NCBI GenBank assembly: GCA_945643635.1
Contig: CALZFC010000017.1
Coordinates: 219,001-283,000, forward strand
DNA length: 64,000 nt
Reading direction: 5' to 3'
Source of the DNA: Allodiplogaster sudhausi
Taxonomy: Eukaryota > Nematoda > Chromadorea > Rhabditida > Diplogasteridae
Within the stretch, counting starts at the first letter, position 1. Each line of letters starts with the position of its first letter. The notes under the pieces are model-generated. The model searched no databases. It worked only from the letters and a program-made list of their open reading frames with translations, and was not told where the DNA came from. A program made the translations under genes and the position numbers. This document shows, in pieces, positions 1-64,000 of the stretch.

Positions 1-289
1 CAGCACACTTCTTGCTTACTTCGAATTCTCAAGGCAGCTGTAGTGAAGCGGACTTTCAAGCGAAACAAGCAACGGGCTGATGGCAATTATTTCTAATTGA
101 AAGAAAGTAAAACCAAACGAGCATACATTTTACGTTTGAGACAAGAAATTGTTAGCCGTTAGTTTTTCGAGAAGGATGAGATCTGTTTTCTTCGAGATTA
201 AGTTTTTGGCTACTTCAAGCCTACCGCTTAAAGTATGTAGCATGCAAAATGCAAGTACTATGTTTTTAAATTATATATTCCTGAATATT

Positions 290-490
290 GTTGTCGCGTC
301 TCGCCAAACTTGCCCTTTATTCAGGCAAAAGAGCGCGAATTTAGACAGTGGTTTTAAGTTTAGCTGCTTTGCCCAGACTAATTCTGCTGGTCGACGACGC
401 GATCACCCTCGTTGAGAACGTTGCTTCTTATGCTTCGTGGCCAGCAGGCGGAGTCTGCTGATCGGCGGCTACCGGAATGGACCATTGAGA
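290..490 (+). pseudogene. Degenerate duplicate of the first receptor exon
   Basis: This stretch is a diverged copy of 1170-1345, the first recognisable exon of the receptor downstream, with the same lead-in (a TTCAGGCAAAAG-like segment) and the same transmembrane coding sequence. Against that copy it lacks one base in the stretch coding for ENVCFFW, so the frame breaks after ENV and soon reaches a stop. I read it as a broken tandem exon copy and see no product for it. The rest of 1-1200 shows no other supportable gene. Confidence 0.55.
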
Positions 491-1225
491 CATCAAAACA
501 CTTTTGCATACTACCAGTGCAAAATATTAGGATTCTGTGAATGAGAAACCCTCTTTCTGGTATGTATCATTCTTTGGTTTTTTTAAACTATTGCTTAGCA
601 AGGAAAATGATTCATGAGTTGATGATGTTTTATTACTCGAAAAGATCGTAAAACGCATGAAGCAGAAGAAGCTAACCATAAAGAAACACAAGCTTAATCA
701 TCGCAAATGTTCACAAATTACCCGGTTGGAAAGAGCGGTCGCTTGCTCCCTTCTCTATATCACATCGCCAGATGTCTAATTGTAAGAAGATGATAAACTA
801 TGTATGAATAAACATTGTTTTTCTTTGCTCCGGTAGAGAACCCGCCCAGTCAACTTTGGTACCACAAGCAATGCTTTACTCATGTCAAGCGTATCAAAGT
901 AGAATTCAAAGCCTTCGTACATATGTATGTAGGCATGCTAACCCTGTCATTTAAAGTAGTGCAAGACTCAATTTTGAATCCCGCTTTACAACGATTATGA
1001 GTTAGTTGCTTTTGAAATTGGACATATCCGAGCAACAACGGATCTGCATTTGCAAATGTCAAGTGTACTTCTACCATCCAGTCAAGTGATTCTTGCTCTT
1101 GAATTGGAAGTCTTGCTCTTTACAATATAACATTGCCTTATAGTATTTAGATCCGATTTGTTTCAAACTTTGTTTATTCAGGCAAAAGGGCGCGAATTCA
1201 AACATTGGTTTAAGGTTATCCAGCT

Positions 1226-2977
1226 ATGCCCAGGCTAGCCATGCTGGTCGTCGACGCGGTCGCCCTCGTGGAGAACGTGTGTTTCTTCTGGCTCGTGGCC
1301 AGCAGGCGGAGTCTGCTGATCGGCGGCTACCGAAATGTGCTGCTCATTGAAATTGTCGCCGACTGTCTCGGCGTAATAACGATGCTCTCTTACTCACCGG
1401 TAAGCGAATGATGATGAATTTCTAAAGACAAAAGACAAGAATTCATGAATTTTGCCTGATTGTGAGACACAAGCGCGAGAGAGCATATGATTTAGCGAGA
1501 CGGCGACCACTTTAAAGGATCACTCTGGCGAATGTTTTCGCGCCCGTTAAATAATTGGTGTTTGAAAAAACCAACCATTCTAAAATTCTTACAGTATTCG
1601 GGAGGGTGGATTTTTTGGAAAGCTGTGATTGTGTTGGATGTGTTCGAAATGGCAGCAGAGCGCTTCCATTCGTTTTTATGTCTCTCCCTCTCTCCTTCTC
1701 TTCCACACTCTTTCTCTCAGAGTGAACAATCGATGACTTTCACATCATCCCGTGCCCCCTTTATCTGCCACGCTTGGCATGGGGGGTGGGGAGGGTGGCA
1801 TAGCCATGATCATGAGCTCAAAGAACGATCGCGGGCGGAAAATGCACCGTAATCCCAATCAAGCACTGTAAATATTTAACAAACTAAACATTGTTTTGAA
1901 ACAGGACCACTTCTAATGGATGTTTCTGGCCGATCTTCATCTCGAATAAGAACATTAAACTAGAACATGTATATTCGCCGGAGAGGTCCTTTAAAGACGA
2001 ATACATAGATTACGGCTGAGGCATACTGTTGATTAATGCGCTTTCACAACAATGTGAGCTCATGAATAAAATTAGGAATAATATAACACTTCCTCATCAT
2101 TTTGGACAAGCTCAACGGAACTACCGTCGACTGTCGTGCTCGTCTCAACGACGTCGCTTCTCCTGCCGGCCGGATCGGCATTGTCGGAAGTTGTCCTCTA
2201 CGGTATCATCTGCTCACTCTTCGTCAGCTTGGAGATGCTCGCTCTTGGCTTTTTCTATCGTCTGCTTCACATTAACGGGTGTGCTGCTGTTGTGGCTTGC
2301 AGCTCGCGTAATTCCATTAAAGGAAGACGATTACCGAATTCTCTGATGTTTAAAATTGAACTTTAATGAAGGACTATAACCGAAAATGATGTGAGATTCC
2401 CAAATTACTGGGTAAGCAGAGGGTTTGTGCGACCTGCGAAAAAATTGTTGTATAGCAAAATAAACAAGTGCATAAATTATCTTCAGGTCGACGTTGGCGA
2501 CCGTGCACGGAAGGCGGCTCACGGTCGGCTTGGGGCTCGCCTGCGTCGCACTCCTCGCCAGCTTCTGCTTCTTTAACCGCTGCGCTCGCCTCGACGACAT
2601 CTACAACATCACCGAACTTCTCGGCGTACCGCCCACGGCGCACTTCATTTCGTTTACCACAGATGTACCTTACAATTACTTACATCGTATGTGCACATGT
2701 AAAGTTCAGGAATGTCTTACTAGTAGGGGTAGCAAGACATTCCTGAACTTTCGGAAAGTTCTAAAATGTCCGATCAAGTGGCGCGCTCCACGATAAACGC
2801 ATGTCGATTTGAAATATGTCTTTTACTTCTCTACTATGTTTGTTGTTGCTATTGTTGTTGTTGGCACTATTTCAGGAGCAACCGTAACTAGTAATACATA
2901 CATTGTATTTAAGACGCGAACCTACCGTAACCTCGCGTGCTGTCTGGTGATCGAGACATCGTTGATGCTTATCATGT
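1226..2977 (+). CDS. Partial serpentine chemoreceptor, Str/Srd-like (3' end not resolved)
   Basis: Four exons fit a seven-transmembrane nematode chemoreceptor: 1226-1399, about 2111-2278, 2487-2686 and 2876-2977. The first carries a membrane segment and a GGYRN turn. The second has a third-membrane-segment pattern ending in LALGFFYRLLHIN, like the FxYR motif of Str receptors. The third encodes the next membrane segment and an extracellular loop with an NIT glycosylation site. Phases agree at the 2278/2487 and 2686/2876 joins. The join between 1399 and 2111 does not match in phase, so an exon may be missing there. I cannot find the seventh membrane segment: joining 2977 to the next acceptor near 3133 makes a stop codon. 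It may be a pseudogene or have unusual exons. The family is known for chemosensation in sensory neurons; class assignment is tentative. Confidence 0.5.
2701..2751. repeat. Short hairpin with flanking dispersed repeat
   Basis: AAGTTCAGGAATGTCTT is followed about 15 bases later by its reverse complement, forming a tight hairpin in the last receptor intron. The sequence just after it (AAAGTTCTAAAATGTCC and the following 50 bases) recurs in diverged form at about 38,920-38,980, so this is part of a dispersed element. Confidence 0.6.
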
Positions 2978-3450
2978 GTAAAATTATAATTGCACGCGTT
3001 GCGGTCGCGTCGCAGCTTTAAAACTGCGAAATGAAACTTATTCAGTGCTGGCGAGATTATGTGTTTATCTTGTTGTTTCTACCTTTCCTTTTTTATTGAA
3101 CTGTTATTCATGTGATAAATTTTCACTTTAAGAGAAGACGGACGCTTGGTTGCACGTCGTCGCGAGCCGATTCTGCCAAGGGAGGCGAAGATCAACTTCG
3201 CATCCAAAGGTTTGAATTTCTTTTTCATTCGAAGAAATGTTATCTTTCAAATGGTCCTTGTTTGTTTCATTTATTCCTCTACTGTTATCATGTTGTTCTT
3301 GAAATCAATTTTTCTCGTATAACGCATAGGCCAATAGGTAAATATATTAGCCGTGAAATATATATATTCGGAATACATATGACCGTATTTTTAGCACCAG
3401 TATAAGCACATTAATGAGTGCATAAAATAAGGAATGAATAATATGGGGAC
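2978..3450. other. Non-genic stretch after the receptor
   Basis: AT-rich sequence follows the last supported receptor exon. A possible acceptor lies near 3133, followed by a short basic reading frame, but joining it to the receptor gives a stop. I see no independent gene here. Confidence 0.4.
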
Positions 3451-3488
3451 ATGATATGGAAAGAGGTAATGGAGGACAGGGGATTCAT

Positions 3489-4444
3489 CTACGTGACATC
3501 CCCTTCTTTCTCAAAGCGGGGGTCTGCCGTGTCCGAAACGATTATTGAATCGCATGTTACTGCCTCTGCCCGTGCCACGATTGAGAGTCGATCCGCCTTT
3601 GAATCGTCCTCGCGTGAGAGATGTGTTGCCGTTGTCCGGTCCGCCGAAGTTCCTCGTAAGTTCGCTGCGTGCCGGTGTGTGTCCGTTGTCGATGAATCTT
3701 GTTGACATACATAGTTGATCATCTCGCTGGCTCCGTATCGCCCCGATTTGCCAATGGCTCCGTCTGCGAGGAAGGCCGGACTGATGTCATCTCTGAGCTT
3801 ATCGTCCAGCTCCAAGACATCCAGGAGTTCTCCCTTGACATGGTAAGCCAGTGCAGTAAACACTTCCTACATTCCTGCTACTTTATCCTTCTCCATTTCC
3901 TCCTTATCGTTCTCGAGCATCACTTTGATCTGCTTCCATGAGCTCGCGGACGTCGATAATGTGGCTGACGGCTTCTTCCCACTGTTCCACCGTGACGTCC
4001 CACTCTTCTCTGCTTCTCCAAGGCAGGATGATGATGGTCAGAGGAGCGTCGATCGTCCTCACGTCCTTTAACGCGTCCATACACTCCTTTCCACTCACCG
4101 GGTTGATCACCGTCTCCTCCTTCCTTCCATTCAGCGCAACTGTGTATGACGTGGGAACCACCCACGTCAGTCTTCAAGTAGCACTTGCCCGTCTCCTGCA
4201 AACAGAATGTGTATTTCTCTGTACTCTCTTCTTGCCCTTGCTTGTCTTCTATTTTGCAGTCTTCCGCAACTTTTCTCAACTGGTGAAAGGGAATAACCAG
4301 CTCCTCTTTTGTCCTTTCTCTCTTCACTCTCGCTGAGATCTCACTTATATCAATCAATCGGAAAGGGCCACTACACTCAGATGTTAGCTTGGGTACCGTA
4401 TCCCCTCTCCCAACCGGCGGAGAAGAAATCAACATTTTCTTCAA
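3489..4444 (-). mobile_element. LTR-retrotransposon remnant (integrase C-terminus and gag-like frames)
   Basis: On the minus strand, 3920-4444 opens with a GPFRLIDISE motif followed by a basic stretch and PFHQLRKV. This resembles the small beta-barrel C-terminal domain that follows integrase in Ty3/gypsy-type pol proteins. Downstream, overlapping frames (3904-4161, 3489-3863 and 3511-3708) encode an acidic segment, an FLADGAIGKSGRYGASE segment and an RG/GG-rich tail that looks nucleic-acid binding. The frames are offset and interrupted. No protease, reverse transcriptase or LTR was recognised nearby, so it is a fragment of a dead copy. The integrase similarity is from memory of the motif. A cellular RGG-rich protein is a weaker alternative. 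Confidence 0.45.
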
Positions 4445-4449
4445 CTCTT

Positions 4450-5770
4450 CGAATGCTCCCTGCTCTTCTATGTATATAAAATATCACACAATTAGTTCAT
4501 GATTTATTGAGCTCAAACAACAGAATCAAGTCAGAGCACATATCACTATGATTCTCTTCTCACATCTGATTCTTAATGAGTCCTACCTAGAAGGAACATT
4601 TCGCCGTCAGTGTATGTGACACGAGAAAAAAGGGCCTGATATACGCAGGCAGTCGAATTACACTGCAAAATAAAGATATGTTTCTTAAAATTAAGTTGCG
4701 AAACGAATATCTGACCATGAAGTTGATTAGTGGAGTAGAAAAGAACGTGTGAAGTAAAGAGAGAGAAGGGAGATGAGAGGAGTGTAGAGAGAGAATGAGA
4801 GAGAGACAGAGAGAGAGAGAGAAAGAGGGGAGAGGATAGAGAAGAGAGATGTTAAAATGTGGGCAGAGTCTTTAAGCTCAGCAGATAAGCAAATCCACAG
4901 TGTGTAATGAATGCAAGGGAGAAAAGAAAACGCGAAACGAAATAATAAAAAAAGGGAAACATTGGTATGTAACTTGATAGCATTCTTGGATATATACTAG
5001 CTTGTAGAAAAGCGCAATTGGAAACGCCAAAATAGAAAAAATAAAACACAAAAAACAAACATGAATAAGTTGTAAAATAATCAAAGGCAATTGAATGAAG
5101 AAGCTGCGCCTATAGCTCAGCAAGTGAAGATGAAGTCAATCTAAATTGATTAAATATCTCTTTGCCGCTCACCTACAACACTTCTTCGAACTTGCTTTTA
5201 ATCCTTTGCTGATCTTCTTCATCACATAATCTCATAATTATACTGTTTATTGTGTGCGAAATGCCCCTCTCCCAACTTCTCTCTCTGTTTCTTTCTCTCT
5301 CTCCTTCCTTCACTCACAAACGGGTTTGCTTCCACAGGGTTCATTCGCAACCTGTCTTAGTTATTTAGAGGTCGCACTTAATAAATTGTGCAATTAAAAA
5401 TGTGTGATGAAGGTTAGCTAAGTGCGAAGAAGGTCTTAAGGCTAGAGTCCGTGCAGAGATGTTTATGCTTTTAAAATTCACTTCATCTTCACTTTCACTC
5501 TCGGAGCTCTACAACATATTATTCACGTAACCCCTGCGATTATTTTAAAAATTAAATTCTGTTTCCATGTTAGATTTTTGGATTCTCCTTGCCCTGCTCT
5601 TCTCTTCCCCCTCTCTCGCACTTATCTCTTGTTGTTCTTTTGTCCTCAAATTAACAGCTTCATATTTAGATATGCTTTTACTCCGTAAACTGATTTTAAG
5701 ATACATGTTTTTTATTATTACTTTATTTTGCAGAAAAAAAAGTAATAATAAAAAATATCTCCGTCCAGTG
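4450..5770. other. Non-genic stretch with purine-rich repeats
   Basis: AT-rich sequence with a GAGA-type microsatellite at about 4757-4850 and CTCT-rich patches near 5270-5310 and 5580-5620. Frames over the purine tract are low complexity. No exon with supported splice sites was found. Confidence 0.5.
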
Positions 5771-5774
5771 ACAG

Positions 5775-6018
5775 CTACGCCGCCACCACCTCTGCTGTGC
5801 TCTCGTCAGCGATGTCCCGGCAGATTTCGTTCGCGTCTGACGGATGGACAGAGGAAGTGAGCATCAGCTCCGGAGTCATACGAGGAGCTCTCGCCTCTCC
5901 AATCCTATTCAACCTCGCTATCGAGCCGACCATCGCCATGGCAGATGTGTCGGAAGAATGGCGCAACCAAGAATCGCACTGCCGATACACCTTTCTTAGA
6001 AAGGCGCTATGCATTTAG
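5775..6018 (+). mobile_element. Non-LTR reverse transcriptase fragment
   Basis: The plus-strand frame contains SSGVIRGALASPILFNLAIE. This matches the layout of the conserved reverse-transcriptase block of LINE-type elements (a G-x-x-x-G turn followed by SP-x-LFNL). Only this block and about 30 residues each side remain, and the frame stops at 6018 before any YxDD-like catalytic motif. I read it as a short dead insertion. Chance similarity is possible because only one block is present. Confidence 0.5.
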
Positions 6019-6324
6019 TCAGCTTGCACACTGTACGGTTTCATTGATAACGCTCGTCCTTTTGTTCATTGATAACATTTTGCTTCATGTTAATTACCAA
6101 TAAAACCTTAATCAATATTAGAACAAGAAAACTCTTCAAGCCTCCTTTAATGACACCGGAGAGAGGGGAGAGGAAACGGATGAAGAGCGGGGAGGGGGTG
6201 GGAGAGGGCAGACTGGGGATGAAGTAGAGAGAAGCAGGTGAGGCATCCTGAAAGAAAAGAGATGCATATTTCGTACACCCCAAACCTGCAACAATTTCTT
6301 GCAAACCAGAATACACATGCATGA

Positions 6325-6386
6325 CTAACAATTGGCCAACTCGACGTGGGCCTCGCTCGGCGGCGCAGAATACATGGAGAACTCGT
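6325..6386 (-). CDS. Alternative last exon, cassette 4, of the duplicated-exon gene
   Basis: The exon starts after a TTTTCAG acceptor and in the phase-1 frame reads DEFSMYSAPPSEAHVELANC then stop. It is a diverged relative of the repeated exon of this gene (consensus SFYE..PSE..VE.G). It lacks the phase-1 donor seen in the others and ends directly in a stop. Because the acceptor phase is identical, it can be joined in frame to any upstream exon of the gene. Use of the exon is inferred, not shown. Confidence 0.5.
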
Positions 6387-6427
6387 CTGAAAACAATTTT
6401 CAATACTTAAATATGATGTACTAAAAT

Positions 6428-6743
6428 TTAATTCTTCAAAAATAATATGTTTTTTTGTGCCAAGATACCAGCAGTGCTGCAGCCTTCGTCACCGATCTCT
6501 TCGAGGAGCTTCTTCAGCTGCGCGAGCTTAGAGTTGTTGATGCCTGCATTAATGGAGCATTATTTGTGTTTATACTCGTTATTACACATGTACGTGTAGT
6601 AATTTTTATACCACTAAAAATAAACTGTTGGTAACAAAAATATTGTCGAATCAATATTTCACACTCACCCATCTCAACGGCGATCTCGGACGGGAAGGGC
6701 TCGTAGAAGCTCGCTTGGCTCACGGCCGTGTTCAGCTCCGAGT
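6428..6743 (-). CDS. Alternative C-terminal exon pair, cassette 3
   Basis: Two exons read on the minus strand: 6669-6743 (24 full codons with SFYEPFPSEIAVEM, phase 1 at both ends) and 6428-6543 (INNSKLAQLKKLLEEIGDEG, then CSTAG and a short hydrophobic tail to the stop). The first has an AAG acceptor and a GTGAGT donor, the second a GCAG acceptor. The pair is a close paralogue of 7456-7539 plus 7294-7370. It carries its own stop, so it would act as an alternative 3' end or as part of a separate short transcript. The LAQLKKLLEEI stretch is a possible short amphipathic helix. Confidence 0.6.
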
Positions 6744-6882
6744 CTTAAAGAGAGGATATAATTGTAACATACGACAGCATCTTAATTCGGGAGAACAAGG
6801 CGAGAAAATAGCTACTTGAAAATATCAAAATAGCATTTCAAAAAATTCATCCTGAAAATTTTTTTCAGCTGCCAAGATTTTT

Positions 6883-7147
6883 TTAACCAGCAGCGCTGCA
6901 GCCGTCGTCGCCACTCTTTGCGAAGAGCTTCTTCAGCATTGCGAGTTTGGAGTTGTCTAAGCCTAAGCAATTTTAATCTTTATATGGATATAACTTATCA
7001 TATTTAATATGATTGGATATTACTGATAAAGAACTTCTCCGGAATGTATTAAAATGTTTTTGAATACTGTTGGCCACTCACCGATCTCGACTGCGACCTC
7101 GGAAGGGAAGGGCTCGTAGAAGCTCACGTCGCTCACAGCGACGATAT
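6883..7147 (-). CDS. Alternative C-terminal exon pair, cassette 2
   Basis: Exons 7082-7147 (IVAVSDVSFYEPFPSEVAVE, phase 1 at both ends) and 6883-6962 (LDNSKLAMLKKLFAKSGDDG, then CSAAG and stop). The first exon is shorter than its sisters at its 5' end by about six codons but keeps frame and splice signals (TTTGAG acceptor, GTGAGT donor). The second matches the INNSKLAQLKKL exon of the other cassettes, including the CS near the end. As in cassette 3, it has its own stop codon and can be joined in frame to the common part of the gene. Confidence 0.6.
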
Positions 7148-7293
7148 CTCAAAGAGGGAAATAATTGTGACAGCAACGCAGTTTTGGAGAAATAATGAGT
7201 TCGCTGTGCAGCTGAGATTTATAAATATTCTGGGCGAGAAAATATCTATTTGAAAAATACTTAAAGAGATGAAAATCCTCTGAAAATTCGCTT

Positions 7294-8788
7294 TCAGCTG
7301 CCATAATACTGACTGCATTCTTTCTCGGCAACGAGCTTCTTCAGCTGCGCGAGCTTAGAATTGTTAATTCCTGAAGAAATGATGCATTGTTGGTTGCTTT
7401 TTTTTTAATTTTAGTAATAAAATATTGTCTTGTCAACTCATTGCCGCCTACTCACCCATCTCAACGACGATCTCGGAAGGGAAGGGCTCGTAGAAGCTCG
7501 CATCGCTCACAGCGCTGTTCAGCTCCGAAAGGCGCGAATCTCAAAGTGGAGCATTTAATTGTGCTTTATGAAAGCTTAGAATCCATAAGCGTATAAATGT
7601 TTGATATAATATTAATATTTATCGGATGAATCGGAAATCGTGAATTAATCGAGGAGCTCCGAACCCATCTCAACGTGAGCCTCGGAAGGTGGCTTCTCAT
7701 AGAAACTGCCCTCGGTCCGAGCGGTCGAAATCGTAGAGGAAGAGCGCGATTCTGAGTATATAATATCCAATTTTCGTATTAAAATGCTCTTTATGATTAT
7801 GTTTTTCTCTGTAATTCCTATAGTAAACTTCGTTGGAATCTCTCAAATGAAACCTCCGATCTCGACACGAGTCTCGGAGGGCTTCGCCTGGTAGACACTG
7901 CCATCGGTTACCGCAGTGCTGAGCACGGACAGACAAGAGCGAGTGGGATCGGTGTAGGGATCACGCTCGACTAGACCTGCAGAAAGAGAGAGAAGGGAGG
8001 GGATGAGAGAGACAGAGAGGGAGAGAATGGGGATAGAATCAGAGAGTGAGAGAAGATATAGGGTCTGGGAAAGAGTGAGGGAAACAGTGAGAGAGTGAGA
8101 GAAGGCGATGGATAACGGGACAGCGAGAGAGTAGTAGATGGCGAGAGACGGGTGGAAATGGGAAGCAGCGACGAACCCTCGTCCAAGTCCTTTTCGGAGG
8201 GGAGCTCGACGTTCGTGGCCGAGGGAGGGATGACGTAGGTGCGAGATCCAACCGATGACGTCACGAAGCCGAAGTCGGAGCCCTCCACGACGCGGACGGG
8301 GATGTCTGGAAGTGATCTTATTTTTACATTGAATTGCCTTTTTATTTTTCTTAATTTGGATTAATATTATTTTCTCCTTCTTCTCTGACACTGGTCAGGG
8401 TACGGAAAATAATTCATTGCCAGGTGTCCATGCTCTTCCTTGCTACTCTTCACTCCTATTTCCCACACACCAAGAGGCTTAAGCTCAGTCGTATTCATGA
8501 GAAGGAGACATTCGAGTGAGTCGCGGGGAGCCTCGCCGAAGAACAGTCTCCGGCAGCATTCTGAGAAAGAAAAGGAGAGATTTGTCTTGAATTTGGAAAC
8601 CGAAACTAGAAAAGGGAGTATTAGCGAAACAAAGGGGAATGAAGAGAGGGAAAAGGAGAGGCGCGAGAGGGAAGAGAATGAGATATGAAAAAGTCAAGGG
8701 AGTGAGAGCAAGGAAACGAGGCGATTCGGACCGTCGATCTTCGCTGCCTTCATCTTGTCGAAGGAGTCATCGCGTTTGGGACGCAGCG
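7294..8788 (-). CDS. Unrecognised gene with serially duplicated phase-1 exons (common part and cassette 1)
   Basis: Seven exons on the minus strand: 8732-8788, 8471-8560, 8177-8305, 7854-7976, 7665-7751, 7456-7539 and 7294-7370 (stop). Every intron is phase 1 and every join keeps the frame, which strongly supports coding. The second exon holds ECCRRLFFGEAPRDSLECL, the third VVEGSDFGFVTSSVGSRTY. The last part of the fourth (SVYQAKPSETRVEIG), the fifth (SFYEKPPSEAHVEM) and the sixth (SFYEPFPSEIVVEM) are repeats of one motif. The last exon encodes INNSKLAQLKKLVAEKECSQ. The start is not found; a possible upstream exon lies at about 8979-9057. No signal peptide or known domain was recognised, so no function is proposed. 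Cassettes 2-4 lie just downstream. Confidence 0.65.
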
Positions 8789-8978
8789 CTGACGAAAGGG
8801 CATCCTAAATGATTTGCATAATTTTAAGCACTTTGATTTAATTTTGTTTTAAAAACATCATGGTTGTATGTTAATCTTGATATCATGCGCAGATTCTTAA
8901 CAACTTGAAAGAATGCCAAAATTTACGATGAATTCTGCTAAATGAATCCGAGTTTTTCTTTATTCTTCATTTTCATTT

Positions 8979-9057
8979 CTCGAACAATGTCAGTAGGGGA
9001 GATTTCGTTGGCCGTCACTGCATCCCAGTCCGAGCAACAGTCAGCTTCCTTCTTAGC
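8979..9057 (-). CDS. Possible upstream exon of the duplicated-exon gene
   Basis: After a CTTTAG acceptor the minus strand reads, in a phase-1 frame, AKKEADCCSDWDAVTANEIS, then PTDI. The paired cysteines resemble the CC of the exon at 8471-8560, and the acceptor phase matches the rest of the gene. A phase-1 donor that would join it to 8788 was not found, so the connection is unproven. Confidence 0.25.
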
Positions 9058-9099
9058 TAAAGAGAATGTTCATTTCTTTTCGTTAGAGAATTTTTTCTT

Positions 9100-9986
9100 C
9101 AATTTTAGTCGAAATTACATACAGCAAAATTATAATTGTAATTTGGTTTGCTGCTACGAATTTTAAGCCTATTATTGTGAGATTAAATAAATTAATGGTC
9201 AAAACGAACAGCCGCGGTGTTCAGGGTCGCTGCGGGCAGCCATGTGGAATGAGAGTGCAGTGAAAGGGAGACACGAGAGAACGGCAGAGAGCCGACCTCT
9301 CGAAGCGAATGAAAAGTGGAGGAATGAAGTGGGGAAAGTGAGAAAGACAGCAATGGCGTGAGTTACGTAACGGGTGCGATTAGCATGATTAAAGTCAATG
9401 TTTATTCTAACAAGTCCTTTAAAATCGCGTAGTTCTCGTAGTGCAAACATGTGCAAAATTACAAGTTGTGTTCGATTCTACAAATATATAAATTTCATTT
9501 TATTTTTCAGCCCTGAGGAAGCAAATCGATGTGGATCTTTCTTTTAGTGTCCTTCGGCATCGTTAAAAAGTTGTGACCATAGTTATAAAATAATAATTAA
9601 TACTTTTTATGTGCGAAATGCGCTAACCGCAATGTGAAGTTACGAAGTGCGCTACATCATGATAATGGGTTTCTGGAAGATTTTTTCTCTCAATGTCAAC
9701 ATGTTTTAAGAACCATTGAAATTATAGAAAAATCAAATGAAATTAATGATGATTTGTATTTTAAAACAAGAAGAATACCTTAAAATGATTGCCAAGGCAC
9801 TGATTTTTCTAGTCAAAAAGAAAAAAAAATCATCGAATCACATGCACTTTGGTTCCCTTAGGGCATCACGTTTTGAAGGGGATCATTATTTTTGCGCTTC
9901 GAGCTTCTCGAACTTGCAAATATGCAATTAAAGAGATAAATCTGGTCTAATAACAACTCTGAATGAATTGGCTGGTACGTTTACTG
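9100..9986. other. Non-genic stretch
   Basis: AT-rich sequence between the minus-strand duplicated-exon gene and the repeat at 9987. It could contain the missing 5' exon of that gene, but no convincing signal-peptide exon was seen. One short minus-strand frame at about 9200-9270 starts with a Met but has no supported splice sites. Confidence 0.35.
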
Positions 9987-10563
9987 ACAAGGGAAGTCTT
10001 TCGGCGGGGTCCGGCAAACTTCAATATGTAATACATCATTCGAAAACTCTCAGCGAGCTGGTAACGTTTTTGATGTTTTTAGCTGCCGAAGAGAGCTCTT
10101 GAATTTGCCCAACTTTCCTTTGTACCAAAAATTAGCATTTTCACTATATATGCTATCTTTATGGACTTTAAAATTGATTTATATGTGACAGTAGGTCATG
10201 AAAACCCAAATGACTTAAGTTCTGATCATTTTTGGACCAAAAATTTTTTTAGGCCATTTTTCACCAAAGGAGTCCGTCCCCCTTTGGAGAAAAATGACCT
10301 ATTTTGTGTAGAGCCAATGCAACTTTTTTTTAGCCGATTTTCGAGGTTTAGGTTACTATTCAGCATTTGCAAGTCGTTTTTAACCTGACAAATAATAGTT
10401 GGCATATTATATTTCGCATTTTAATTTTAATTTTCTCAAAAAGTTCATCTATCTCCAAAAAAGTGCCTGTTGCTTCCTTTTTCAGCTGCTAATACATTAT
10501 TTCTATCTGCATCTTATTTATATACAAGAGGTTTGCCGGACCCCGCCGAAAGACTTCCCTTGT
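9987..10563. mobile_element. 577-bp element with 30-bp terminal inverted repeats
   Basis: The ends are perfect or nearly perfect inverted repeats: ACAAGGGAAGTCTTTCGGCG at the left and its reverse complement at the right, extending about 30 bases in all through GGGGTCCGGCAAAC. The interior is AT-rich and has no transposase frame, so it is a non-autonomous MITE-like DNA element. It lies just upstream of the three-finger-like gene. The target-site duplication could not be fixed by eye. Confidence 0.75.
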
Positions 10564-10768
10564 GAGTACAAAGAAAAAAAAAGTAGAATAACGTACCATG
10601 CACTCATCGTAGCCATTTCAAGAAAGTTTAAAGTTGAGACACCGTTGGCTGACTTTTCATGACGAAGCTGTATTCGTATGTTTCAAAGTCGTTCATCCGA
10701 ATGCGCGTTTACTGCAGTAATTATAATGCAAAATAATGATCCAATTAATGTAGAATGCAGAATTACAG

Positions 10769-13154
10769 ATGGTCCTCTCTCACGTGCCGGGGATTTCGTG
10801 GCTGCTCGCGAGCAACGTCGTCTCAGCAATAATATGCGATCTTTACTTTCAAAAGTAGGTTCATTTTTTGTTTTCTTCCGCTACCTCGCATTTCGCTGCA
10901 AAGTTTTCAATTATCCTTGCTTGTAGCTATGATGCCGCCGAAATTCCATACCGAAATGGCACATGCACCGGAGATGCGTGTTTCATCACGACCATTCACA
11001 ACTTTGTGGCCAATGAAGATGAATACTTTAAGGTGCGGTGATTTTTGAGAATGTCTCATTGCGAAATGTTATGTATAGTCAGCTACGATTGCGGCACGAA
11101 AAAAAATGTCGTACTCAACCCCGAAGAGTTAGAGCAACTCCACCCCCTCCCCCAAATTTTGAGCAACGTTATTATGTAATCCCTCCTTTTCTTTTCCCTG
11201 AAAATTGCCTTTTCATAAGTCTGCTGAATATTTGTCCATCATAACGATATGGAAATCATTCATTACTAGGGCTGCTTCATCGGCGTTTCTTACCCGATTG
11301 GCTGCATGGATGAGGGGGACAGTCGCCAGTGTGTCTGCAAGTGAGTTATTAGTTTAATTCTTTTTTTTAACTTTCGAATTAATCAATTATCTATTTGTTA
11401 ATTTTTAATATGCCATTGAACAGGTTATTTTTTCCAACCTTTTTAACATCTCAATTTTTTTCCAATTTTCCTGACGAATGTAGCCACACGGCAACATTAT
11501 TGGTTAGGAAAATTGTTGAATTCAGCTCAATCGTCTTTCCTCAAGATTGTATTTTTTTCTGGCTCGTTTGAATGATAAATTCTTTTCTCGCGCAGCTCAT
11601 CCGACTTTTGCAATTCGCCTGCGCTCTACGAAGCGGGAGTCAAAACGAAAGCGCGCGTCGAGTGCACGGCCGAGCTCAACAACGGTAGCCTGACGACGTG
11701 CGAGGCAGCGGCGTGTATTGGCGGCGATTACATGCGCACGTCTTGCATCAACTACGGCATCGTGAGGACTGGGGAAAATCGATAAAATCGATTAACGATA
11801 ATTATATAATCGACAAAATCGAAACCTGAATGAAATCAATAGTACATATATATTTACCTCAAACTCATTTATTTCGACAACTCGTTCATTAATTAATGAG
11901 CAATATTATTGTCTCTTGACTCATTCTTCTTGTTCTTCTTGTTTTTCCTATTCTTATTCTTCCTCTTTTTCTTTATTTTTCTTCGAATCAGTAGTTTGTA
12001 TGCAAAAATTGCCTGATGCGAACTCTATTCCAGTGGGATGTGACTGAGATGTACACATCGGGAAACCTGCCAGTGATCTTCGAGAATGTCTGCGTTCAGA
12101 AATATCTCAGTATCTACTTGTTCGCGGAAGAGGAGTTTCTTACAAGCGAGATCGTATGCGTCTGCAATGCGGTATTACAAGTGATTTCTTCATAAATAGA
12201 TCCAAACGAACCTCGCGCTCTTCTTCTTGAATTAAATGAAATCTTATCTCGTTCGCTGTGTCTAACCACGTTATTTGGTTAGACCCATTTGTCGGAGCAT
12301 CTACTTCAGACTGACAGAGTTAAAGCAGTCAAACACCTTTAAATGAGCGCAAAAAAACTATTTTTGAACTCGCGCCTGTTCGACTGATCATGCTGCGACT
12401 ACAGTTTAAAAAGAAATTCTTTAAGCCACACTGCAACAAGAACATGTCCGACTTTGCGTGGCAGCGCCCGCTCGTCTTGTGCCATCTCTTCGTGTCGAAT
12501 GTCAGCAACGCGGTCGGCGACACGCGTTGCCTCGGCCACTTCTGCTACACCCAGAAGGCGATGGGCGCCGACCTCTCGGATGAGAATACGGTCTGAGTTT
12601 GTAATTGGACGGTACCAAACGATAAGATTCGGTGTGCCAAATGCCATAAGGATTTTGTTTAATGAGAAATTTGTAACTTCGTTTCATTCACAATGCTCGA
12701 TTGCAGCCTCTAGACAATTATTACCAATTCGTGTACTACAAAAGCTGCCTCAACTTCTCCGAGATTGATGGATCCACTGTGAAGGTGCACTTTCTTGTCT
12801 TAAAGTTATCTTTTTTTAATTTAAAATTAAAAAAAAAGATAAAAGTGGCAATACTCAGACCGGGCATGTCGTCTATGGACGTGTTGAGCTGTGGCTGTGC
12901 GATCAGCCACTATGCAACGCCGAGATAGCGAAGCAGGTACGCTAGTCTATTGGCAGACTCATTTGGCATAGTAGTTGGTTCAAATCCTTCTAGATCGTAC
13001 CGAATCTTTAATTCAGGGAGGCGTGGACAGCAGAAGCCTTCCGGTGAATCCTCGCAAAGTCCCTCAAAATGGAGCTACGGAGATGTGGCTTATTGTGGCA
13101 TTTGTAATGGTCGCTACTATCTCCTTCTTCAGTGTCTCGCTGTCTCTGGGATAA
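10769..13154 (+). CDS. Secreted or membrane-anchored cysteine-rich protein with three three-finger-like modules
   Basis: Nine exons join in frame: 10769-10854, 10927-11032, 11270-11340, 11596-11761, 12034-12171, 12405-12590, 12707-12784, 12859-12936 and 13017-13154, giving 348 residues. The first exon is a signal peptide (MVLSHVPGISWLLASNVVSA). Module 1 has NGTCTGDACF (about 39-48), GCF, GCM and ends CVCNSSDFCN. Module 2 has TTCEAAACIGGDY and ends CVCNA..HCN. Module 3 has LVLCHLF, DTRCLGHFC and ends LWLCDQPLCN. A hydrophobic segment at about 326-346 closes the protein and could be a membrane anchor or GPI signal. The terminal CN and Cys spacing recall Ly6/uPAR three-finger or nematode ET-type modules; the exact family is uncertain. 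The donor at 12591 (GTCTGA) is weak. A surface receptor or ligand-binding role is inferred. Confidence 0.75.
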
Positions 13155-13569
13155 CGATAGAGCCCCTCTTCTTTTCTCGTAATTACAGACACTTTTGAAC
13201 ATGTTCGAACTCGCTACTGAAGTAATGTTGCTTTTTTACCCTGATACAATTGGATGTGGTTCTTCGTTATAAGCGGACTCTTTTGGCAACATTAAAAACG
13301 AAAAATGTTAATACTGATGCCAATTTAAAAATTTATATACGTAGGCGCATCGCGCTTCACTGAGTGCGCAACGGATGGTTACGCAGTGTACTGCATCCTA
13401 ATAATGGTTTTCTGGCTACATTTTCTTGTCAGTGTCAACGTGTTGGGAGAAACCATTGAAATACGTCCTGAGAAAAATAAAATGAACATATTCGTGATGT
13501 AAATATGAACGTAAGAAGATTATATGAAAGGCGATGCATTTTTTAATCAAAAAGTAAAAACGTAGTTGG
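13155..13569. other. Non-genic stretch
   Basis: AT-rich downstream sequence of the three-finger-like gene. No further exon or RNA gene was seen. Confidence 0.4.
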
Positions 13570-13956
13570 GTTACCTGATTTTCTCTATTAGTACCCCTCC
13601 TCCTTTATTAGAACCCCCCCCCCCCTCTAATAGTACCCCTCTCTGATAAAGCCATTGAAAAATAGAACCCCTCTCTCTAGTAGAACTCCTCCCTTTAATA
13701 GTGCCCCCCTAACAGCCTAATATCTAAGCTTGAGACGTACCTCGAATGGATCCTGGAGGCATATGATGCTCACTCCAATGAACTGATTTCAAATTCATTC
13801 AAAATATGTGGAAAAATGAAAATTCCAGTGATGATTCCTATGAATTCGAGCTACATATGATTCTTCTTTTTTTTTAGAAGAAAATGTTGTTATCAAACTT
13901 TTAGTGTCTCACATTGAAAAATAGTACCGCTCCCTCTAGTAGAACCCCTCCCTCTA
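13570..13956. mobile_element. MITE-like repeat truncated at the inverted-duplication junction
   Basis: It starts with a TTTTCTCTATTAGTACCCC-type end, has C-rich blocks of the AGAACCCCTCCC kind, and matches the complete copy at 29344-29763. The complete copy ends in an inverted repeat of the same TTTTCTCTATTAG sequence. This copy stops about 60 bases before that end, exactly where homology to the right arm of the large inverted duplication begins. Confidence 0.65.
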
Positions 13957-15061
13957 AACTTTAAAAGGAAAACAACAGACGCACGATTCAAACTAATATT
14001 TCGATATGACAGCACAAAATAGAGGGAAGGAATGTATGCTTAAATGCGAATAATGTTGTACATATGTACATATTTAGAGATGTGGGCATAGGGATCGAGA
14101 TCATACGAGTCGCACAAAGCCGTGAGCGCCTCGTGTATTATTGCGTCTTATCTTCTGGCTGATTGTAGTTAGCTTATCGTACTCCCGTGGTGAAAGTTTT
14201 TACGCGAATAGATGGATCTCGTCTGATCCCACGGTGAGTAGAGAAAGGAAAAAAAAACAAGGGACTTTGACCTCGGATTGATATTTGCAGAGATCACATT
14301 TTTCTAGCTTGCTAGTGGAAGTGCAAGCGGGTAGACGGAAGTGATAAATAGTACAAAGAGTACGAATTTCCAGGAAAAAAATACGGGGAAAAACGGTAAT
14401 CTCCATGGGAATCTTCATTGTTCTCCTGGTTGGCATTTCTTCGAATGCGAGCTCGCTTGTTTTTATGGTATTACGGAGAAGCTCTTAAGCGCTCGTGACT
14501 CGAGGGTATTTCATAATGACAATAAGCACATAAAAAAATGTGGACTTTGCTCCAAGGAGGATTAATTCATGTGTATATAAAAGAAGATCTGCTATTTGCC
14601 CTTCCACAAAGTACTCAAAAAACTGACTGTGCCGTTCAACGGTGTTCCTTTGACTCTTTAAACTTTACTTACTATCCGCGTTCTTTGAATCGGCAAGTTG
14701 CCAATTCTCCTTTGTCTATTGTCTATTATCACACTTCAACTTATGATACATACATGTGTACGTCAATGAAATGTCTGAATGGTTGTCTGTTGTACTCGTC
14801 TGCTATCAGTTATGTAACAATTAGTATGTAGCAAATAGTAGTTTTAACTATGAGTAAATGATGTCCAATGACTGCCACCAGGTTAAAAGGAGGCGCAAAG
14901 CTCAATCGTAATTTATTTGCAATTTTTCCGACCATTGTATACATATAGTCGCGTCCGGCTCTCTAAATCACATGCACTTTGACATTTTACCAAGCTAAAT
15001 GCCGCGAATTCAAATGTATGTTTTTTGCGGCTCCTACAAATAAGCACACGGAGGACCGATC

Positions 15062-18000
15062 ATGTCCGGATCCGGCATGGAGATCTCGGAAGACGCGCGA
15101 ACCGCCATCAGCGTCGTCGAATGGAGCTGTATCGGTACGGCAATTCTTCTTTAACAAGGAAAAGTTTGCCCGCAGAAACCAATATTTGTTCAACTCTCGA
15201 TAGATAATAATAATAATAGATACTTTTACAGTGATCTTTTTTAGGCTTTATCAATTTTCAGGGCCGGAAATTCGTGAATAATTTATTATAAGAACATAAT
15301 TTTAAATTGACCTACTTTAGGGGATAATTTGTCTTGCAGAGAATATGTTCTAACAATAAGTTCCTTGAGAACAACAACAAACGAACAACAAAACTGTCAT
15401 TATTAAAAGTTGCCATCTTTCTTCTCCAAGTCCTTGCGATCGTCGCCAACGGCACCGTGATCGTGCTCTCGCTCACGAGATCGAGCGCACAAATCGGCAA
15501 GTACAGATACTACATCATGGCCTTTGCGCTCCATAACATCTTCTTCACGATCATCTGCATCATTCTTCGGCCGGTTAGCATTATCCTGTCCATATACATA
15601 TAAATATATATATAACAACTTCCTAAAAGTAACACAGATGATTAAAAGAAATTGAATTTATAGTCCTAATAATTGTGTATAGGAATAAAATGTAAACATT
15701 AAACGGTTAAAAAAGTTGTAAGCATTTCAGGTGGCTGGCGCGTACAAGGGTGCCTACTTCATGTTCATGCCCGGACCCTTCAGTACTCCGTTTGTTTATT
15801 TTTCTCTAACTTGAAGACAAGCACTTGCAATGCTCGAGAGAGAATTTTTCAAATTTGCGCGGCCCTTCGCACTCTCATACGCGCAAGTGCTTTTTTGCGC
15901 AACTCCTTTCATAGCACGCGAGAATTAGAGTGCCACAGGGTGAACGCGGCAATTTGAACTTGCATTAATTTTTTTTCGGTGATAGTTCTCCTTTAACGCA
16001 CTTTTATACTTGACAATAGGAAGCAATGAGATCTTTTCCAGCTTGAGCACTGGCCTCTACGGAGGCACGCACTCGGTGACGATTCAGCTGCTCTGCTATT
16101 GCTTCCTCTACCGCTATATCATGCTGTGCAAGTTAGTGTTGTCTATTTCGTCATCATTCACGTTTTATGCATATTTCTCCTACATCCAGGCCTCAGAGAC
16201 ATGAACGATTCAAGGAGAACAGAGATAAAATTGCGTACAGATCAAAGATCTAATTGTTTTAAGATCAAAAGACAAGGACAACGAAAAAAATAAGTTTAAA
16301 GACAAAAGTTCAAACGACAAAGACAACGAAAAAATTATGTTTAAAGACCAAAGATCAAGATGTTTTTTGAACAAAAACCAAAGATCAAACTATTCAATGA
16401 TGACCATACCGGTCAACTTTCCATTCGTAGACCAAACCTGCGTAGCTACCTCGAACGTCGCACGACCTTTATGGTCTTCGCCATCTTCTACGTCGTCACG
16501 TGGTGCACCTCTTGCTTCTTCATCAATTTTGGCTTTCTGCCATCGGCGGAGGAGCATGACAACATGAAGAAATTCGTCATCGAACCATACTATCCGTGGT
16601 ACAACGAGACGAACTATGTGTACAACTCGGTCAGTTATCACTTCTCTCGTTAGAGAATTATCCTTTTATAAAAAGTGGAAAGAAACTCTGCTAATTTCTG
16701 AACAGCCGAACGTACATATTTTAAGGGATTGTTTGGTATCCTTAAAATTGAGAGGAAACCTTGAAGAAAATTAAATTAATAATAATTGTTCAACAAAATT
16801 AATTAAATAATTAATTACTAAATTAATTTGAGGCGACACGTTATGAGACGATCAGAAAGGTCGCATCGACGTGGTTGATGTCGCAGACGGGAACGCAACT
16901 CTTCGCCGTCTTCTTCTTCTCGCACTTTATCATCAAAGCGATACGACAGGTTTAAAGGAACCGAAAAATGAGAAGTAATAAAGCAGCCGAAACATGGAGT
17001 CAAAAAAGGCAAAATAAATAAATAAATAAGGAGTTGTAAAGGAGCCGAGGAAGGAAAGGAATTATAATCAAATCAAAAATAATACTTTTTTCTGGATTAA
17101 TTTTTGACGCTTTTTTCATTCACAAGGTGCGCGCTGATCATCACTCCGAGAAAATGGCTAACGTTCAGATGCAGCTCTTTCTCGCACTCGTCCTCCAGGT
17201 TGGCCATTCGGAGGAGAAATCAACTTTTTCAGTTTGAGAAAGTACAGAAAAAGTGAACTTTTCTATAAGCCATGTACACATATATTTGTCCCGGGTTTGA
17301 ATCCGGGAGCTGACAAACCTTTTGCCATGTTTCTACTTCGACATAAATACACAGATGGTGGCGCCCGTCGTGTGCATCTACGCGCCCGAGGCATTCGCCG
17401 TCCTCTTTCCTCCCCTCGGCATCACCGTCGACATTCCGCCCGGCGGCATCTCCGTCTTCTTTCACATCTTTCCATGCTTTGATGGCGGCGTCGTCCTCAT
17501 CGTCGTCAAGGACTACAGGTATGTATGTATGTATGTACGTACATATGACGCGATTTGCGAGAGAATCAAAAAGGCCGCGGACATAGCCAAAATAGAACCA
17601 GCTTGGATTTTGTTCAAAAGTTCGTTATAGGTACTTTCTGATACGAGAAATCGATTGGAACTGGTCTCTGAGTTGGAAAATGTCTTGTTCATTTGCTATG
17701 AGGGCTTGAATTATAGGCTCGCCGCGCTAGGAGGCGAGTTGGATGCACGTCTGCGGTCATTGAGACGCACTTTGTTGAGATATAGCAATGAAAATTTGCA
17801 ATATAATAGCCATGATATTACTCTAAACAACGAAAAAAGAAAAATCCGAAAATGTACAACGTTGATTGTTTTATATAATGAAAAGTTTGAGGGAGCTCAG
17901 ACAACGTGTTTCTCATTTTACCAGAATCAAACCTATACAGATGTATAGAGCATGAAAAGAGCTTTCGAATGGACTATTGGGTTGGGGAAACTTAGGATGC

Positions 18001-19329
18001 GCTGATGTTTCCTAGTCGATTATCACCTTGCGGCAGTACAAATCTGCTCGTCCGCGCCATAGAAGAACTCTTCAGAATCATTTTGGTATGTCAAAGCATA
18101 CACTGCAAGAAAGAGCGTTAAATTTTCTATAATTTGAACCACTTTCAATAAAATTCCGAATCTACGATGTTTTGTTAAAGATCAAAAGGTTATGACATCT
18201 GCATTTAATAATTCTTCAAGGATAGGTGCTTAAAAAATAATTGGAATATTCTAATTCGAATAAACTAAGAAAATGGATTATTGGGCGCAATGTAACTAGC
18301 ACTACCGGCCCTACTTTTAAAGCTTATAACAAAATATTGTGAAGTTGAAAATTCTTTGGAATGGGTTCAGCTTATAGTAAATTTCGCGCTCTTTCTTTTG
18401 GTGTCTGTATGGACATGCGAAAATGAGTATGAAGTACTGTTTTCTACTAGCGCGCCGGGATAATCGATTAGGAAACTTCAGCGCATCCTAAGTTTCCCAA
18501 ACCCAATAGTCCATTCGAAAGCTCTTTTCATGCTCTATACATCTGTGTACGTTTGGTTCTGGTAAAATGAGAAACACTTTGTCTGCGCTCCTTCAAACTT
18601 AAAAGACTATAAAAGATGGAAAATCGAACATTTTCAAGTTTTTCTTTTTCCTTGGTTTAGAGCAATGTCTTGGCTATTATATTGCTAATTTTCATTTCAA
18701 TATCTCAACAAAGTGCGTAGCAATGACCTCAGACGTGCATCCAACTCGCCCCCCTGCGAGGCGAGCCCCATATTTCAAGCCTTCATAGCTAACGAAAACG
18801 ACATTTTCCGATCCTTATACCACTTCCAATAGATTCCTCGTATCAGAAAGTACCTATAAGGAACTTTAGAACAAAATCTAAGCTGGTCGATTTTGGCTAT
18901 GTCCGCGGCCTCTTTGATTCATTTTGATTCTCTCGCAAATCGCGTCATATGTATTTATACATAAATACTTATGTAGGTACATGCACATAATGAAGATTGT
19001 CTCGAGAGGTCAATTCAATTCGTCCTAAATTTGATTTTTTTCAAGTCTCGAGAGGCTTTGAAAGTCATTGTCTTGAGGATGCTATAGTATCGAGTGGTCA
19101 TTCAATATATCCTTGTTGTACCACAAATGTGTTTGAAGTTGCTGTCTTGTTCAATATACTTTTTAATTGCAAAGTATTAAAGCGAAAAAGTAAGAGATTT
19201 TCTCTCTCAAATGCCTCCTCACTAATCCCTGTTTGTTGCAGAAACGCCATTCTTGGAATATCCAAGAAGTATCTGGTGGGCCCGCAAGAAGTGACAATGG
19301 CCACGTCAACGGTAATTGACCAAGCATAA
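15062..19329 (+). CDS. Str-type serpentine chemoreceptor, left copy (intact)
   Basis: Ten exons: 15062-15134, 15410-15573, 15731-15782, 16020-16131, 16190-16234, 16431-16629, 16833-16949, 17127-17198, 17355-17518 and 19242-19329. They total 1086 bases, 361 residues, with matching phase at every join. A first membrane segment with AIVANG (about 34-39) leads into QIGKYRYYIMAF, as in Str receptors. CYCFLYRYIMLC (about 122-133) gives the third-segment YRY motif. An NET glycosylation site lies in the loop before segment five. The last segments end VVKDYRNAIL, the usual Str C-terminal signature. Str receptors act in sensory cilia as chemoreceptors. The exon-2 acceptor (TTAAAAG) is weak; the stronger TTGCAG at about 15340 does not fit the exon-1 phase. 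The last intron holds a 1.4-kb foldback element. Class Str is likely; Srd is the alternative. Confidence 0.85.
17540..18953. mobile_element. 1.4-kb foldback element in the receptor's last intron (left copy)
   Basis: The ends are inverted: TACATATGACGCGATTTGCG at the left and its reverse complement at the right. Complementarity continues inward (AGGCCGCGGACATAGCC, TGGACTATTGGGTT and others) to a centre near 18,245, so the whole element could fold into one imperfect hairpin. It has no transposase frame. A related terminus (GACGCGATATGCGAGAGAAT) occurs at about 26,551. It must be spliced out with the intron of the receptor gene. Confidence 0.8.
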
Positions 19330-19787
19330 ACGCAATCGACAGCAACATTTTTTTTTTACCTTACCCGAATTTTATGAATATTTGACGGCACTCTAAATTT
19401 TACACATTCCCACTCTCCTTTGCTCTGCCTGGTCAAGTGAACAGATTCAATCTTGAATTTAGAACGGCTCCTTTAAGGTAATTAGCATAGCTTGAGCAAC
19501 TATCGTTTGATTTAAAAAAAAAAAAACCTTTTTTTTGTAGAAGTAATGATGATTTTAACGCATATGTCGTTTCAGTCAACAAAATGTTTCATTATTCGTT
19601 TTGAACTAATTGTAAGGTAGTGTTACGCATGATATAAAGAACCCCATTTTTTGAATGTTCTTCCTTTTTTCAATAGCTAGAATGTTCCTTCCTTTTCTTT
19701 GATTGAATTTTTTTTGGAATCGTTCAGTAATAGTTTTAAGTAATTTTCGAATCACCTGTTAGAATTGTAGAATGTATTCTAATTATT

Positions 19788-20030
19788 TTGGATAAAGTTG
19801 CTGATGACAAAATTGAAGGTGCGTACGTAATTTACAAAATCATCCCCTTGTTGCGCATCAAAATATCATCACTTCGAGAGGATAACAAAATGTCCTTTTT
19901 TCCTAACCCTGCCACCCCCTCCTGCTCCTTCTCCTCTCTTCTATTCTTCTCTCTTCCCCGTCCTGTCTCTTGTAAAGTGAAGTCCAACCTCGATATCCGG
20001 ACCGACGACGAGGCTGTCAATGGAGCTTAA
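19788..20030. other. Pyrimidine-rich non-genic block with spacer paralogue
   Basis: Open frames exist on both strands here, but they cover low-complexity CTCCTTCTCC-type sequence and have no splice support. The part around 19,785 (TTTTGGATAAAGTTGCTGATGA) recurs at about 23,718, marking the start of an older duplication. I do not call a gene. Confidence 0.35.
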
Positions 20031-20801
20031 AATCCACCGTACTTTGCTGTTTGCGTTTAACTCATTGAATGCTCTTTTCTTAAGAATTACGGTTGATTAA
20101 TAATGTCCCTTGACAGCCTCTTTGAGTATTTGGCAGGACTGTCCAGATTACTGACAATGAGCCTCCAACTTTGCAGCACGCAAACGGTGTTTCGTCGATC
20201 TTCACACAAACATACAATAAGTGACGGATAATAGAAGATAACTTTTGGATGACTTCGCATGTTATTGCAAAAAAAAAAAGGATTTGCAATAATGCCAAAA
20301 TCCTCGTCTGTACCTTTGTTTACTAGATTGTGGGAGAACCTATGTACATACATACATACATAGAATCTGAGGCGGAAAAGGGGGGAGAATAAGTTTTCTT
20401 GAAGGATGACGAGGACATAAATAAATTTAGGAGCCTTTCATCAAAACAACATTTAATACTTCTTCTATGCCATAATCTTATGTGTGCCTGCGCAAAACTA
20501 ATGTAAAAAAAGAAAAAAAAAGAAAAAAAAATAAATAAAAAAACAAGTCTTAGAGATCTGATAAAAGCACATGACGACATGGAGCTTCGCCATTATTCCC
20601 TTCGGGTCAGGCTAAAGTCGAATCCTATATTATCTAGTATCTATTATCACTCGCAGACATAGACAAAACAGCCATCACACTAAATATCTACCGTAGAGCA
20701 AGGCCGATATTATGGTTTCAAGTGTGATCTATCGATATCTACAACGTTCATCTGTCCACTATTCGTCTTTTCTATTCGTCATTTTCAGCTGCCAACACTA
20801 A

Positions 20802-21401
20802 TCACTTCTTCTGCTCTCCTCGATGCCTGGCAGCGGCTCCTCGACAGAGATGGGGATGTAGGATGCAAAATGTCGAAAGCGATGCAGAAAGCTGACGACC
20901 GCTATGATGCTTCTGGTGGAGAAAGAGCTGCTTTGACGACAACGTCGTTGCTTCCGGCGTCGATGAAATGCCTTAAAGGAGAAAAAAAAACGTCAATTTT
21001 GAATTCGTGCCAATTTTCCTTACACAATTGTGATTTCATTGTTAGTGAGACAAGAAAACGACAAAGTCAGAAATAAAAAAAGTTCAACAGACTACGTTTT
21101 AATTTCGTGCATCTTTAAATGTAGTATAAACATCGTGGTTTCCGGCACGAATTTCAATGTTTTCATGCACATGCCTTCCCATTGCACGATTTTTTTTAAG
21201 TGATTTTAATTTTACCAGACATCCACATTGTTGACGAAAAGTAAAACGAAATTTTAAAATATTCTAACCAGCATTTCGCTCGTTTCTTCTGTCGCCAGTC
21301 CCCGCTGTCTCCGCGGGCTCTTCTACTGCTGATGAGGCGAAGAGGCCAAGAATGCAGGTGGTGGCCATTAGAATGGCAAACAATGTCGCATTGCTGTGCA
21401 T
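20802..21401 (-). CDS. Small secreted cysteine peptide precursor, gene A
   Basis: Two exons on the minus strand: 21269-21401 (start MHSNATLFAILMATTC, a clear signal peptide, followed by an acidic stretch) and 20802-20971. The intron of 297 bases has a GTTAG donor and a TTTAAG acceptor, phase 1, giving 100 residues. Exon 2 contains SGRQLSASLSTFCILHPHLC and ends in a basic tail with QKK. The same two-exon structure, intron phase, frame and core motif occur in gene B (spacer) and gene C (33.7-34.5 kb), which is the main evidence that it is real. The core is two cysteines separated by six residues, suggesting a small disulfide ring. I do not recognise the family. The ring size recalls allatostatin-C/somatostatin-type peptides, but nothing else supports that. 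A processed secreted signal is inferred. Confidence 0.7.
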
Positions 21402-21910
21402 TGTAGAGGCTGCTTTGTCGGGTGGGCTTAACATTTGCCAAGATCTTTAATAAATGAGTGTGCAAAACGAGAGGCGTAGTAAACGCAACACATAGATTTC
21501 TCACAATCATCCGGTCTTTGCCTGTGGGTTTAAGCTGTTCTCTGTACCTCTCCGCTTACCTTGCGTGATAGAAAAAATAAATAGGCCAAATTTCTAGACT
21601 GATGTTCTATTACGAACGAAAAGTGATGAGGGGGAAGCATTGTTGACAATATGGAAAAAGGGGAAGGGAATCACTGTTGCCGTTTTGTTGTTTTTTTGCT
21701 GCAAAATATGTTGCTCTATCTCTTAACCGGTAGACATAACAGCTTTTTCCTAATTTCCCTTGTTTCCCAAGTCACGTATTCTACGTATTAATGTAGACAT
21801 ATGTAACTCTACAACAAGGTGCATAGAGCCGCAAAATACTGGTCCTCCTACGCACGAATCCCGATGATTACATGCCATTCAATTTCCGCCGGCTGAACAA
21901 GAAATCGGGA

Positions 21911-22454
21911 GAGTGCCACCAAAGCAGACTGCGAATGTAAATAATAGTGAAATAAATTAGATTATTATGATTCGAAATTGTTTAGGTTTTAGATACTGTA
22001 CCTAAATACCTTGGCAATATTAACGAACCCACCTTTCCATATCGGCAACAACGTATTATGCGAAAACTTGCAACATATGAAAAATAGAAAACCAAATAGA
22101 AAAATCATTCAGCAATACTCTTCAGCAATGTCGACCTCCTGCTTTCACCGGCAATATTTATACCATCCGAGGCAAATCAGGAGAGTGCCACCAAAGCAGA
22201 CAGCGAATGTAAATAATAGTGAAATAAATTAGATTATTATGATTCGAAATTGTTTAGGTTTTAGATATTGTACCTAAATACCTTGGCAATATTAACGAAC
22301 CCACCTTTGCATATCGGCAACAACGTATTATGCGAAAACTTGCAACATATGAAAAATAGAAAACCAAATAGAAAAATCATTCAGCAATACTCTTCAGCAA
22401 TGTCGACCTCCTGCTTTCACCGGCAATATTTATACCATCCGAGGCAAATTGTTG
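21911..22454. repeat. 272-bp tandem repeat, two copies (left arm)
   Basis: The segment starting GAGTGCCACCAAAGCAGAC repeats with a 272-base period (21,911 and 22,183). The units are almost identical; one has CACCTTTCCATATC where the next has CACCTTTGCATATC. The right arm has the same unit at 42.55-43.2 kb with an extra partial copy. A diverged single unit lies near 29,930-30,040. Frames inside the unit are not supported as genes. Confidence 0.85.
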
Positions 22455-22999
22455 CCAAATTGTAAGCTCCTTTCATCTTCGAACTTTATCCTTAATCGTT
22501 ATACATATTTTGAAGTAAAGATAAGCCCATTTTTCGAAAGTCAATTCAGATAGCTTACTTTAATCGAGAAAAACAACGCCGCGACGTTTTTTGAGACATG
22601 AACAAATCTCTAGTTTTCATTCTTTTACACTTTATTTGTAATCCTACTATTTGGCAAGAATACGAAAATCTACAACTCTAATTTTTGTTCTATGTTTTGC
22701 TTTCTGGCTGTCGCATAGGCGCCGATGAATACAATGTGGGCGGCTTTCATCAGAGAATCTTAACTTTAATGCCTGAACTTCGAAAAATGGGATGATCGTA
22801 TTCAAACTGAGAGTGTTTACCCGAAAATCATTCTCGAATTCATTGAATGCGAAAAAAATTAATGCGAGATCTCTCCAATTCTGATCTGACATTCACATTC
22901 GCAATTCAGACACGTATGTGTAGACATGGTTTTACATAGAAATCTCCAAAATATATCCATATACTACATATGCATACAAATGTATGTATATACATACAT

Positions 23000-23323
23000 C
23001 TAGTTTTTTTTTCGAATATTTTGCTGATATTTTGTAAAGTTTTTGAGCTCATTCGATATGCAGAAAATTACAGTGAACACAAAAAGTCAATGAATTCTGA
23101 AAACAAAGCATTTAGAGGGCTTAATACAGTACCTCTCAGCGGCCAGGGGTCTATGCTATTGCGGCGAAAGCGGCCGCGTGCCAAAGAGGCCGGGCGAACT
23201 TAAGCCCTCAAAATGCTTTGTTTTCAGAATTCATTGACTTTTTGTGTCCACTGTAATTTTCTGCATATCGAATGAGCTCAAAAACTTTACAAAATTTCAG
23301 CAAAATATTCGAAAAAAAACTAG
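23000..23323. mobile_element. 324-bp foldback element (left arm)
   Basis: Starting CTAGTTTTTTTTTCGAATAT and ending with its reverse complement, the element folds through matched blocks (AGAATTCATTGACTTTTTGTG and TTTAGAGGGCTTAA) around a GC-rich centre containing GCGGCCGC near 23,172. It has no coding frame. The right-arm copy is at about 41,684-42,007. Confidence 0.8.
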
Positions 23324-23485
23324 AAAATCTTGTAAAATTGTCGGTGCACGAACGCCTCACTTCGTAGTGTGTGAATGTTCCATCGTTTCAGTGAATGTCT
23401 GCATATGTCTATAGTCTATGGACGCTCATATTTTATGTATGTGCAAGCTCTAAATGTTTGGCTCTTTTTCGAAGTCGAAGAGCAT

Positions 23486-23791
23486 TTAATTTTTTTTTTT
23501 ACTTTTCAGCAGGAGATCTTCATTTAGCCCACTCGTGCATGCCACGTATTGCACAAGAAAATGATCGCCGATGATACGACTGACCACATCGAACATCCTC
23601 TTTTCAGCCCAAAGTACGTCGACCACAAGAACTTGGAGAAAATCTTCATCAAATCTGGTAGCAGCTTTAAATTTTCGATGAACCTGCTTGTATTGTATTA
23701 AGTATTCTAATAATAATTTTGGATAAAGTTGCTGATGATGAAATTGGAGGTACATACATAAAAATTTGTCAAATAAAATGGGAATATTCAT
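23486..23791 (-). CDS. Possible truncated exon at the inner edge of the left arm
   Basis: The minus-strand frame contains VHRKFKAATRFDEDFLQVLV and RIIGDHFLVQYVACTSG. The same sequence is on the plus strand at 41318-41509 in the right arm. The pattern (FKAATRFDE.., VVDVL, SRIIGDHFLVQYV) faintly recalls a chromatin-reader MBT repeat, but this is not secure. Here the duplication ends just upstream of this exon's acceptor, so any upstream exons are missing and the copy is probably a fragment. Confidence 0.3.
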   Translation of the reverse strand: MNIPILFDKFLCMYLQFHHQQLYPKLLLEYLIQYKQVHRKFKAATRFDEDFLQVLVVDVLWAEKRMFDVVSRIIGDHFLVQYVACTSGLNEDLLLKSKKKN

Positions 23792-24533
23792 AACTAAATG
23801 TCCCTACTCCTTCCTCTTTGAAGAAGAAAGAAGATACATATTAACTACTTTTTTATGACTTTGCATGTTATTCAAAAAAAAGTTTTATGCACTAGTGACA
23901 AAATCGTCCTGTGCTCATTTGTTTTCTTTTCTTGACTGTAATCGTCCAAGATGCTCTCGAGGAAGAACACGTGTAGGAGCTTTTTTTAAAAATCAAAACA
24001 ACACTATTTACTTCTTCTATGTTATTGGTGTAGTTTCCTGAACCAATGGACGCTGTAAATTATGAAGAGAAAAGATAACTTTAAAAAAACAAGAAACACT
24101 TCTTAGATACATACATATCTGACAGAAGCACCAGACGACATGGAGCTTCGCCAATATTTCCATCGAGTCAGGCTATAGTCGAAGCTTCTAGAGTCTAGTA
24201 TTTATTATCACTTGCACCAATATCACTGGAGAAAAAGACAAAAACACCCGCCACCATAAAGCAGGGAAGATATTATGGTTCTGGGATGACATACAAGAAA
24301 TTTATCCACAACGTTCACTGTGATTATTTTTAACAAACTTCTAGCATGATTTATAGATATGTATCTACAACGTTCAACTGTGACTATTATGTATTTAGCA
24401 GAGGTACTACTTTTCTATTAGAACGGTTTTGCATGTTTCATTGCAGCAGTCACAACCGTGTCTTGCAACGGCGTCAGAAACACGGCGAATATCGGGTGAG
24501 CGTAATGTTATGACAAATAATGGTGCGCCTTTG

Positions 24534-27500
24534 TTACTTCTGCCCTCCTCGATGCCTGGCTTTGGCTGCTCGACAGAGATGGGGATGTAGGATGCAAAAT
24601 GTCGAGAGCGATACAGAAAGCTGACGGCTGCTGTGCTTCAAGTGACGGTGTGACCCTCTTTCCGGCTGCGAAATCCCTTAAGAGAGCCTGTCAGTATCGT
24701 TCGATCAAGGCTTGCCCTAGAAATTTTTTTTTCGAATTTCTTGACCAAAATTGATTATAGTATACAACTCGACGTGGTGAACAAAATAGGCTACATTTCA
24801 AAGTTGAAAAAAAATTTTCCGCGTGAGACAAAGTACAGTAATCTTTTAAATTTCATTGGTCATAAGTCGCATCAAACTTATTATTAAACAACCATCGAGC
24901 TATCATTGGATAGCTGATTGGACGGGCTTTAATTTTCATGTTGATGATGTTTTCATAAAATTTGAATTTGGCCCTAAAAGACGGCCCTAAACATTTTCGG
25001 TGGTTGTTTTTGGCAAAATTTTGCATTTTTCGTTCATTTCCACAAAACCGTTCCTACATATTCTTAAAGTGCTTGAAATTTGCTACAATATATGTCTCTT
25101 TCAAAAAAATTAAGCGTCCCGGACTATGGTTCCCAAACGCTTGAACATGATCCTGTGTAAACTGTAACACCGTGCAAGCGCATTCTTCGACCCATAACTG
25201 CGCTCAATGTCAATATTACAGAATCGTAAGAATATCATCTAAGAGCTCTCATGGAGATCTTCAAATGTTACATACATACTTTTATTGAAAAGTTTGGATT
25301 TATATGGGAAATTTCGTTCTGTATAATAAGATGGCTTAAAAAACTACTTCAGAAACATTTCCACATGCCCAATCATACATCATAAGAAAGAGGATGAAAT
25401 TTGGTACAAGATAAAGCCCTTTCAATGGAATTAAATGCAAACGATCTTTTGTTATAAATCATACAAATAGTGCCAGTAGCGTCTCTGTCATTTCGCCCAA
25501 GAATTCACATTTTAGGTTATTCGAATTAGTATATTCCAATCCTTTTTTTTCTACAGGTTTTCCATAAGGCCTTGCTATCCTACTCTTATGGCTTATAACA
25601 AAAGATCGTATGCCTGGAATTCCATTGAAAGGGGTTCATCTTGCACCAAATTTCATCCTCTTTCTTATGATGTATGTTTCGACAGGCGAAAATGTTTTTA
25701 AAGTAGTTTTTGAAGCCTTCTAATTGTACATAACGAAATTCCCCATATAAATTGAAACTTTTCAATAAAATAATGTAAGTAACATTTGAAGATCTCCGTG
25801 AGAGCTCTTAGATGATATACTTATGATTTTGTAAGATTGACATTGAGCGCAGTTATGGATCGAAGAATGCGCTTGCACGGTGTTACAGTTTACACAGCAT
25901 CATGTTCAAGCGTTTGGGAACTATAGTCCGGGACGTCTAATTTTTTTGAAAGAGACATATATTGTAGCAAATTTCAAGCGCTTTAAGAATATGTAGGACC
26001 GGTTTTGTGGAAATGAACGGAAAATGCAAAATTTTGCCAAAAACCACCACCGAAAATGTTTAAGGCCGTCTTTTAGGGCCAAATTCAAATTTTATGAAAA
26101 CATCATCAACATGAAAATTAAAGCCCGTCCAATCAGCTATCCAATGATAGCTCGATGGTTGTCAAATCATAAGTTTGAAGCGACTTATGACCAATGTAAT
26201 TTAAAAGATTACTGTACTGGGTCTCACGCGGAAAATTTTTTTCAACTTTGAAATGTAGCCTATTTTGTTCATCACGTCGAGTTGTATACTGTAATTAATT
26301 TTGGTGAAGAAATTCGAAAAAAAATTTCTAGGGCAGGTCATAATAGGGCCCTGCTCGAGTCTTACTGACACCCTCTCTTAAACGAGCCAAAAACACAATT
26401 TTGAATTCGCGCCTTTTGCCCGAGAGGACGGTGAGAGAGCAAACACCACTATAAATGTCAGCAAAATTCGAATAGGTTGATTACGGTAAGTTTCGTGCAC
26501 CCTTAAAAGTGAAGTAAATATCATAGATTTTTCCCCTATTTTCTTACACATATGACGCGATATGCGAGAGAATGGCCGGGGACCTGGCGAAATTTGGTAT
26601 CTCTCAAAATCTCTTTATAGTTGCATTCTAACACAGCGAAACGATTGGAATGGGCCCGGGAGTCTGAAAACGCCATCCTGGCCAGCTTTGCAAGGCTAAA
26701 AATACGAGAGCTCGGTGGGAGTTCCAGAGATGGCCGAACATTCGCGTTCGCAGCTTCGCGCGAAAAAACCAATATTTGTGAAATTTATGCCATAAATAGA
26801 AATTTTTGTCGTAAATATTGCTTTAGAAAGCTGTTCAAAGTAGAATTTGAAGATATTCACTATTATAGTGTCAGCGGTCAGTGACTTTGGAGCATCGTGG
26901 AAAGAGTTTGGGCGGGAATCCCAATGCCCCAGGTTCGATGCACGGGCGAGTACACGCGTTTTGCCCACAAATGAAAACCCTTGTTTTGCATTTAGATTCC
27001 ATTTAAACCATTAAATATGGCCCAAAATGAATTCACTAGGCTGTCCTTTGGCGGAATGTCGAATGAGTTACAATTTCGACTGGACAGCGCCCATACAAGA
27101 AGGATTTTAAACCTCGCACATCTCGCCAAAATGGAGTTTTCAGACTCCCTGATACATTGTAACATAAATGTAAAGATCTTTTGAGCGAAATCAAATTTTG
27201 CCGGGTCCTCGAATCTTTAGTTCCCTTACGGTCCCACATAAATTGCGTCTTATGCACATATTTTCCAATTAGTATGTTCATTTATACGACCACAATTTTA
27301 GTTTATGTTTGACTTAAGAGGGCCTCTCTGTAAGAGTCGAGCATGCGCTTAAGGCAGCCTGCTCCGAGAAAATTGTTTTCGAATTCGTTAACATAAAACA
27401 TTTTTCGACACGCTCTATTTAATGAGCCTAATTTCATCATCATCCGATTTTTTCCCTTCGGGATACACTACCGTAACCCTGAAAATTCATTGAGCCATAA

Positions 27501-28853
27501 TTTCATCCAAAATCTGTTTTGTGAAACCTTGTACATATCATTCAATAGCATTTCGAAAGCGCTTCAAATTTCATCTAGGAACATGTTTTGTTAAGATTTC
27601 ATTTTCATCAAGAAAATTGGCTTTAAATAATATGAAGGGAAATCACACCACTTTATGGCCATTTCGACACTCTGGGACCTAGTTAGAAAGAAAGAGCGTG
27701 AAATTTGCTACAAAGTAAACAATTTCAAAAAAAATTAAAGTTACTGTCATTTCGTCCAAGAATTCATAGTTTAGTTTATTCGAATTAGAATATTCCAATC
27801 CTTTTTTCTACAGTTTTTCCATAAGGCCTTGTTATCCTATTCTTATGGCTTATAACAAATGATCGTATGCATGGAATTCCATTGAAGGGGGTTCATCTTG
27901 TACCAAATTTCATCCTCTTTCTTATGATGTATGTTTGGGCATGTAGAAAAGTTTCTGTAGTTTTTTAAGCGTTCTTATTTTACAAAACGAAATTTCCCAT
28001 ATAAATCCAACCTTTTCAATAAAAGTATGTACGTAACATTTGAAGAGCTCCATGAGAGCTCTTAGATGATATACTTACGATTTCGTAATATTAAGATTGA
28101 GCGTAGTTATGGACCAATGAATGCGCATGCACTGTGCCTCGGCGACCGAAAATGCGCCATTTTGACCGACTCCCGCGCATTTTTCGCGTGATATCGAAGA
28201 CATCGTACGCTTTAATTTTTTTTGAAAGGTGTTTATTTTGTAGCAAATTTCACGCTCTTTCTTTCTAACTAGGTCCCAGAGTGTCGAAATGGCCATAAAG
28301 TGGTGTGATTACCCTTCATATTATTTAAAGCCAATTTTCTTGATGAAAATGAAATCTTAACAAAACATGTTCCTAGATGAAATTTGAAGCGCTTTCGAAA
28401 TGCTATTGAATGATATGTACATGGTTTCACAAAACAGGTTTTGGATGAAGTTATGGCTCAATGAATTTTCAGGGTTACGGTAGTGTATCCCGAAGAGAAA
28501 AAATCGGACGATGATGAAATTAGGCTCATTAAATAGAGCGTGTCGAGTTGTATAAGAAAAATGTTTTTTGTTAACGAATTCGAAAACAATTTTCCCGGGG
28601 CAGGCCGCGCTCGCAGCTTACTGACATGCTCTCTTAAATATATGTAGTCATGCCGTTATTTTACGAGCTCACTCCTAAAGCACACGAATACATTATTTCA
28701 AAATAAAAAAGAAGGATGTAAATAAGTAAGCTAACCGGCAAATCGATCATGTTTTCTGTCGACAGTCGCCGCTGGCTCTTTGACTGATGAGGCGACGATG
28801 CCAATAATGTTGGCGGCCATTAGAATGACAATCAACGTCGCATTCCATTGCAT
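24534..28853 (-). CDS. Small secreted cysteine peptide precursor, gene B (intron invaded by foldback elements)
   Basis: Exon 1 is 28736-28853 (MQWNATLIVILMAANIIGIV, a signal peptide) and exon 2 is 24534-24676. The intron is 4059 bases with a GTTAG donor and a CTTAAG acceptor, phase 1, giving 86 residues. Exon 2 contains SRQLSVSLSTFCILHPHLCR and ends near the same point as gene A. The frame is open through both exons despite clear nucleotide divergence from gene A, and changes fall mostly outside the core, which suggests selection on the protein. The intron holds two TTAA-flanked foldback elements (24678-26381 and 27313-28637). The first abuts the acceptor, so the pyrimidine tract seen in gene A is displaced. 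The frame looks intact, but efficient splicing is doubtful. Confidence 0.6.
24678..26381. mobile_element. 1.7-kb foldback element with TTAA target duplication, in the gene B intron
   Basis: Flanked by TTAA on both sides. The left terminus GAGAGCCTGTCAGTA is mirrored at the right by TACTGACACCCTCTC. Long inverted blocks (for example TGCCCTAGAAATTTTT with its complement, and AACTCGACGTGGTGAAC) pair around a centre near 25,525. There is no transposase frame. The TTAA target duplication is the hallmark of piggyBac-type transposition, so this is probably a piggyBac-mobilised non-autonomous element (family assignment is inference). Confidence 0.75.
27313..28637. mobile_element. 1.3-kb TTAA-flanked foldback element, second copy type
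   Basis: Flanked by TTAA at 27313-27316 and 28634-28637. Inverted termini include GTCAGTAAG-like ends, GCAGGCC and AACGAATTCGAAAACAATTTTC, and the arms pair around a centre near 27,980. It shares its end sequence with 24678-26381 and much of its interior with 60063-60760. No coding frame. It lies inside the intron of gene B. Confidence 0.75.
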
Positions 28854-29343
28854 AGTAAAAGTAGATTGTCCTGATTCTCCTTAAAATCGTCAAGAAAAGA
28901 ACATTCAAAACGAGAGACGCGTGCAGTAGTTTACGGTACATTTCAGCAACAATTTCCAAAGATATTTCTCACAATCAGATAGCCTTTGTCAGTGAATTCG
29001 ATCAGTTTTTTTTATATTTTGATCAAGCTCATCTATATAACATGCATGATATATTGGCAGCGGGCCCTTATTGACGACAACAAATTAGTAGTTCAAGTTT
29101 CGGGGAGGCTTTTTTGTGATTTGGAAAAGTGGGGGGGGGAAGCATTGTTGCCGATTTGTTTTTTTTTACTACCGAATATGTTGCTCTGTCTCTTATCTGC
29201 TAGACATAGTTTCCCTTGTATATCCCAAGTCACGTATTCTGTTTACGCACACGCCTGCAACTCCACAACGAGTGACGTAGAGCGCCACACACCCTTTTTC
29301 TGGTTTTGCTATGTAACTTGCGAGTAATAGTTCGGTGCTGTTG

Positions 29344-29763
29344 AATACCGTATTTTCTCTATTAGTTCGCTTCCCTCAAATAGACCCCCCCCCCCGCCTC
29401 TAATAGTATCCCCTCCCCTTGAAAGGGCCATTGAAAAATACATAGTGCAATAACTTCATTGGGAAGAGCAATACCTCGGCTGACGATGCACCTCGAATGA
29501 ATCCTGAAGACATGGGATGCTCTTCCCAATGAAATTATTGCTAATTCATTCAAAATCTTTCGTAAAACGGATATTCCAGTGATGATTCCGTTGAGGCCGA
29601 GCTATAAATCTCTTTTTAAGAAGTTGTTCGCAAACTTTTGGTCTATCACATTGAAAAATAGTACCCCTTATCTCTAATAGAACCCCAACTCTAATAGAGC
29701 CCCATCTCGCAATGGCATTTAATAAAGTACCCCCGGGGATACTAATGGAGAAAATACTGTATT
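29344..29763. mobile_element. 420-bp MITE-like element, complete copy
   Basis: Ends are inverted: AATACCGTATTTTCTCTATT at the left and an imperfect reverse complement (ACTAATGGAGAAAATACTGT) at the right. The interior has C-rich blocks (GACCCCCCCCCCCGCC, AGTACCCC) and matches the truncated copy at 13570-13956. No coding frame. Confidence 0.7.
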
Positions 29764-30950
29764 TGGCAGCGACATACATATCAGGGTGGATGCTTTCCCT
29801 TTTCCAAATCGGCATAATATCTTGCGGCCGACCGGCAATAAGGGAACGCAGCCTGATTGATGCCAATTTTTAAACAGCGCCGGAGTATTATTCACTAATT
29901 AGCATAACCAGAAAATAGAAGGAAAAAATAAACAGAAAAAGCATTCAACAACAACACTCTTCAGCAATGGCAACCTCGTGAGCGTGAGCCTGGAATATTT
30001 ATACCATCCAAGAAAAGAAGGCACATTGTTGCCAAAATGGTGAGCTCCTTTCATCTTCGAACTTTATCTTTAATCCTTATACATATTTTGAAAGTAAAGA
30101 ACTGCCCATTCTGCAAAATGTAAACGACCGAAGGTCTTTCAATTCTGCCAGTGTTTTTTTTAATCCAGACAAAAACAACGCGACGTTTTATTTTTGAGGC
30201 ACGTAGAAAAAAAATCTCTCTCGTTTTCATTTGATATTATCTTTAATCCTTATTTTTTTTGAAAGAACATCAAACCATGTCGAAAATTTATAAGTCGTAT
30301 TCCTTGCTTGTTGAATATTTTGCTTTCTGGCTGTCGTAGAGGCTTCAATGAATACAATGTGAGCGTCTTTCATCGACGAATCTTAACTTTAACGCTTGAG
30401 CTTCGAAACATGGGATGATTGTGTTCAAAATGAGCGTGTTTACCCGAAATCATTCTTGAATTCAATGAATGGGAAAAAAAATTAATGCGCGATGTCTCCT
30501 ACATATTTTGATCTGACATACACATTCGTAAATGTAAATTTGTATAGACATGTTTTTTTACATACATACATACAAATTTCCACCATAAACTATGTATATA
30601 GTCTATGGACGTATATATGCATGCATACAAATTTCCACCATAGACTACATACACATTCGTAAATGTAAATTTGTATAGACATGTTTTTACATACATACAT
30701 ACAAATTTCCAACATAGACTATGTATATAGTCTATGGACGTATGTATGCATGTACATATTTTATGTGTGCAGGCTCTAAATGTCTTTATCTTTTTCCAAG
30801 TCTAACAGCATGGTTTTTTCTTTCTTGCAGTAGATTTCGACTTAATTCGTTTGTCACTTATGTTAATGCACTCGTACCCGCGTCGACTCCTCAGGAACAA
30901 GCATAACGAGCTGGCCCACAGAACTCATCGACCATTCTCGCTCAAGTCAC

Positions 30951-32489
30951 CGTTTTCTTAGATAAAGTAAACTTGGAAAAAAATGTTATTCGACTGTGGT
31001 CGGACAAGTCCAGTGAAATGGATAAGAGACGGCAAAGAAGAAGAAAATAAAGTAGAGAATCATCGTCACATCTTTTTTTATCTCGAAGAAACGCTTGTGT
31101 CATTATTTGTGTTAATCCGAAAATAAAAATCGCGAGGATGGCTTTTTGCGACATATTTTTTCGTCACAGATGTCTGTGAATGCGAATACGCATAGGAGTA
31201 ATCCGTAAAACTTTGACCCTTGCCTATATTGCAGCCTTTGCTCCCTTTCATCTCGATAACGAATGCATGAGCGTGAAATCAGGCTGATTATTCAAGAAGC
31301 AATAAAGTCGAATGTGTAGGCGTTAGAGGAGAGAGAGAAGAGAGAGAGGAAAGATTTCAGTGAGTTGTTGTTTTTTTTTAAATTATGATGACTAACTGTA
31401 TTGTAGGTGCAAGGAATTCCTTAACATTCCAGAAAGATGCCACATTCTATCATAGCTTTTTTGAACTTACCAGAGCATTACTGAACGCCGTCTTCTGCCT
31501 CCGGGTTTGGGAACGTTCCAGAATACTCGCAATCAGGAAGATGCCGGCAGTTTTCCAGAACATCCTGGAAGGAACGAAATTATACCTATTAGCTTTCCAG
31601 AGTCCAGTCATTACCTCAGAATGGATTCTTGCTACTTGTAAATTAATATATGTATGTACATACATACATAAATGTATCTTCTCGCACGAGCAACCCTATA
31701 ATTATGGCTCTATGTCGGGAAAAAAAAATGATGAGCTATTATAAATGAACCAGTGTCATTAGAAGGACTAGATTGTGAAGCTTCAGAGCAACTAGCCAGC
31801 TTATAGATAAATACTCACGAGGGCGACAAATGTTTCATCTTTCTCTAGCACATATGGAAACGATTTATTGAATACATACATAAGTAAAACAGCAGTAATT
31901 GTTTATCCTAGACGATGCTGACAACATATGTAAATAGTATGGAGAACATGTATTCAGTTCATAATTCTCCTATCACTAACAATAAGTAGATGTAGGACCA
32001 TACATAAATATGTAAACAGGATGCAATCTGTATGTTTGTTTATTCCCCGTCTAACTGTCATTGTCTTTGTTTATTCGCGCAGAAGAATGTCGTGGCATTC
32101 GTGAGCGCTTGCCTTTTAACTTGTTCATCGTATTTTGCACGTTGTTGAAAAAAATTTTATGTTCAAATATTTCTGCACAATAGTTGACAGCAATCCAAAG
32201 ACCATGTTTTCCGAAGATGTGTTGTATATTATCGCTGGTCTTTCCTCGGGTATGCCTGAACGAGGAGGCGGAGTTGTGAACCCGTGTTGTTGCTGTAGCT
32301 TGTCAAGAGATAAATATATGTATAAGAAAAGTTTTTATCAATTACTTTATAGTCATACAACAGATATAACGTTAACTAGAGAGAGAGAGATAGTGGTGAA
32401 ACAGAGAGAAACAGAGTAAAACTTGTTTGTGTTGAGATTCAGTTGATTGTGTAGAGAGAGTTTGTTGGGCATGCCGTTTGAATATCGGA
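30951..32489. other. Spacer stretch without a supportable gene
   Basis: AT-rich sequence with GAGAG patches near 31,330, 32,380 and 32,450 and TACATACA tetranucleotide runs near 31,650. An open frame at 31385-31744 has no homologue or splice support that I can see. Nothing else was recognised. Confidence 0.4.
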
Positions 32490-32572
32490 CAGGCGCTCTA
32501 GCTGAATGAGTGGTGGCTCTCCTCCGTCAGAGGAGGGGAGACCCCGACTCTTACTTGGGGGCTTGGCTTATT
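32490..32572 (+). repeat. tRNA-like segment (possible tRNA-derived SINE)
   Basis: The sequence has an A-box-like TAGCTGAATGAGTGG, a five-pair anticodon-like stem CTCCT/AGGAG around loop CCGTCAG, and a B-box-like CCCCGACTCTTAC. The acceptor stem does not close, the loop lacks the invariant T before the anticodon, and the T-arm is imperfect. It is not a working tRNA. A degenerate tRNA or SINE head is the best reading. Confidence 0.3.
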
Positions 32573-32601
32573 GTTAGAGAGAGAGAGAGGGAATACCATA
32601 A

Positions 32602-32826
32602 TACATATATGACGGTGCCAACTAAAAAAACGATCGTTTTTGCATTTTCAACTCGTTGCGCACACTTTTTTGGAATATTCCGCACGAATATGCCAAATTT
32701 GCCAAAAAGTACGCGTACTTTTTGACAAATTTGGCATATTCTTGTGGAATATTCCAAAAAAGTGTGCGCAACGAGTAGAAAAATGCAAAAACGACCGTTT
32801 TTTTAGTTGGCACCGTCATATATGTA
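32602..32826. mobile_element. 225-bp near-perfect palindromic MITE
   Basis: The whole segment is an inverted repeat centred on GTACGCGTAC at about 32,714. Its ends are ACATATATGACGGTGCCAAC and the reverse complement. Only a few mismatches are visible over about 110 bases per arm (for example GGAATATTCCGCACGAATAT against its partner). There is no coding frame. The high identity of the arms suggests recent activity or hairpin-based correction. Confidence 0.85.
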
Positions 32827-33077
32827 TGGGACGTAAAGTCTTCCCTCAAAGTCAGTTGAATTAACTCCATGCAAAGAGGATTTTTGACGAGTTCTTCGAA
32901 CTACATTTGCATAAGACCTCAAACAATGTGCATACTGAAATATATACCGGTAAAGTCACACATATTGCTACGGTCTTATAGTGTTCATACATATGTTTAA
33001 ACTATTACAAGTCACAAGAGAACAACAGAAACAATTTAGTACAACAAAAGCAAGTACAACAAGAAGGACTAAAATTT

Positions 33078-33600
33078 TTGGAATCTATTGACAGATTATT
33101 TACTTCGATCCAAGACAACCATCGCTTTCGGCTAACCAGAAGAAAGCAACACGCAATAGCTTTTTTTCAGGAAAACAAAACTCATGGTCAACCGAATTTG
33201 AATTTTCCTGACTACTGTAGTCTCAAAACACATGCTCTCTCTCGCCCTTATGTCAGGAAAAAAAGTGCGAATGAGTTTTCGGGAAACTCTAAAGGAGAAC
33301 GATTTGGTAATAGAATACTGTACATGACGCATGTTTTGCCTTAAATTTAGACATGCTTATCCTGATTTCTCGCATTAAAGAGCTTAAAACTTTCTCGTCA
33401 ACAAGCTGGATTACACAAGGATTCCTGATAAGCTCTCGACTAATTCCCAGCACTGAACATGAACATATAATAGACTGTTGTTTGTTGTCAGTGACCGGCG
33501 AGATTGTACAATATGTGAAGCGGCATTTCTTCAACCAAAATAATTCGCATTCGTGATTTCGCGACAAAATTGACTCCACCTCGCTAATTATATTCTCTTT
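33078..33600. other. Diverged repeat shared with 37.3 and 38.1 kb
   Basis: Segments such as GATCCAAGACAACCATCGC and TCTCTCGCCCTTATGTCAGG recur in diverged form at about 38,110 and 37,290. Open frames here (for example 33078-33344) are not supported as genes. It is probably an old dispersed repeat. Confidence 0.35.
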
Positions 33601-33670
33601 CTGAATGCTCTAAAGCGAAGAGATGTGAAAAGTTTGGTGTGAAGAAAGAGAAGAAATTGTTGGGCTCCTC

Positions 33671-34486
33671 TCATTTTTTGCCGAAGCAAAGGTACCGTCC
33701 GTCCCTGCAGCAGACGCTGCGATGAAGAATGCAAAAGATGGACTGCCATACTGGCAGCTTTTTTGCGTCTTTTGCCCGGTCATGTTGCGCCGCATGCATC
33801 AGGTAAACATCTGCAAAAAATTTGATTAGTAAAAGAGCAGATTACGGTTGTATTGAGCAAGTCCCCCTATGTCAAGTCATTCCTTTTCGGCGTCGAAAAC
33901 GCACTCTTCCTTTCATACGTGTTTAAAGAGGATGTCCATCGACCGTATACCGTATTTTTTTGTCTGCGTCACTCGTCTTTCACATTCTTTTATTGAGGAC
34001 TACTGTAGCATTTAGGGTCTCCGGATAACCTCTTTAAGGAGGGCGATCACCCGAAAAATTGGACATAAGGTTTATAATTGCCGCGGCGCTTCGCACTTCA
34101 CGCAGCGCGACTTGTAAAACTGCACGCAAGCATGAGAGAGTGCCTAACTCCCCGGACAATTCGAACCTGCATTCATTCTCTTTCCCGGTGGTCGTCCTCG
34201 TTTAAGGCATGCACAGATGTTATATTTTCTCATGCGACACCTGAGATGGAGTTCAAAAAATATGTATTTCAAAGGAAATATTGAAAAAAAAATTCAAGAA
34301 TGACGAAATTCAAGCAATACGAAATCCAAAATTGATCAACTCAAACAATGAAGAAATCTAACCGAGCGCCTGTGGTAGCTTTCCAGCTGCAGTAGGCAGT
34401 ATCTTTTGCCTCGGAAATTCTAGGCTGCTGCGAGCAGCAGAGACAAGCAGAAGTACAATGACAAGAGCGGTCTGTCTTATCTGCAT
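33671..34486 (-). CDS. Small secreted cysteine peptide precursor, gene C
   Basis: Exon 1 is 34363-34486 (MQIRQTALVIVLLLVSAARS, a strong signal peptide). Exon 2 is 33671-33810 after a TTTTTTGCAG acceptor. The intron is 552 bases, phase 1, with the same GTTAG donor as genes A and B; the product is 87 residues. Exon 2 carries KLPVWQSIFCILHRSVCCRD and ends LCFGKK. The S-x-F-C-I-L-H core and the second Cys six residues after the first match genes A and B, while the rest has diverged strongly, so the conserved ring is likely the functional part. The final GKK could be an amidation signal if the peptide is processed, which is inference. It has two extra cysteines compared with A and B. No known family was recognised. 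Confidence 0.65.
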
Positions 34487-34586
34487 TTTCTGCTTGATTT
34501 GTCTTCCTCCAAGACGAGCTTCAGATCGGGTTCAGCTCAACAAGAAATTAATGTACGCTAGTCGGCAGTCTGAAGAAAGAAATGTA

Positions 34587-34999
34587 ATGTCACGTCTCGC
34601 CTCCCACAAAATCGGTGTAAATGATTAAAAAAATTGCATCTTTTACGCACGTACAAACAACGTTTATAATATAGGCGTAAAAGTGAAGCCACATCTTATT
34701 ACAACTCTTAAGCTAATCCACCAAAATTATCACGTCTGCTTGAATGTCGCCAAAGGTTCATAAATTAAATATAATATTGTTTTTTTTTAGGAAAAAATAC
34801 GGTTGGCGCTGGGTTTCTGCCGTCGTTCTTCTTCAATGCCAACGAACCTGCCAAGAAGGATGAGTTTTCGTCCCTTGCGACTCCTTTAAAACACCGCCGT
34901 GATATTGAGCTGTGCTGTGAAATGAAGGAGGGACGATGCAATGCCCGGAATGGATATGGGTTTGTCTTTTCAATAGTCAACTTACTACTTACGTCTTGA
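34587..34999 (+). CDS. Candidate small cysteine-containing protein
   Basis: A possible start exon 34587-34614 (MSRLASHKI, phase 1) joins in frame to 34791-34999, which follows a very strong acceptor (ten T residues then AG). The product would be 78 residues. Exon 2 contains LKHRRDIELCCEMKEGRC and a hydrophobic end FVFSIVNLLL. The KHRR site before the cysteine segment would suit prohormone cleavage. However, no signal peptide is present in this model, so the true first exon may be elsewhere. The opposite strand is also open. It lies divergently next to gene C. Identity unknown. Confidence 0.3.
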
Positions 35000-36200
35000 C
35001 AGAATCATTGGATTACGTTTACTTTTCACCTCTATGTGAATGGCAAAAAAGGTGTCTCTGAACACGTAGTAATGTGCGCCCATGGACGCTATTGCCGTTA
35101 TATAGCCTGCTGTGGCATCATATCGTATTTACATACAAATGCCCTGCGGTTTCCACAAATTCCAAACTATGTGCAAACAACATTTGATGAATGTAGGCGA
35201 GAATGAGCCTTATTCATATGCAAGTAAAGCAGGCGCCTCGCATTATAGAAAAGGCCTTATCTTTAATCCTTGAATGTTGACAACAAAAACAGCGAGAGCA
35301 GAGCAGGCGCCTTTATTTGCTCGCGTAATCTCACGCGAGAAATTGTCCGATGAGTCATAGATGCTAGACCAGACTAGATGAATGCCTCGCATTCACGTGT
35401 GTTGCAAAAAGAAAAGACAAAATCCGTTCATAGAAACGTGCGTGCATATGTAAGTTCTCTTCTATTCCCGCCTAGACTCTCTCAGACTACAGTAACCGCT
35501 ACACGTTTTCAAGACACTCACTTTGCTACTGTTTTTAGCTCGAAATTAAAGGAACCATGTACATACATACATGATTCTACCGCAGTTCATTTGTAAAAGC
35601 AAGACGCTGTTATTGTAGTTCAATTCACTGCTTTTTTGATGTAGAAGACGATCGGATTTTCAGAGGGTTATCATCCGGGAACCAGGCCAACAATAGGGAG
35701 GCAACCGCTCACTAAGAGCCAAGAAGGGAAGGGGAGACTGACTAGAAATCGCTTTTGAAAACATGATTGGAATGGGGTAGCACTTATTGTTAGCTAATCA
35801 AATGATTGAAAGGGCAACAGGGAAGGAAGCGTGAGGAATGTAACATTGCATTAACACATTAGGCGTCATTTTGAGTGCGAGCCCACATAAATATATTTCG
35901 CTTTGTTTCTGCTTACCATTAGAGAGCGTGTGAAAAAGGAGAGTGCCTCTCACCAACTGTGAAAAAAAAATCCTTTTTCCCCTCTGCTTTCCTTGGCATC
36001 AGAAGGAATCCTTTCTTCGCGCTCTCCGCACGAATATATGTAAATCTTCGAGATCGAATAAAATAGAGAAATCACAAACACTACTAAGCACTCTCTATTT
36101 TTGTCGAGTACTACTTGTGGTCTCTCTATCTTTATTCCACATCGGGCCGGAGCCAAATAGACGTCATTTATATTTGTATGAAGAGCGCGTTTTGCTTTTT
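35000..36200. other. Non-genic stretch
   Basis: AT-rich with no exon, repeat array or RNA gene that I can support. Confidence 0.4.
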
Positions 36201-36342
36201 GCATTACGGCTTTTTCAAAGCCTAATGAAAGTTAGGAATCCCTTGCTTCCCTGCCTTCCGGGGGGATCCCTTCTGTTCCCCCGGAAGGCAGGGAAGCAAG
36301 GGATTCCCCGCTTTCATTAAGCTTTGAAAAAGCCGTTATGCA
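36201..36342. repeat. 142-bp palindrome with a long GC-rich stem
   Basis: GAATCCCTTGCTTCCCTGCC (36,237 onward) is followed after a short loop by GGCAGGGAAGCAAGGGATTC. The flanks also pair (GGCTTTTTCAAAGC with GCTTTGAAAAAGCC, and TAATGAAAG with CTTTCATTA). The inner arms are perfect over about 30 bases. This is a hairpin-forming MITE or foldback unit; a structured transcript is possible but not shown. Confidence 0.75.
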
Positions 36343-38813
36343 AATTTGTCTTACGCAAATTTATTCAAATTACGTCACTTTGGTACTAAGGGCCTGAGAA
36401 GTACCCGTAAGGGTTCGAAAATTGGAACCCTGACTAGGTGTTTGGAATGGAATGGAATTTATATAGGGTCTCTAAGCGCTACGAGCTGTCCTGAAGGCTC
36501 AGACCTCGTTTAAGTCAATGTAACGCATCTTATGGCGTTTCACGACGAAAGCTAGAACATAGGAGTGGTCTCTATATCTCGGCCCACAGGTGATGTAGAG
36601 ACCCAACTTATAGTTCATTAGGCTAAACTTGACGCCCCATAGCTTAGAGCTATAAAAACACCTTTGGAACAACGGAGCCAAAAGTTACGGTATCCGTGGG
36701 GAATGGCTTATAAGAAGAACTAGTCTACAAAATGCCTAGGCCAAAATCCAAATAGCTTTTGTTGCTCGTTGCGCAAAGTTGAGCGGGGCCATATTTTGCG
36801 GGCTTGTAATTTAGCACCAAATTGAAAAAAAACGTTCAACCTTTCTGCAAGTAGGTTATAGACAGATGTGAATTGAGCCACGTTCATTAAAATGCATGTT
36901 ATTCAGTCAACAGCTCCTTTATGAAGTGTATATTTTTTCTATGTTCAGAGATTTGTGGAGTTAAGTGTCGTGGAGAAGACCTTTTCTCTTCAACATGTCA
37001 AAGGAGAAAAAAAGCAACAGCAATTCAAGCATGGAATTATAGCCAATCAGACTAAATTCTTCAACTTTCACGTTCTCATTCGAAATATATGTGTTGCGAG
37101 CATAATTAACGCTTTAATTCATACTAATCTCAAAAACTTGTTTTTTTTAAAGCTTCAGACAATTTGAAATTGCGAGGTGACGACTTTATTTCTAGTTGTT
37201 GACAAATTTTTACACGATTAAGAAGCACGAAACTCTACCGTAGTTTATACGAACTTTCCTGACCATTGTGTTTGTGTGTGTCTCTAAATTACATGTTCTC
37301 TCGCCTTTGCGTCAGGCAAAAAAAAGGCTTGCTCGGATTGATGGGTTTTATTTTAAAGCAGAAAGCAGCGTGAATCGGGTTTTCTTTGTCGAAGGCCAAC
37401 AACGTCTAGGTGGACGACAAGCGACGACGATGAATAGCGAGTGTCGCAGTACTAGGAGGACAATGAGCATGTCCATGGGAATATCAAAAGTTTAATGATT
37501 GTTCTGCTGCTGGAATGCCATTTGTTTACACGTTTCCATTTCCAACGATCACACGCACCATCGACACTCTGTGTAGTTAACCTGGGAATAGTCTATATCT
37601 AATGACCTAGGAGAAGCCGCGTTCTTTATTCATTTATTTATTTATTTCTTTAAACATATATTTAAATTTGTTTAAGTTATTTTTACGCCTATCGCTCGAA
37701 CATGCTGCTTCGAGATTTAATTTTCGATCATGAAGATTTTACCAGTTTTACATTAATAATTATTACTTTACCTGTCTAGTTAGGCAATTTTTAATAAGTG
37801 TCAACTCTAGACTAGACTATAGTCTCCATTTCTCTTGCAACAACAAAAAAAATGTATTTATAATCTTTCAAAAAGCGAAATACGCTGCTCTATCGGCTGG
37901 TATTATATGTGACAGCCTTTCCTATGTCACCGGATTAATGTCTACTATTTTCATGCTTATAAATCCACTCACATCGTGACGTTGCGATATTTTGCAACAT
38001 TCTCGCCAAAAGGATTTCCCAGAACCTTCGAAAAGATTCAAATTGTTAACTTTCACGGCTCAAATACGAACATGTTACGTAGATATCTGGTGGTACCGCG
38101 AAATACTCAAAGATCTAGACAACCACCGATGCCGGCTAACAGAAATGACGAGAAGGATTATTTAATGACTATGTTAGCATGATGCATGTTTAGACATATG
38201 AATGTATGCAGCTAGAATGATCCTTCATGCTCAACCGTGTTCTCAAGCGTCATTTAAATGCCATGTAAATAATGTATGTACATACAAACACCGATCACAG
38301 CATAGTCTCATGCAAGGTTTGCTGCTACGAATATCTGAGTGTCTCTGACATATTCTCCGATGCCGAGTGGGATATGACAGACGAATGAGTGTTCTTAAAA
38401 ATCATTATGAAAATTTTATAACAATGGAAAACGACGGTCTTGATGCAACTCTACAGTAAACCGCCTCGAGTACTCAGGAGGAGGTGTGGTCTATAGCAAA
38501 GTCAACAGTCTCGCATCAAGTATGCGTTTGATTATACTACATTTGATATTCTGGATTTTCTATCTTATCTAAGTAGACATCTAAAAGAAAGACGAGATTG
38601 GAGTAAGTAGAGCAATCAAACTTGAACGGCCGTAAACTCGTCAGCGACGCAAAGCGTTTATTTGTACGAATGGTTAGAAGTGTCTCATGGGCAGGGCGAA
38701 AAGAAAGTAGGAGAGGTATGGCTTCTACTTGGCAATCTGATGTGGTTCTGGATGGGGAAGAAGTATGAATGCCACCAACACATACTACACACATGCTAAC
38801 ATTTTGCCATTGC
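36343..38813. other. Spacer stretch without a firm gene
   Basis: Mostly AT-rich. A minus-strand frame at about 37,350-37,476 starts MDMLIVLLVLRHSLFIVVA, which looks like a signal peptide and loosely resembles the first exon of gene C, but no second exon was found. Other open frames (37976-38182, 38537-38962) have no splice support. Confidence 0.3.
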
Positions 38814-38956
38814 AGCTGAATTCGATTCAGGACGGCGCTGATAAGATGACTCTTCGTGCTGACGAAGCTCTTGGAAATTGCACGCGTCTTGCCCAGAATA
38901 ACAACAACCAGAGGCGCAGGAACATTTCTGAACTTTCGAAAATGTCCACTCGATAA
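38814..38956 (+). CDS. Possible coiled-coil exon fragment
   Basis: After a good acceptor (TTTTGCCATTGCAG) the frame reads LNSIQDGADKMTLRADEALG, then NCTRLAQNNNN, and stops. The heptad-like spacing and QN run faintly recall a SNARE motif of the SNAP-25 type. There is no partner exon, and the end merges into the dispersed repeat also seen near 2,740. It is either a gene fragment or chance. Confidence 0.2.
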
Positions 38957-41284
38957 ACACATGTCGACTTGGTTCGAAATTTTGATTCAGACACTCGAGA
39001 TTTTCCATAATCAAGACTTAAAAGTGTCAAGGCTGCTAAATTGCGCGCCGCGAAATTATATCTTTATTGGATATAAAGTTGTGCAGTGTAATTAAATGCA
39101 AAGTGAACCTGGTGAGTTTCACAAACTGGAACTTCCATGTTCACTGCTGCGGAACTTCATGAAATCGTTTTCTTTACTTCGTTTTTGTTTCGATAGATGT
39201 GTTTCTTGTTTGTGACTTTTAATCTTCACTGTACTTTATGCTTTCCAGAGCTTCCTCTGGAGCTTCAAGCGAGTACAAAGTGCGATGTACAAGCTTATCA
39301 GATTAGCTCACATGGCTCACATTTTTTGCACAGCGTTTTGTTCCCAATAGTTTGATGGGGGGATGCTGATGTTATGTACGTACTTAAAGAATTTTTTGTT
39401 TGTTTTAAGTTTACAGCCAATTCATATATGACAGATTGAACCGATGGTGCTGCTCGTATAGCTGTGTTTTGTGTTGCAGAATGTCTTATTGTTATTGATT
39501 GTGCTACGGAATGAAAGGGTTTTTAGAATCAATTAGAAAGAATGTCGATGACGTCATTCGCATTTGTTGTATGAAAATGGAATGGCGTAGTTTACGCTGT
39601 TCCACATAACCGATTCTCAAAGACTGGTCATTAAAAACGTCGGTATCGCGGAAGGTTCAAGACATTAATGAATATGGTCGAGGGTTCAATGATGGTAGGG
39701 GGATTTAGACGATTCTGTGGAATCTGGGAAACTGAAAAAGTGGCCGCGCAGCCATTATTCCTTATCCTGGAGAGCTCATCAAAGATTAGATGAGCAGAAA
39801 ATTCTTTTTACATCATCTCATATATCATTTCGCATCCAGAGATCATATTTTCTTTCTTAAGAAACAAAGAACTCGAAGAAATTGTTTTGGCTTTTTTTGC
39901 TTAGGCATTTTTTTTAGTCAGTCTGGAAAAACACTGTCTGTCATTCTGTCAAAGTTTTTATCCGCATTTTCAAGGCATTAATGAATAGTCGAGGGATACC
40001 AGGATGGGAGGGATTTCGACAAAGATTCTTCGCATTCTGGAATCTGACGCAGTTGGCCGCAGACTTGGCTGTTGTTATCCAGGCGAGCCCACCGATTATA
40101 CGTAACGTCGTTGACGAACGAGAAAGATGATTCTTTGTCCCATTTATTTGCAGGAATCAATCATATTTACTTGATTTCATTTTCTGAAAGGAAAAGCTCT
40201 CAAATTCAACTACAAATGATAAACAAAAAAAACATGTGACTTAAAAAATCAAGTGTTTACATTTCATTTATATATTACTCATGCAGCAAAAACTTCCTAT
40301 GTGCTATGATGTTTTTTTTCTCTTTACAGTCTATTTGGCAAGGGAATATATACAACAGAACTCTGAAGCGTAAGTTTGTTTATATGTATGTATGTATGTA
40401 TGTATAAACACACGTTTTTTTTTTCTTCTTTAACTGCTCGACCAATTCTGATGCCATTTTTGATGTGTATAACGTAACGATGATTGTCTGTTGCTCGATT
40501 TCATCTCACCAGATAAGGTTGTTTGTTAGCTAGAAATGTAAGATGTTTGTTTTATTGAAATATGTTTATAATACCACGGTCACGATTTCAACAAACATTT
40601 AACTTACATGATTAAGTGTATACATATGTATTTAGGAAAGATCACAATGTAAAATCTGCGATATTTATCATCTGGAATGGAAATCATGCGAATACAAATG
40701 ACATTAACATTTTGGTGGTTACTATGAATCCGGGCTCTGGATCGACGCAAAGGAATTGAGCCGCTTCAAAGTCTTCAAGATTTTGAAAATATTCCTTCAA
40801 GAAACAGGTGAATCGTCATAAATCGGAAGAAATAAGCGCGAATAATTTATATATTATTTAGTTTACTAACAGAGTTCTCAGGTGAGAGTGGTTTCATGTT
40901 AAGAATTGTAAATCCCACGTTTAACGGCAAGGAGCACAGAATTATTGCATATACAATGGCTATTGCTCTGCGGGAGAGCTTCAATCGAGAACCAGGCAGT
41001 TGAAGATGCTCAATCAGGCAGGTTTCCAAATGCTTTGAAAGTTAATATTTGTTTTCATTTTATTGATTTATTATTTTTTTTAGAATGCGCATTGCATTAA
41101 ATCAGAACTTTAGCCAATCAAAAGTGTTTCGCCTTGCTTACTTGATGTCGGTAGACAAGCGTCTTTGGCATTGTGCGCACACTTCGCGCCGGCCTTTTGC
41201 CCGAAAACATCCGACGAGTACACCGGCGAGCACTTCTGATGCTTATTATACAGGTATAATTTATCCTTTTCTTTTCCTTCATTG
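38957..41284. other. Spacer stretch next to the right arm
   Basis: AT-rich with a GTAT tetranucleotide run at about 40,383-40,405. Short frames with plausible splice sites occur at about 40,735-40,808 (WIDAKELSRFKVFKILKIF), 40,872-40,999 (LRIVNPTFNGKEHRIIAY) and 41,085-41,250. They could be exons of a gene leading into 41318-41509, but phases could not all be reconciled and I do not call a gene. Confidence 0.3.
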
Positions 41285-41317
41285 ATTATTAGAATACTTA
41301 ATACAATACAAGCAGGT

Positions 41318-41509
41318 TCATCGAAAATTTAAAGCTGCTACCAGATTTGATGAACATTTTCTCCAAGTTCTTGTGGTCGACGTACTTCGGGCTGGAAAGA
41401 GGATGTTCGATGTGGTCAGTCGTATCATCGGCGATCATTTTCTTGTGCAATACGTGGCATGCACGAGTGGGCTAAATGAAGACCGAAAATCTCCTGCTGA
41501 AAAGTAAAA
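41318..41509 (+). CDS. Possible exon at the inner edge of the right arm
   Basis: After an ACAAGCAG acceptor the frame reads VHRKFKAATRFDEHFLQVLV and continues with a SRIIGDHFLVQYVACTSG segment to a stop after SPAEK. The left-arm copy differs at two or three residues and in its last residues because of a 6-base difference. Possible upstream exons lie only on this side (about 40.7-41.25 kb), so this may be the original locus. Family uncertain; a distant MBT-repeat resemblance is weak. Confidence 0.3.
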
Positions 41510-42555
41510 AAAAAAAATTAAATGCTCTTCGACTTCGAAAAAGAGCCAAACATTTAGAGCTTGCACATACATAAAATATGAGCGTCCATAGACTATAGAC
41601 ATATGCAGACATTCACTGAAACGATGGAACATTCACATACTACGAAGTGAGGCGTTCGTGCACCGACAATTTTACAAGATTTTCTAGTTTTTTTTCGAAT
41701 ATTTTGCTGATATTTTGTAAAGTTTTTGAGCTCATTCGATATGCAGAAAATTACAGTGGACACAAAAAGTCCATGAATTCTGAAAACAAAGCATTTAGAG
41801 GGCTTAAGTTCGCCCGGCCTCTTTGGCACGCGGCCGCTTTCGCCGCAATAGCATAGACCCCTGGCCGCTGAGAGGTACTGTATTAAGCCCTCTAAATGCT
41901 TTGTTTTCAGAATTCATTGACTTTTTGTGTTCACTGTAATTTTCTGCATATCGAATGAGCTCAAAAACTTTACAAAATATCAGCAAAATATTCGAAAAAA
42001 AAACTAGATGTATGTATATACATACATTTGTATGCATATGTAGTATATGGATTTATTTTGGAGATTTCTATGTAAAACCATGTCTACACATACGTGTCTG
42101 AATTGCGAATGTGAATGTCAGATCAGAATTGGAGAGATCTCGCATTAATTTTTTTCGCATTCAATGAATTCGAGAATGATTTTCGGGTAAACACTCTCAG
42201 TTTGAATACGATCATCCCATTTTTCGAAGTTCAGGCATTAAAGTTAAGATTCTCTGATGAAAGCCGCCCACATTGTATTCATCGGCGCCTATGCGACAGC
42301 CAGAAAGCAAAACATAGAACAAAAATTAGAGTTGTAGATTTTCGTATTCTTGCCAAATAGTAGGATTACAAATAAAGTGTAAAAGAATGAAAACTAGAGA
42401 TTTGTTCATGTCTCAAAAAACGTCGCGGCGTTGTTTTTCTCGATTAAAGTAAGCTATCTGAATTGACTTTCGAAAAATGGGCTTATCTTTACTTCAAAAT
42501 ATGTATAACGATTAAGGATAAAGTTCGAAGATGAAAGGAGCTTACAATTTGGCAA

Positions 42556-43207
42556 CAATTTGCCTCGGATGGTATAAATATTGCCGGTGAAAGCAGGAGG
42601 TCGACATTGCTGAAGAGTATTGCTGAATGATTTTTTCTATTTGGTTTTCTATTTTTCATATGTTGCAAGTTTTCGCATAATACGTTGTTGCCGATATGGA
42701 AAGGTGGGTTCGTTAATATTGCCAAGGTATTTAGGTACAGTATCTAAAACCTAAACAATTTCGAATCATAATAATCTAATTTATTTCACTATTATTTACA
42801 TTCGCTGTCTGCTTTGGTGGCACTCTCCTGATTTGCCTCGGATGGTATAAATATTGCCGGTGAAAGCAGGAGGTCGACATTGCTGAAGAGTATTGCTGAA
42901 TGATTTTTCTATTTGGTTTTCTATTTTTCATATGTTGCAAGTTTTCGCATAATACGTTGTTGCCGATATGGAAAGGTGGGTTCGTTAATATTGCCAAGGT
43001 ATTTAGGTACAGTATCTAAAACCTAAACAATTTCGAATCATAATAATCTAATTTATTTCACTATTATTTACATTCGCTGTCTGCTTTGGTGGCACTCTCC
43101 TGATTTGCCTCGGATGGTATAAATATTGCCGGTGAAAGCAGGAGGTCGACATTGCTGAAGAGTATTGCTGAATGATTTTTCTATTTGGTTTTCTATTTTT
43201 CATATGT
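42556..43207. repeat. 272-bp tandem repeat, two full copies and a partial third (right arm)
   Basis: Same unit as at 21911-22454, inverted. The marker CCACCTTTCCATATC occurs 272 bases apart. A third copy is cut off at CATATG near 43,207, where it joins directly to sequence from the intron of the peptide gene. Confidence 0.85.
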
Positions 43208-43367
43208 GTTTATACTACATTTAAAGATGCACGAAATTAAAACGTAGTCTGTTGAACTTTTTTTATTTCTGACTTTGTCGTTTTCTTGTCTCACTAACAA
43301 TGAAATCACAATTGTGTAAGGAAAATTGGCACGAATTCAAAATTGACGTTTTTTTTTCTCCTTTAAG

Positions 43368-43537
43368 GCATTTCATCGACGCCGGAAGCAACGACGTTGT
43401 CGTCAAAGCAGCTCTTTCTCCACCAGAAGCATCATAGCGGTCGTCAGCTTTCTGCATCGCTTTCGACATTTTGCATCCTACATCCAAATCTCTGTCGAGG
43501 AGCCGCTGCCAGGCATCGAGGAGAGCAGAAGAAGTGA
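43368..43537 (+). pseudogene. Exon 2 of gene A without its signal-peptide exon (right arm)
   Basis: This is the inverted copy of 20802-20971, with the acceptor, the frame, the FCILHP core and the stop kept. One three-base change turns HPHLC into HPNLC. The first exon, which encodes the signal peptide in the left arm, is absent because that segment is missing from this arm. Without another 5' exon it cannot make the secreted protein, so I call it a pseudogene. Confidence 0.65.
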
Positions 43538-45010
43538 TTAGTGTTGGCAGCTGAAAATGACGAATAGAAAAGACGAATAGTGGACAGATGAACGTTGTAG
43601 ATATCGATAGATCACACTTGAAACCATAATATCGGCCTTGCTCTACGGTAGATATTTAGTGTGATGGCTGTTTTGTCTATGTCTGCGAGTGATAATAGAT
43701 ACTAGATAATATAGGATTCGACTTTAGCCTGACCCGAAGGGAATAATGGCGAAGCTCCATGTCGTCATGTGCTTTTATCAGATCTCTAAGACTTGTTTTT
43801 CTTTTTATTTTTTTTATTTTATTTTATTTTATTTTTTTACATTAGTTTTGCGCAGGCACACATAAGATTATGGCATAGAAGAAGTATTAAATGTTGTTTT
43901 GATGAAAGGCTCCTAAATTTATTTATGTCCTCGTCATCCTTCAAGAAAACTTATTCTCCCCCCTTTTCCGCCTCAGATTCTATGTATGTATGTATGTACA
44001 TAGGTTCTCCCACAATCTAGTAAACAAAGGTACAGACGAGGATTTTGGCATTATTGCAAATCCTTTTTTTTTTTGCAATAACATGCGAAGTCATCCAAAA
44101 GTTATCTTCTATTATCCGTCACTTATTGTATGTTTGTGTGAAGATCGACGAAACACCGTTTGCGTGCTGCAAAGTTGGAGGCTCATTGTCAGTAATCTGG
44201 ACAGTCCTGCCAAATACTCAAAGAGGCTGTCAAGGGACATTATTAATCAACCGTAATTCTTAAGAAAAGAGCATTCAATGAGTTAAACGCAAACAGCAAA
44301 GTACGGTGGATTTTAAGCTCCATTGACAGCCTCGTCGTCGGTCCGGATATCGAGGTTGGACTTCACTTTACAAGAGACAGGACGGGGAAGAGAGAAGAAT
44401 AGAAGAGAGGAGAAGGAGCAGGAGGGGGTGGCAGGGTTAGGAAAAAAGGACATTTTGTTATCCTCTCGAAGTGATGATATTTTGATACGCAACAAGGGGA
44501 TGATTTTGTAAATTACGTACGCACCTTCAATTTTGTCATCAGCAACTTTATCCAAAATAATTAGAATACATTCTACAATTCTAACAGGTGATTCGAAAAT
44601 TACTTAAAACTATTACTGAACGATTCCAAAAAAAATTCAATCGAAGAAAAGGAAGGAACATTCGAGCTATTGAAAAAAGGAAGAACATTCAAAAAATGGG
44701 GTTCTTTATATCATGCGTAACACTACCTTACAATTAGTTCAAAACGAATAATGAAACATTTTGTTGACTGAAACGACATAGGCGTTAAAATCATCATTAC
44801 TTCTACAAAAAAAAGGTTTTTTTTTTAAATCAAACGATAGTTGCTCAAGCTAGGCTAATTACCTTAAAGGAGCCGTTCTAAATTCAAGATTGAATCTGTT
44901 CACTTGACCAGGCAGAGCAAAGGAGAGTGGGAATGTGTGAAATTTAGAGTGCCGTCAAATATTCATAAAATTCGGGTAAGGTAAAAAAAAAATGTTGCTG
45001 TCGGTTGCGT

Positions 45011-48000
45011 TTATGCTTGGTCAATTACCGTTGACGTGGCCATTGTCACTTCTTGCGGGCCCACCAGATACTTCTTGGATATTCCAAGAATGGCGTTTCT
45101 GCAACAAACAGGGATTAGTGAGGAGGCATTTGAGAGAGAAAATCTCTTACTTTTTCGCTTTAATATTTTGCAATTAAAAAGTATATTGAACAAGACAGCA
45201 ACTTCAAACACATTTGTGGTACAACAAGGATATATTGAATGACCACTCGATACTATAGCATCCTCAAGACAATGACTTTCAAAGCCACTCGAGACTTGAA
45301 AAAAATCAAATTTAGGACGAATTGAATTGACCTCTCGAGACAATCTTCATTATGTGCATGTACCTACATAAGTATTTATGTATAAATACATATGACGCGT
45401 TTTGCGAGAGAATCAAAATGAATCAAAGAGGCCGCGGACATAGCCAAAATCGACCAGCTTAGATTTTGTTCTAAAGTTCCTTATAGGTACTTTCTGATAC
45501 GAGGAATCTATTGGAAGTGGTATAAGGATCGGAAAATGTCGTTTTCGTTAGCTATGAAGGCTTGAAATATGGGGCTCGCCTCGCACTGGGGCGAGTTGGA
45601 TGCACGTCTGAGGTCATTGCTACGCACTTTGTTGAGATATTGAAATGAAAATTAGCAATATAATAGCCAAGACATTGCTCTAAACCAAGGAAAAAGAAAA
45701 ACTTGAAAATGTTCGATTTTCCATCTTTTATAGTCTTTTAAGTTTGAAGGAGCGCAGACAAAGTGTTTCTCATTTTACCAGAACCAAACGTACACAGATG
45801 TATAGAGCATGAAAAGAGCTTTCGAATGGACTATTGGGTTTGGGAAACTTAGGATGCGCTGAAGTTTCCTAATCGATTATCCCGGCGCGCTAGTAGAAAA
45901 CAGTACTTCATACTCATTTTCGCATGTCCATACAGACACCAAAAGAAAGAGCGCGAAATTTACTATAAGCTGAACCCATTCCAAAGAATTTTCAACTTCA
46001 CAATATTTTGTTATAAGCTTTAAAAGTAGGGCCGGTAGTGCTAGTTACATTGCGCCCAATAATCCATTTTCTTAGTTTATTCGAATTAGAATATTCCAAT
46101 TATTTTTTAAGCACCTATCCTTGAAGAATTATTAAATGCAGATGTCATAACCTTTTGATCTTTAACAAAACATCGTAGATTCGGAATTTTATTGAAAGTG
46201 GTTCAAATTATAGAAAATTTAACGCTCTTTCTTGCAGTGTATGCTTTGACATACCAAAATGATTCTGAAGAGTTCTTCTATGGCGCGGACGAGCAGATTT
46301 GTACTGCCGCAAGGTGATAATCGACTAGGAAACATCAGCGCATCCTAAGTTTCCCCAACCCAATAGTCCATTCGAAAGCTCTTTTCATGCTCTATACATC
46401 TGTATAGGTTTGATTCTGGTAAAATGAGAAACACGTTGTCTGAGCTCCCTCAAACTTTTCATTATATAAAACAATCAACGTTGTACATTTTCGGATTTTT
46501 CTTTTTTCGTTGTTTAGAGTAATATCATGGCTATTATATTGCAAATTTTCATTGCTATATCTCAACAAAGTGCGTCTCAATGACCGCAGACGTGCATCCA
46601 ACTCGCCTCCTAGCGCGGCGAGCCTATAATTCAAGCCCTCATAGCAAATGAACAAGACATTTTCCAACTCAGAGACCAGTTCCAATCGATTTCTCGTATC
46701 AGAAAGTACCTATAACGAACTTTTGAACAAAATCCAAGCTGGTTCTATTTTGGCTATGTCCGCGGCCTTTTTGATTCTCTCGCAAATCGCGTCATATGTA
46801 CGTACATACATACATACATACCTGTAGTCCTTGACGACGATGAGGACGACGCCGCCATCAAAGCATGGAAAGATGTGAAAGAAGACGGAGATGCCGCCGG
46901 GCGGAATGTCGACGGTGATGCCGAGGGGAGGAAAGAGGACGGCGAATGCCTCGGGCGCGTAGATGCACACGACGGGCGCCACCATCTGTGTATTTATGTC
47001 GAAGTAGAAACATGGCAAAAGGTTTGTCAGCTCCCGGATTCAAACCCGGGACAAATATATGTGTACATGGCTTATAGAAAAGTTCACTTTTTCTGTACTT
47101 TCTCAAACTGAAAAAGTTGATTTCTCCTCCGAATGGCCAACCTGGAGGACGAGTGCGAGAAAGAGCTGCATCTGAACGTTAGCCATTTTCTCGGAGTGAT
47201 GATCAGCGCGCACCTTGTGAATGAAAAAAGCGTCAAAAATTAATCCAGAAAAAAGTATTATTTTTGATTTGATTATAATTCCTTTCCTTCCTCGGCTCCT
47301 TTACAACTCCTTATTTATTTATTTATTTTGCCTTTTTTGACTCCATGTTTCGGCTGCTTTATTACTTCTCATTTTTCGGTTCCTTTAAACCTGTCGTATC
47401 GCTTTGATGATAAAGTGCGAGAAGAAGAAGACGGCGAAGAGTTGCGTTCCCGTCTGCGACATCAGCCACGTCGATGCAACCTTTCTGATCGTCTCATAAC
47501 GTGTCGCCTCAAATTAATTTAGTAATTAATTATTTAATTAATTTTGTTGAACAATTATTATTAATTTAATTTTCTTCAAGGTTTCCTCTCAATTTTAAGG
47601 ATGCCAAACAATCCCTTAAAATATGTACGTTCGGCTGTTCAGAAATTAGCAGAGTTTCTTTCCACTTTTTATAAAAGGATAATTCTCTAACGAGAGAAGT
47701 GATAACTGACCGAGTTGTACACATAGTTCGTCTCGTTGTACCACGGATAGTATGGTTCGATGACGAATTTCTTCATGTTGTCATGCTCCTCCGCCGATGG
47801 CAGAAAGCCAAAATTGATGAAGAAGCAAGAGGTGCACCACGTGACGACGTAGAAGATGGCGAAGACCATAAAGGTCGTGCGACGTTCGAGGTAGCTACGC
47901 AGGTTTGGTCTACGAATGGAAAGTTGACCGGTATGATCATCATTGAATAGTTTGATCTTTGGTTTTTGTTCAAAAAACATCTTGATCTTTGGTCTTTAAA

Positions 48001-49278
48001 CATAATTTTTTCGTTGTCTTTGTCGTTTGAACTTTTGTCTTTAAACTTATTTTTTTCGTTGTCCTTGTCTTTTGATCTTAAAACAATTAGATCTTTGATC
48101 TGTACGCAATTTTATCTCTGTTCTCCTTGAATCGTTCATGTCTCTGAGGCCTGGATGTAGGAGAAATATGCATAAAACGTGAATGATGACGAAATAGACA
48201 ACACTAACTTGCACAGCATGATATAGCGGTAGAGGAAGCAATAGCAGAGCAGCTGAATCGTCACCGAGTGCGTGCCTCCGTAGAGGCCAGTGCTCAAGCT
48301 GGAAAAGATCTCATTGCTTCCTATTGTCAAGTATAAAAGTGCGTTAAAGGAGAACTATCACCGAAAAAAAATTAATGCAAGTTCAAATTGCCGCGTTCAC
48401 CCTGTGGCACTCTAATTCTCGCGTGCTATGAAAGGAGTTGCGCAAAAAAGCACTTGCGCGTATGAGAGTACGAAGGGCCGCGCCAATTTGAAAAATTCTC
48501 TCTCGAGCATTGCAAGTGCTTGTCTTCAAGTTAGAGAAAAATAAACAAACGGAGTACTGAAGGGTCCGGGCATGAACATGAAGTAGGCACCCTTGTACGC
48601 GCCAGCCACCTGAAATGCTTACAACTTTTTTAACCGTTTAATGTTTACATTTTATTCCTATACACAATTATTAGGACTATAAATTCAATTTCTTTTAATC
48701 ATCTGTGTTACTTTTAGGAAGTTGTTATATATATATTTATATGTATATGGACAGAATAATGCTAACCGGCCGAAGAATGATGCAGATGATCGTGAAGAAG
48801 ATGTCATGGAGCGCAAAGGCCATGATGTAGTATCTGTACTTGCCGATTTGTGCGCTCGATCTCGTGAGCGAGAGCACGATCACGGTGCCGTTGGCGACGA
48901 TCGCAAGGACTTGGAGAAGAAAGATGGCAACTTTTAATAATGACAGTTTTGTTGTTCGTTTGTTGTTGTTCTCAAGGAACTTATTGTTAGAACATATTCT
49001 CTGCAAGACAAATTATCCCCTAAAGTAGGTCAATTTAAAATTATGTTCTTATAATAAATTATTCACGAATTTCCGGCCCTGAAAATTGATAAAGCCTAAA
49101 AAAGATCACTGTAAAAGTATCTATTATTATTATTATCTATCGAGAGTTGAACAAATATTGGTTTCTGCGGGCAAACTTTTCCTTGTTAAAGAAGAATTGC
49201 CGTACCTATACAGCTCCATTCGACGACGCTGATGGCGGTTCGCGCGTCTTCCGAGATCTCCATGCCGGATCCGGACAT
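45011..49278 (-). CDS. Str-type serpentine chemoreceptor, right copy (intact)
   Basis: Mirror copy of the receptor at 15062-19329. Exons in reading order are 49206-49278, 48767-48930, 48558-48609, 48209-48320, 48106-48150, 47711-47909, 47391-47507, 47142-47213, 46822-46985 and 45011-45098. All splice sites and the stop are kept, and the product is again 361 residues. The only amino-acid change I found is Asn to Asp after the KYRYYIMAFALH stretch in the second membrane segment. I also noted two synonymous changes (ATC to ATA in exon 1, GTC to GTT in exon 7). Both copies therefore look functional and very young as duplicates. The two genes point towards each other across the spacer. Confidence 0.85.
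45387..46800. mobile_element. 1.4-kb foldback element in the receptor's last intron (right copy)
   Basis: Inverted copy of 17540-18953 at the exactly corresponding place (positions sum to 64340), so it was present before the arms were duplicated. Confidence 0.8.
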
Positions 49279-50368
49279 GATCGGTCCTCCGTGTGCTTAT
49301 TTGTAGGAGCCGCAAAAAACATACATTTGAATTCGCGGCATTTAGCTTGGTAAAATGTCAAAGTGCATGTGATTTAGAGAGCCGGACGCGACTATATGTA
49401 TACAATGGTCGGAAAAATTGCAAATAAATTACGATTGAGCTTTGCGCCTCCTTTTAACCTGGTGGCAGTCATTGGACATCATTTCCTCATAGTTAAAACT
49501 ACTATTTGCTACATACTAATTGTTACATAACTGATAGCAGACGAGTACAACAGACAACCATTCAGACATTTCATTGACGTACACATGTATGTGTCATAAG
49601 TTGAAGTGTGATAATAGACAATAGACAAAGGAGAATTGGCAACTTGCCGATTCAAAGAACGCGGATAGTAAGTAAAGTTTAAAGAGTCAAAGGAACACCG
49701 TTGAACGGCACAGTCAGTTTTTTGAGTACTTTGTGGAAGGGCAAATAGCAGATCTTCTTTTATATACACATGAATTAATCCTCCTTGGAGCAAAGTCCAC
49801 ATTTTTTTATGTGCTTATTGTCATTATGAAATACCCTCGAGTCACGAGCGCTTAAGAGCTTCTCCGTAATACCATAAAAACAAGCGAGCTCGCATTCGAA
49901 GAAATGCCAACCAGGAGAACAATGAAGATTCCCATGGAGATTACCGTTTTTTCCCGTATTTTTTTTCCTGGAAATTCGTACTCTTTGTACTATTTATCAC
50001 TTCCGTCTACCCGCTTGCACTTCCACTAGCAAGCTAGAAAAATGTGATCTCTGCAAATATCAATCCGAGGTCAAAGTCCCTTGTTTTTTTTTCCTTTCTC
50101 TACTCACCGTGGGATCAGACGAGATCCATCTATTCGCGTAAAAACTTTCACCACGGGATTACGATAAGCTAACTACAATCAGCCAGAAGATAAGGCGCAA
50201 TAATACACGAGGCGCCCACGGCTTTGTGCGACTCGTATGATCTCGATCCCTATGCCCACACCTCTAAATATGTACATATGTACAAGCATACATTCCTTCC
50301 CTCTATTTTGTGCTGTCATATCGAAATATTAGTTTGAATCGTGCGTCTGTTGTTTTCCTTTTAAAGTT

Positions 50369-52300
50369 GAGAAACCACCAGGCACACGATTATTCTCACT
50401 ACTCGAGGACATCCGTGATGGTTGTATGTATGTATGTATGTACATACATACATATGTAGCAGGTGTGAGTTGAGCTTGAAAATAACAAGCAATTCTCCAC
50501 TACCGCAAGTACTTACGCAGAAGCCAAATGAGAGTATATGTATAAAAGTAAATGCATTAGTTGTTCGGCTTTTTTGCATTTATTCAATATTATTATTAAC
50601 GGGTATTACACGCATCTATTTAAAACTTGTCGACTCACCACTTCTTTGAGCAAAAGCGCGTTTTGAGCCCTGTGATAAACACAGTGTTACACATAAATTG
50701 CTAGACAAAGATAGAGTCGTTTTTACTGGTCTCCTAAGTCCAAAGCTTGATCAAATGCATTAGCATATTTGCCGAACAAATCTAAACTTCTAGACAAATC
50801 TAAGCATTTAAACAGCTGACAACGAATCACGACATTACTACACAGGAAAAGGCGGGTTACCTTTTAGCGAAAAGCCAAATAATTATGTATGTAAGTTTGC
50901 TTCTCACATTGTGCGATCGCGCGCTCAATCTGTCGAATTTATATATAACTTCTGTCCCTGAGACTCGAAATCTCTTGTTTGTGTTTCTCTCTTCAAATTG
51001 CACTCTCTCTCGCCGTTCCCGACTGTCTTGAAGAGTATTCCAGACACTCTACAAATGTCTGGGACAAATCTTTTTTTTTCCTCCAAAAGTATCTGACCAT
51101 GAGACATGTCGAATCATAAGCGACACATCAGTGTCAAATGCGATAACATACAGTACTCGACAAAAGGGTATGATATTTTGATTTTCATTTCTTATTTCCA
51201 AGTATCAGGAAGATTATGAAAGGCCTTTTGCTTAGTGTCTGGGACATTTTAGTATGCCACCCCAGAAACTGTCTCAGACAAGTCTTGGACTCTGTGTCCT
51301 CGGGTTTAGAATTGTATTGTAATCTTGTGATCCCGAGTGAGAATAAATATGCCAATTCCGGAGTACAATTGAGGTTCCCAGGGATCTCTTTAGACATTTT
51401 TCGTACTTTCTACGGTAGTTTTCTTAATCGTTGTACTATTGAACACTTCCCTTTACGCCGTTCAGCGAGCAAGCTAGAAAAATGTGTTCTATGTAAAAAA
51501 AAATTCAATACGAGATCAAATTCTCGCCCTTGCTTCTCTCTGCTTTCCTGGGATCAGCAGAAGAGATATTCTCTTCGCGCAGCTGCGCGAACAAAAAAAA
51601 GAAAGAGTTCCATTTAGCTTTCGGCACAGGAAGTGTAATGCATAATCTTAAACACACTTTCTTTCCCATTGTACGAAAGCCAAAACGAGTCCTGCACAAA
51701 AATCTGCCAAAAGACAAATTTAAAAGCAAAAGTCGCACTTGTATGAGCAATATAGAAAATGTGATTTGAATCACAATCTGAGATCACAAAGCCTGACCTC
51801 ACATTTTTTTTTAGTTAGATCCAAAGGTAACAATCATAATCCGTCTGATATGCCTCAAATTCCATGGTTTCCGTAGAGCGATTCATCTGTACGAATGATT
51901 CCGAAAATAGTGTGCATACTCTAGCAAAGAATTAAATGCAGACAACACATTCATTCTTTTATGTCTTATCTCTTTTAATGCTTTAAACATAGACTCCTCA
52001 AGCTAATGAAATCTTTTAAGCTATGTATATCCCCTATTTGTTTTACAGTATAATTTATTTTATCTAATGGATAGATTCCGCATCTCTGTCTAACTCAAGT
52101 GGAATTCTCAGCCTTTATTTTCCTTATCCACTACTACCACCAGAGATTGTCACGCGTCCACTCGAGACAACAGAGAAAAAAATGCATTCCGAATTCTTGG
52201 AGCTATTTGGAATAAACAGCTGTTGCAGACAAGCACAAACAAACAAACAAACACACGTGAGGAGCTGCTAAAGCAAGCAGATGTTGGTTTTGTGTCTTTG
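50369..52300. other. Non-genic stretch right of the duplication
   Basis: AT-rich, with a GTAT/ACAT run at about 50,424-50,455. The part at 51,400-51,600 is a diverged relative of 49,960-50,150 inside the right arm (shared AGCAAGCTAGAAAAATGTG and GGGATCAG). No gene is called; see the finding on the shared frame. Confidence 0.4.
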
Positions 52301-52329
52301 TGCGCCAGCTGCCAAGATACACCGGGAGC

Positions 52330-52348
52330 ATGCGACAGAGAGTAGACT

Positions 52349-52397
<49 letters not shown>

Positions 52398-53193
52398 GGA
52401 GAGAGAGAGTTGATGGGTCAGGAATGTGGAAGCGAGTGGATTCGAGAGATAGGGAGAGAAAATGTTTTCGACGACCGAACGTCCAGCAACTATGAGGATA
52501 AATTCTTCTCGAATCTGGTGATAAGCGAGAGAAAGAGAGAAAAGAGGGAGAGAGAGAAATAGGGAAAGAGAGAGAGAGGGAGAGAAAGAGAAATAGAGAA
52601 AGCGAGAGAGAGAGAGTGAGAGAGGAAGGGAAAAGGGAGTAGAGAAAGTGAGAAAGAGTGAGCTTGAGCAATGACCAAATGACAAGTATGTATGTAGATG
52701 AAGTCGAAGAAAGTCCCATTTGCAAACGAGCAGACATTCTGAGAAGCGTCAACGAGATCGAAATCGGGACCGAAATCCTCTTGAAAACATCTCTCGATCT
52801 TTCTCTCTTTCTTTCTCTGTCTCTCTCTTCTCTATCTTTCTCTCTCTTTCTCTCTCTCTGCCTCTCTCGCCCTTTGCCTTTTGTTCTGCTATATAAAGGA
52901 ACCCATGAACAGAAAAAAAATTGTCTAGTCACTCGGAAGTACATTTTTACATAAAGGATTTTTCCATCTAGTCTCCTCTTAGCTGTTCTTTTCATCCCAT
53001 GTACATCCTTTCTTTATAAGACTTCAATTTTTTTTACGCCTAACTTCACTTCTTATTTAATAAGTGCAATCCTCATGAGATTTGGTCTTTTGGTCACAAT
53101 CGGCTTCTTTATTCCTAGAATTCTTCTTTTCTTGTCGTTCTACTCATTATTTCATTTTCTCACGCTCTCACTCTCACTCTTACTCCCACTCTC

Positions 53194-53238
<45 letters not shown>

Positions 53239-53380
53239 GCCGGCTCTTTCTCTCTACTCTCTCTCACAACCACTCTCTCTCTCTCTTTCTCTCACTCTCT
53301 CACTCTTACTCTCTCACTCTCATTCTCCCTCTCTCCTTCGCTATCTCCCGCTTGCTCTCTCGCTCTCCCTAATCTCGTTT
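52330..53380. repeat. Long GA/CT microsatellite tracts
   Basis: A GAGA-rich tract at about 52,335-52,660 is followed by CTCT-rich tracts at about 52,795-52,870 and 53,160-53,360. Long frames over these tracts are poly-RE/ER or poly-SL and are not genes. The tracts lie just upstream of the small HSP gene. The two orientations could pair as a long imperfect hairpin. Confidence 0.85.
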
Positions 53381-53482
53381 TATAGGAGTCGTCTTGCAAT
53401 TGTCGTCACATCTATATTGTATTGGATATTTAAAAAAAAAACTTAAATGAATATGAAAATTGGAAAATGTTCAGTATTTATA

Positions 53483-54553
53483 ATGGAACACGAACACGGC
53501 CCGGCTGCAGACAAGTGGGACTGGCCACTCCAGCACGAGGATGGCTTTGTTCAGGTCTCGATTTCAAATCTTTTATTTTCCCGCTCATTTCGAACCTGCC
53601 AAAGTCCACCGTAATCATCCAGAAAAGAGCCTGTAAGACGAGTGAATCAGGCAGTACAGTACGGCAGAGATCATACGCTCCTTGGACAGCCTCATCTATG
53701 TACATAATTTCGTCATTTAGCAAATATACTGTTGGTCACATTACACAAATCGATATGTATGTATATCTCCAGGTAATCAACACCCCGAACAGATTCGAGG
53801 TCGATCTCGAGGTCCAGAACTTTACAAGTAACGAAATAAAGGTGCGCTTTAAAATAAACTTCTAGTTTTCTTAGTCCCTCTCAATATTTGTTCCGTAGTT
53901 GCTGCTTGTATTTATTAACAAAATATGAAGTAATGAAACAAGTAAGACTGGAAATAGAATGAGAGGAAGAAAAAGACGAAGAAGAAGAGAAGAAAAGGAA
54001 GAAGAAGAAATAATCCTTTTTCAAAGGTGACACCAATAACGGGCCACATGATAGAGGTACACCTTGAGCATCACGAAGAACTGCGGCGTCATTGGCTCGG
54101 GCGCGAAAAGCGTACGTGAGAAAAGAGAAGAAAAAGTACTCAATTTATATTACGCATTTTCCTTCGCATGCCAACTACGCTTTTTGTTAAATATGTAATT
54201 CTAAGAACGAGTAACATATTTCGCTGAATTTTTTTTTTACCTACGCTGTAGATCCGTCGAAGCAGTTTTGGTAGATTTGTCCTTTTCCTCTACCCCCCCC
54301 CTCCAAAACCACGGTACACTAGTACACTAGCGTGTGTGTGTGTGTGGGCCACACAGTGTGGCACATATGAATAATATATTAGAACAAAATATGCGAAGAA
54401 AAAATGGTTTGTAATGCTTTATCAGACGGAGGCGACGCGACGCGTTGCGTGCAGCGAACGTATCGTTTGCCGGACGACGTGGACATGGACTCGCTTCGTT
54501 CCAAGCTGGACGCCCGAGGCATTCTCGTCATTACGGCGGCCAAGAAGCCGTGA
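53483..54553 (+). CDS. Small heat-shock protein of the nematode HSP-12 type (alpha-crystallin domain)
   Basis: Four exons: 53483-53554, 53773-53841, 54027-54111 and 54426-54553. They join in frame to 117 residues. After a short N-terminus with WDWPLQHEDGFVQ, the alpha-crystallin domain reads VINTPNRFEVDLEVQNF, a strand segment with HLEHHEEL, then RTYRLPDDVDMDSLRSKLDA and RGILVITAAKKP to the stop. The LP-x-DVD turn and G-[IV]-L-x-I-x-A end are the typical Hsp20 signature. The very short N- and C-termini match the HSP-12 subgroup of nematode small HSPs, which are atypical and often poor chaperones in vitro. It lacks the C-terminal IxI motif, as expected for that subgroup. The start is the only in-frame Met before the WPLQ segment. 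No heat-shock elements were searched for systematically. Confidence 0.9.
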
Positions 54554-54845
54554 TTAAATCATGGGCATGAAACTCGCCGAATGTAGGGTGCGGGGACCGT
54601 TCCATAGAGTCTTCCGCACCGATTTCAGGAGTTTTGCGCCGACATTAAATTCTTATCTTTCCCGAACCGAATATGTTACTCTGATCTTTGTTTGCTGCTA
54701 CATCGTTACCACCACACTGTTTATTCATCCCTGCCTTCGATTATTTGAGACTAATGTCATAGCTTTCGCATTTTTGTGATAAGGATGTGATAAGGAAAGA
54801 TGATCTTTATTATCATTGCCATCATACATGCACGGAGTGCCTCTT

Positions 54846-55139
54846 TCAGTTGCATTTCTGCGCTCCATAAAAGAAGAGTAACTCCTCAAAGTAGACAAGG
54901 TGGTCGGTTACCGACAAGTTCATCATGCTGAAAATAAGCAAAGTAGCTACGTAAATACAGAGTAACTGATAGTAGTTTTCATGTAAATATACTTTTAATA
55001 TTCATAAAACACGATTTATTATGCTTACGTTTTGGCAGAGAAAAAGATACCTTTCAGAGCACGACGGGTCCTCGTTCGGGCCACAAATCTTGTATGAGCT
55101 GTTTGGCAGCATTCGGGACGTGTAGAAAATCTTTAACAG

Positions 55140-55173
<34 letters not shown>

Positions 55174-57211
55174 TATTTAGTGAAAGAATATTTCAGAAGA
55201 AAAAAGTAGATTCATCTGTCATTAATAATTTAAATAATATTTGCCTCTCGGGAATGATGCTGATAGCCGTTCGTGTTGGGCGGGACATGCGGAACAATGT
55301 CACGACCGTGCACGACGCGGAAGGTGTGAGGCACCGGAAATTGAGCACATTATTTATGTAGTTGTTTAAGGAGTCAACAACAACTCAACCTCTTTTTGCC
55401 TGAGCGAGAGAATTTGTGTGATTTAGAGTGACGCGGCGGTCAGAAAAAAAATTCAAGTGATTACGGTGGAGCTGCTGTTTTTCTCTTTCCAAAAAAGAGG
55501 AACGCTTTGTTAAAGAAAAGAAGCAACATTCGAAAAATAGAGAAATTCAAAAAAAATGCAAAAGAAAGCGCACCAATTGATCTATCGCGTTCGCAAAGCC
55601 CGCGTCGCCCGTTCTCGGCTGGCCAAACGTGACGAGCAGCGTCTTCTCGGCAAGGAAAAGGCCACCTTTTACGATTTCGCCTGCCGCGAGCGCCGCCATC
55701 GCGCCGCCGAGCGAGTGGCCCGTGATCTAATTATAAATATTAAAGTATTTTTTCCTATTAAAATTTTTTTAAATAAGAATTCAGCAATATTACTTAGTCT
55801 AACCAAAAGAAAATTTTTTTTTTAAATTGTTTTTCTATTTTCCTTTAAATCGAAAATGACCTATTATTTTGGCACATTTATTTTGATCTTCACATGAGTT
55901 CCTTACTTTCAAAAATTAAGTATTATTTGATTTACATAAATAAAATAAAACGATAACCCAAAGCGAGTAGCTTGGATTTTCTTTCACGAGCGCAAGAAAG
56001 GCTTCCTTGAGGCCGGCGTCCCATGGCGCTCTGTAGGCGTTGTAAAAGTACGAAGAGACCTGGCCACCACCGCCATATCTCTTCTTCTGCAAGTTCTACG
56101 AATTATTATTGGCCAAGAAAATTTACCAAAAAAAATAATAATTAATTTTTTTAACTTACATATGATATATTTGAGTACTTGAATATATTTGAATTAAGCA
56201 TGTATTCCTAATGATGAAAATATTTAATGGCAAAAAAAAGAAATTTTGCTAACGCGTAGGAGAAATGTTTCCACGCTTTCGAGGACCAGTTGATTCGGAT
56301 TGTTGGTTCCGCTGAAATTTGTGTTGTGGTTCTGTGAATGATGCATGGGGGAAAGACATGAATCGCATTAAAGAGATTATTGTCGCCTTGTTTTTTTCTT
56401 TCAAAAATAAATTTCCTGCCGTTCGAAGCAGAAGAGAGTGAATATGAATAAAGAGAGAGAGAGAGAGAAAAAGAAAGAAAGAGAGAAAGAGAGAGAGAGA
56501 AAATGAAGAGCAATTTTGCCAAAAGACTAACCGAAAGGAGATTATGATGGCTTGATCTGATGGCGAGAGCGAAACAAAGCCGCAACATGTGCTAAAGAGG
56601 ACGTCACACTTGACGTCGACTCTCTTCGCCACCTGAAACATCATCGTCACACTTTTCATCGAGTTGTATTTTTTTAAAGTTTTTATTTCATTATTTACTC
56701 GAGAGATGTTTTAAAACATTTGCATACAGACATCCTGTCATCTTGCAAGAAGGCGTAAAAATTTCTTTTCCTCTATTATAAGTTCCTTCTAATTACACAT
56801 AGTACGAGGGGATGTGGGGAAAACTGCGTAAAAGATATCCGTACTATTTGCTGTTCTAGAGCTGGTGTACAAGTTGTTCAACCCCATCTTATTGTTCGAT
56901 GGGCTGACTCCACCAGAGAGGTGGGCTTTATTGCAGCGCAAACATGTTTATACATCAACTAATTAATTAGTTAGGCAATTATTTAATTAAATAATTAATA
57001 TCGAAAAAGAAGGAGAAAGAATCTATACTGTTGCGCCGTTCAGCTTCGTCTTTGTACACTTCTCCGGCTGATCGTAGTAGGCTGCTGCAGCGAGAGGGAG
57101 AATCTTCTCCGCAACGAACGTCTTGTCATAGACGGCGAAGTAGTCGCCGGCCGAGAGAGGAAGCAGAGAGGCAGTGAAGAAGAAGAAGAAACGGAGCATG
57201 TTCATTAGCAT
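54846..57211 (-). CDS. Secreted class 3 (fungal-type) lipase, with an odd exon 6
   Basis: Eight exons: 57029-57211, 56532-56632, 56254-56311, 55958-56086, 55574-55726, 55245-55334, 55051-55130 and 54846-54927; total 876 bases, 291 residues. A signal peptide (MLMNMLRFFFFFTASLLPLS) is followed by the Lipase_3 pattern: YYDQPEKC, CCGFVSLSPSDQAII, FRGT (94-97, oxyanion hole), ITGHSLGG with nucleophile Ser162, FGQPRTGD, RVVHGRDIVPH with Asp220, and SVTDHLVYF with His274. The catalytic triad is complete. It would hydrolyse acylglycerols or related esters outside the cell. Exon 6 is unusual: its acceptor reads TTTCCG instead of TTTCAG, and its donor is GC (GAG|GCAAAT). All joins keep frame. The gene may be normal with rare splice sites or in early decay. 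Confidence 0.88.
55141..55173. repeat. TA dinucleotide microsatellite
   Basis: About 16 TA units inside the lipase intron between exons 6 and 7. It is probably polymorphic; no coding effect is expected. Confidence 0.9.
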
Positions 57212-58700
57212 GGCTCACAAGAGATGTTGAAACTTTATATCACCTGTCAGTAGGTTATCGTATGCATTATTCACGTGAAAAACATACTTAATTTCGGAGA
57301 GAGAAAATATGATTTCAGAACATGTAGTTGGTGGCAGTGGCATATAAATATGTGGCAAATCTACATGTCTAGACACGAATGCATCAAAGCTGAAATGATC
57401 AGCATTGTCTATTCGCTGTTTCATAATCCTTTCAAATGCACAGAATATGGCAGGCGATTTGAGAAAGTCTCTAGCAATATCTCATAATAAATATTGTTCA
57501 CATACCTATGTATAATACATAGCACAAAATATGTGTGCTACTGAGAAACATCTCTAATATAATAGAATTAGTTAAAATTCGAAAGAATTCAATAATATTA
57601 TTGGGAACAAATTATTTTGCATAATACATATATTTTGATATTTAACATACAAATTGTGTGAATGCAGACTCGAAATTTTTGAAGATGCGACCGTTGGAAA
57701 TAAATGCAAGATATAAAATGGAAATAAAATAAAGTAAAGGAATAGCATAAATTGAGAGAGATGTACATATACATACATATGTGATTCCCCAAATTAATTA
57801 ACAATCCAAATTAATTAGCAGTTGGAGATGGCAAGTGAAAGGGAATGAGTTAGATACATAAGAGTTGTGCCTGACTGATTGATCAGCGCTTTTCTATGGA
57901 ATCCCATGTGGTTCAAAGTACTGTCAGCCTGAACAATCCTCTTAACGACAGCGCAAAATACGAAAAGGAACATTTGGATTAGCCTGGAACGCCAGTAATA
58001 ATAGAGAGCCATACTCGGAACAACGAAAAATGCACACAATTAAATGCTCTTTCTAAACAATGCGATAAAGTAAGTTATGGGTACTTCAACTTTTTTGCTT
58101 TCTTTTGTATACAAGAAAATTTTCTTATAACAATATTGGCAACGCAATTTTCGTCCAAGGGCGCATGGATACCCACATTAAATTTTGGTAAATTTTGGTT
58201 GCCAAAATAAGACAGTTTCCTCGTGCAGGATCACATTTGCCTTTCTAGAGAGTATATCTAGAGTTCCAATGGGAATTGTTTTTACAGAATTGCCCACAAA
58301 GATTATTGTTGCAAAACTCTCATCTTCCCTGTGAATTTGTCTTCAACATTCAAAGAGAGGGGAAAAGAACGCATTACAAAAGATTCTATGAATGAACCTC
58401 ATAATCTCACTTTTGATGTGAAAGTTCGAGAGAGGCTCTCATTGTTAATGTCTGGGACAATCCAGGTTATATAACCTTTGTATCTTATATATGCACTTGC
58501 TTTCGTGGAAATTGTATCTCACACTTATTTCTTAAAGAATTTAAATTTTCATAAACAAGACGAAGTGAGCGGGCCAAGTAGATTGGATCTCTTGAAGATA
58601 GCCTTCTTTTACCATTAATTCACTACAGGTCATCAATATCTAGACACTATTATATCCGTTATAGATTGATATATCATATCGAATGTAGCCGCCGTAGTAA
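57212..58700. other. Non-genic stretch upstream of the lipase
   Basis: AT-rich sequence that should contain the lipase promoter. I see no distinct regulatory motif, exon or RNA gene. Confidence 0.4.
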
Positions 58701-58715
58701 ACTGTCATGTTTTCG

Positions 58716-58915
58716 TGTGAGAACACGGGGTAATGTAACTGAGCCGAGAATGCCTAATCCTCCTCAAACACACACTCTCTATGCGTGCTCTCACATCTGT
58801 CATTTACGTACAACAAAATTATGTCCTCGGAGGAGCAACTCGGCCGAGAGTTCAACCGAAACCTCGACTGAAACTCCCTCTGTTCAGATACATTCCCCCG
58901 TGTTTTCACCCGTGG
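58716..58915. mobile_element. 200-bp hairpin element (MITE-like)
   Basis: GTGAGAACACGGGGTAATGTA at the left pairs with TACATTCCCCCGTGTTTTCAC at the right, and inner segments such as CGAGAATGCC with CTCGG blocks may extend the pairing. Frames across it are incidental. No target duplication was identified. Confidence 0.55.
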
Positions 58916-60060
58916 CGGTAGAAGGCGTGAAAGTGTGAATTACTTCTAGCTGAGTCCAAAGTTGGTATTTCAGCACCACCGGTCTTTCTCCTGTTGTCAA
59001 GAATAGGTGGTTCTAATTAGTCAAGTTGTCATATTTCTCATGACTTTTCATTGTGTTCTTGTTGTTGAAAACAACCGGTTCACCTAGTTAATCCTCCTTC
59101 GGTTTTTATGAGAGAAATTTTTGATTGGGCAAGAATCTTTTTTTTTTGTTCTATGTCCCTGAGCTTAGCCCTACTCTCCATGGTGTTGGGAACAGCCTCG
59201 AGAGGTGCTGCCAGTATTTCTGTGGTCGGGGCTTTTCCAATCAACTGCCGGACGAAGACTCTAGACCAAGGAACAAGTTGCCAGGATAGACTTCATCGAG
59301 GTTATGGTCTTCATTAGGTGGTAGTGAATTTGGAGTAGATCCTTCGCGATACGAGCGAGGATGCGAAGACTGTGTCTTGAGATGGGCCTCAACTCACAGC
59401 TCATCGTGTCCTCGCTTGCTCGCTCAAAGGGCGATTTCGGAAGCTTCATTGGGGATTTGGAGTGCCCCATTGGCTTGCTGTTAAGTAAACTCAATATTCG
59501 TCGTTGACACCTCTAACAAACCCCTTGCTATTAGTGTAGGATTTTACCTGAAAATGTGCAAAAGAAGTGTCAAGTAAAATTACTGCAACTTTTTTAATGA
59601 CAAAAAAATTCCAAAATGGGCATTATTTCCGTTTTTTCAATGTACCTAAACCCTCCTGTGTGGATTGGAAAAAAGAAAGTGTTTTTTTTCGTTCAGATGA
59701 AAAATTTGAAATTTTGGCGAGGAATTTTTTTGTACTTCGTACTACAATCTATAAAATAGCAGTCATTATGGCCTCCATAATTCATATATAGGGTTCATTT
59801 CCACACACAGAATTCTTGAGTTCACTATGAATACAACTTGATTTGATTGTAAACATTGCTGAGAAGTTTGAAAGGATACCAAACAAAGAACCAACTTTGG
59901 ACTCACAATCAGCTTGACGTGTTTTACACTTTCACGCCTTTTGGAGTGGATTGGCTGTATCCAGAGATGCATCGGTTATAATTAGTGTCTATATATGGAT
60001 GACCAGTAGGTGACTTATGGCTTCCTTTCAAGATAGAAAATCTTCTAGGCCCGCTAGAAA
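58916..60060. other. Stretch with possible retroelement debris
   Basis: Minus-strand frames near 59,156-59,256 (LIGKAPTTEILAAPLEAV) and 59,261-59,494 are moderately non-random but not recognisable. I would treat the region as non-genic or as an old element fragment. Confidence 0.3.
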
Positions 60061-60062
60061 AA

Positions 60063-61030
60063 CACTACCGTAACCCTGAAAATTCATTGAGCCATAATTT
60101 CATCCAAAACCTGTTTTGTGAAACCTTGTACATATCATTCAATAGCATTTCGAAAGCGCTTCAAATTTCATCTAGGAACATGTTTTGTTAAGATTTTATT
60201 TTCATCAAGAAAATTGGCTTTAAATAATATGAAGGGTAATCACACCACTTTATGGCCATTTCGACACTCTGGGACCTAGTTAGAAAGAAAGAGCGTGAAA
60301 TTTGCTACAAAGTAAACAATTTAAAAAAAAATTAAAGTTACTGTCATTTCGTCCAAGAATTCATAGTTTAGTTTATTCGAATTAGAATATTCCAATCCTT
60401 TTTTTCTACAGTTTTTCCATAAGGCCTTGTTATCCTATTCTTATGGCTTATAACAAATGATCGTATGCATGGAATTCCATTGAAGGGGGTTCATCTTGTA
60501 CCAAATTTCATCCTCTTTCTTATGATGTATGTTTGGGCATGTAGAAAAGTTTCTGAAGTAGTTTTTTAAGCGTTCTTATTTTACAAAACGAAATTTCCCA
60601 TATAAATCCAACCTTTTTCAATAAAAGAATGTATGAAACATTTGAAGAGCTCCATGAGAGCTCTTAGATGATATACTTACGATTTTGTAATATTAAGATT
60701 GAGCGTAGTTATGGACCAATGAATGCGCATGCACTGTGCCTCGGCGACCGAAAATGCGCCATTTGACTGAAACGAATTCTTGTAGCAAATTTGCAACATA
60801 TCAAAAAACTGCACTGTACTCTTTCCAAAAATGAATAAAAATTTTCCAAAAAGTGGTCAAAAAAATGTTCAGGGCCGTGTTTTGGGTCGAAAATGGATTT
60901 TTTAGAAAATTTTACGTATGACTAATTTGAAGAGCGTCCAACGGGCTATCGAACGGCATCTTTGATTTCGTCAAATTCGGAAAAGTGCAGCACCCAATAA
61001 TGCCGTGCTCGAATCTTACGAAGAGGCTGT
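60063..61030. mobile_element. Truncated TTAA-type foldback element
   Basis: 60063-60760 is nearly identical to about 27,468-28,165, one arm and the centre of the element in the gene B intron (shared ACTACCGTAACCCTGAAAAT and TATGGCCATTTCGACACTCTG). Past 60,760 it changes to another arm type and ends near 61,027 with GAGGCTGTCTTAA, a terminus like those of the other elements. The left terminus is missing. Confidence 0.65.
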
Positions 61031-61438
61031 CTTAATAAAGGCTCCTATTTCACGTGGGCTTGCTGTTATCGCGCTCACAATGTTTTGGGGCCCGCACCCC
61101 CGAAATAATTGATTACTGATATGACCACTTAAATCTTTTTTTCAAAGCACTATCAATTAGTTTTTATGCCCTTTTACATTCTGCATATAGATAGATGATT
61201 TTTTAAACTTTATGTAATTTTTTCCAAGGCTTGTTTTTTTTTAAATTTACATATATGTATTTATATGCTGTAGAACTGCAAAGGCTCTAGCATACAATAT
61301 AGAAAATTGAATGGAAAGTGTGTAATGCATAAAAAAAACGAATATTAAGCGTTTTCAAAAATTAGGCGAATGGAAAAAGTATAGATATTAGAGAAGACTA
61401 AAATGAAATTTAATAATTAATATGTTTTTTTAAAGAAA

Positions 61439-62869
61439 ATGGGCTTCACGCTCATGTTCTTCATTTTCTTTGCCTACGCGCCGTGGATCGCCGCTGTCTA
61501 CGTTGCAGAAATTGTCATTGTTATTCGACGACGAAAACTTGACTGCGGCTCTGCATTCTATGACCTCTTTCTGCTTGGCGGAATTATAGTAAGATGCTTC
61601 TTTTTTTGTAAATATTTCTGCAGAGTGATCAATAGCTCTCGATTCGTTTAAGTTACATGCTATATTTTGCAGGATATAATTCTGTTAATTTCATCTTTCA
61701 TTGCTTACCGCGTGAGTACGTCTTCTTTGTTTGTCGGACTCTTCTTCCCAAGTGAAGAAGCACAAGTCGTCTTCGGAATTGCTGCAAAGTACGTTTTGTA
61801 AGCTTTCAAGGATGACCTTCCATGTTCGGGCGGATAACTCTGCTGGTCTCTTTCAGGCTAACTTTCTTCTGTAACATGGCACAAAAGTACGTCAACGTCT
61901 TCATCGCTCTCAACCGCTTGACAGTCTTCTTTTTCCCGTTTTCTCATCAGGAGGTACTACATACATATTTTGAGCCACTTGAAGTAGCCATTCATTTATT
62001 TTCCTCCTAATAATATATGATACATGATGCCTAGTAACCATATTTTTATGTATTCATTTTTATTTCACTGTTTAGTTCTGGCGCCGCTTCTTCCCATTCT
62101 GCATGATCCTTGTCTTGGCCGCTGCCCTCGGAACAACATGGGAGAACTGGGTCACTCCGACTGTATATCTTCCCTTCATCACTAATGAAAAGGATGTTCT
62201 CTACAGAGGAGCCACTGACTTTTCCCAGAAGCCATGGGTAATTTCTCTGTTCTTAAAATTTTGTAAAAAAAAATTAAGTCAATTTTTAATCACATTTTAG
62301 TACAACGCTTACCAAGTGATGATGACCGTGCACATCTCTACAACGGCCCTCTGTCTTCTCTTCTATGCAGCGACCGCTTACCGTATCCGAATGCTGCGTT
62401 CGTCGGGGGGCTGGTCGAGTCGGAGCGAGTTGAGACTCCTTTACTATGGACTCGCTCAGTGTGCAATCGATACTCCGGCCTGCATTTATCAGGTATTTTA
62501 ATTTATTGTTGACTGCAATTTAAAAGATATTAGAAGACATATTACTCATTAGCTGCACATTCAGTTTCTCATCTGGAACTTTCCTCGCTTAACAGCTGCT
62601 AATATCAACACGTTTCTTGAAGTAAGGAAACCCTTGTTCAGGCCTAAAAATGGGTTGTTTTTTTCTTCAAATAAACGATGAGAGCTCTAAATTGCTAAAG
62701 TGTTGAATTGCTAAAGTTGGCTGCTTACCTCCTCGACAACCGCGCGCTCTCTCCGGCCGTGCTAATGTTCATGTTCAACTTTCGCATCCGACGGCTCATC
62801 CTCGGTGTCGTCTTGCCTCGTCGGCTGGCCAAGGCTGTGGTGGGCGAGACGAGTGCAGTTAGCGTGTAA
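61439..62869 (+). CDS. Srg-like (class gamma) serpentine receptor
   Basis: Seven exons: 61439-61588, 61673-61788, 61857-61953, 62076-62237, 62301-62492, 62565-62621 and 62717-62869. They total 927 bases, 308 residues, with consistent phases. Seven hydrophobic segments are visible. Useful signatures are GSAFYDLFLLGGIIDIILL (segment 2, the SFY..F pattern of Srg/Srv proteins), FIALNRLTVFFFPF (residues about 105-117, the NR-x-x-x-x-FFP motif after segment 3), FWRRFFPF, an extracellular loop ending KPWYNAY, and LSPAVLMFMFNFRIRR near the C-terminus. The family is thought to be G-protein-coupled chemoreceptors. The start is the first Met after a TTTTTTTAAAG site that could be a splice or trans-splice acceptor. 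Srv is the main alternative class. Confidence 0.85.
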
Positions 62870-63590
62870 ATAAATATACTTTTGTTACCGTCGAATTCCT
62901 TCGCACCAGCTACGCGATTACAAATAGCATCTATTTTGCTTTGGTTAAGGAGGCTTATAAGCCGAGACACAGGTCGAAAAATCATAGAAATTCTTGTTAC
63001 AAAGCTAATATCCAATGTGCTAACTGACTCTTTCAGGTCTCTAGCTTCCTTACTGTAAGTACATATTTTTGTTGTCAAATACTAGTTATAGGAATCTACT
63101 GAAAGTCTTATCGTATTCAAAATGAATCTCTTCAAATCTTTTCAGAGTTGCCAATGGTAGGACGCGTTCGCCTCATGCAGCGCAGACGCCATCATAGCTG
63201 TGTGAAATGAATAACTTCCAGTTGCTGTCTGAAATTTCATCGCATATGAGCCTGTTTAGATTCTATGCACCTTCTTTACTCATCGATTTTTTTTGGTCTA
63301 TGACAAAAAGGAATGAATTCGGCGTTGCCTCCTATTTTAATGGAGTGAAATATAAACGGTTGTTGGAGTCTTGCGGCGCATTCACTCATTGTCAGTACTC
63401 GGTTGAAGTACTTACGAGCATGGTTGTCGGGGATGACACCGAGTAGATTTGTGCATTTCAAAGTTGTATTCTGCCACTCGAAAGACATGTGCGGTCGGTT
63501 GAGCCTTGGATTAGACACATATGAAAGTAGCTAGAGCAACGAAATAGTTGCTGAAGGTAGATTCTTCTCGTGACAATAGAACTGCGTTGT
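62870..63590. other. Non-genic stretch after the Srg-like gene
   Basis: 3' flank of the receptor. Frames at 62725-63078 (minus) and 63207-63518 (both strands) are shadows or unsupported. No RNA gene seen. Confidence 0.4.
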
Positions 63591-63595
63591 GACGT

Positions 63596-64000
63596 TCAAA
63601 GAGCAAGGGTCGCGTTGGCTACATTACAGAAGTCGCTTTTTTCACAGCGGCAGATCACGGCGACTTGAGTGCAGGTTTTGTTAATGTAGCCCCCTGGGAA
63701 TATCGTATATCTTTTATTCTTCTTTCTTATTTCCACTAATCCAGAGCAAATTGCACATGTGACTGTGTCGTGGAAGCAATGCGATACTTGATGTGTTTTG
63801 AAAAAAAAAGAATAATATGCTGAAGGGTGCAATATCACACAGTTTGACGCACAAACGTTTCGCACGGAGCAGCCATTCAATGTTGTTCTTACTTGAAAGT
63901 TGTCGCTGGTTGTGTGAAAAGGGCATTTGATGAGCAAGATAGCATGTAATGCTTGGAGACGAGGCTCGTGTGTAAAGTGGCTGTGGAAGAAACGTTTTTA
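63596..64000 (-). CDS. Partial three-finger-like cysteine-rich protein, running off the window
   Basis: A minus-strand frame is open from the window edge to the stop at about 63,596. It contains LIKCPFHTTSDNF, NGCSVRNVCASNC, TVTCAICSGLV, GGYINKTCTQVAVICRCEKS and DFCNVANATL. The C-x-C-x-x-x-DFCN ending equals that of module 1 in the gene at 10769-13154 (CVCNSSDFCN), so the two are probably relatives. Two N-glycosylation sites (NKT, NAT) fit a secreted protein. The signal peptide lies beyond the window. An intron inside the frame is possible (GTAAGA after DNFQ). It is presumably a secreted or surface protein; function unknown. Confidence 0.5.

Follow-up and report, generated by a model that had tools for sequence, protein, structure and literature searches.

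By similarity searches of the 352-Mb assembly of the nematode Allodiplogaster sudhausi, we identified 21 loci on eight contigs, 17 intact and four broken (exon 1 damaged or absent), that carry a core with the consensus [TI]-F-C-I-L-H-[RP]-x-[LIV]-C. Three of these, genes A, B and C, lie in the window, i.e. the whole stretch of 64,000 nucleotides that was analyzed, and are members of a larger, apparently undescribed multigene family of small secreted precursors (the FCILH family). Judging from the sequence, the FCILH peptides are probably signaling peptides, and we give somewhat better than even chances to the family consisting of lineage-expanded cyclic neuropeptide-like ligands. This reading builds on the shared architecture and intron phase, the constrained core, an identity that is higher in exons than in introns, the profile match of the C-type genes and the precedent of other ring peptides.

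All three are minus-strand genes with hydrophobic N-termini and, as a preliminary description of the window had it, two exons and a phase-1 intron each. Their precursors are 100 (A), 86 (B) and 87 (C) amino acids long.

20802..20971, minus strand: gene A exon 2 (gene model), with the core RQLSASLSTFCILHPHLC, stop included
21269..21401, minus strand: gene A exon 1 (gene model), with a signal-peptide-like N-terminus and phase-1 donor G/GTTAG
24534..24676, minus strand: gene B exon 2 (gene model), with the core RQLSVSLSTFCILHPHLC, stop included
24677..28735, minus strand: gene B intron, 4,059 bases, with palindromic repeat elements (24713-26335 and 27354-28608) inside
28736..28853, minus strand: gene B exon 1 (gene model), with phase-1 donor G/GTTAG
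33671..33810, minus strand: gene C exon 2, with KKLPVWQSIFCILHRSVCCRDGRYLCFGKK at its end and four cysteines (C-x6-CC-x6-C), stop included
34363..34486, minus strand: gene C exon 1 (gene model), with phase-1 donor G/GTTAG
43368..43537, plus strand: exon-2-only copy of gene A, with the core CILHPNLC, located within an inverted duplication, on its second arm

The last of these had been missed in the preliminary description. It is without the exon-1 stretch and is therefore considered a broken copy. Counterparts of two window genes were found on contig C1, where exon 1 of A'' is 87% identical to that of gene A, and exon 1 of C' 85% identical to that of gene C.

The proposed family, whose small precursors begin like a signal peptide and carry a C-x6-C core, extends well beyond the window. 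All 17 intact loci, and only these out of the 21, combine a signal-peptide-like exon 1 and a phase-1 intron with a peptide exon 2 containing one core, [TI]FCILH-x2-[LIV]C; 14 of the exon/intron models were computed, and the three further intact loci were interpreted by eye. Every one of the 17 precursors has a hydrophobic stretch of 10 residues at its N-terminus, starting at residue 4-9 and with a Kyte-Doolittle mean of 2.3 to 3.6. Five diverged precursor types (I, II, III, IV and C) could be distinguished over the eight contigs, although their order was not settled by a gene tree, which had long branches. Several loci are neighbors: two related blocks, one on C17 and one on C1, have four each, and there are four on C325, three on C46, and two each on C27 and C253. 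Weak matches at C15:4703216 (an internal stop), C1:5419937 (two internal stops), C40:3231376, C15:3670570 and C5:2355295 were left out of the count. The GTTAG donor does occur in A, B and C, as first described, but was rejected as a mark of the family, being found in only four of the 14 intact models (A, B, C and C').

The core S-[TI]-F-C-I-L-H, followed by a second cysteine after six residues, was indeed present in genes A, B and C, and [TI]FCILH is found in 20 of the 21 loci, the exception being A' with TFCLLH. The C-x6-C spacing occurs in all 21 accepted loci, a number to be read in the light of the core scan itself requiring that spacing. Types I-IV have the two core cysteines (one type II gene has a third cysteine downstream), whereas type C has four; the single C-x6-C ring originally described for gene C is consequently only part of a C-x6-C-C-x6-C arrangement. 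Nor is the core the sole strongly conserved part, as had been held, since genes A and B share the longer stretch RQLSxSLSTFCILHPHLCR, followed by ARHRGxQK.

The likeness among A, B and C is beyond chance. A whole-genome search with gene B exon 2 retrieved gene A at E = 1.5e-12, and a profile built from types I-IV only gave gene C 25.1 bits (E = 1.3e-5), whereas none of 20,000 shuffles of C-type sequences scored above 11.7 bits (E = 0.2). When 7,707 open frames were scored against the profile, the C exon reached 24.7 bits and the top non-family frame 11.5. At the DNA level, the pattern F-C-I-L-H-x-x-[hydrophobic]-C had 27 matches in the whole genome (20 known family loci and seven that look unrelated), against one for the reversed pattern. 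An AlphaFold model of gene A exon 2 was of low confidence (mean pLDDT 60.7, with a mean of 82 for the block 31-40); it places short helices around the core, which would, if taken at face value, count against the ligand reading.

Substitution counts, both within and between types, indicate that the core is under purifying selection, in agreement with the original claim. The comparison of A and B proposed for checking that claim could be made but is not decisive, as this core pair, with one synonymous and one nonsynonymous change in 18 codons, is weak alone. Over ten (non-independent) pairs, the 18 core codons had accumulated 21 synonymous and five nonsynonymous changes at approximately 131 and 409 sites, respectively, and six of the pairs showed no nonsynonymous core change at all. 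For 13 between-type pairs, compared over 11 codons, pS was at least 0.47 (beyond correction in seven of the 13), while pN was 0.04-0.28. Outside the core, dN/dS of the former ten pairs varied between 0.13 and 1.25, the latter value belonging to one type IV pair and counting against the interpretation as ligands. Exon identity in eight pairs was 81-94%, as opposed to 23-81% for the introns. An opposite-strand frame over gene A exon 2 (20684-21076, plus strand) was rejected as a real gene because the variation among the 21 cores tracks the minus frame, in which six, four and ten of 11 columns are variable at codon positions 1, 2 and 3, respectively. With four of the 21 loci broken, and an inverted duplication and palindromic repeats in the window, the loci might instead be non-functional, preserved only as traces of a repeat or of a segment duplication. 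Such an origin is, however, highly improbable in view of the frame-specific constraint, the retained splice sites, the difference between exon and intron identity, and the existence of five diverged types on eight contigs.

Database and literature searches left the family without a name, in line with the preliminary description. No Pfam model was found for the 14 intact precursors outside C253 and C6, the two rows obtained being at chance level (E 0.14 and 0.2); eight window proteins gave nothing informative in Pfam, and the window had no match in Rfam. A profile search of PDB yielded only two hits, pilins matched at their N-terminal part (E 0.73 and 1.2). Two family alignments did not retrieve any protein at E<=10 among 5,677 and 4,868 candidates in a database of annotated proteins, where small unannotated genes cannot appear and where the distance of the C-type genes (approximately 25 bits) is borderline at that database size. 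As a control, major sperm protein gave 280 matches in that database, with many nematode names among the 120 matches listed, so that the negative result is meaningful for close relatives. Homologues in related species, whose absence had been named as a refutation of the original proposal, were not found among annotated proteins outside this genome, and this counts against that proposal as well as against the ligand reading. Searching the literature by core motif strings gave no relevant paper; the sole match, a text from 1801, is by its listing a scanning accident.

Six residues also separate the two cysteines of arthropod allatostatin C (AST-C) and CCHamide, a spacing which these share with the FCILH family, and arthropod AST-C begins with pyroglutamate. 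The CCHamide-1 sequence scored -0.9 bits with the FCILH profile, which 429 of 2,000 of its own shuffles also reached. The AST-C/somatostatin orthologue of Caenorhabditis elegans, NLP-99 (T05A8.3; GDGYGWNDCEFSPLSCLL, with a C9-C16 bridge), is a ligand of the Gi/o-coupled NPR-16 (PMC13082328). It resembles the FCILH family in its C-x6-C ring and in having the signal sequence in exon 1 and the peptide in exon 2 (PMC13082328), but its ring is CEFSPLSC and the FCILH profile gives it no score. A strict DNA pattern for NLP-99, D-C-E-F-S-P-x-S-C, had no match in this genome. Nematodes moreover have many AST-C-like genes (nlp-55, -62, -64, -66, -67, -71, -79 and -88 to -96), for which PMC8764417 gives the motifs RNCFF(S/T)P(V/A)QC or (K/R)NC(F/Y)F. 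These too are small secreted precursors from many genes, with C-x6-C in the members of the former motif, but neither motif is present in the [TI]FCILH[RP]x[LIV]C core.

The FCILH genes could be imagined as a far-diverged nematode branch of the AST-C-like (somatostatin-type) peptides in which the ring persisted while the N-C-[FY]-F-[ST]-P signature disappeared. The equal ring size, the location of the peptide late in its precursor, the exon arrangement of NLP-99 and the proline at ring position 4 in A and B, as in RNCFFSPVQC (PMC8764417), would all agree with this, as would the numerous AST-C-like motifs in the same genome (28 matches, control 2). These canonical motifs are nevertheless not recognized by the FCILH profile, which likewise gave no score for NLP-99, Drosophila AST-C or the nlp-88 motif, although some of their cysteine-keeping shuffles did score. 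Types II, III, IV and C have arginine at ring position 4. In the one canonical gene examined, RR and KR sites are present, and the acceptor preceding the peptide exon is, judged by eye, in phase 2. We regard such a descent as improbable.

As cyclic ligands, the FCILH precursors would enter the secretory pathway and be cut after the basic residue ten before the first cysteine (arginine in 14, lysine in two and cysteine, in a C253 gene, in one of 17). The glutamine that directly follows in 14 of the 17 intact precursors, nine before the first cysteine, would become N-terminal and cyclise to pyroglutamate; the two core cysteines would close a six-residue ring, and the basic residues downstream of the second would be trimmed. 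Type III has RR right after the core and type II a few residues after it. The freed peptide of approximately 17-18 residues would act as an extracellular ligand in the manner of the AST-C/somatostatin-type ring peptides, with a G protein-coupled receptor as its most likely target, and C-type genes might release a longer, four-cysteine form. Only C and C' have KK upstream of the core; elsewhere there is a single arginine (or the cysteine of the one C253 gene), and this lack of a dibasic site in types I and IV counts against the proposed ligands. The GKK of gene C, first described as a possible amidation signal, does end C and C', but the three other C-type genes end in FGKTEE, FGKTEE and FGEKEE, and a conserved signal was rejected on these grounds. 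The only other glycine-basic end is the GRR that closes type III, a long way from the core; types I, II and IV have none.

Seventeen intact copies, several of them clustered, is unusual for a neuropeptide, which counts against the ligand reading. Instead of being hormones, the secreted peptides could serve in defence or as effectors, directed at microbes or at some other organism. Besides the neighboring copies on C17, C1, C325, C46, C27 and C253, the four broken copies show turnover, the tails of types I-III are basic (net charge +4 to +5), and the four-cysteine form could be a hairpin antimicrobial peptide. Immune peptides, however, usually diversify in their mature part, whereas here the core is frozen and the rest is not, and the tail charge is +1 to +3 in type IV and -1 to +4 in type C. 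Furthermore, the five nematode antimicrobial groups named in PMC10506718 (cecropin, CS-alpha-beta, nemapore, diapausin and GRSP) are likewise small, secreted and multigene, but have other cysteine patterns or none: three are cysteine-defined, with at least three disulfides as opposed to the two or four core cysteines of the FCILH family, and two are without a cysteine motif. We consider a defensive role rather unlikely.

The core is nearly frozen while the pro-region and tail vary, which would fit one receptor-binding ring, released from many differently regulated precursors. It is conceivable, and we put it forward tentatively, that the FCILH peptides form a separate cyclic hormone family, unrelated to AST-C, which originated within a single nematode lineage and multiplied there, with five precursor types, one frozen ring (typically pQ-x7-F-C-I-L-H-x2-L-C) and presumably receptors of its own.

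Catalogues of nematode peptide signaling draw mainly on C. elegans and parasitic species. A family of 21 loci, found nowhere else in the searches made, suggests that some of the cyclic peptides of nematodes have yet to be described. The frozen core provides a defined peptide for synthesis and receptor work, and as this genome also contains a parallel set of canonical AST-C-like motifs, the choice between convergence and divergence can be tested directly.

Genes A, B and C, three members of a family of small, probably secreted peptide precursors with the core [TI]-F-C-I-L-H-[RP]-x-[LIV]-C (the FCILH family), were correctly located in the preliminary description, and all lie on the minus strand. 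In each, exon 1 encodes a hydrophobic N-terminus and exon 2 a single copy of the core.

Family sequences in the window
20802-21401, minus strand: gene A, spliced protein of 100 residues, phase-1 intron of 297 bases
24534-28853, minus strand: gene B, spliced protein of 86 residues, phase-1 intron of 4,059 bases
33671-34486, minus strand: gene C, spliced protein of 87 residues, phase-1 intron of 552 bases
43368-43537, plus strand: fourth copy, exon 2 of A only, in the second arm of an inverted duplication

Arms of the inverted duplication
13953-23714 and 41285-50372: overall extent, arms about 99% identical and about 18 kb apart
13953-21132 and 43207-50372: segment, 99.2% identical
21902-23714 and 41285-43106: segment, 98.8% identical

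The second arm has no counterpart of 21133-21901, where exon 1 of A sits. At 15328-17630 (plus strand), two exons give hits to Str, a family of nematode chemoreceptors (PF10326; E = 8e-8 and 5e-9), and mirrored frames of this Str-class gene are found in the second arm at 46710-49012 (minus strand), which marks the DNA as nematode. Another stretch of about 1.5 kb, at 17513-18976 (mirror 45364-46827), looks like an old palindromic element, the identity between the stretch and its reverse complement being 76%. Palindromic repeats also occupy the 4-kb intron of gene B (24677-28735), pairing 24713-25463 with 25587-26335 (92.5%) and 27354-27740 with 28210-28608 (94%); a related copy lies at 60062-60764.

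By employing four protein queries (B, the C18 member, C and one type IV member) against the 351.8-Mb assembly of 382 contigs, we found 21 family loci on eight contigs (C1, C6, C17, C18, C27, C46, C253 and C325), of five precursor types.

Family loci by precursor type
Type I: on C17, the contig of the window (C17:219001-283000), A, B and the exon-2 copy of A; on C1, A', A'' and B'
Type II: two on C325, one on C46
Type III: one on C18
Type IV: two each on C27, C325 and C46
Type C (four cysteines): C on C17, C' on C1, two on C253, one on C6

The C1 genes A', A'', B' and C' are of the same kinds and in the same order as in the window, and their block (C1:2576001-2616000) matches the window neighborhood piecewise at about 69-92% among the best-scoring 60 matches listed, which suggests that this region is present twice in the assembly, in diverged form, as two haplotypes or subgenomes. 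Seventeen loci are intact. The four broken ones are the A copy, without exon 1; A', for which tblastn found no exon 1 across the 40-kb C1 stretch; B', in which, as read by eye, the frame of exon 1 is interrupted and the donor is missing from its expected place; and C27:2822853 (type IV), whose exon 1 frame departs from its sister genes. The type IV query added no new members, its 18 matches comprising 15 known loci and three weak ones (E > 1). A DNA pattern of the core matched 27 places in the genome, compared with one for the reversed pattern. Twenty of these are known loci, A' being missed because it has FCLLH; the other seven (C13:934721, C16:1066637, C46:540758, C55:391899, C251:1197182, C253:2485330 and C322:748826) are probably chance matches, as none of them was recovered by the four protein queries.

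The weakest link in the family is that between type C and the rest. A profile built from seven type I-IV exons gave 25.1-30.2 bits to the five exons of type C, with 11.7 as the best of 20,000 C-type shuffles. When 7,707 open frames of 20 residues or more, taken from 18 stretches, were ranked by this profile, the 18 family exons present came first, including two C-type exons at 24.7 and 26.6 bits; the best non-family frame reached 11.5. A bridge between the types is formed by the C253 and C6 members, with Q[LF]PLSQSIFCILHRSVC vs QTAQSMSTFCILHRSLC (type IV) and QLSQSLSTFCILHRHLC (type II). The phase-1 intron first described for A, B and C is common to all 17 intact genes (14 computed, three read by eye), while the GTTAG donor attributed to the same genes is carried by four of the 14 computed models, the donors otherwise varying.

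Selection on the core was apparent over a set of ten gene pairs, which share sequences and are thus not independent. Whole-gene dN/dS was 0.12-0.69. In the 18-codon core, 21 changes fell on about 131 synonymous sites and 5 on about 409 nonsynonymous sites; six pairs lacked nonsynonymous changes there altogether. Outside the core, dN/dS was 0.13-1.25. The A-B comparison proposed earlier proved uninformative, its core showing a single synonymous and a single nonsynonymous change. Between types, over 11 codons, pS was at least 0.47 in 13 of 14 pairs (beyond correction in seven) and pN was 0.04-0.28 in the same 13, the remaining pair being a within-type one with a single synonymous change. In eight pairs, exons 1 and 2 were 85-94% and 81-94% identical, and introns 23-81% (gaps counted).

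Ten residues before the first Cys (position -10), 14 of the 17 intact genes have Arg, one C253 gene has Cys, and both C and C' have Lys. At position -9, Gln is present in 14 genes and Pro in type III, with Lys again in C and C'. The two residues Arg and Gln occur together in 13, a pattern suggesting cleavage after Arg, with pyroglutamate at the new N-terminus. Type III has RR directly after the second Cys, and type C follows C-x6-C-C-x6-C. The possible GKK amidation signal reported for C recurs in C' (both end in CFGKK), but the other three C-type genes have CFGKTEE or CFGEKEE; amidation is thus no general feature of the family. Four of the five intact type IV genes have an acceptor-like TTTCAG, CATAG or CGTAG at most 12 bases before the start codon, which could be a trans-splice site or the end of an upstream intron.

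Nematodes are already known to have ring peptides in which the cysteines are six residues apart, as indicated by 16 allatostatin-C-like (AST-C-like) nlp genes, with the motifs RNCFF(S/T)P(V/A)QC and (K/R)NC(F/Y)F in nlp-88 to -96 (PMC8764417), and by C. elegans NLP-99, bridged C9-C16, a ligand of the Gi/o-coupled NPR-16 (PMC13082328). In Steinernema, nlp-99 plus 19 further genes are named (PMC9881375), and one of the latter could be a relative. In a database of annotated proteins that includes many nematodes, no protein matched either of two family alignments at E <= 10. In the present genome, the AST-C-like pattern N-C-[FY]-F-[ST]-P-x-x-C had 28 matches, compared with two for the reversed control; the motifs include NCFFSPLGC, NCFFSPLAC, NCYFSPIQC and NCFFSPVQC (e.g. 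C80:687212-687238), and at least one match (C250, ring NCFFCPYVC) looks like chance. The C80 gene reads RRSSVSGLVRNCFFSPVQCMIPNPQFHHSKRYN, with RR and KR sites, and its acceptor is apparently phase 2 (by eye), in contrast to phase 1 in the FCILH family. A strict NLP-99 DNA pattern had no match in the genome. The FCILH profile gave no score to NLP-99, Drosophila AST-C or the nlp-88 motif, while 666, 1,062 and 694 of 2,000 Cys-keeping shuffles of each, respectively, were scored. The tested AST-C-like motif is absent from the FCILH family, and AST-C-like membership is not supported.

Sequence-level support covers the gene architecture, the conserved core and its constraint. An FCILH peptide may act in the manner of AST-C-type ring peptides: the precursor would be secreted and cleaved after Arg, the new N-terminus would become pyroglutamate, the two cysteines would close a ring, and the released peptide would act on a receptor. 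Alternatively, though less probably, they may be secreted defence or effector peptides, which the groups of family copies and the basic tails would fit. The frozen core beside a drifting pro-region and tail would be explained by a secreted ligand that keeps a single ring.
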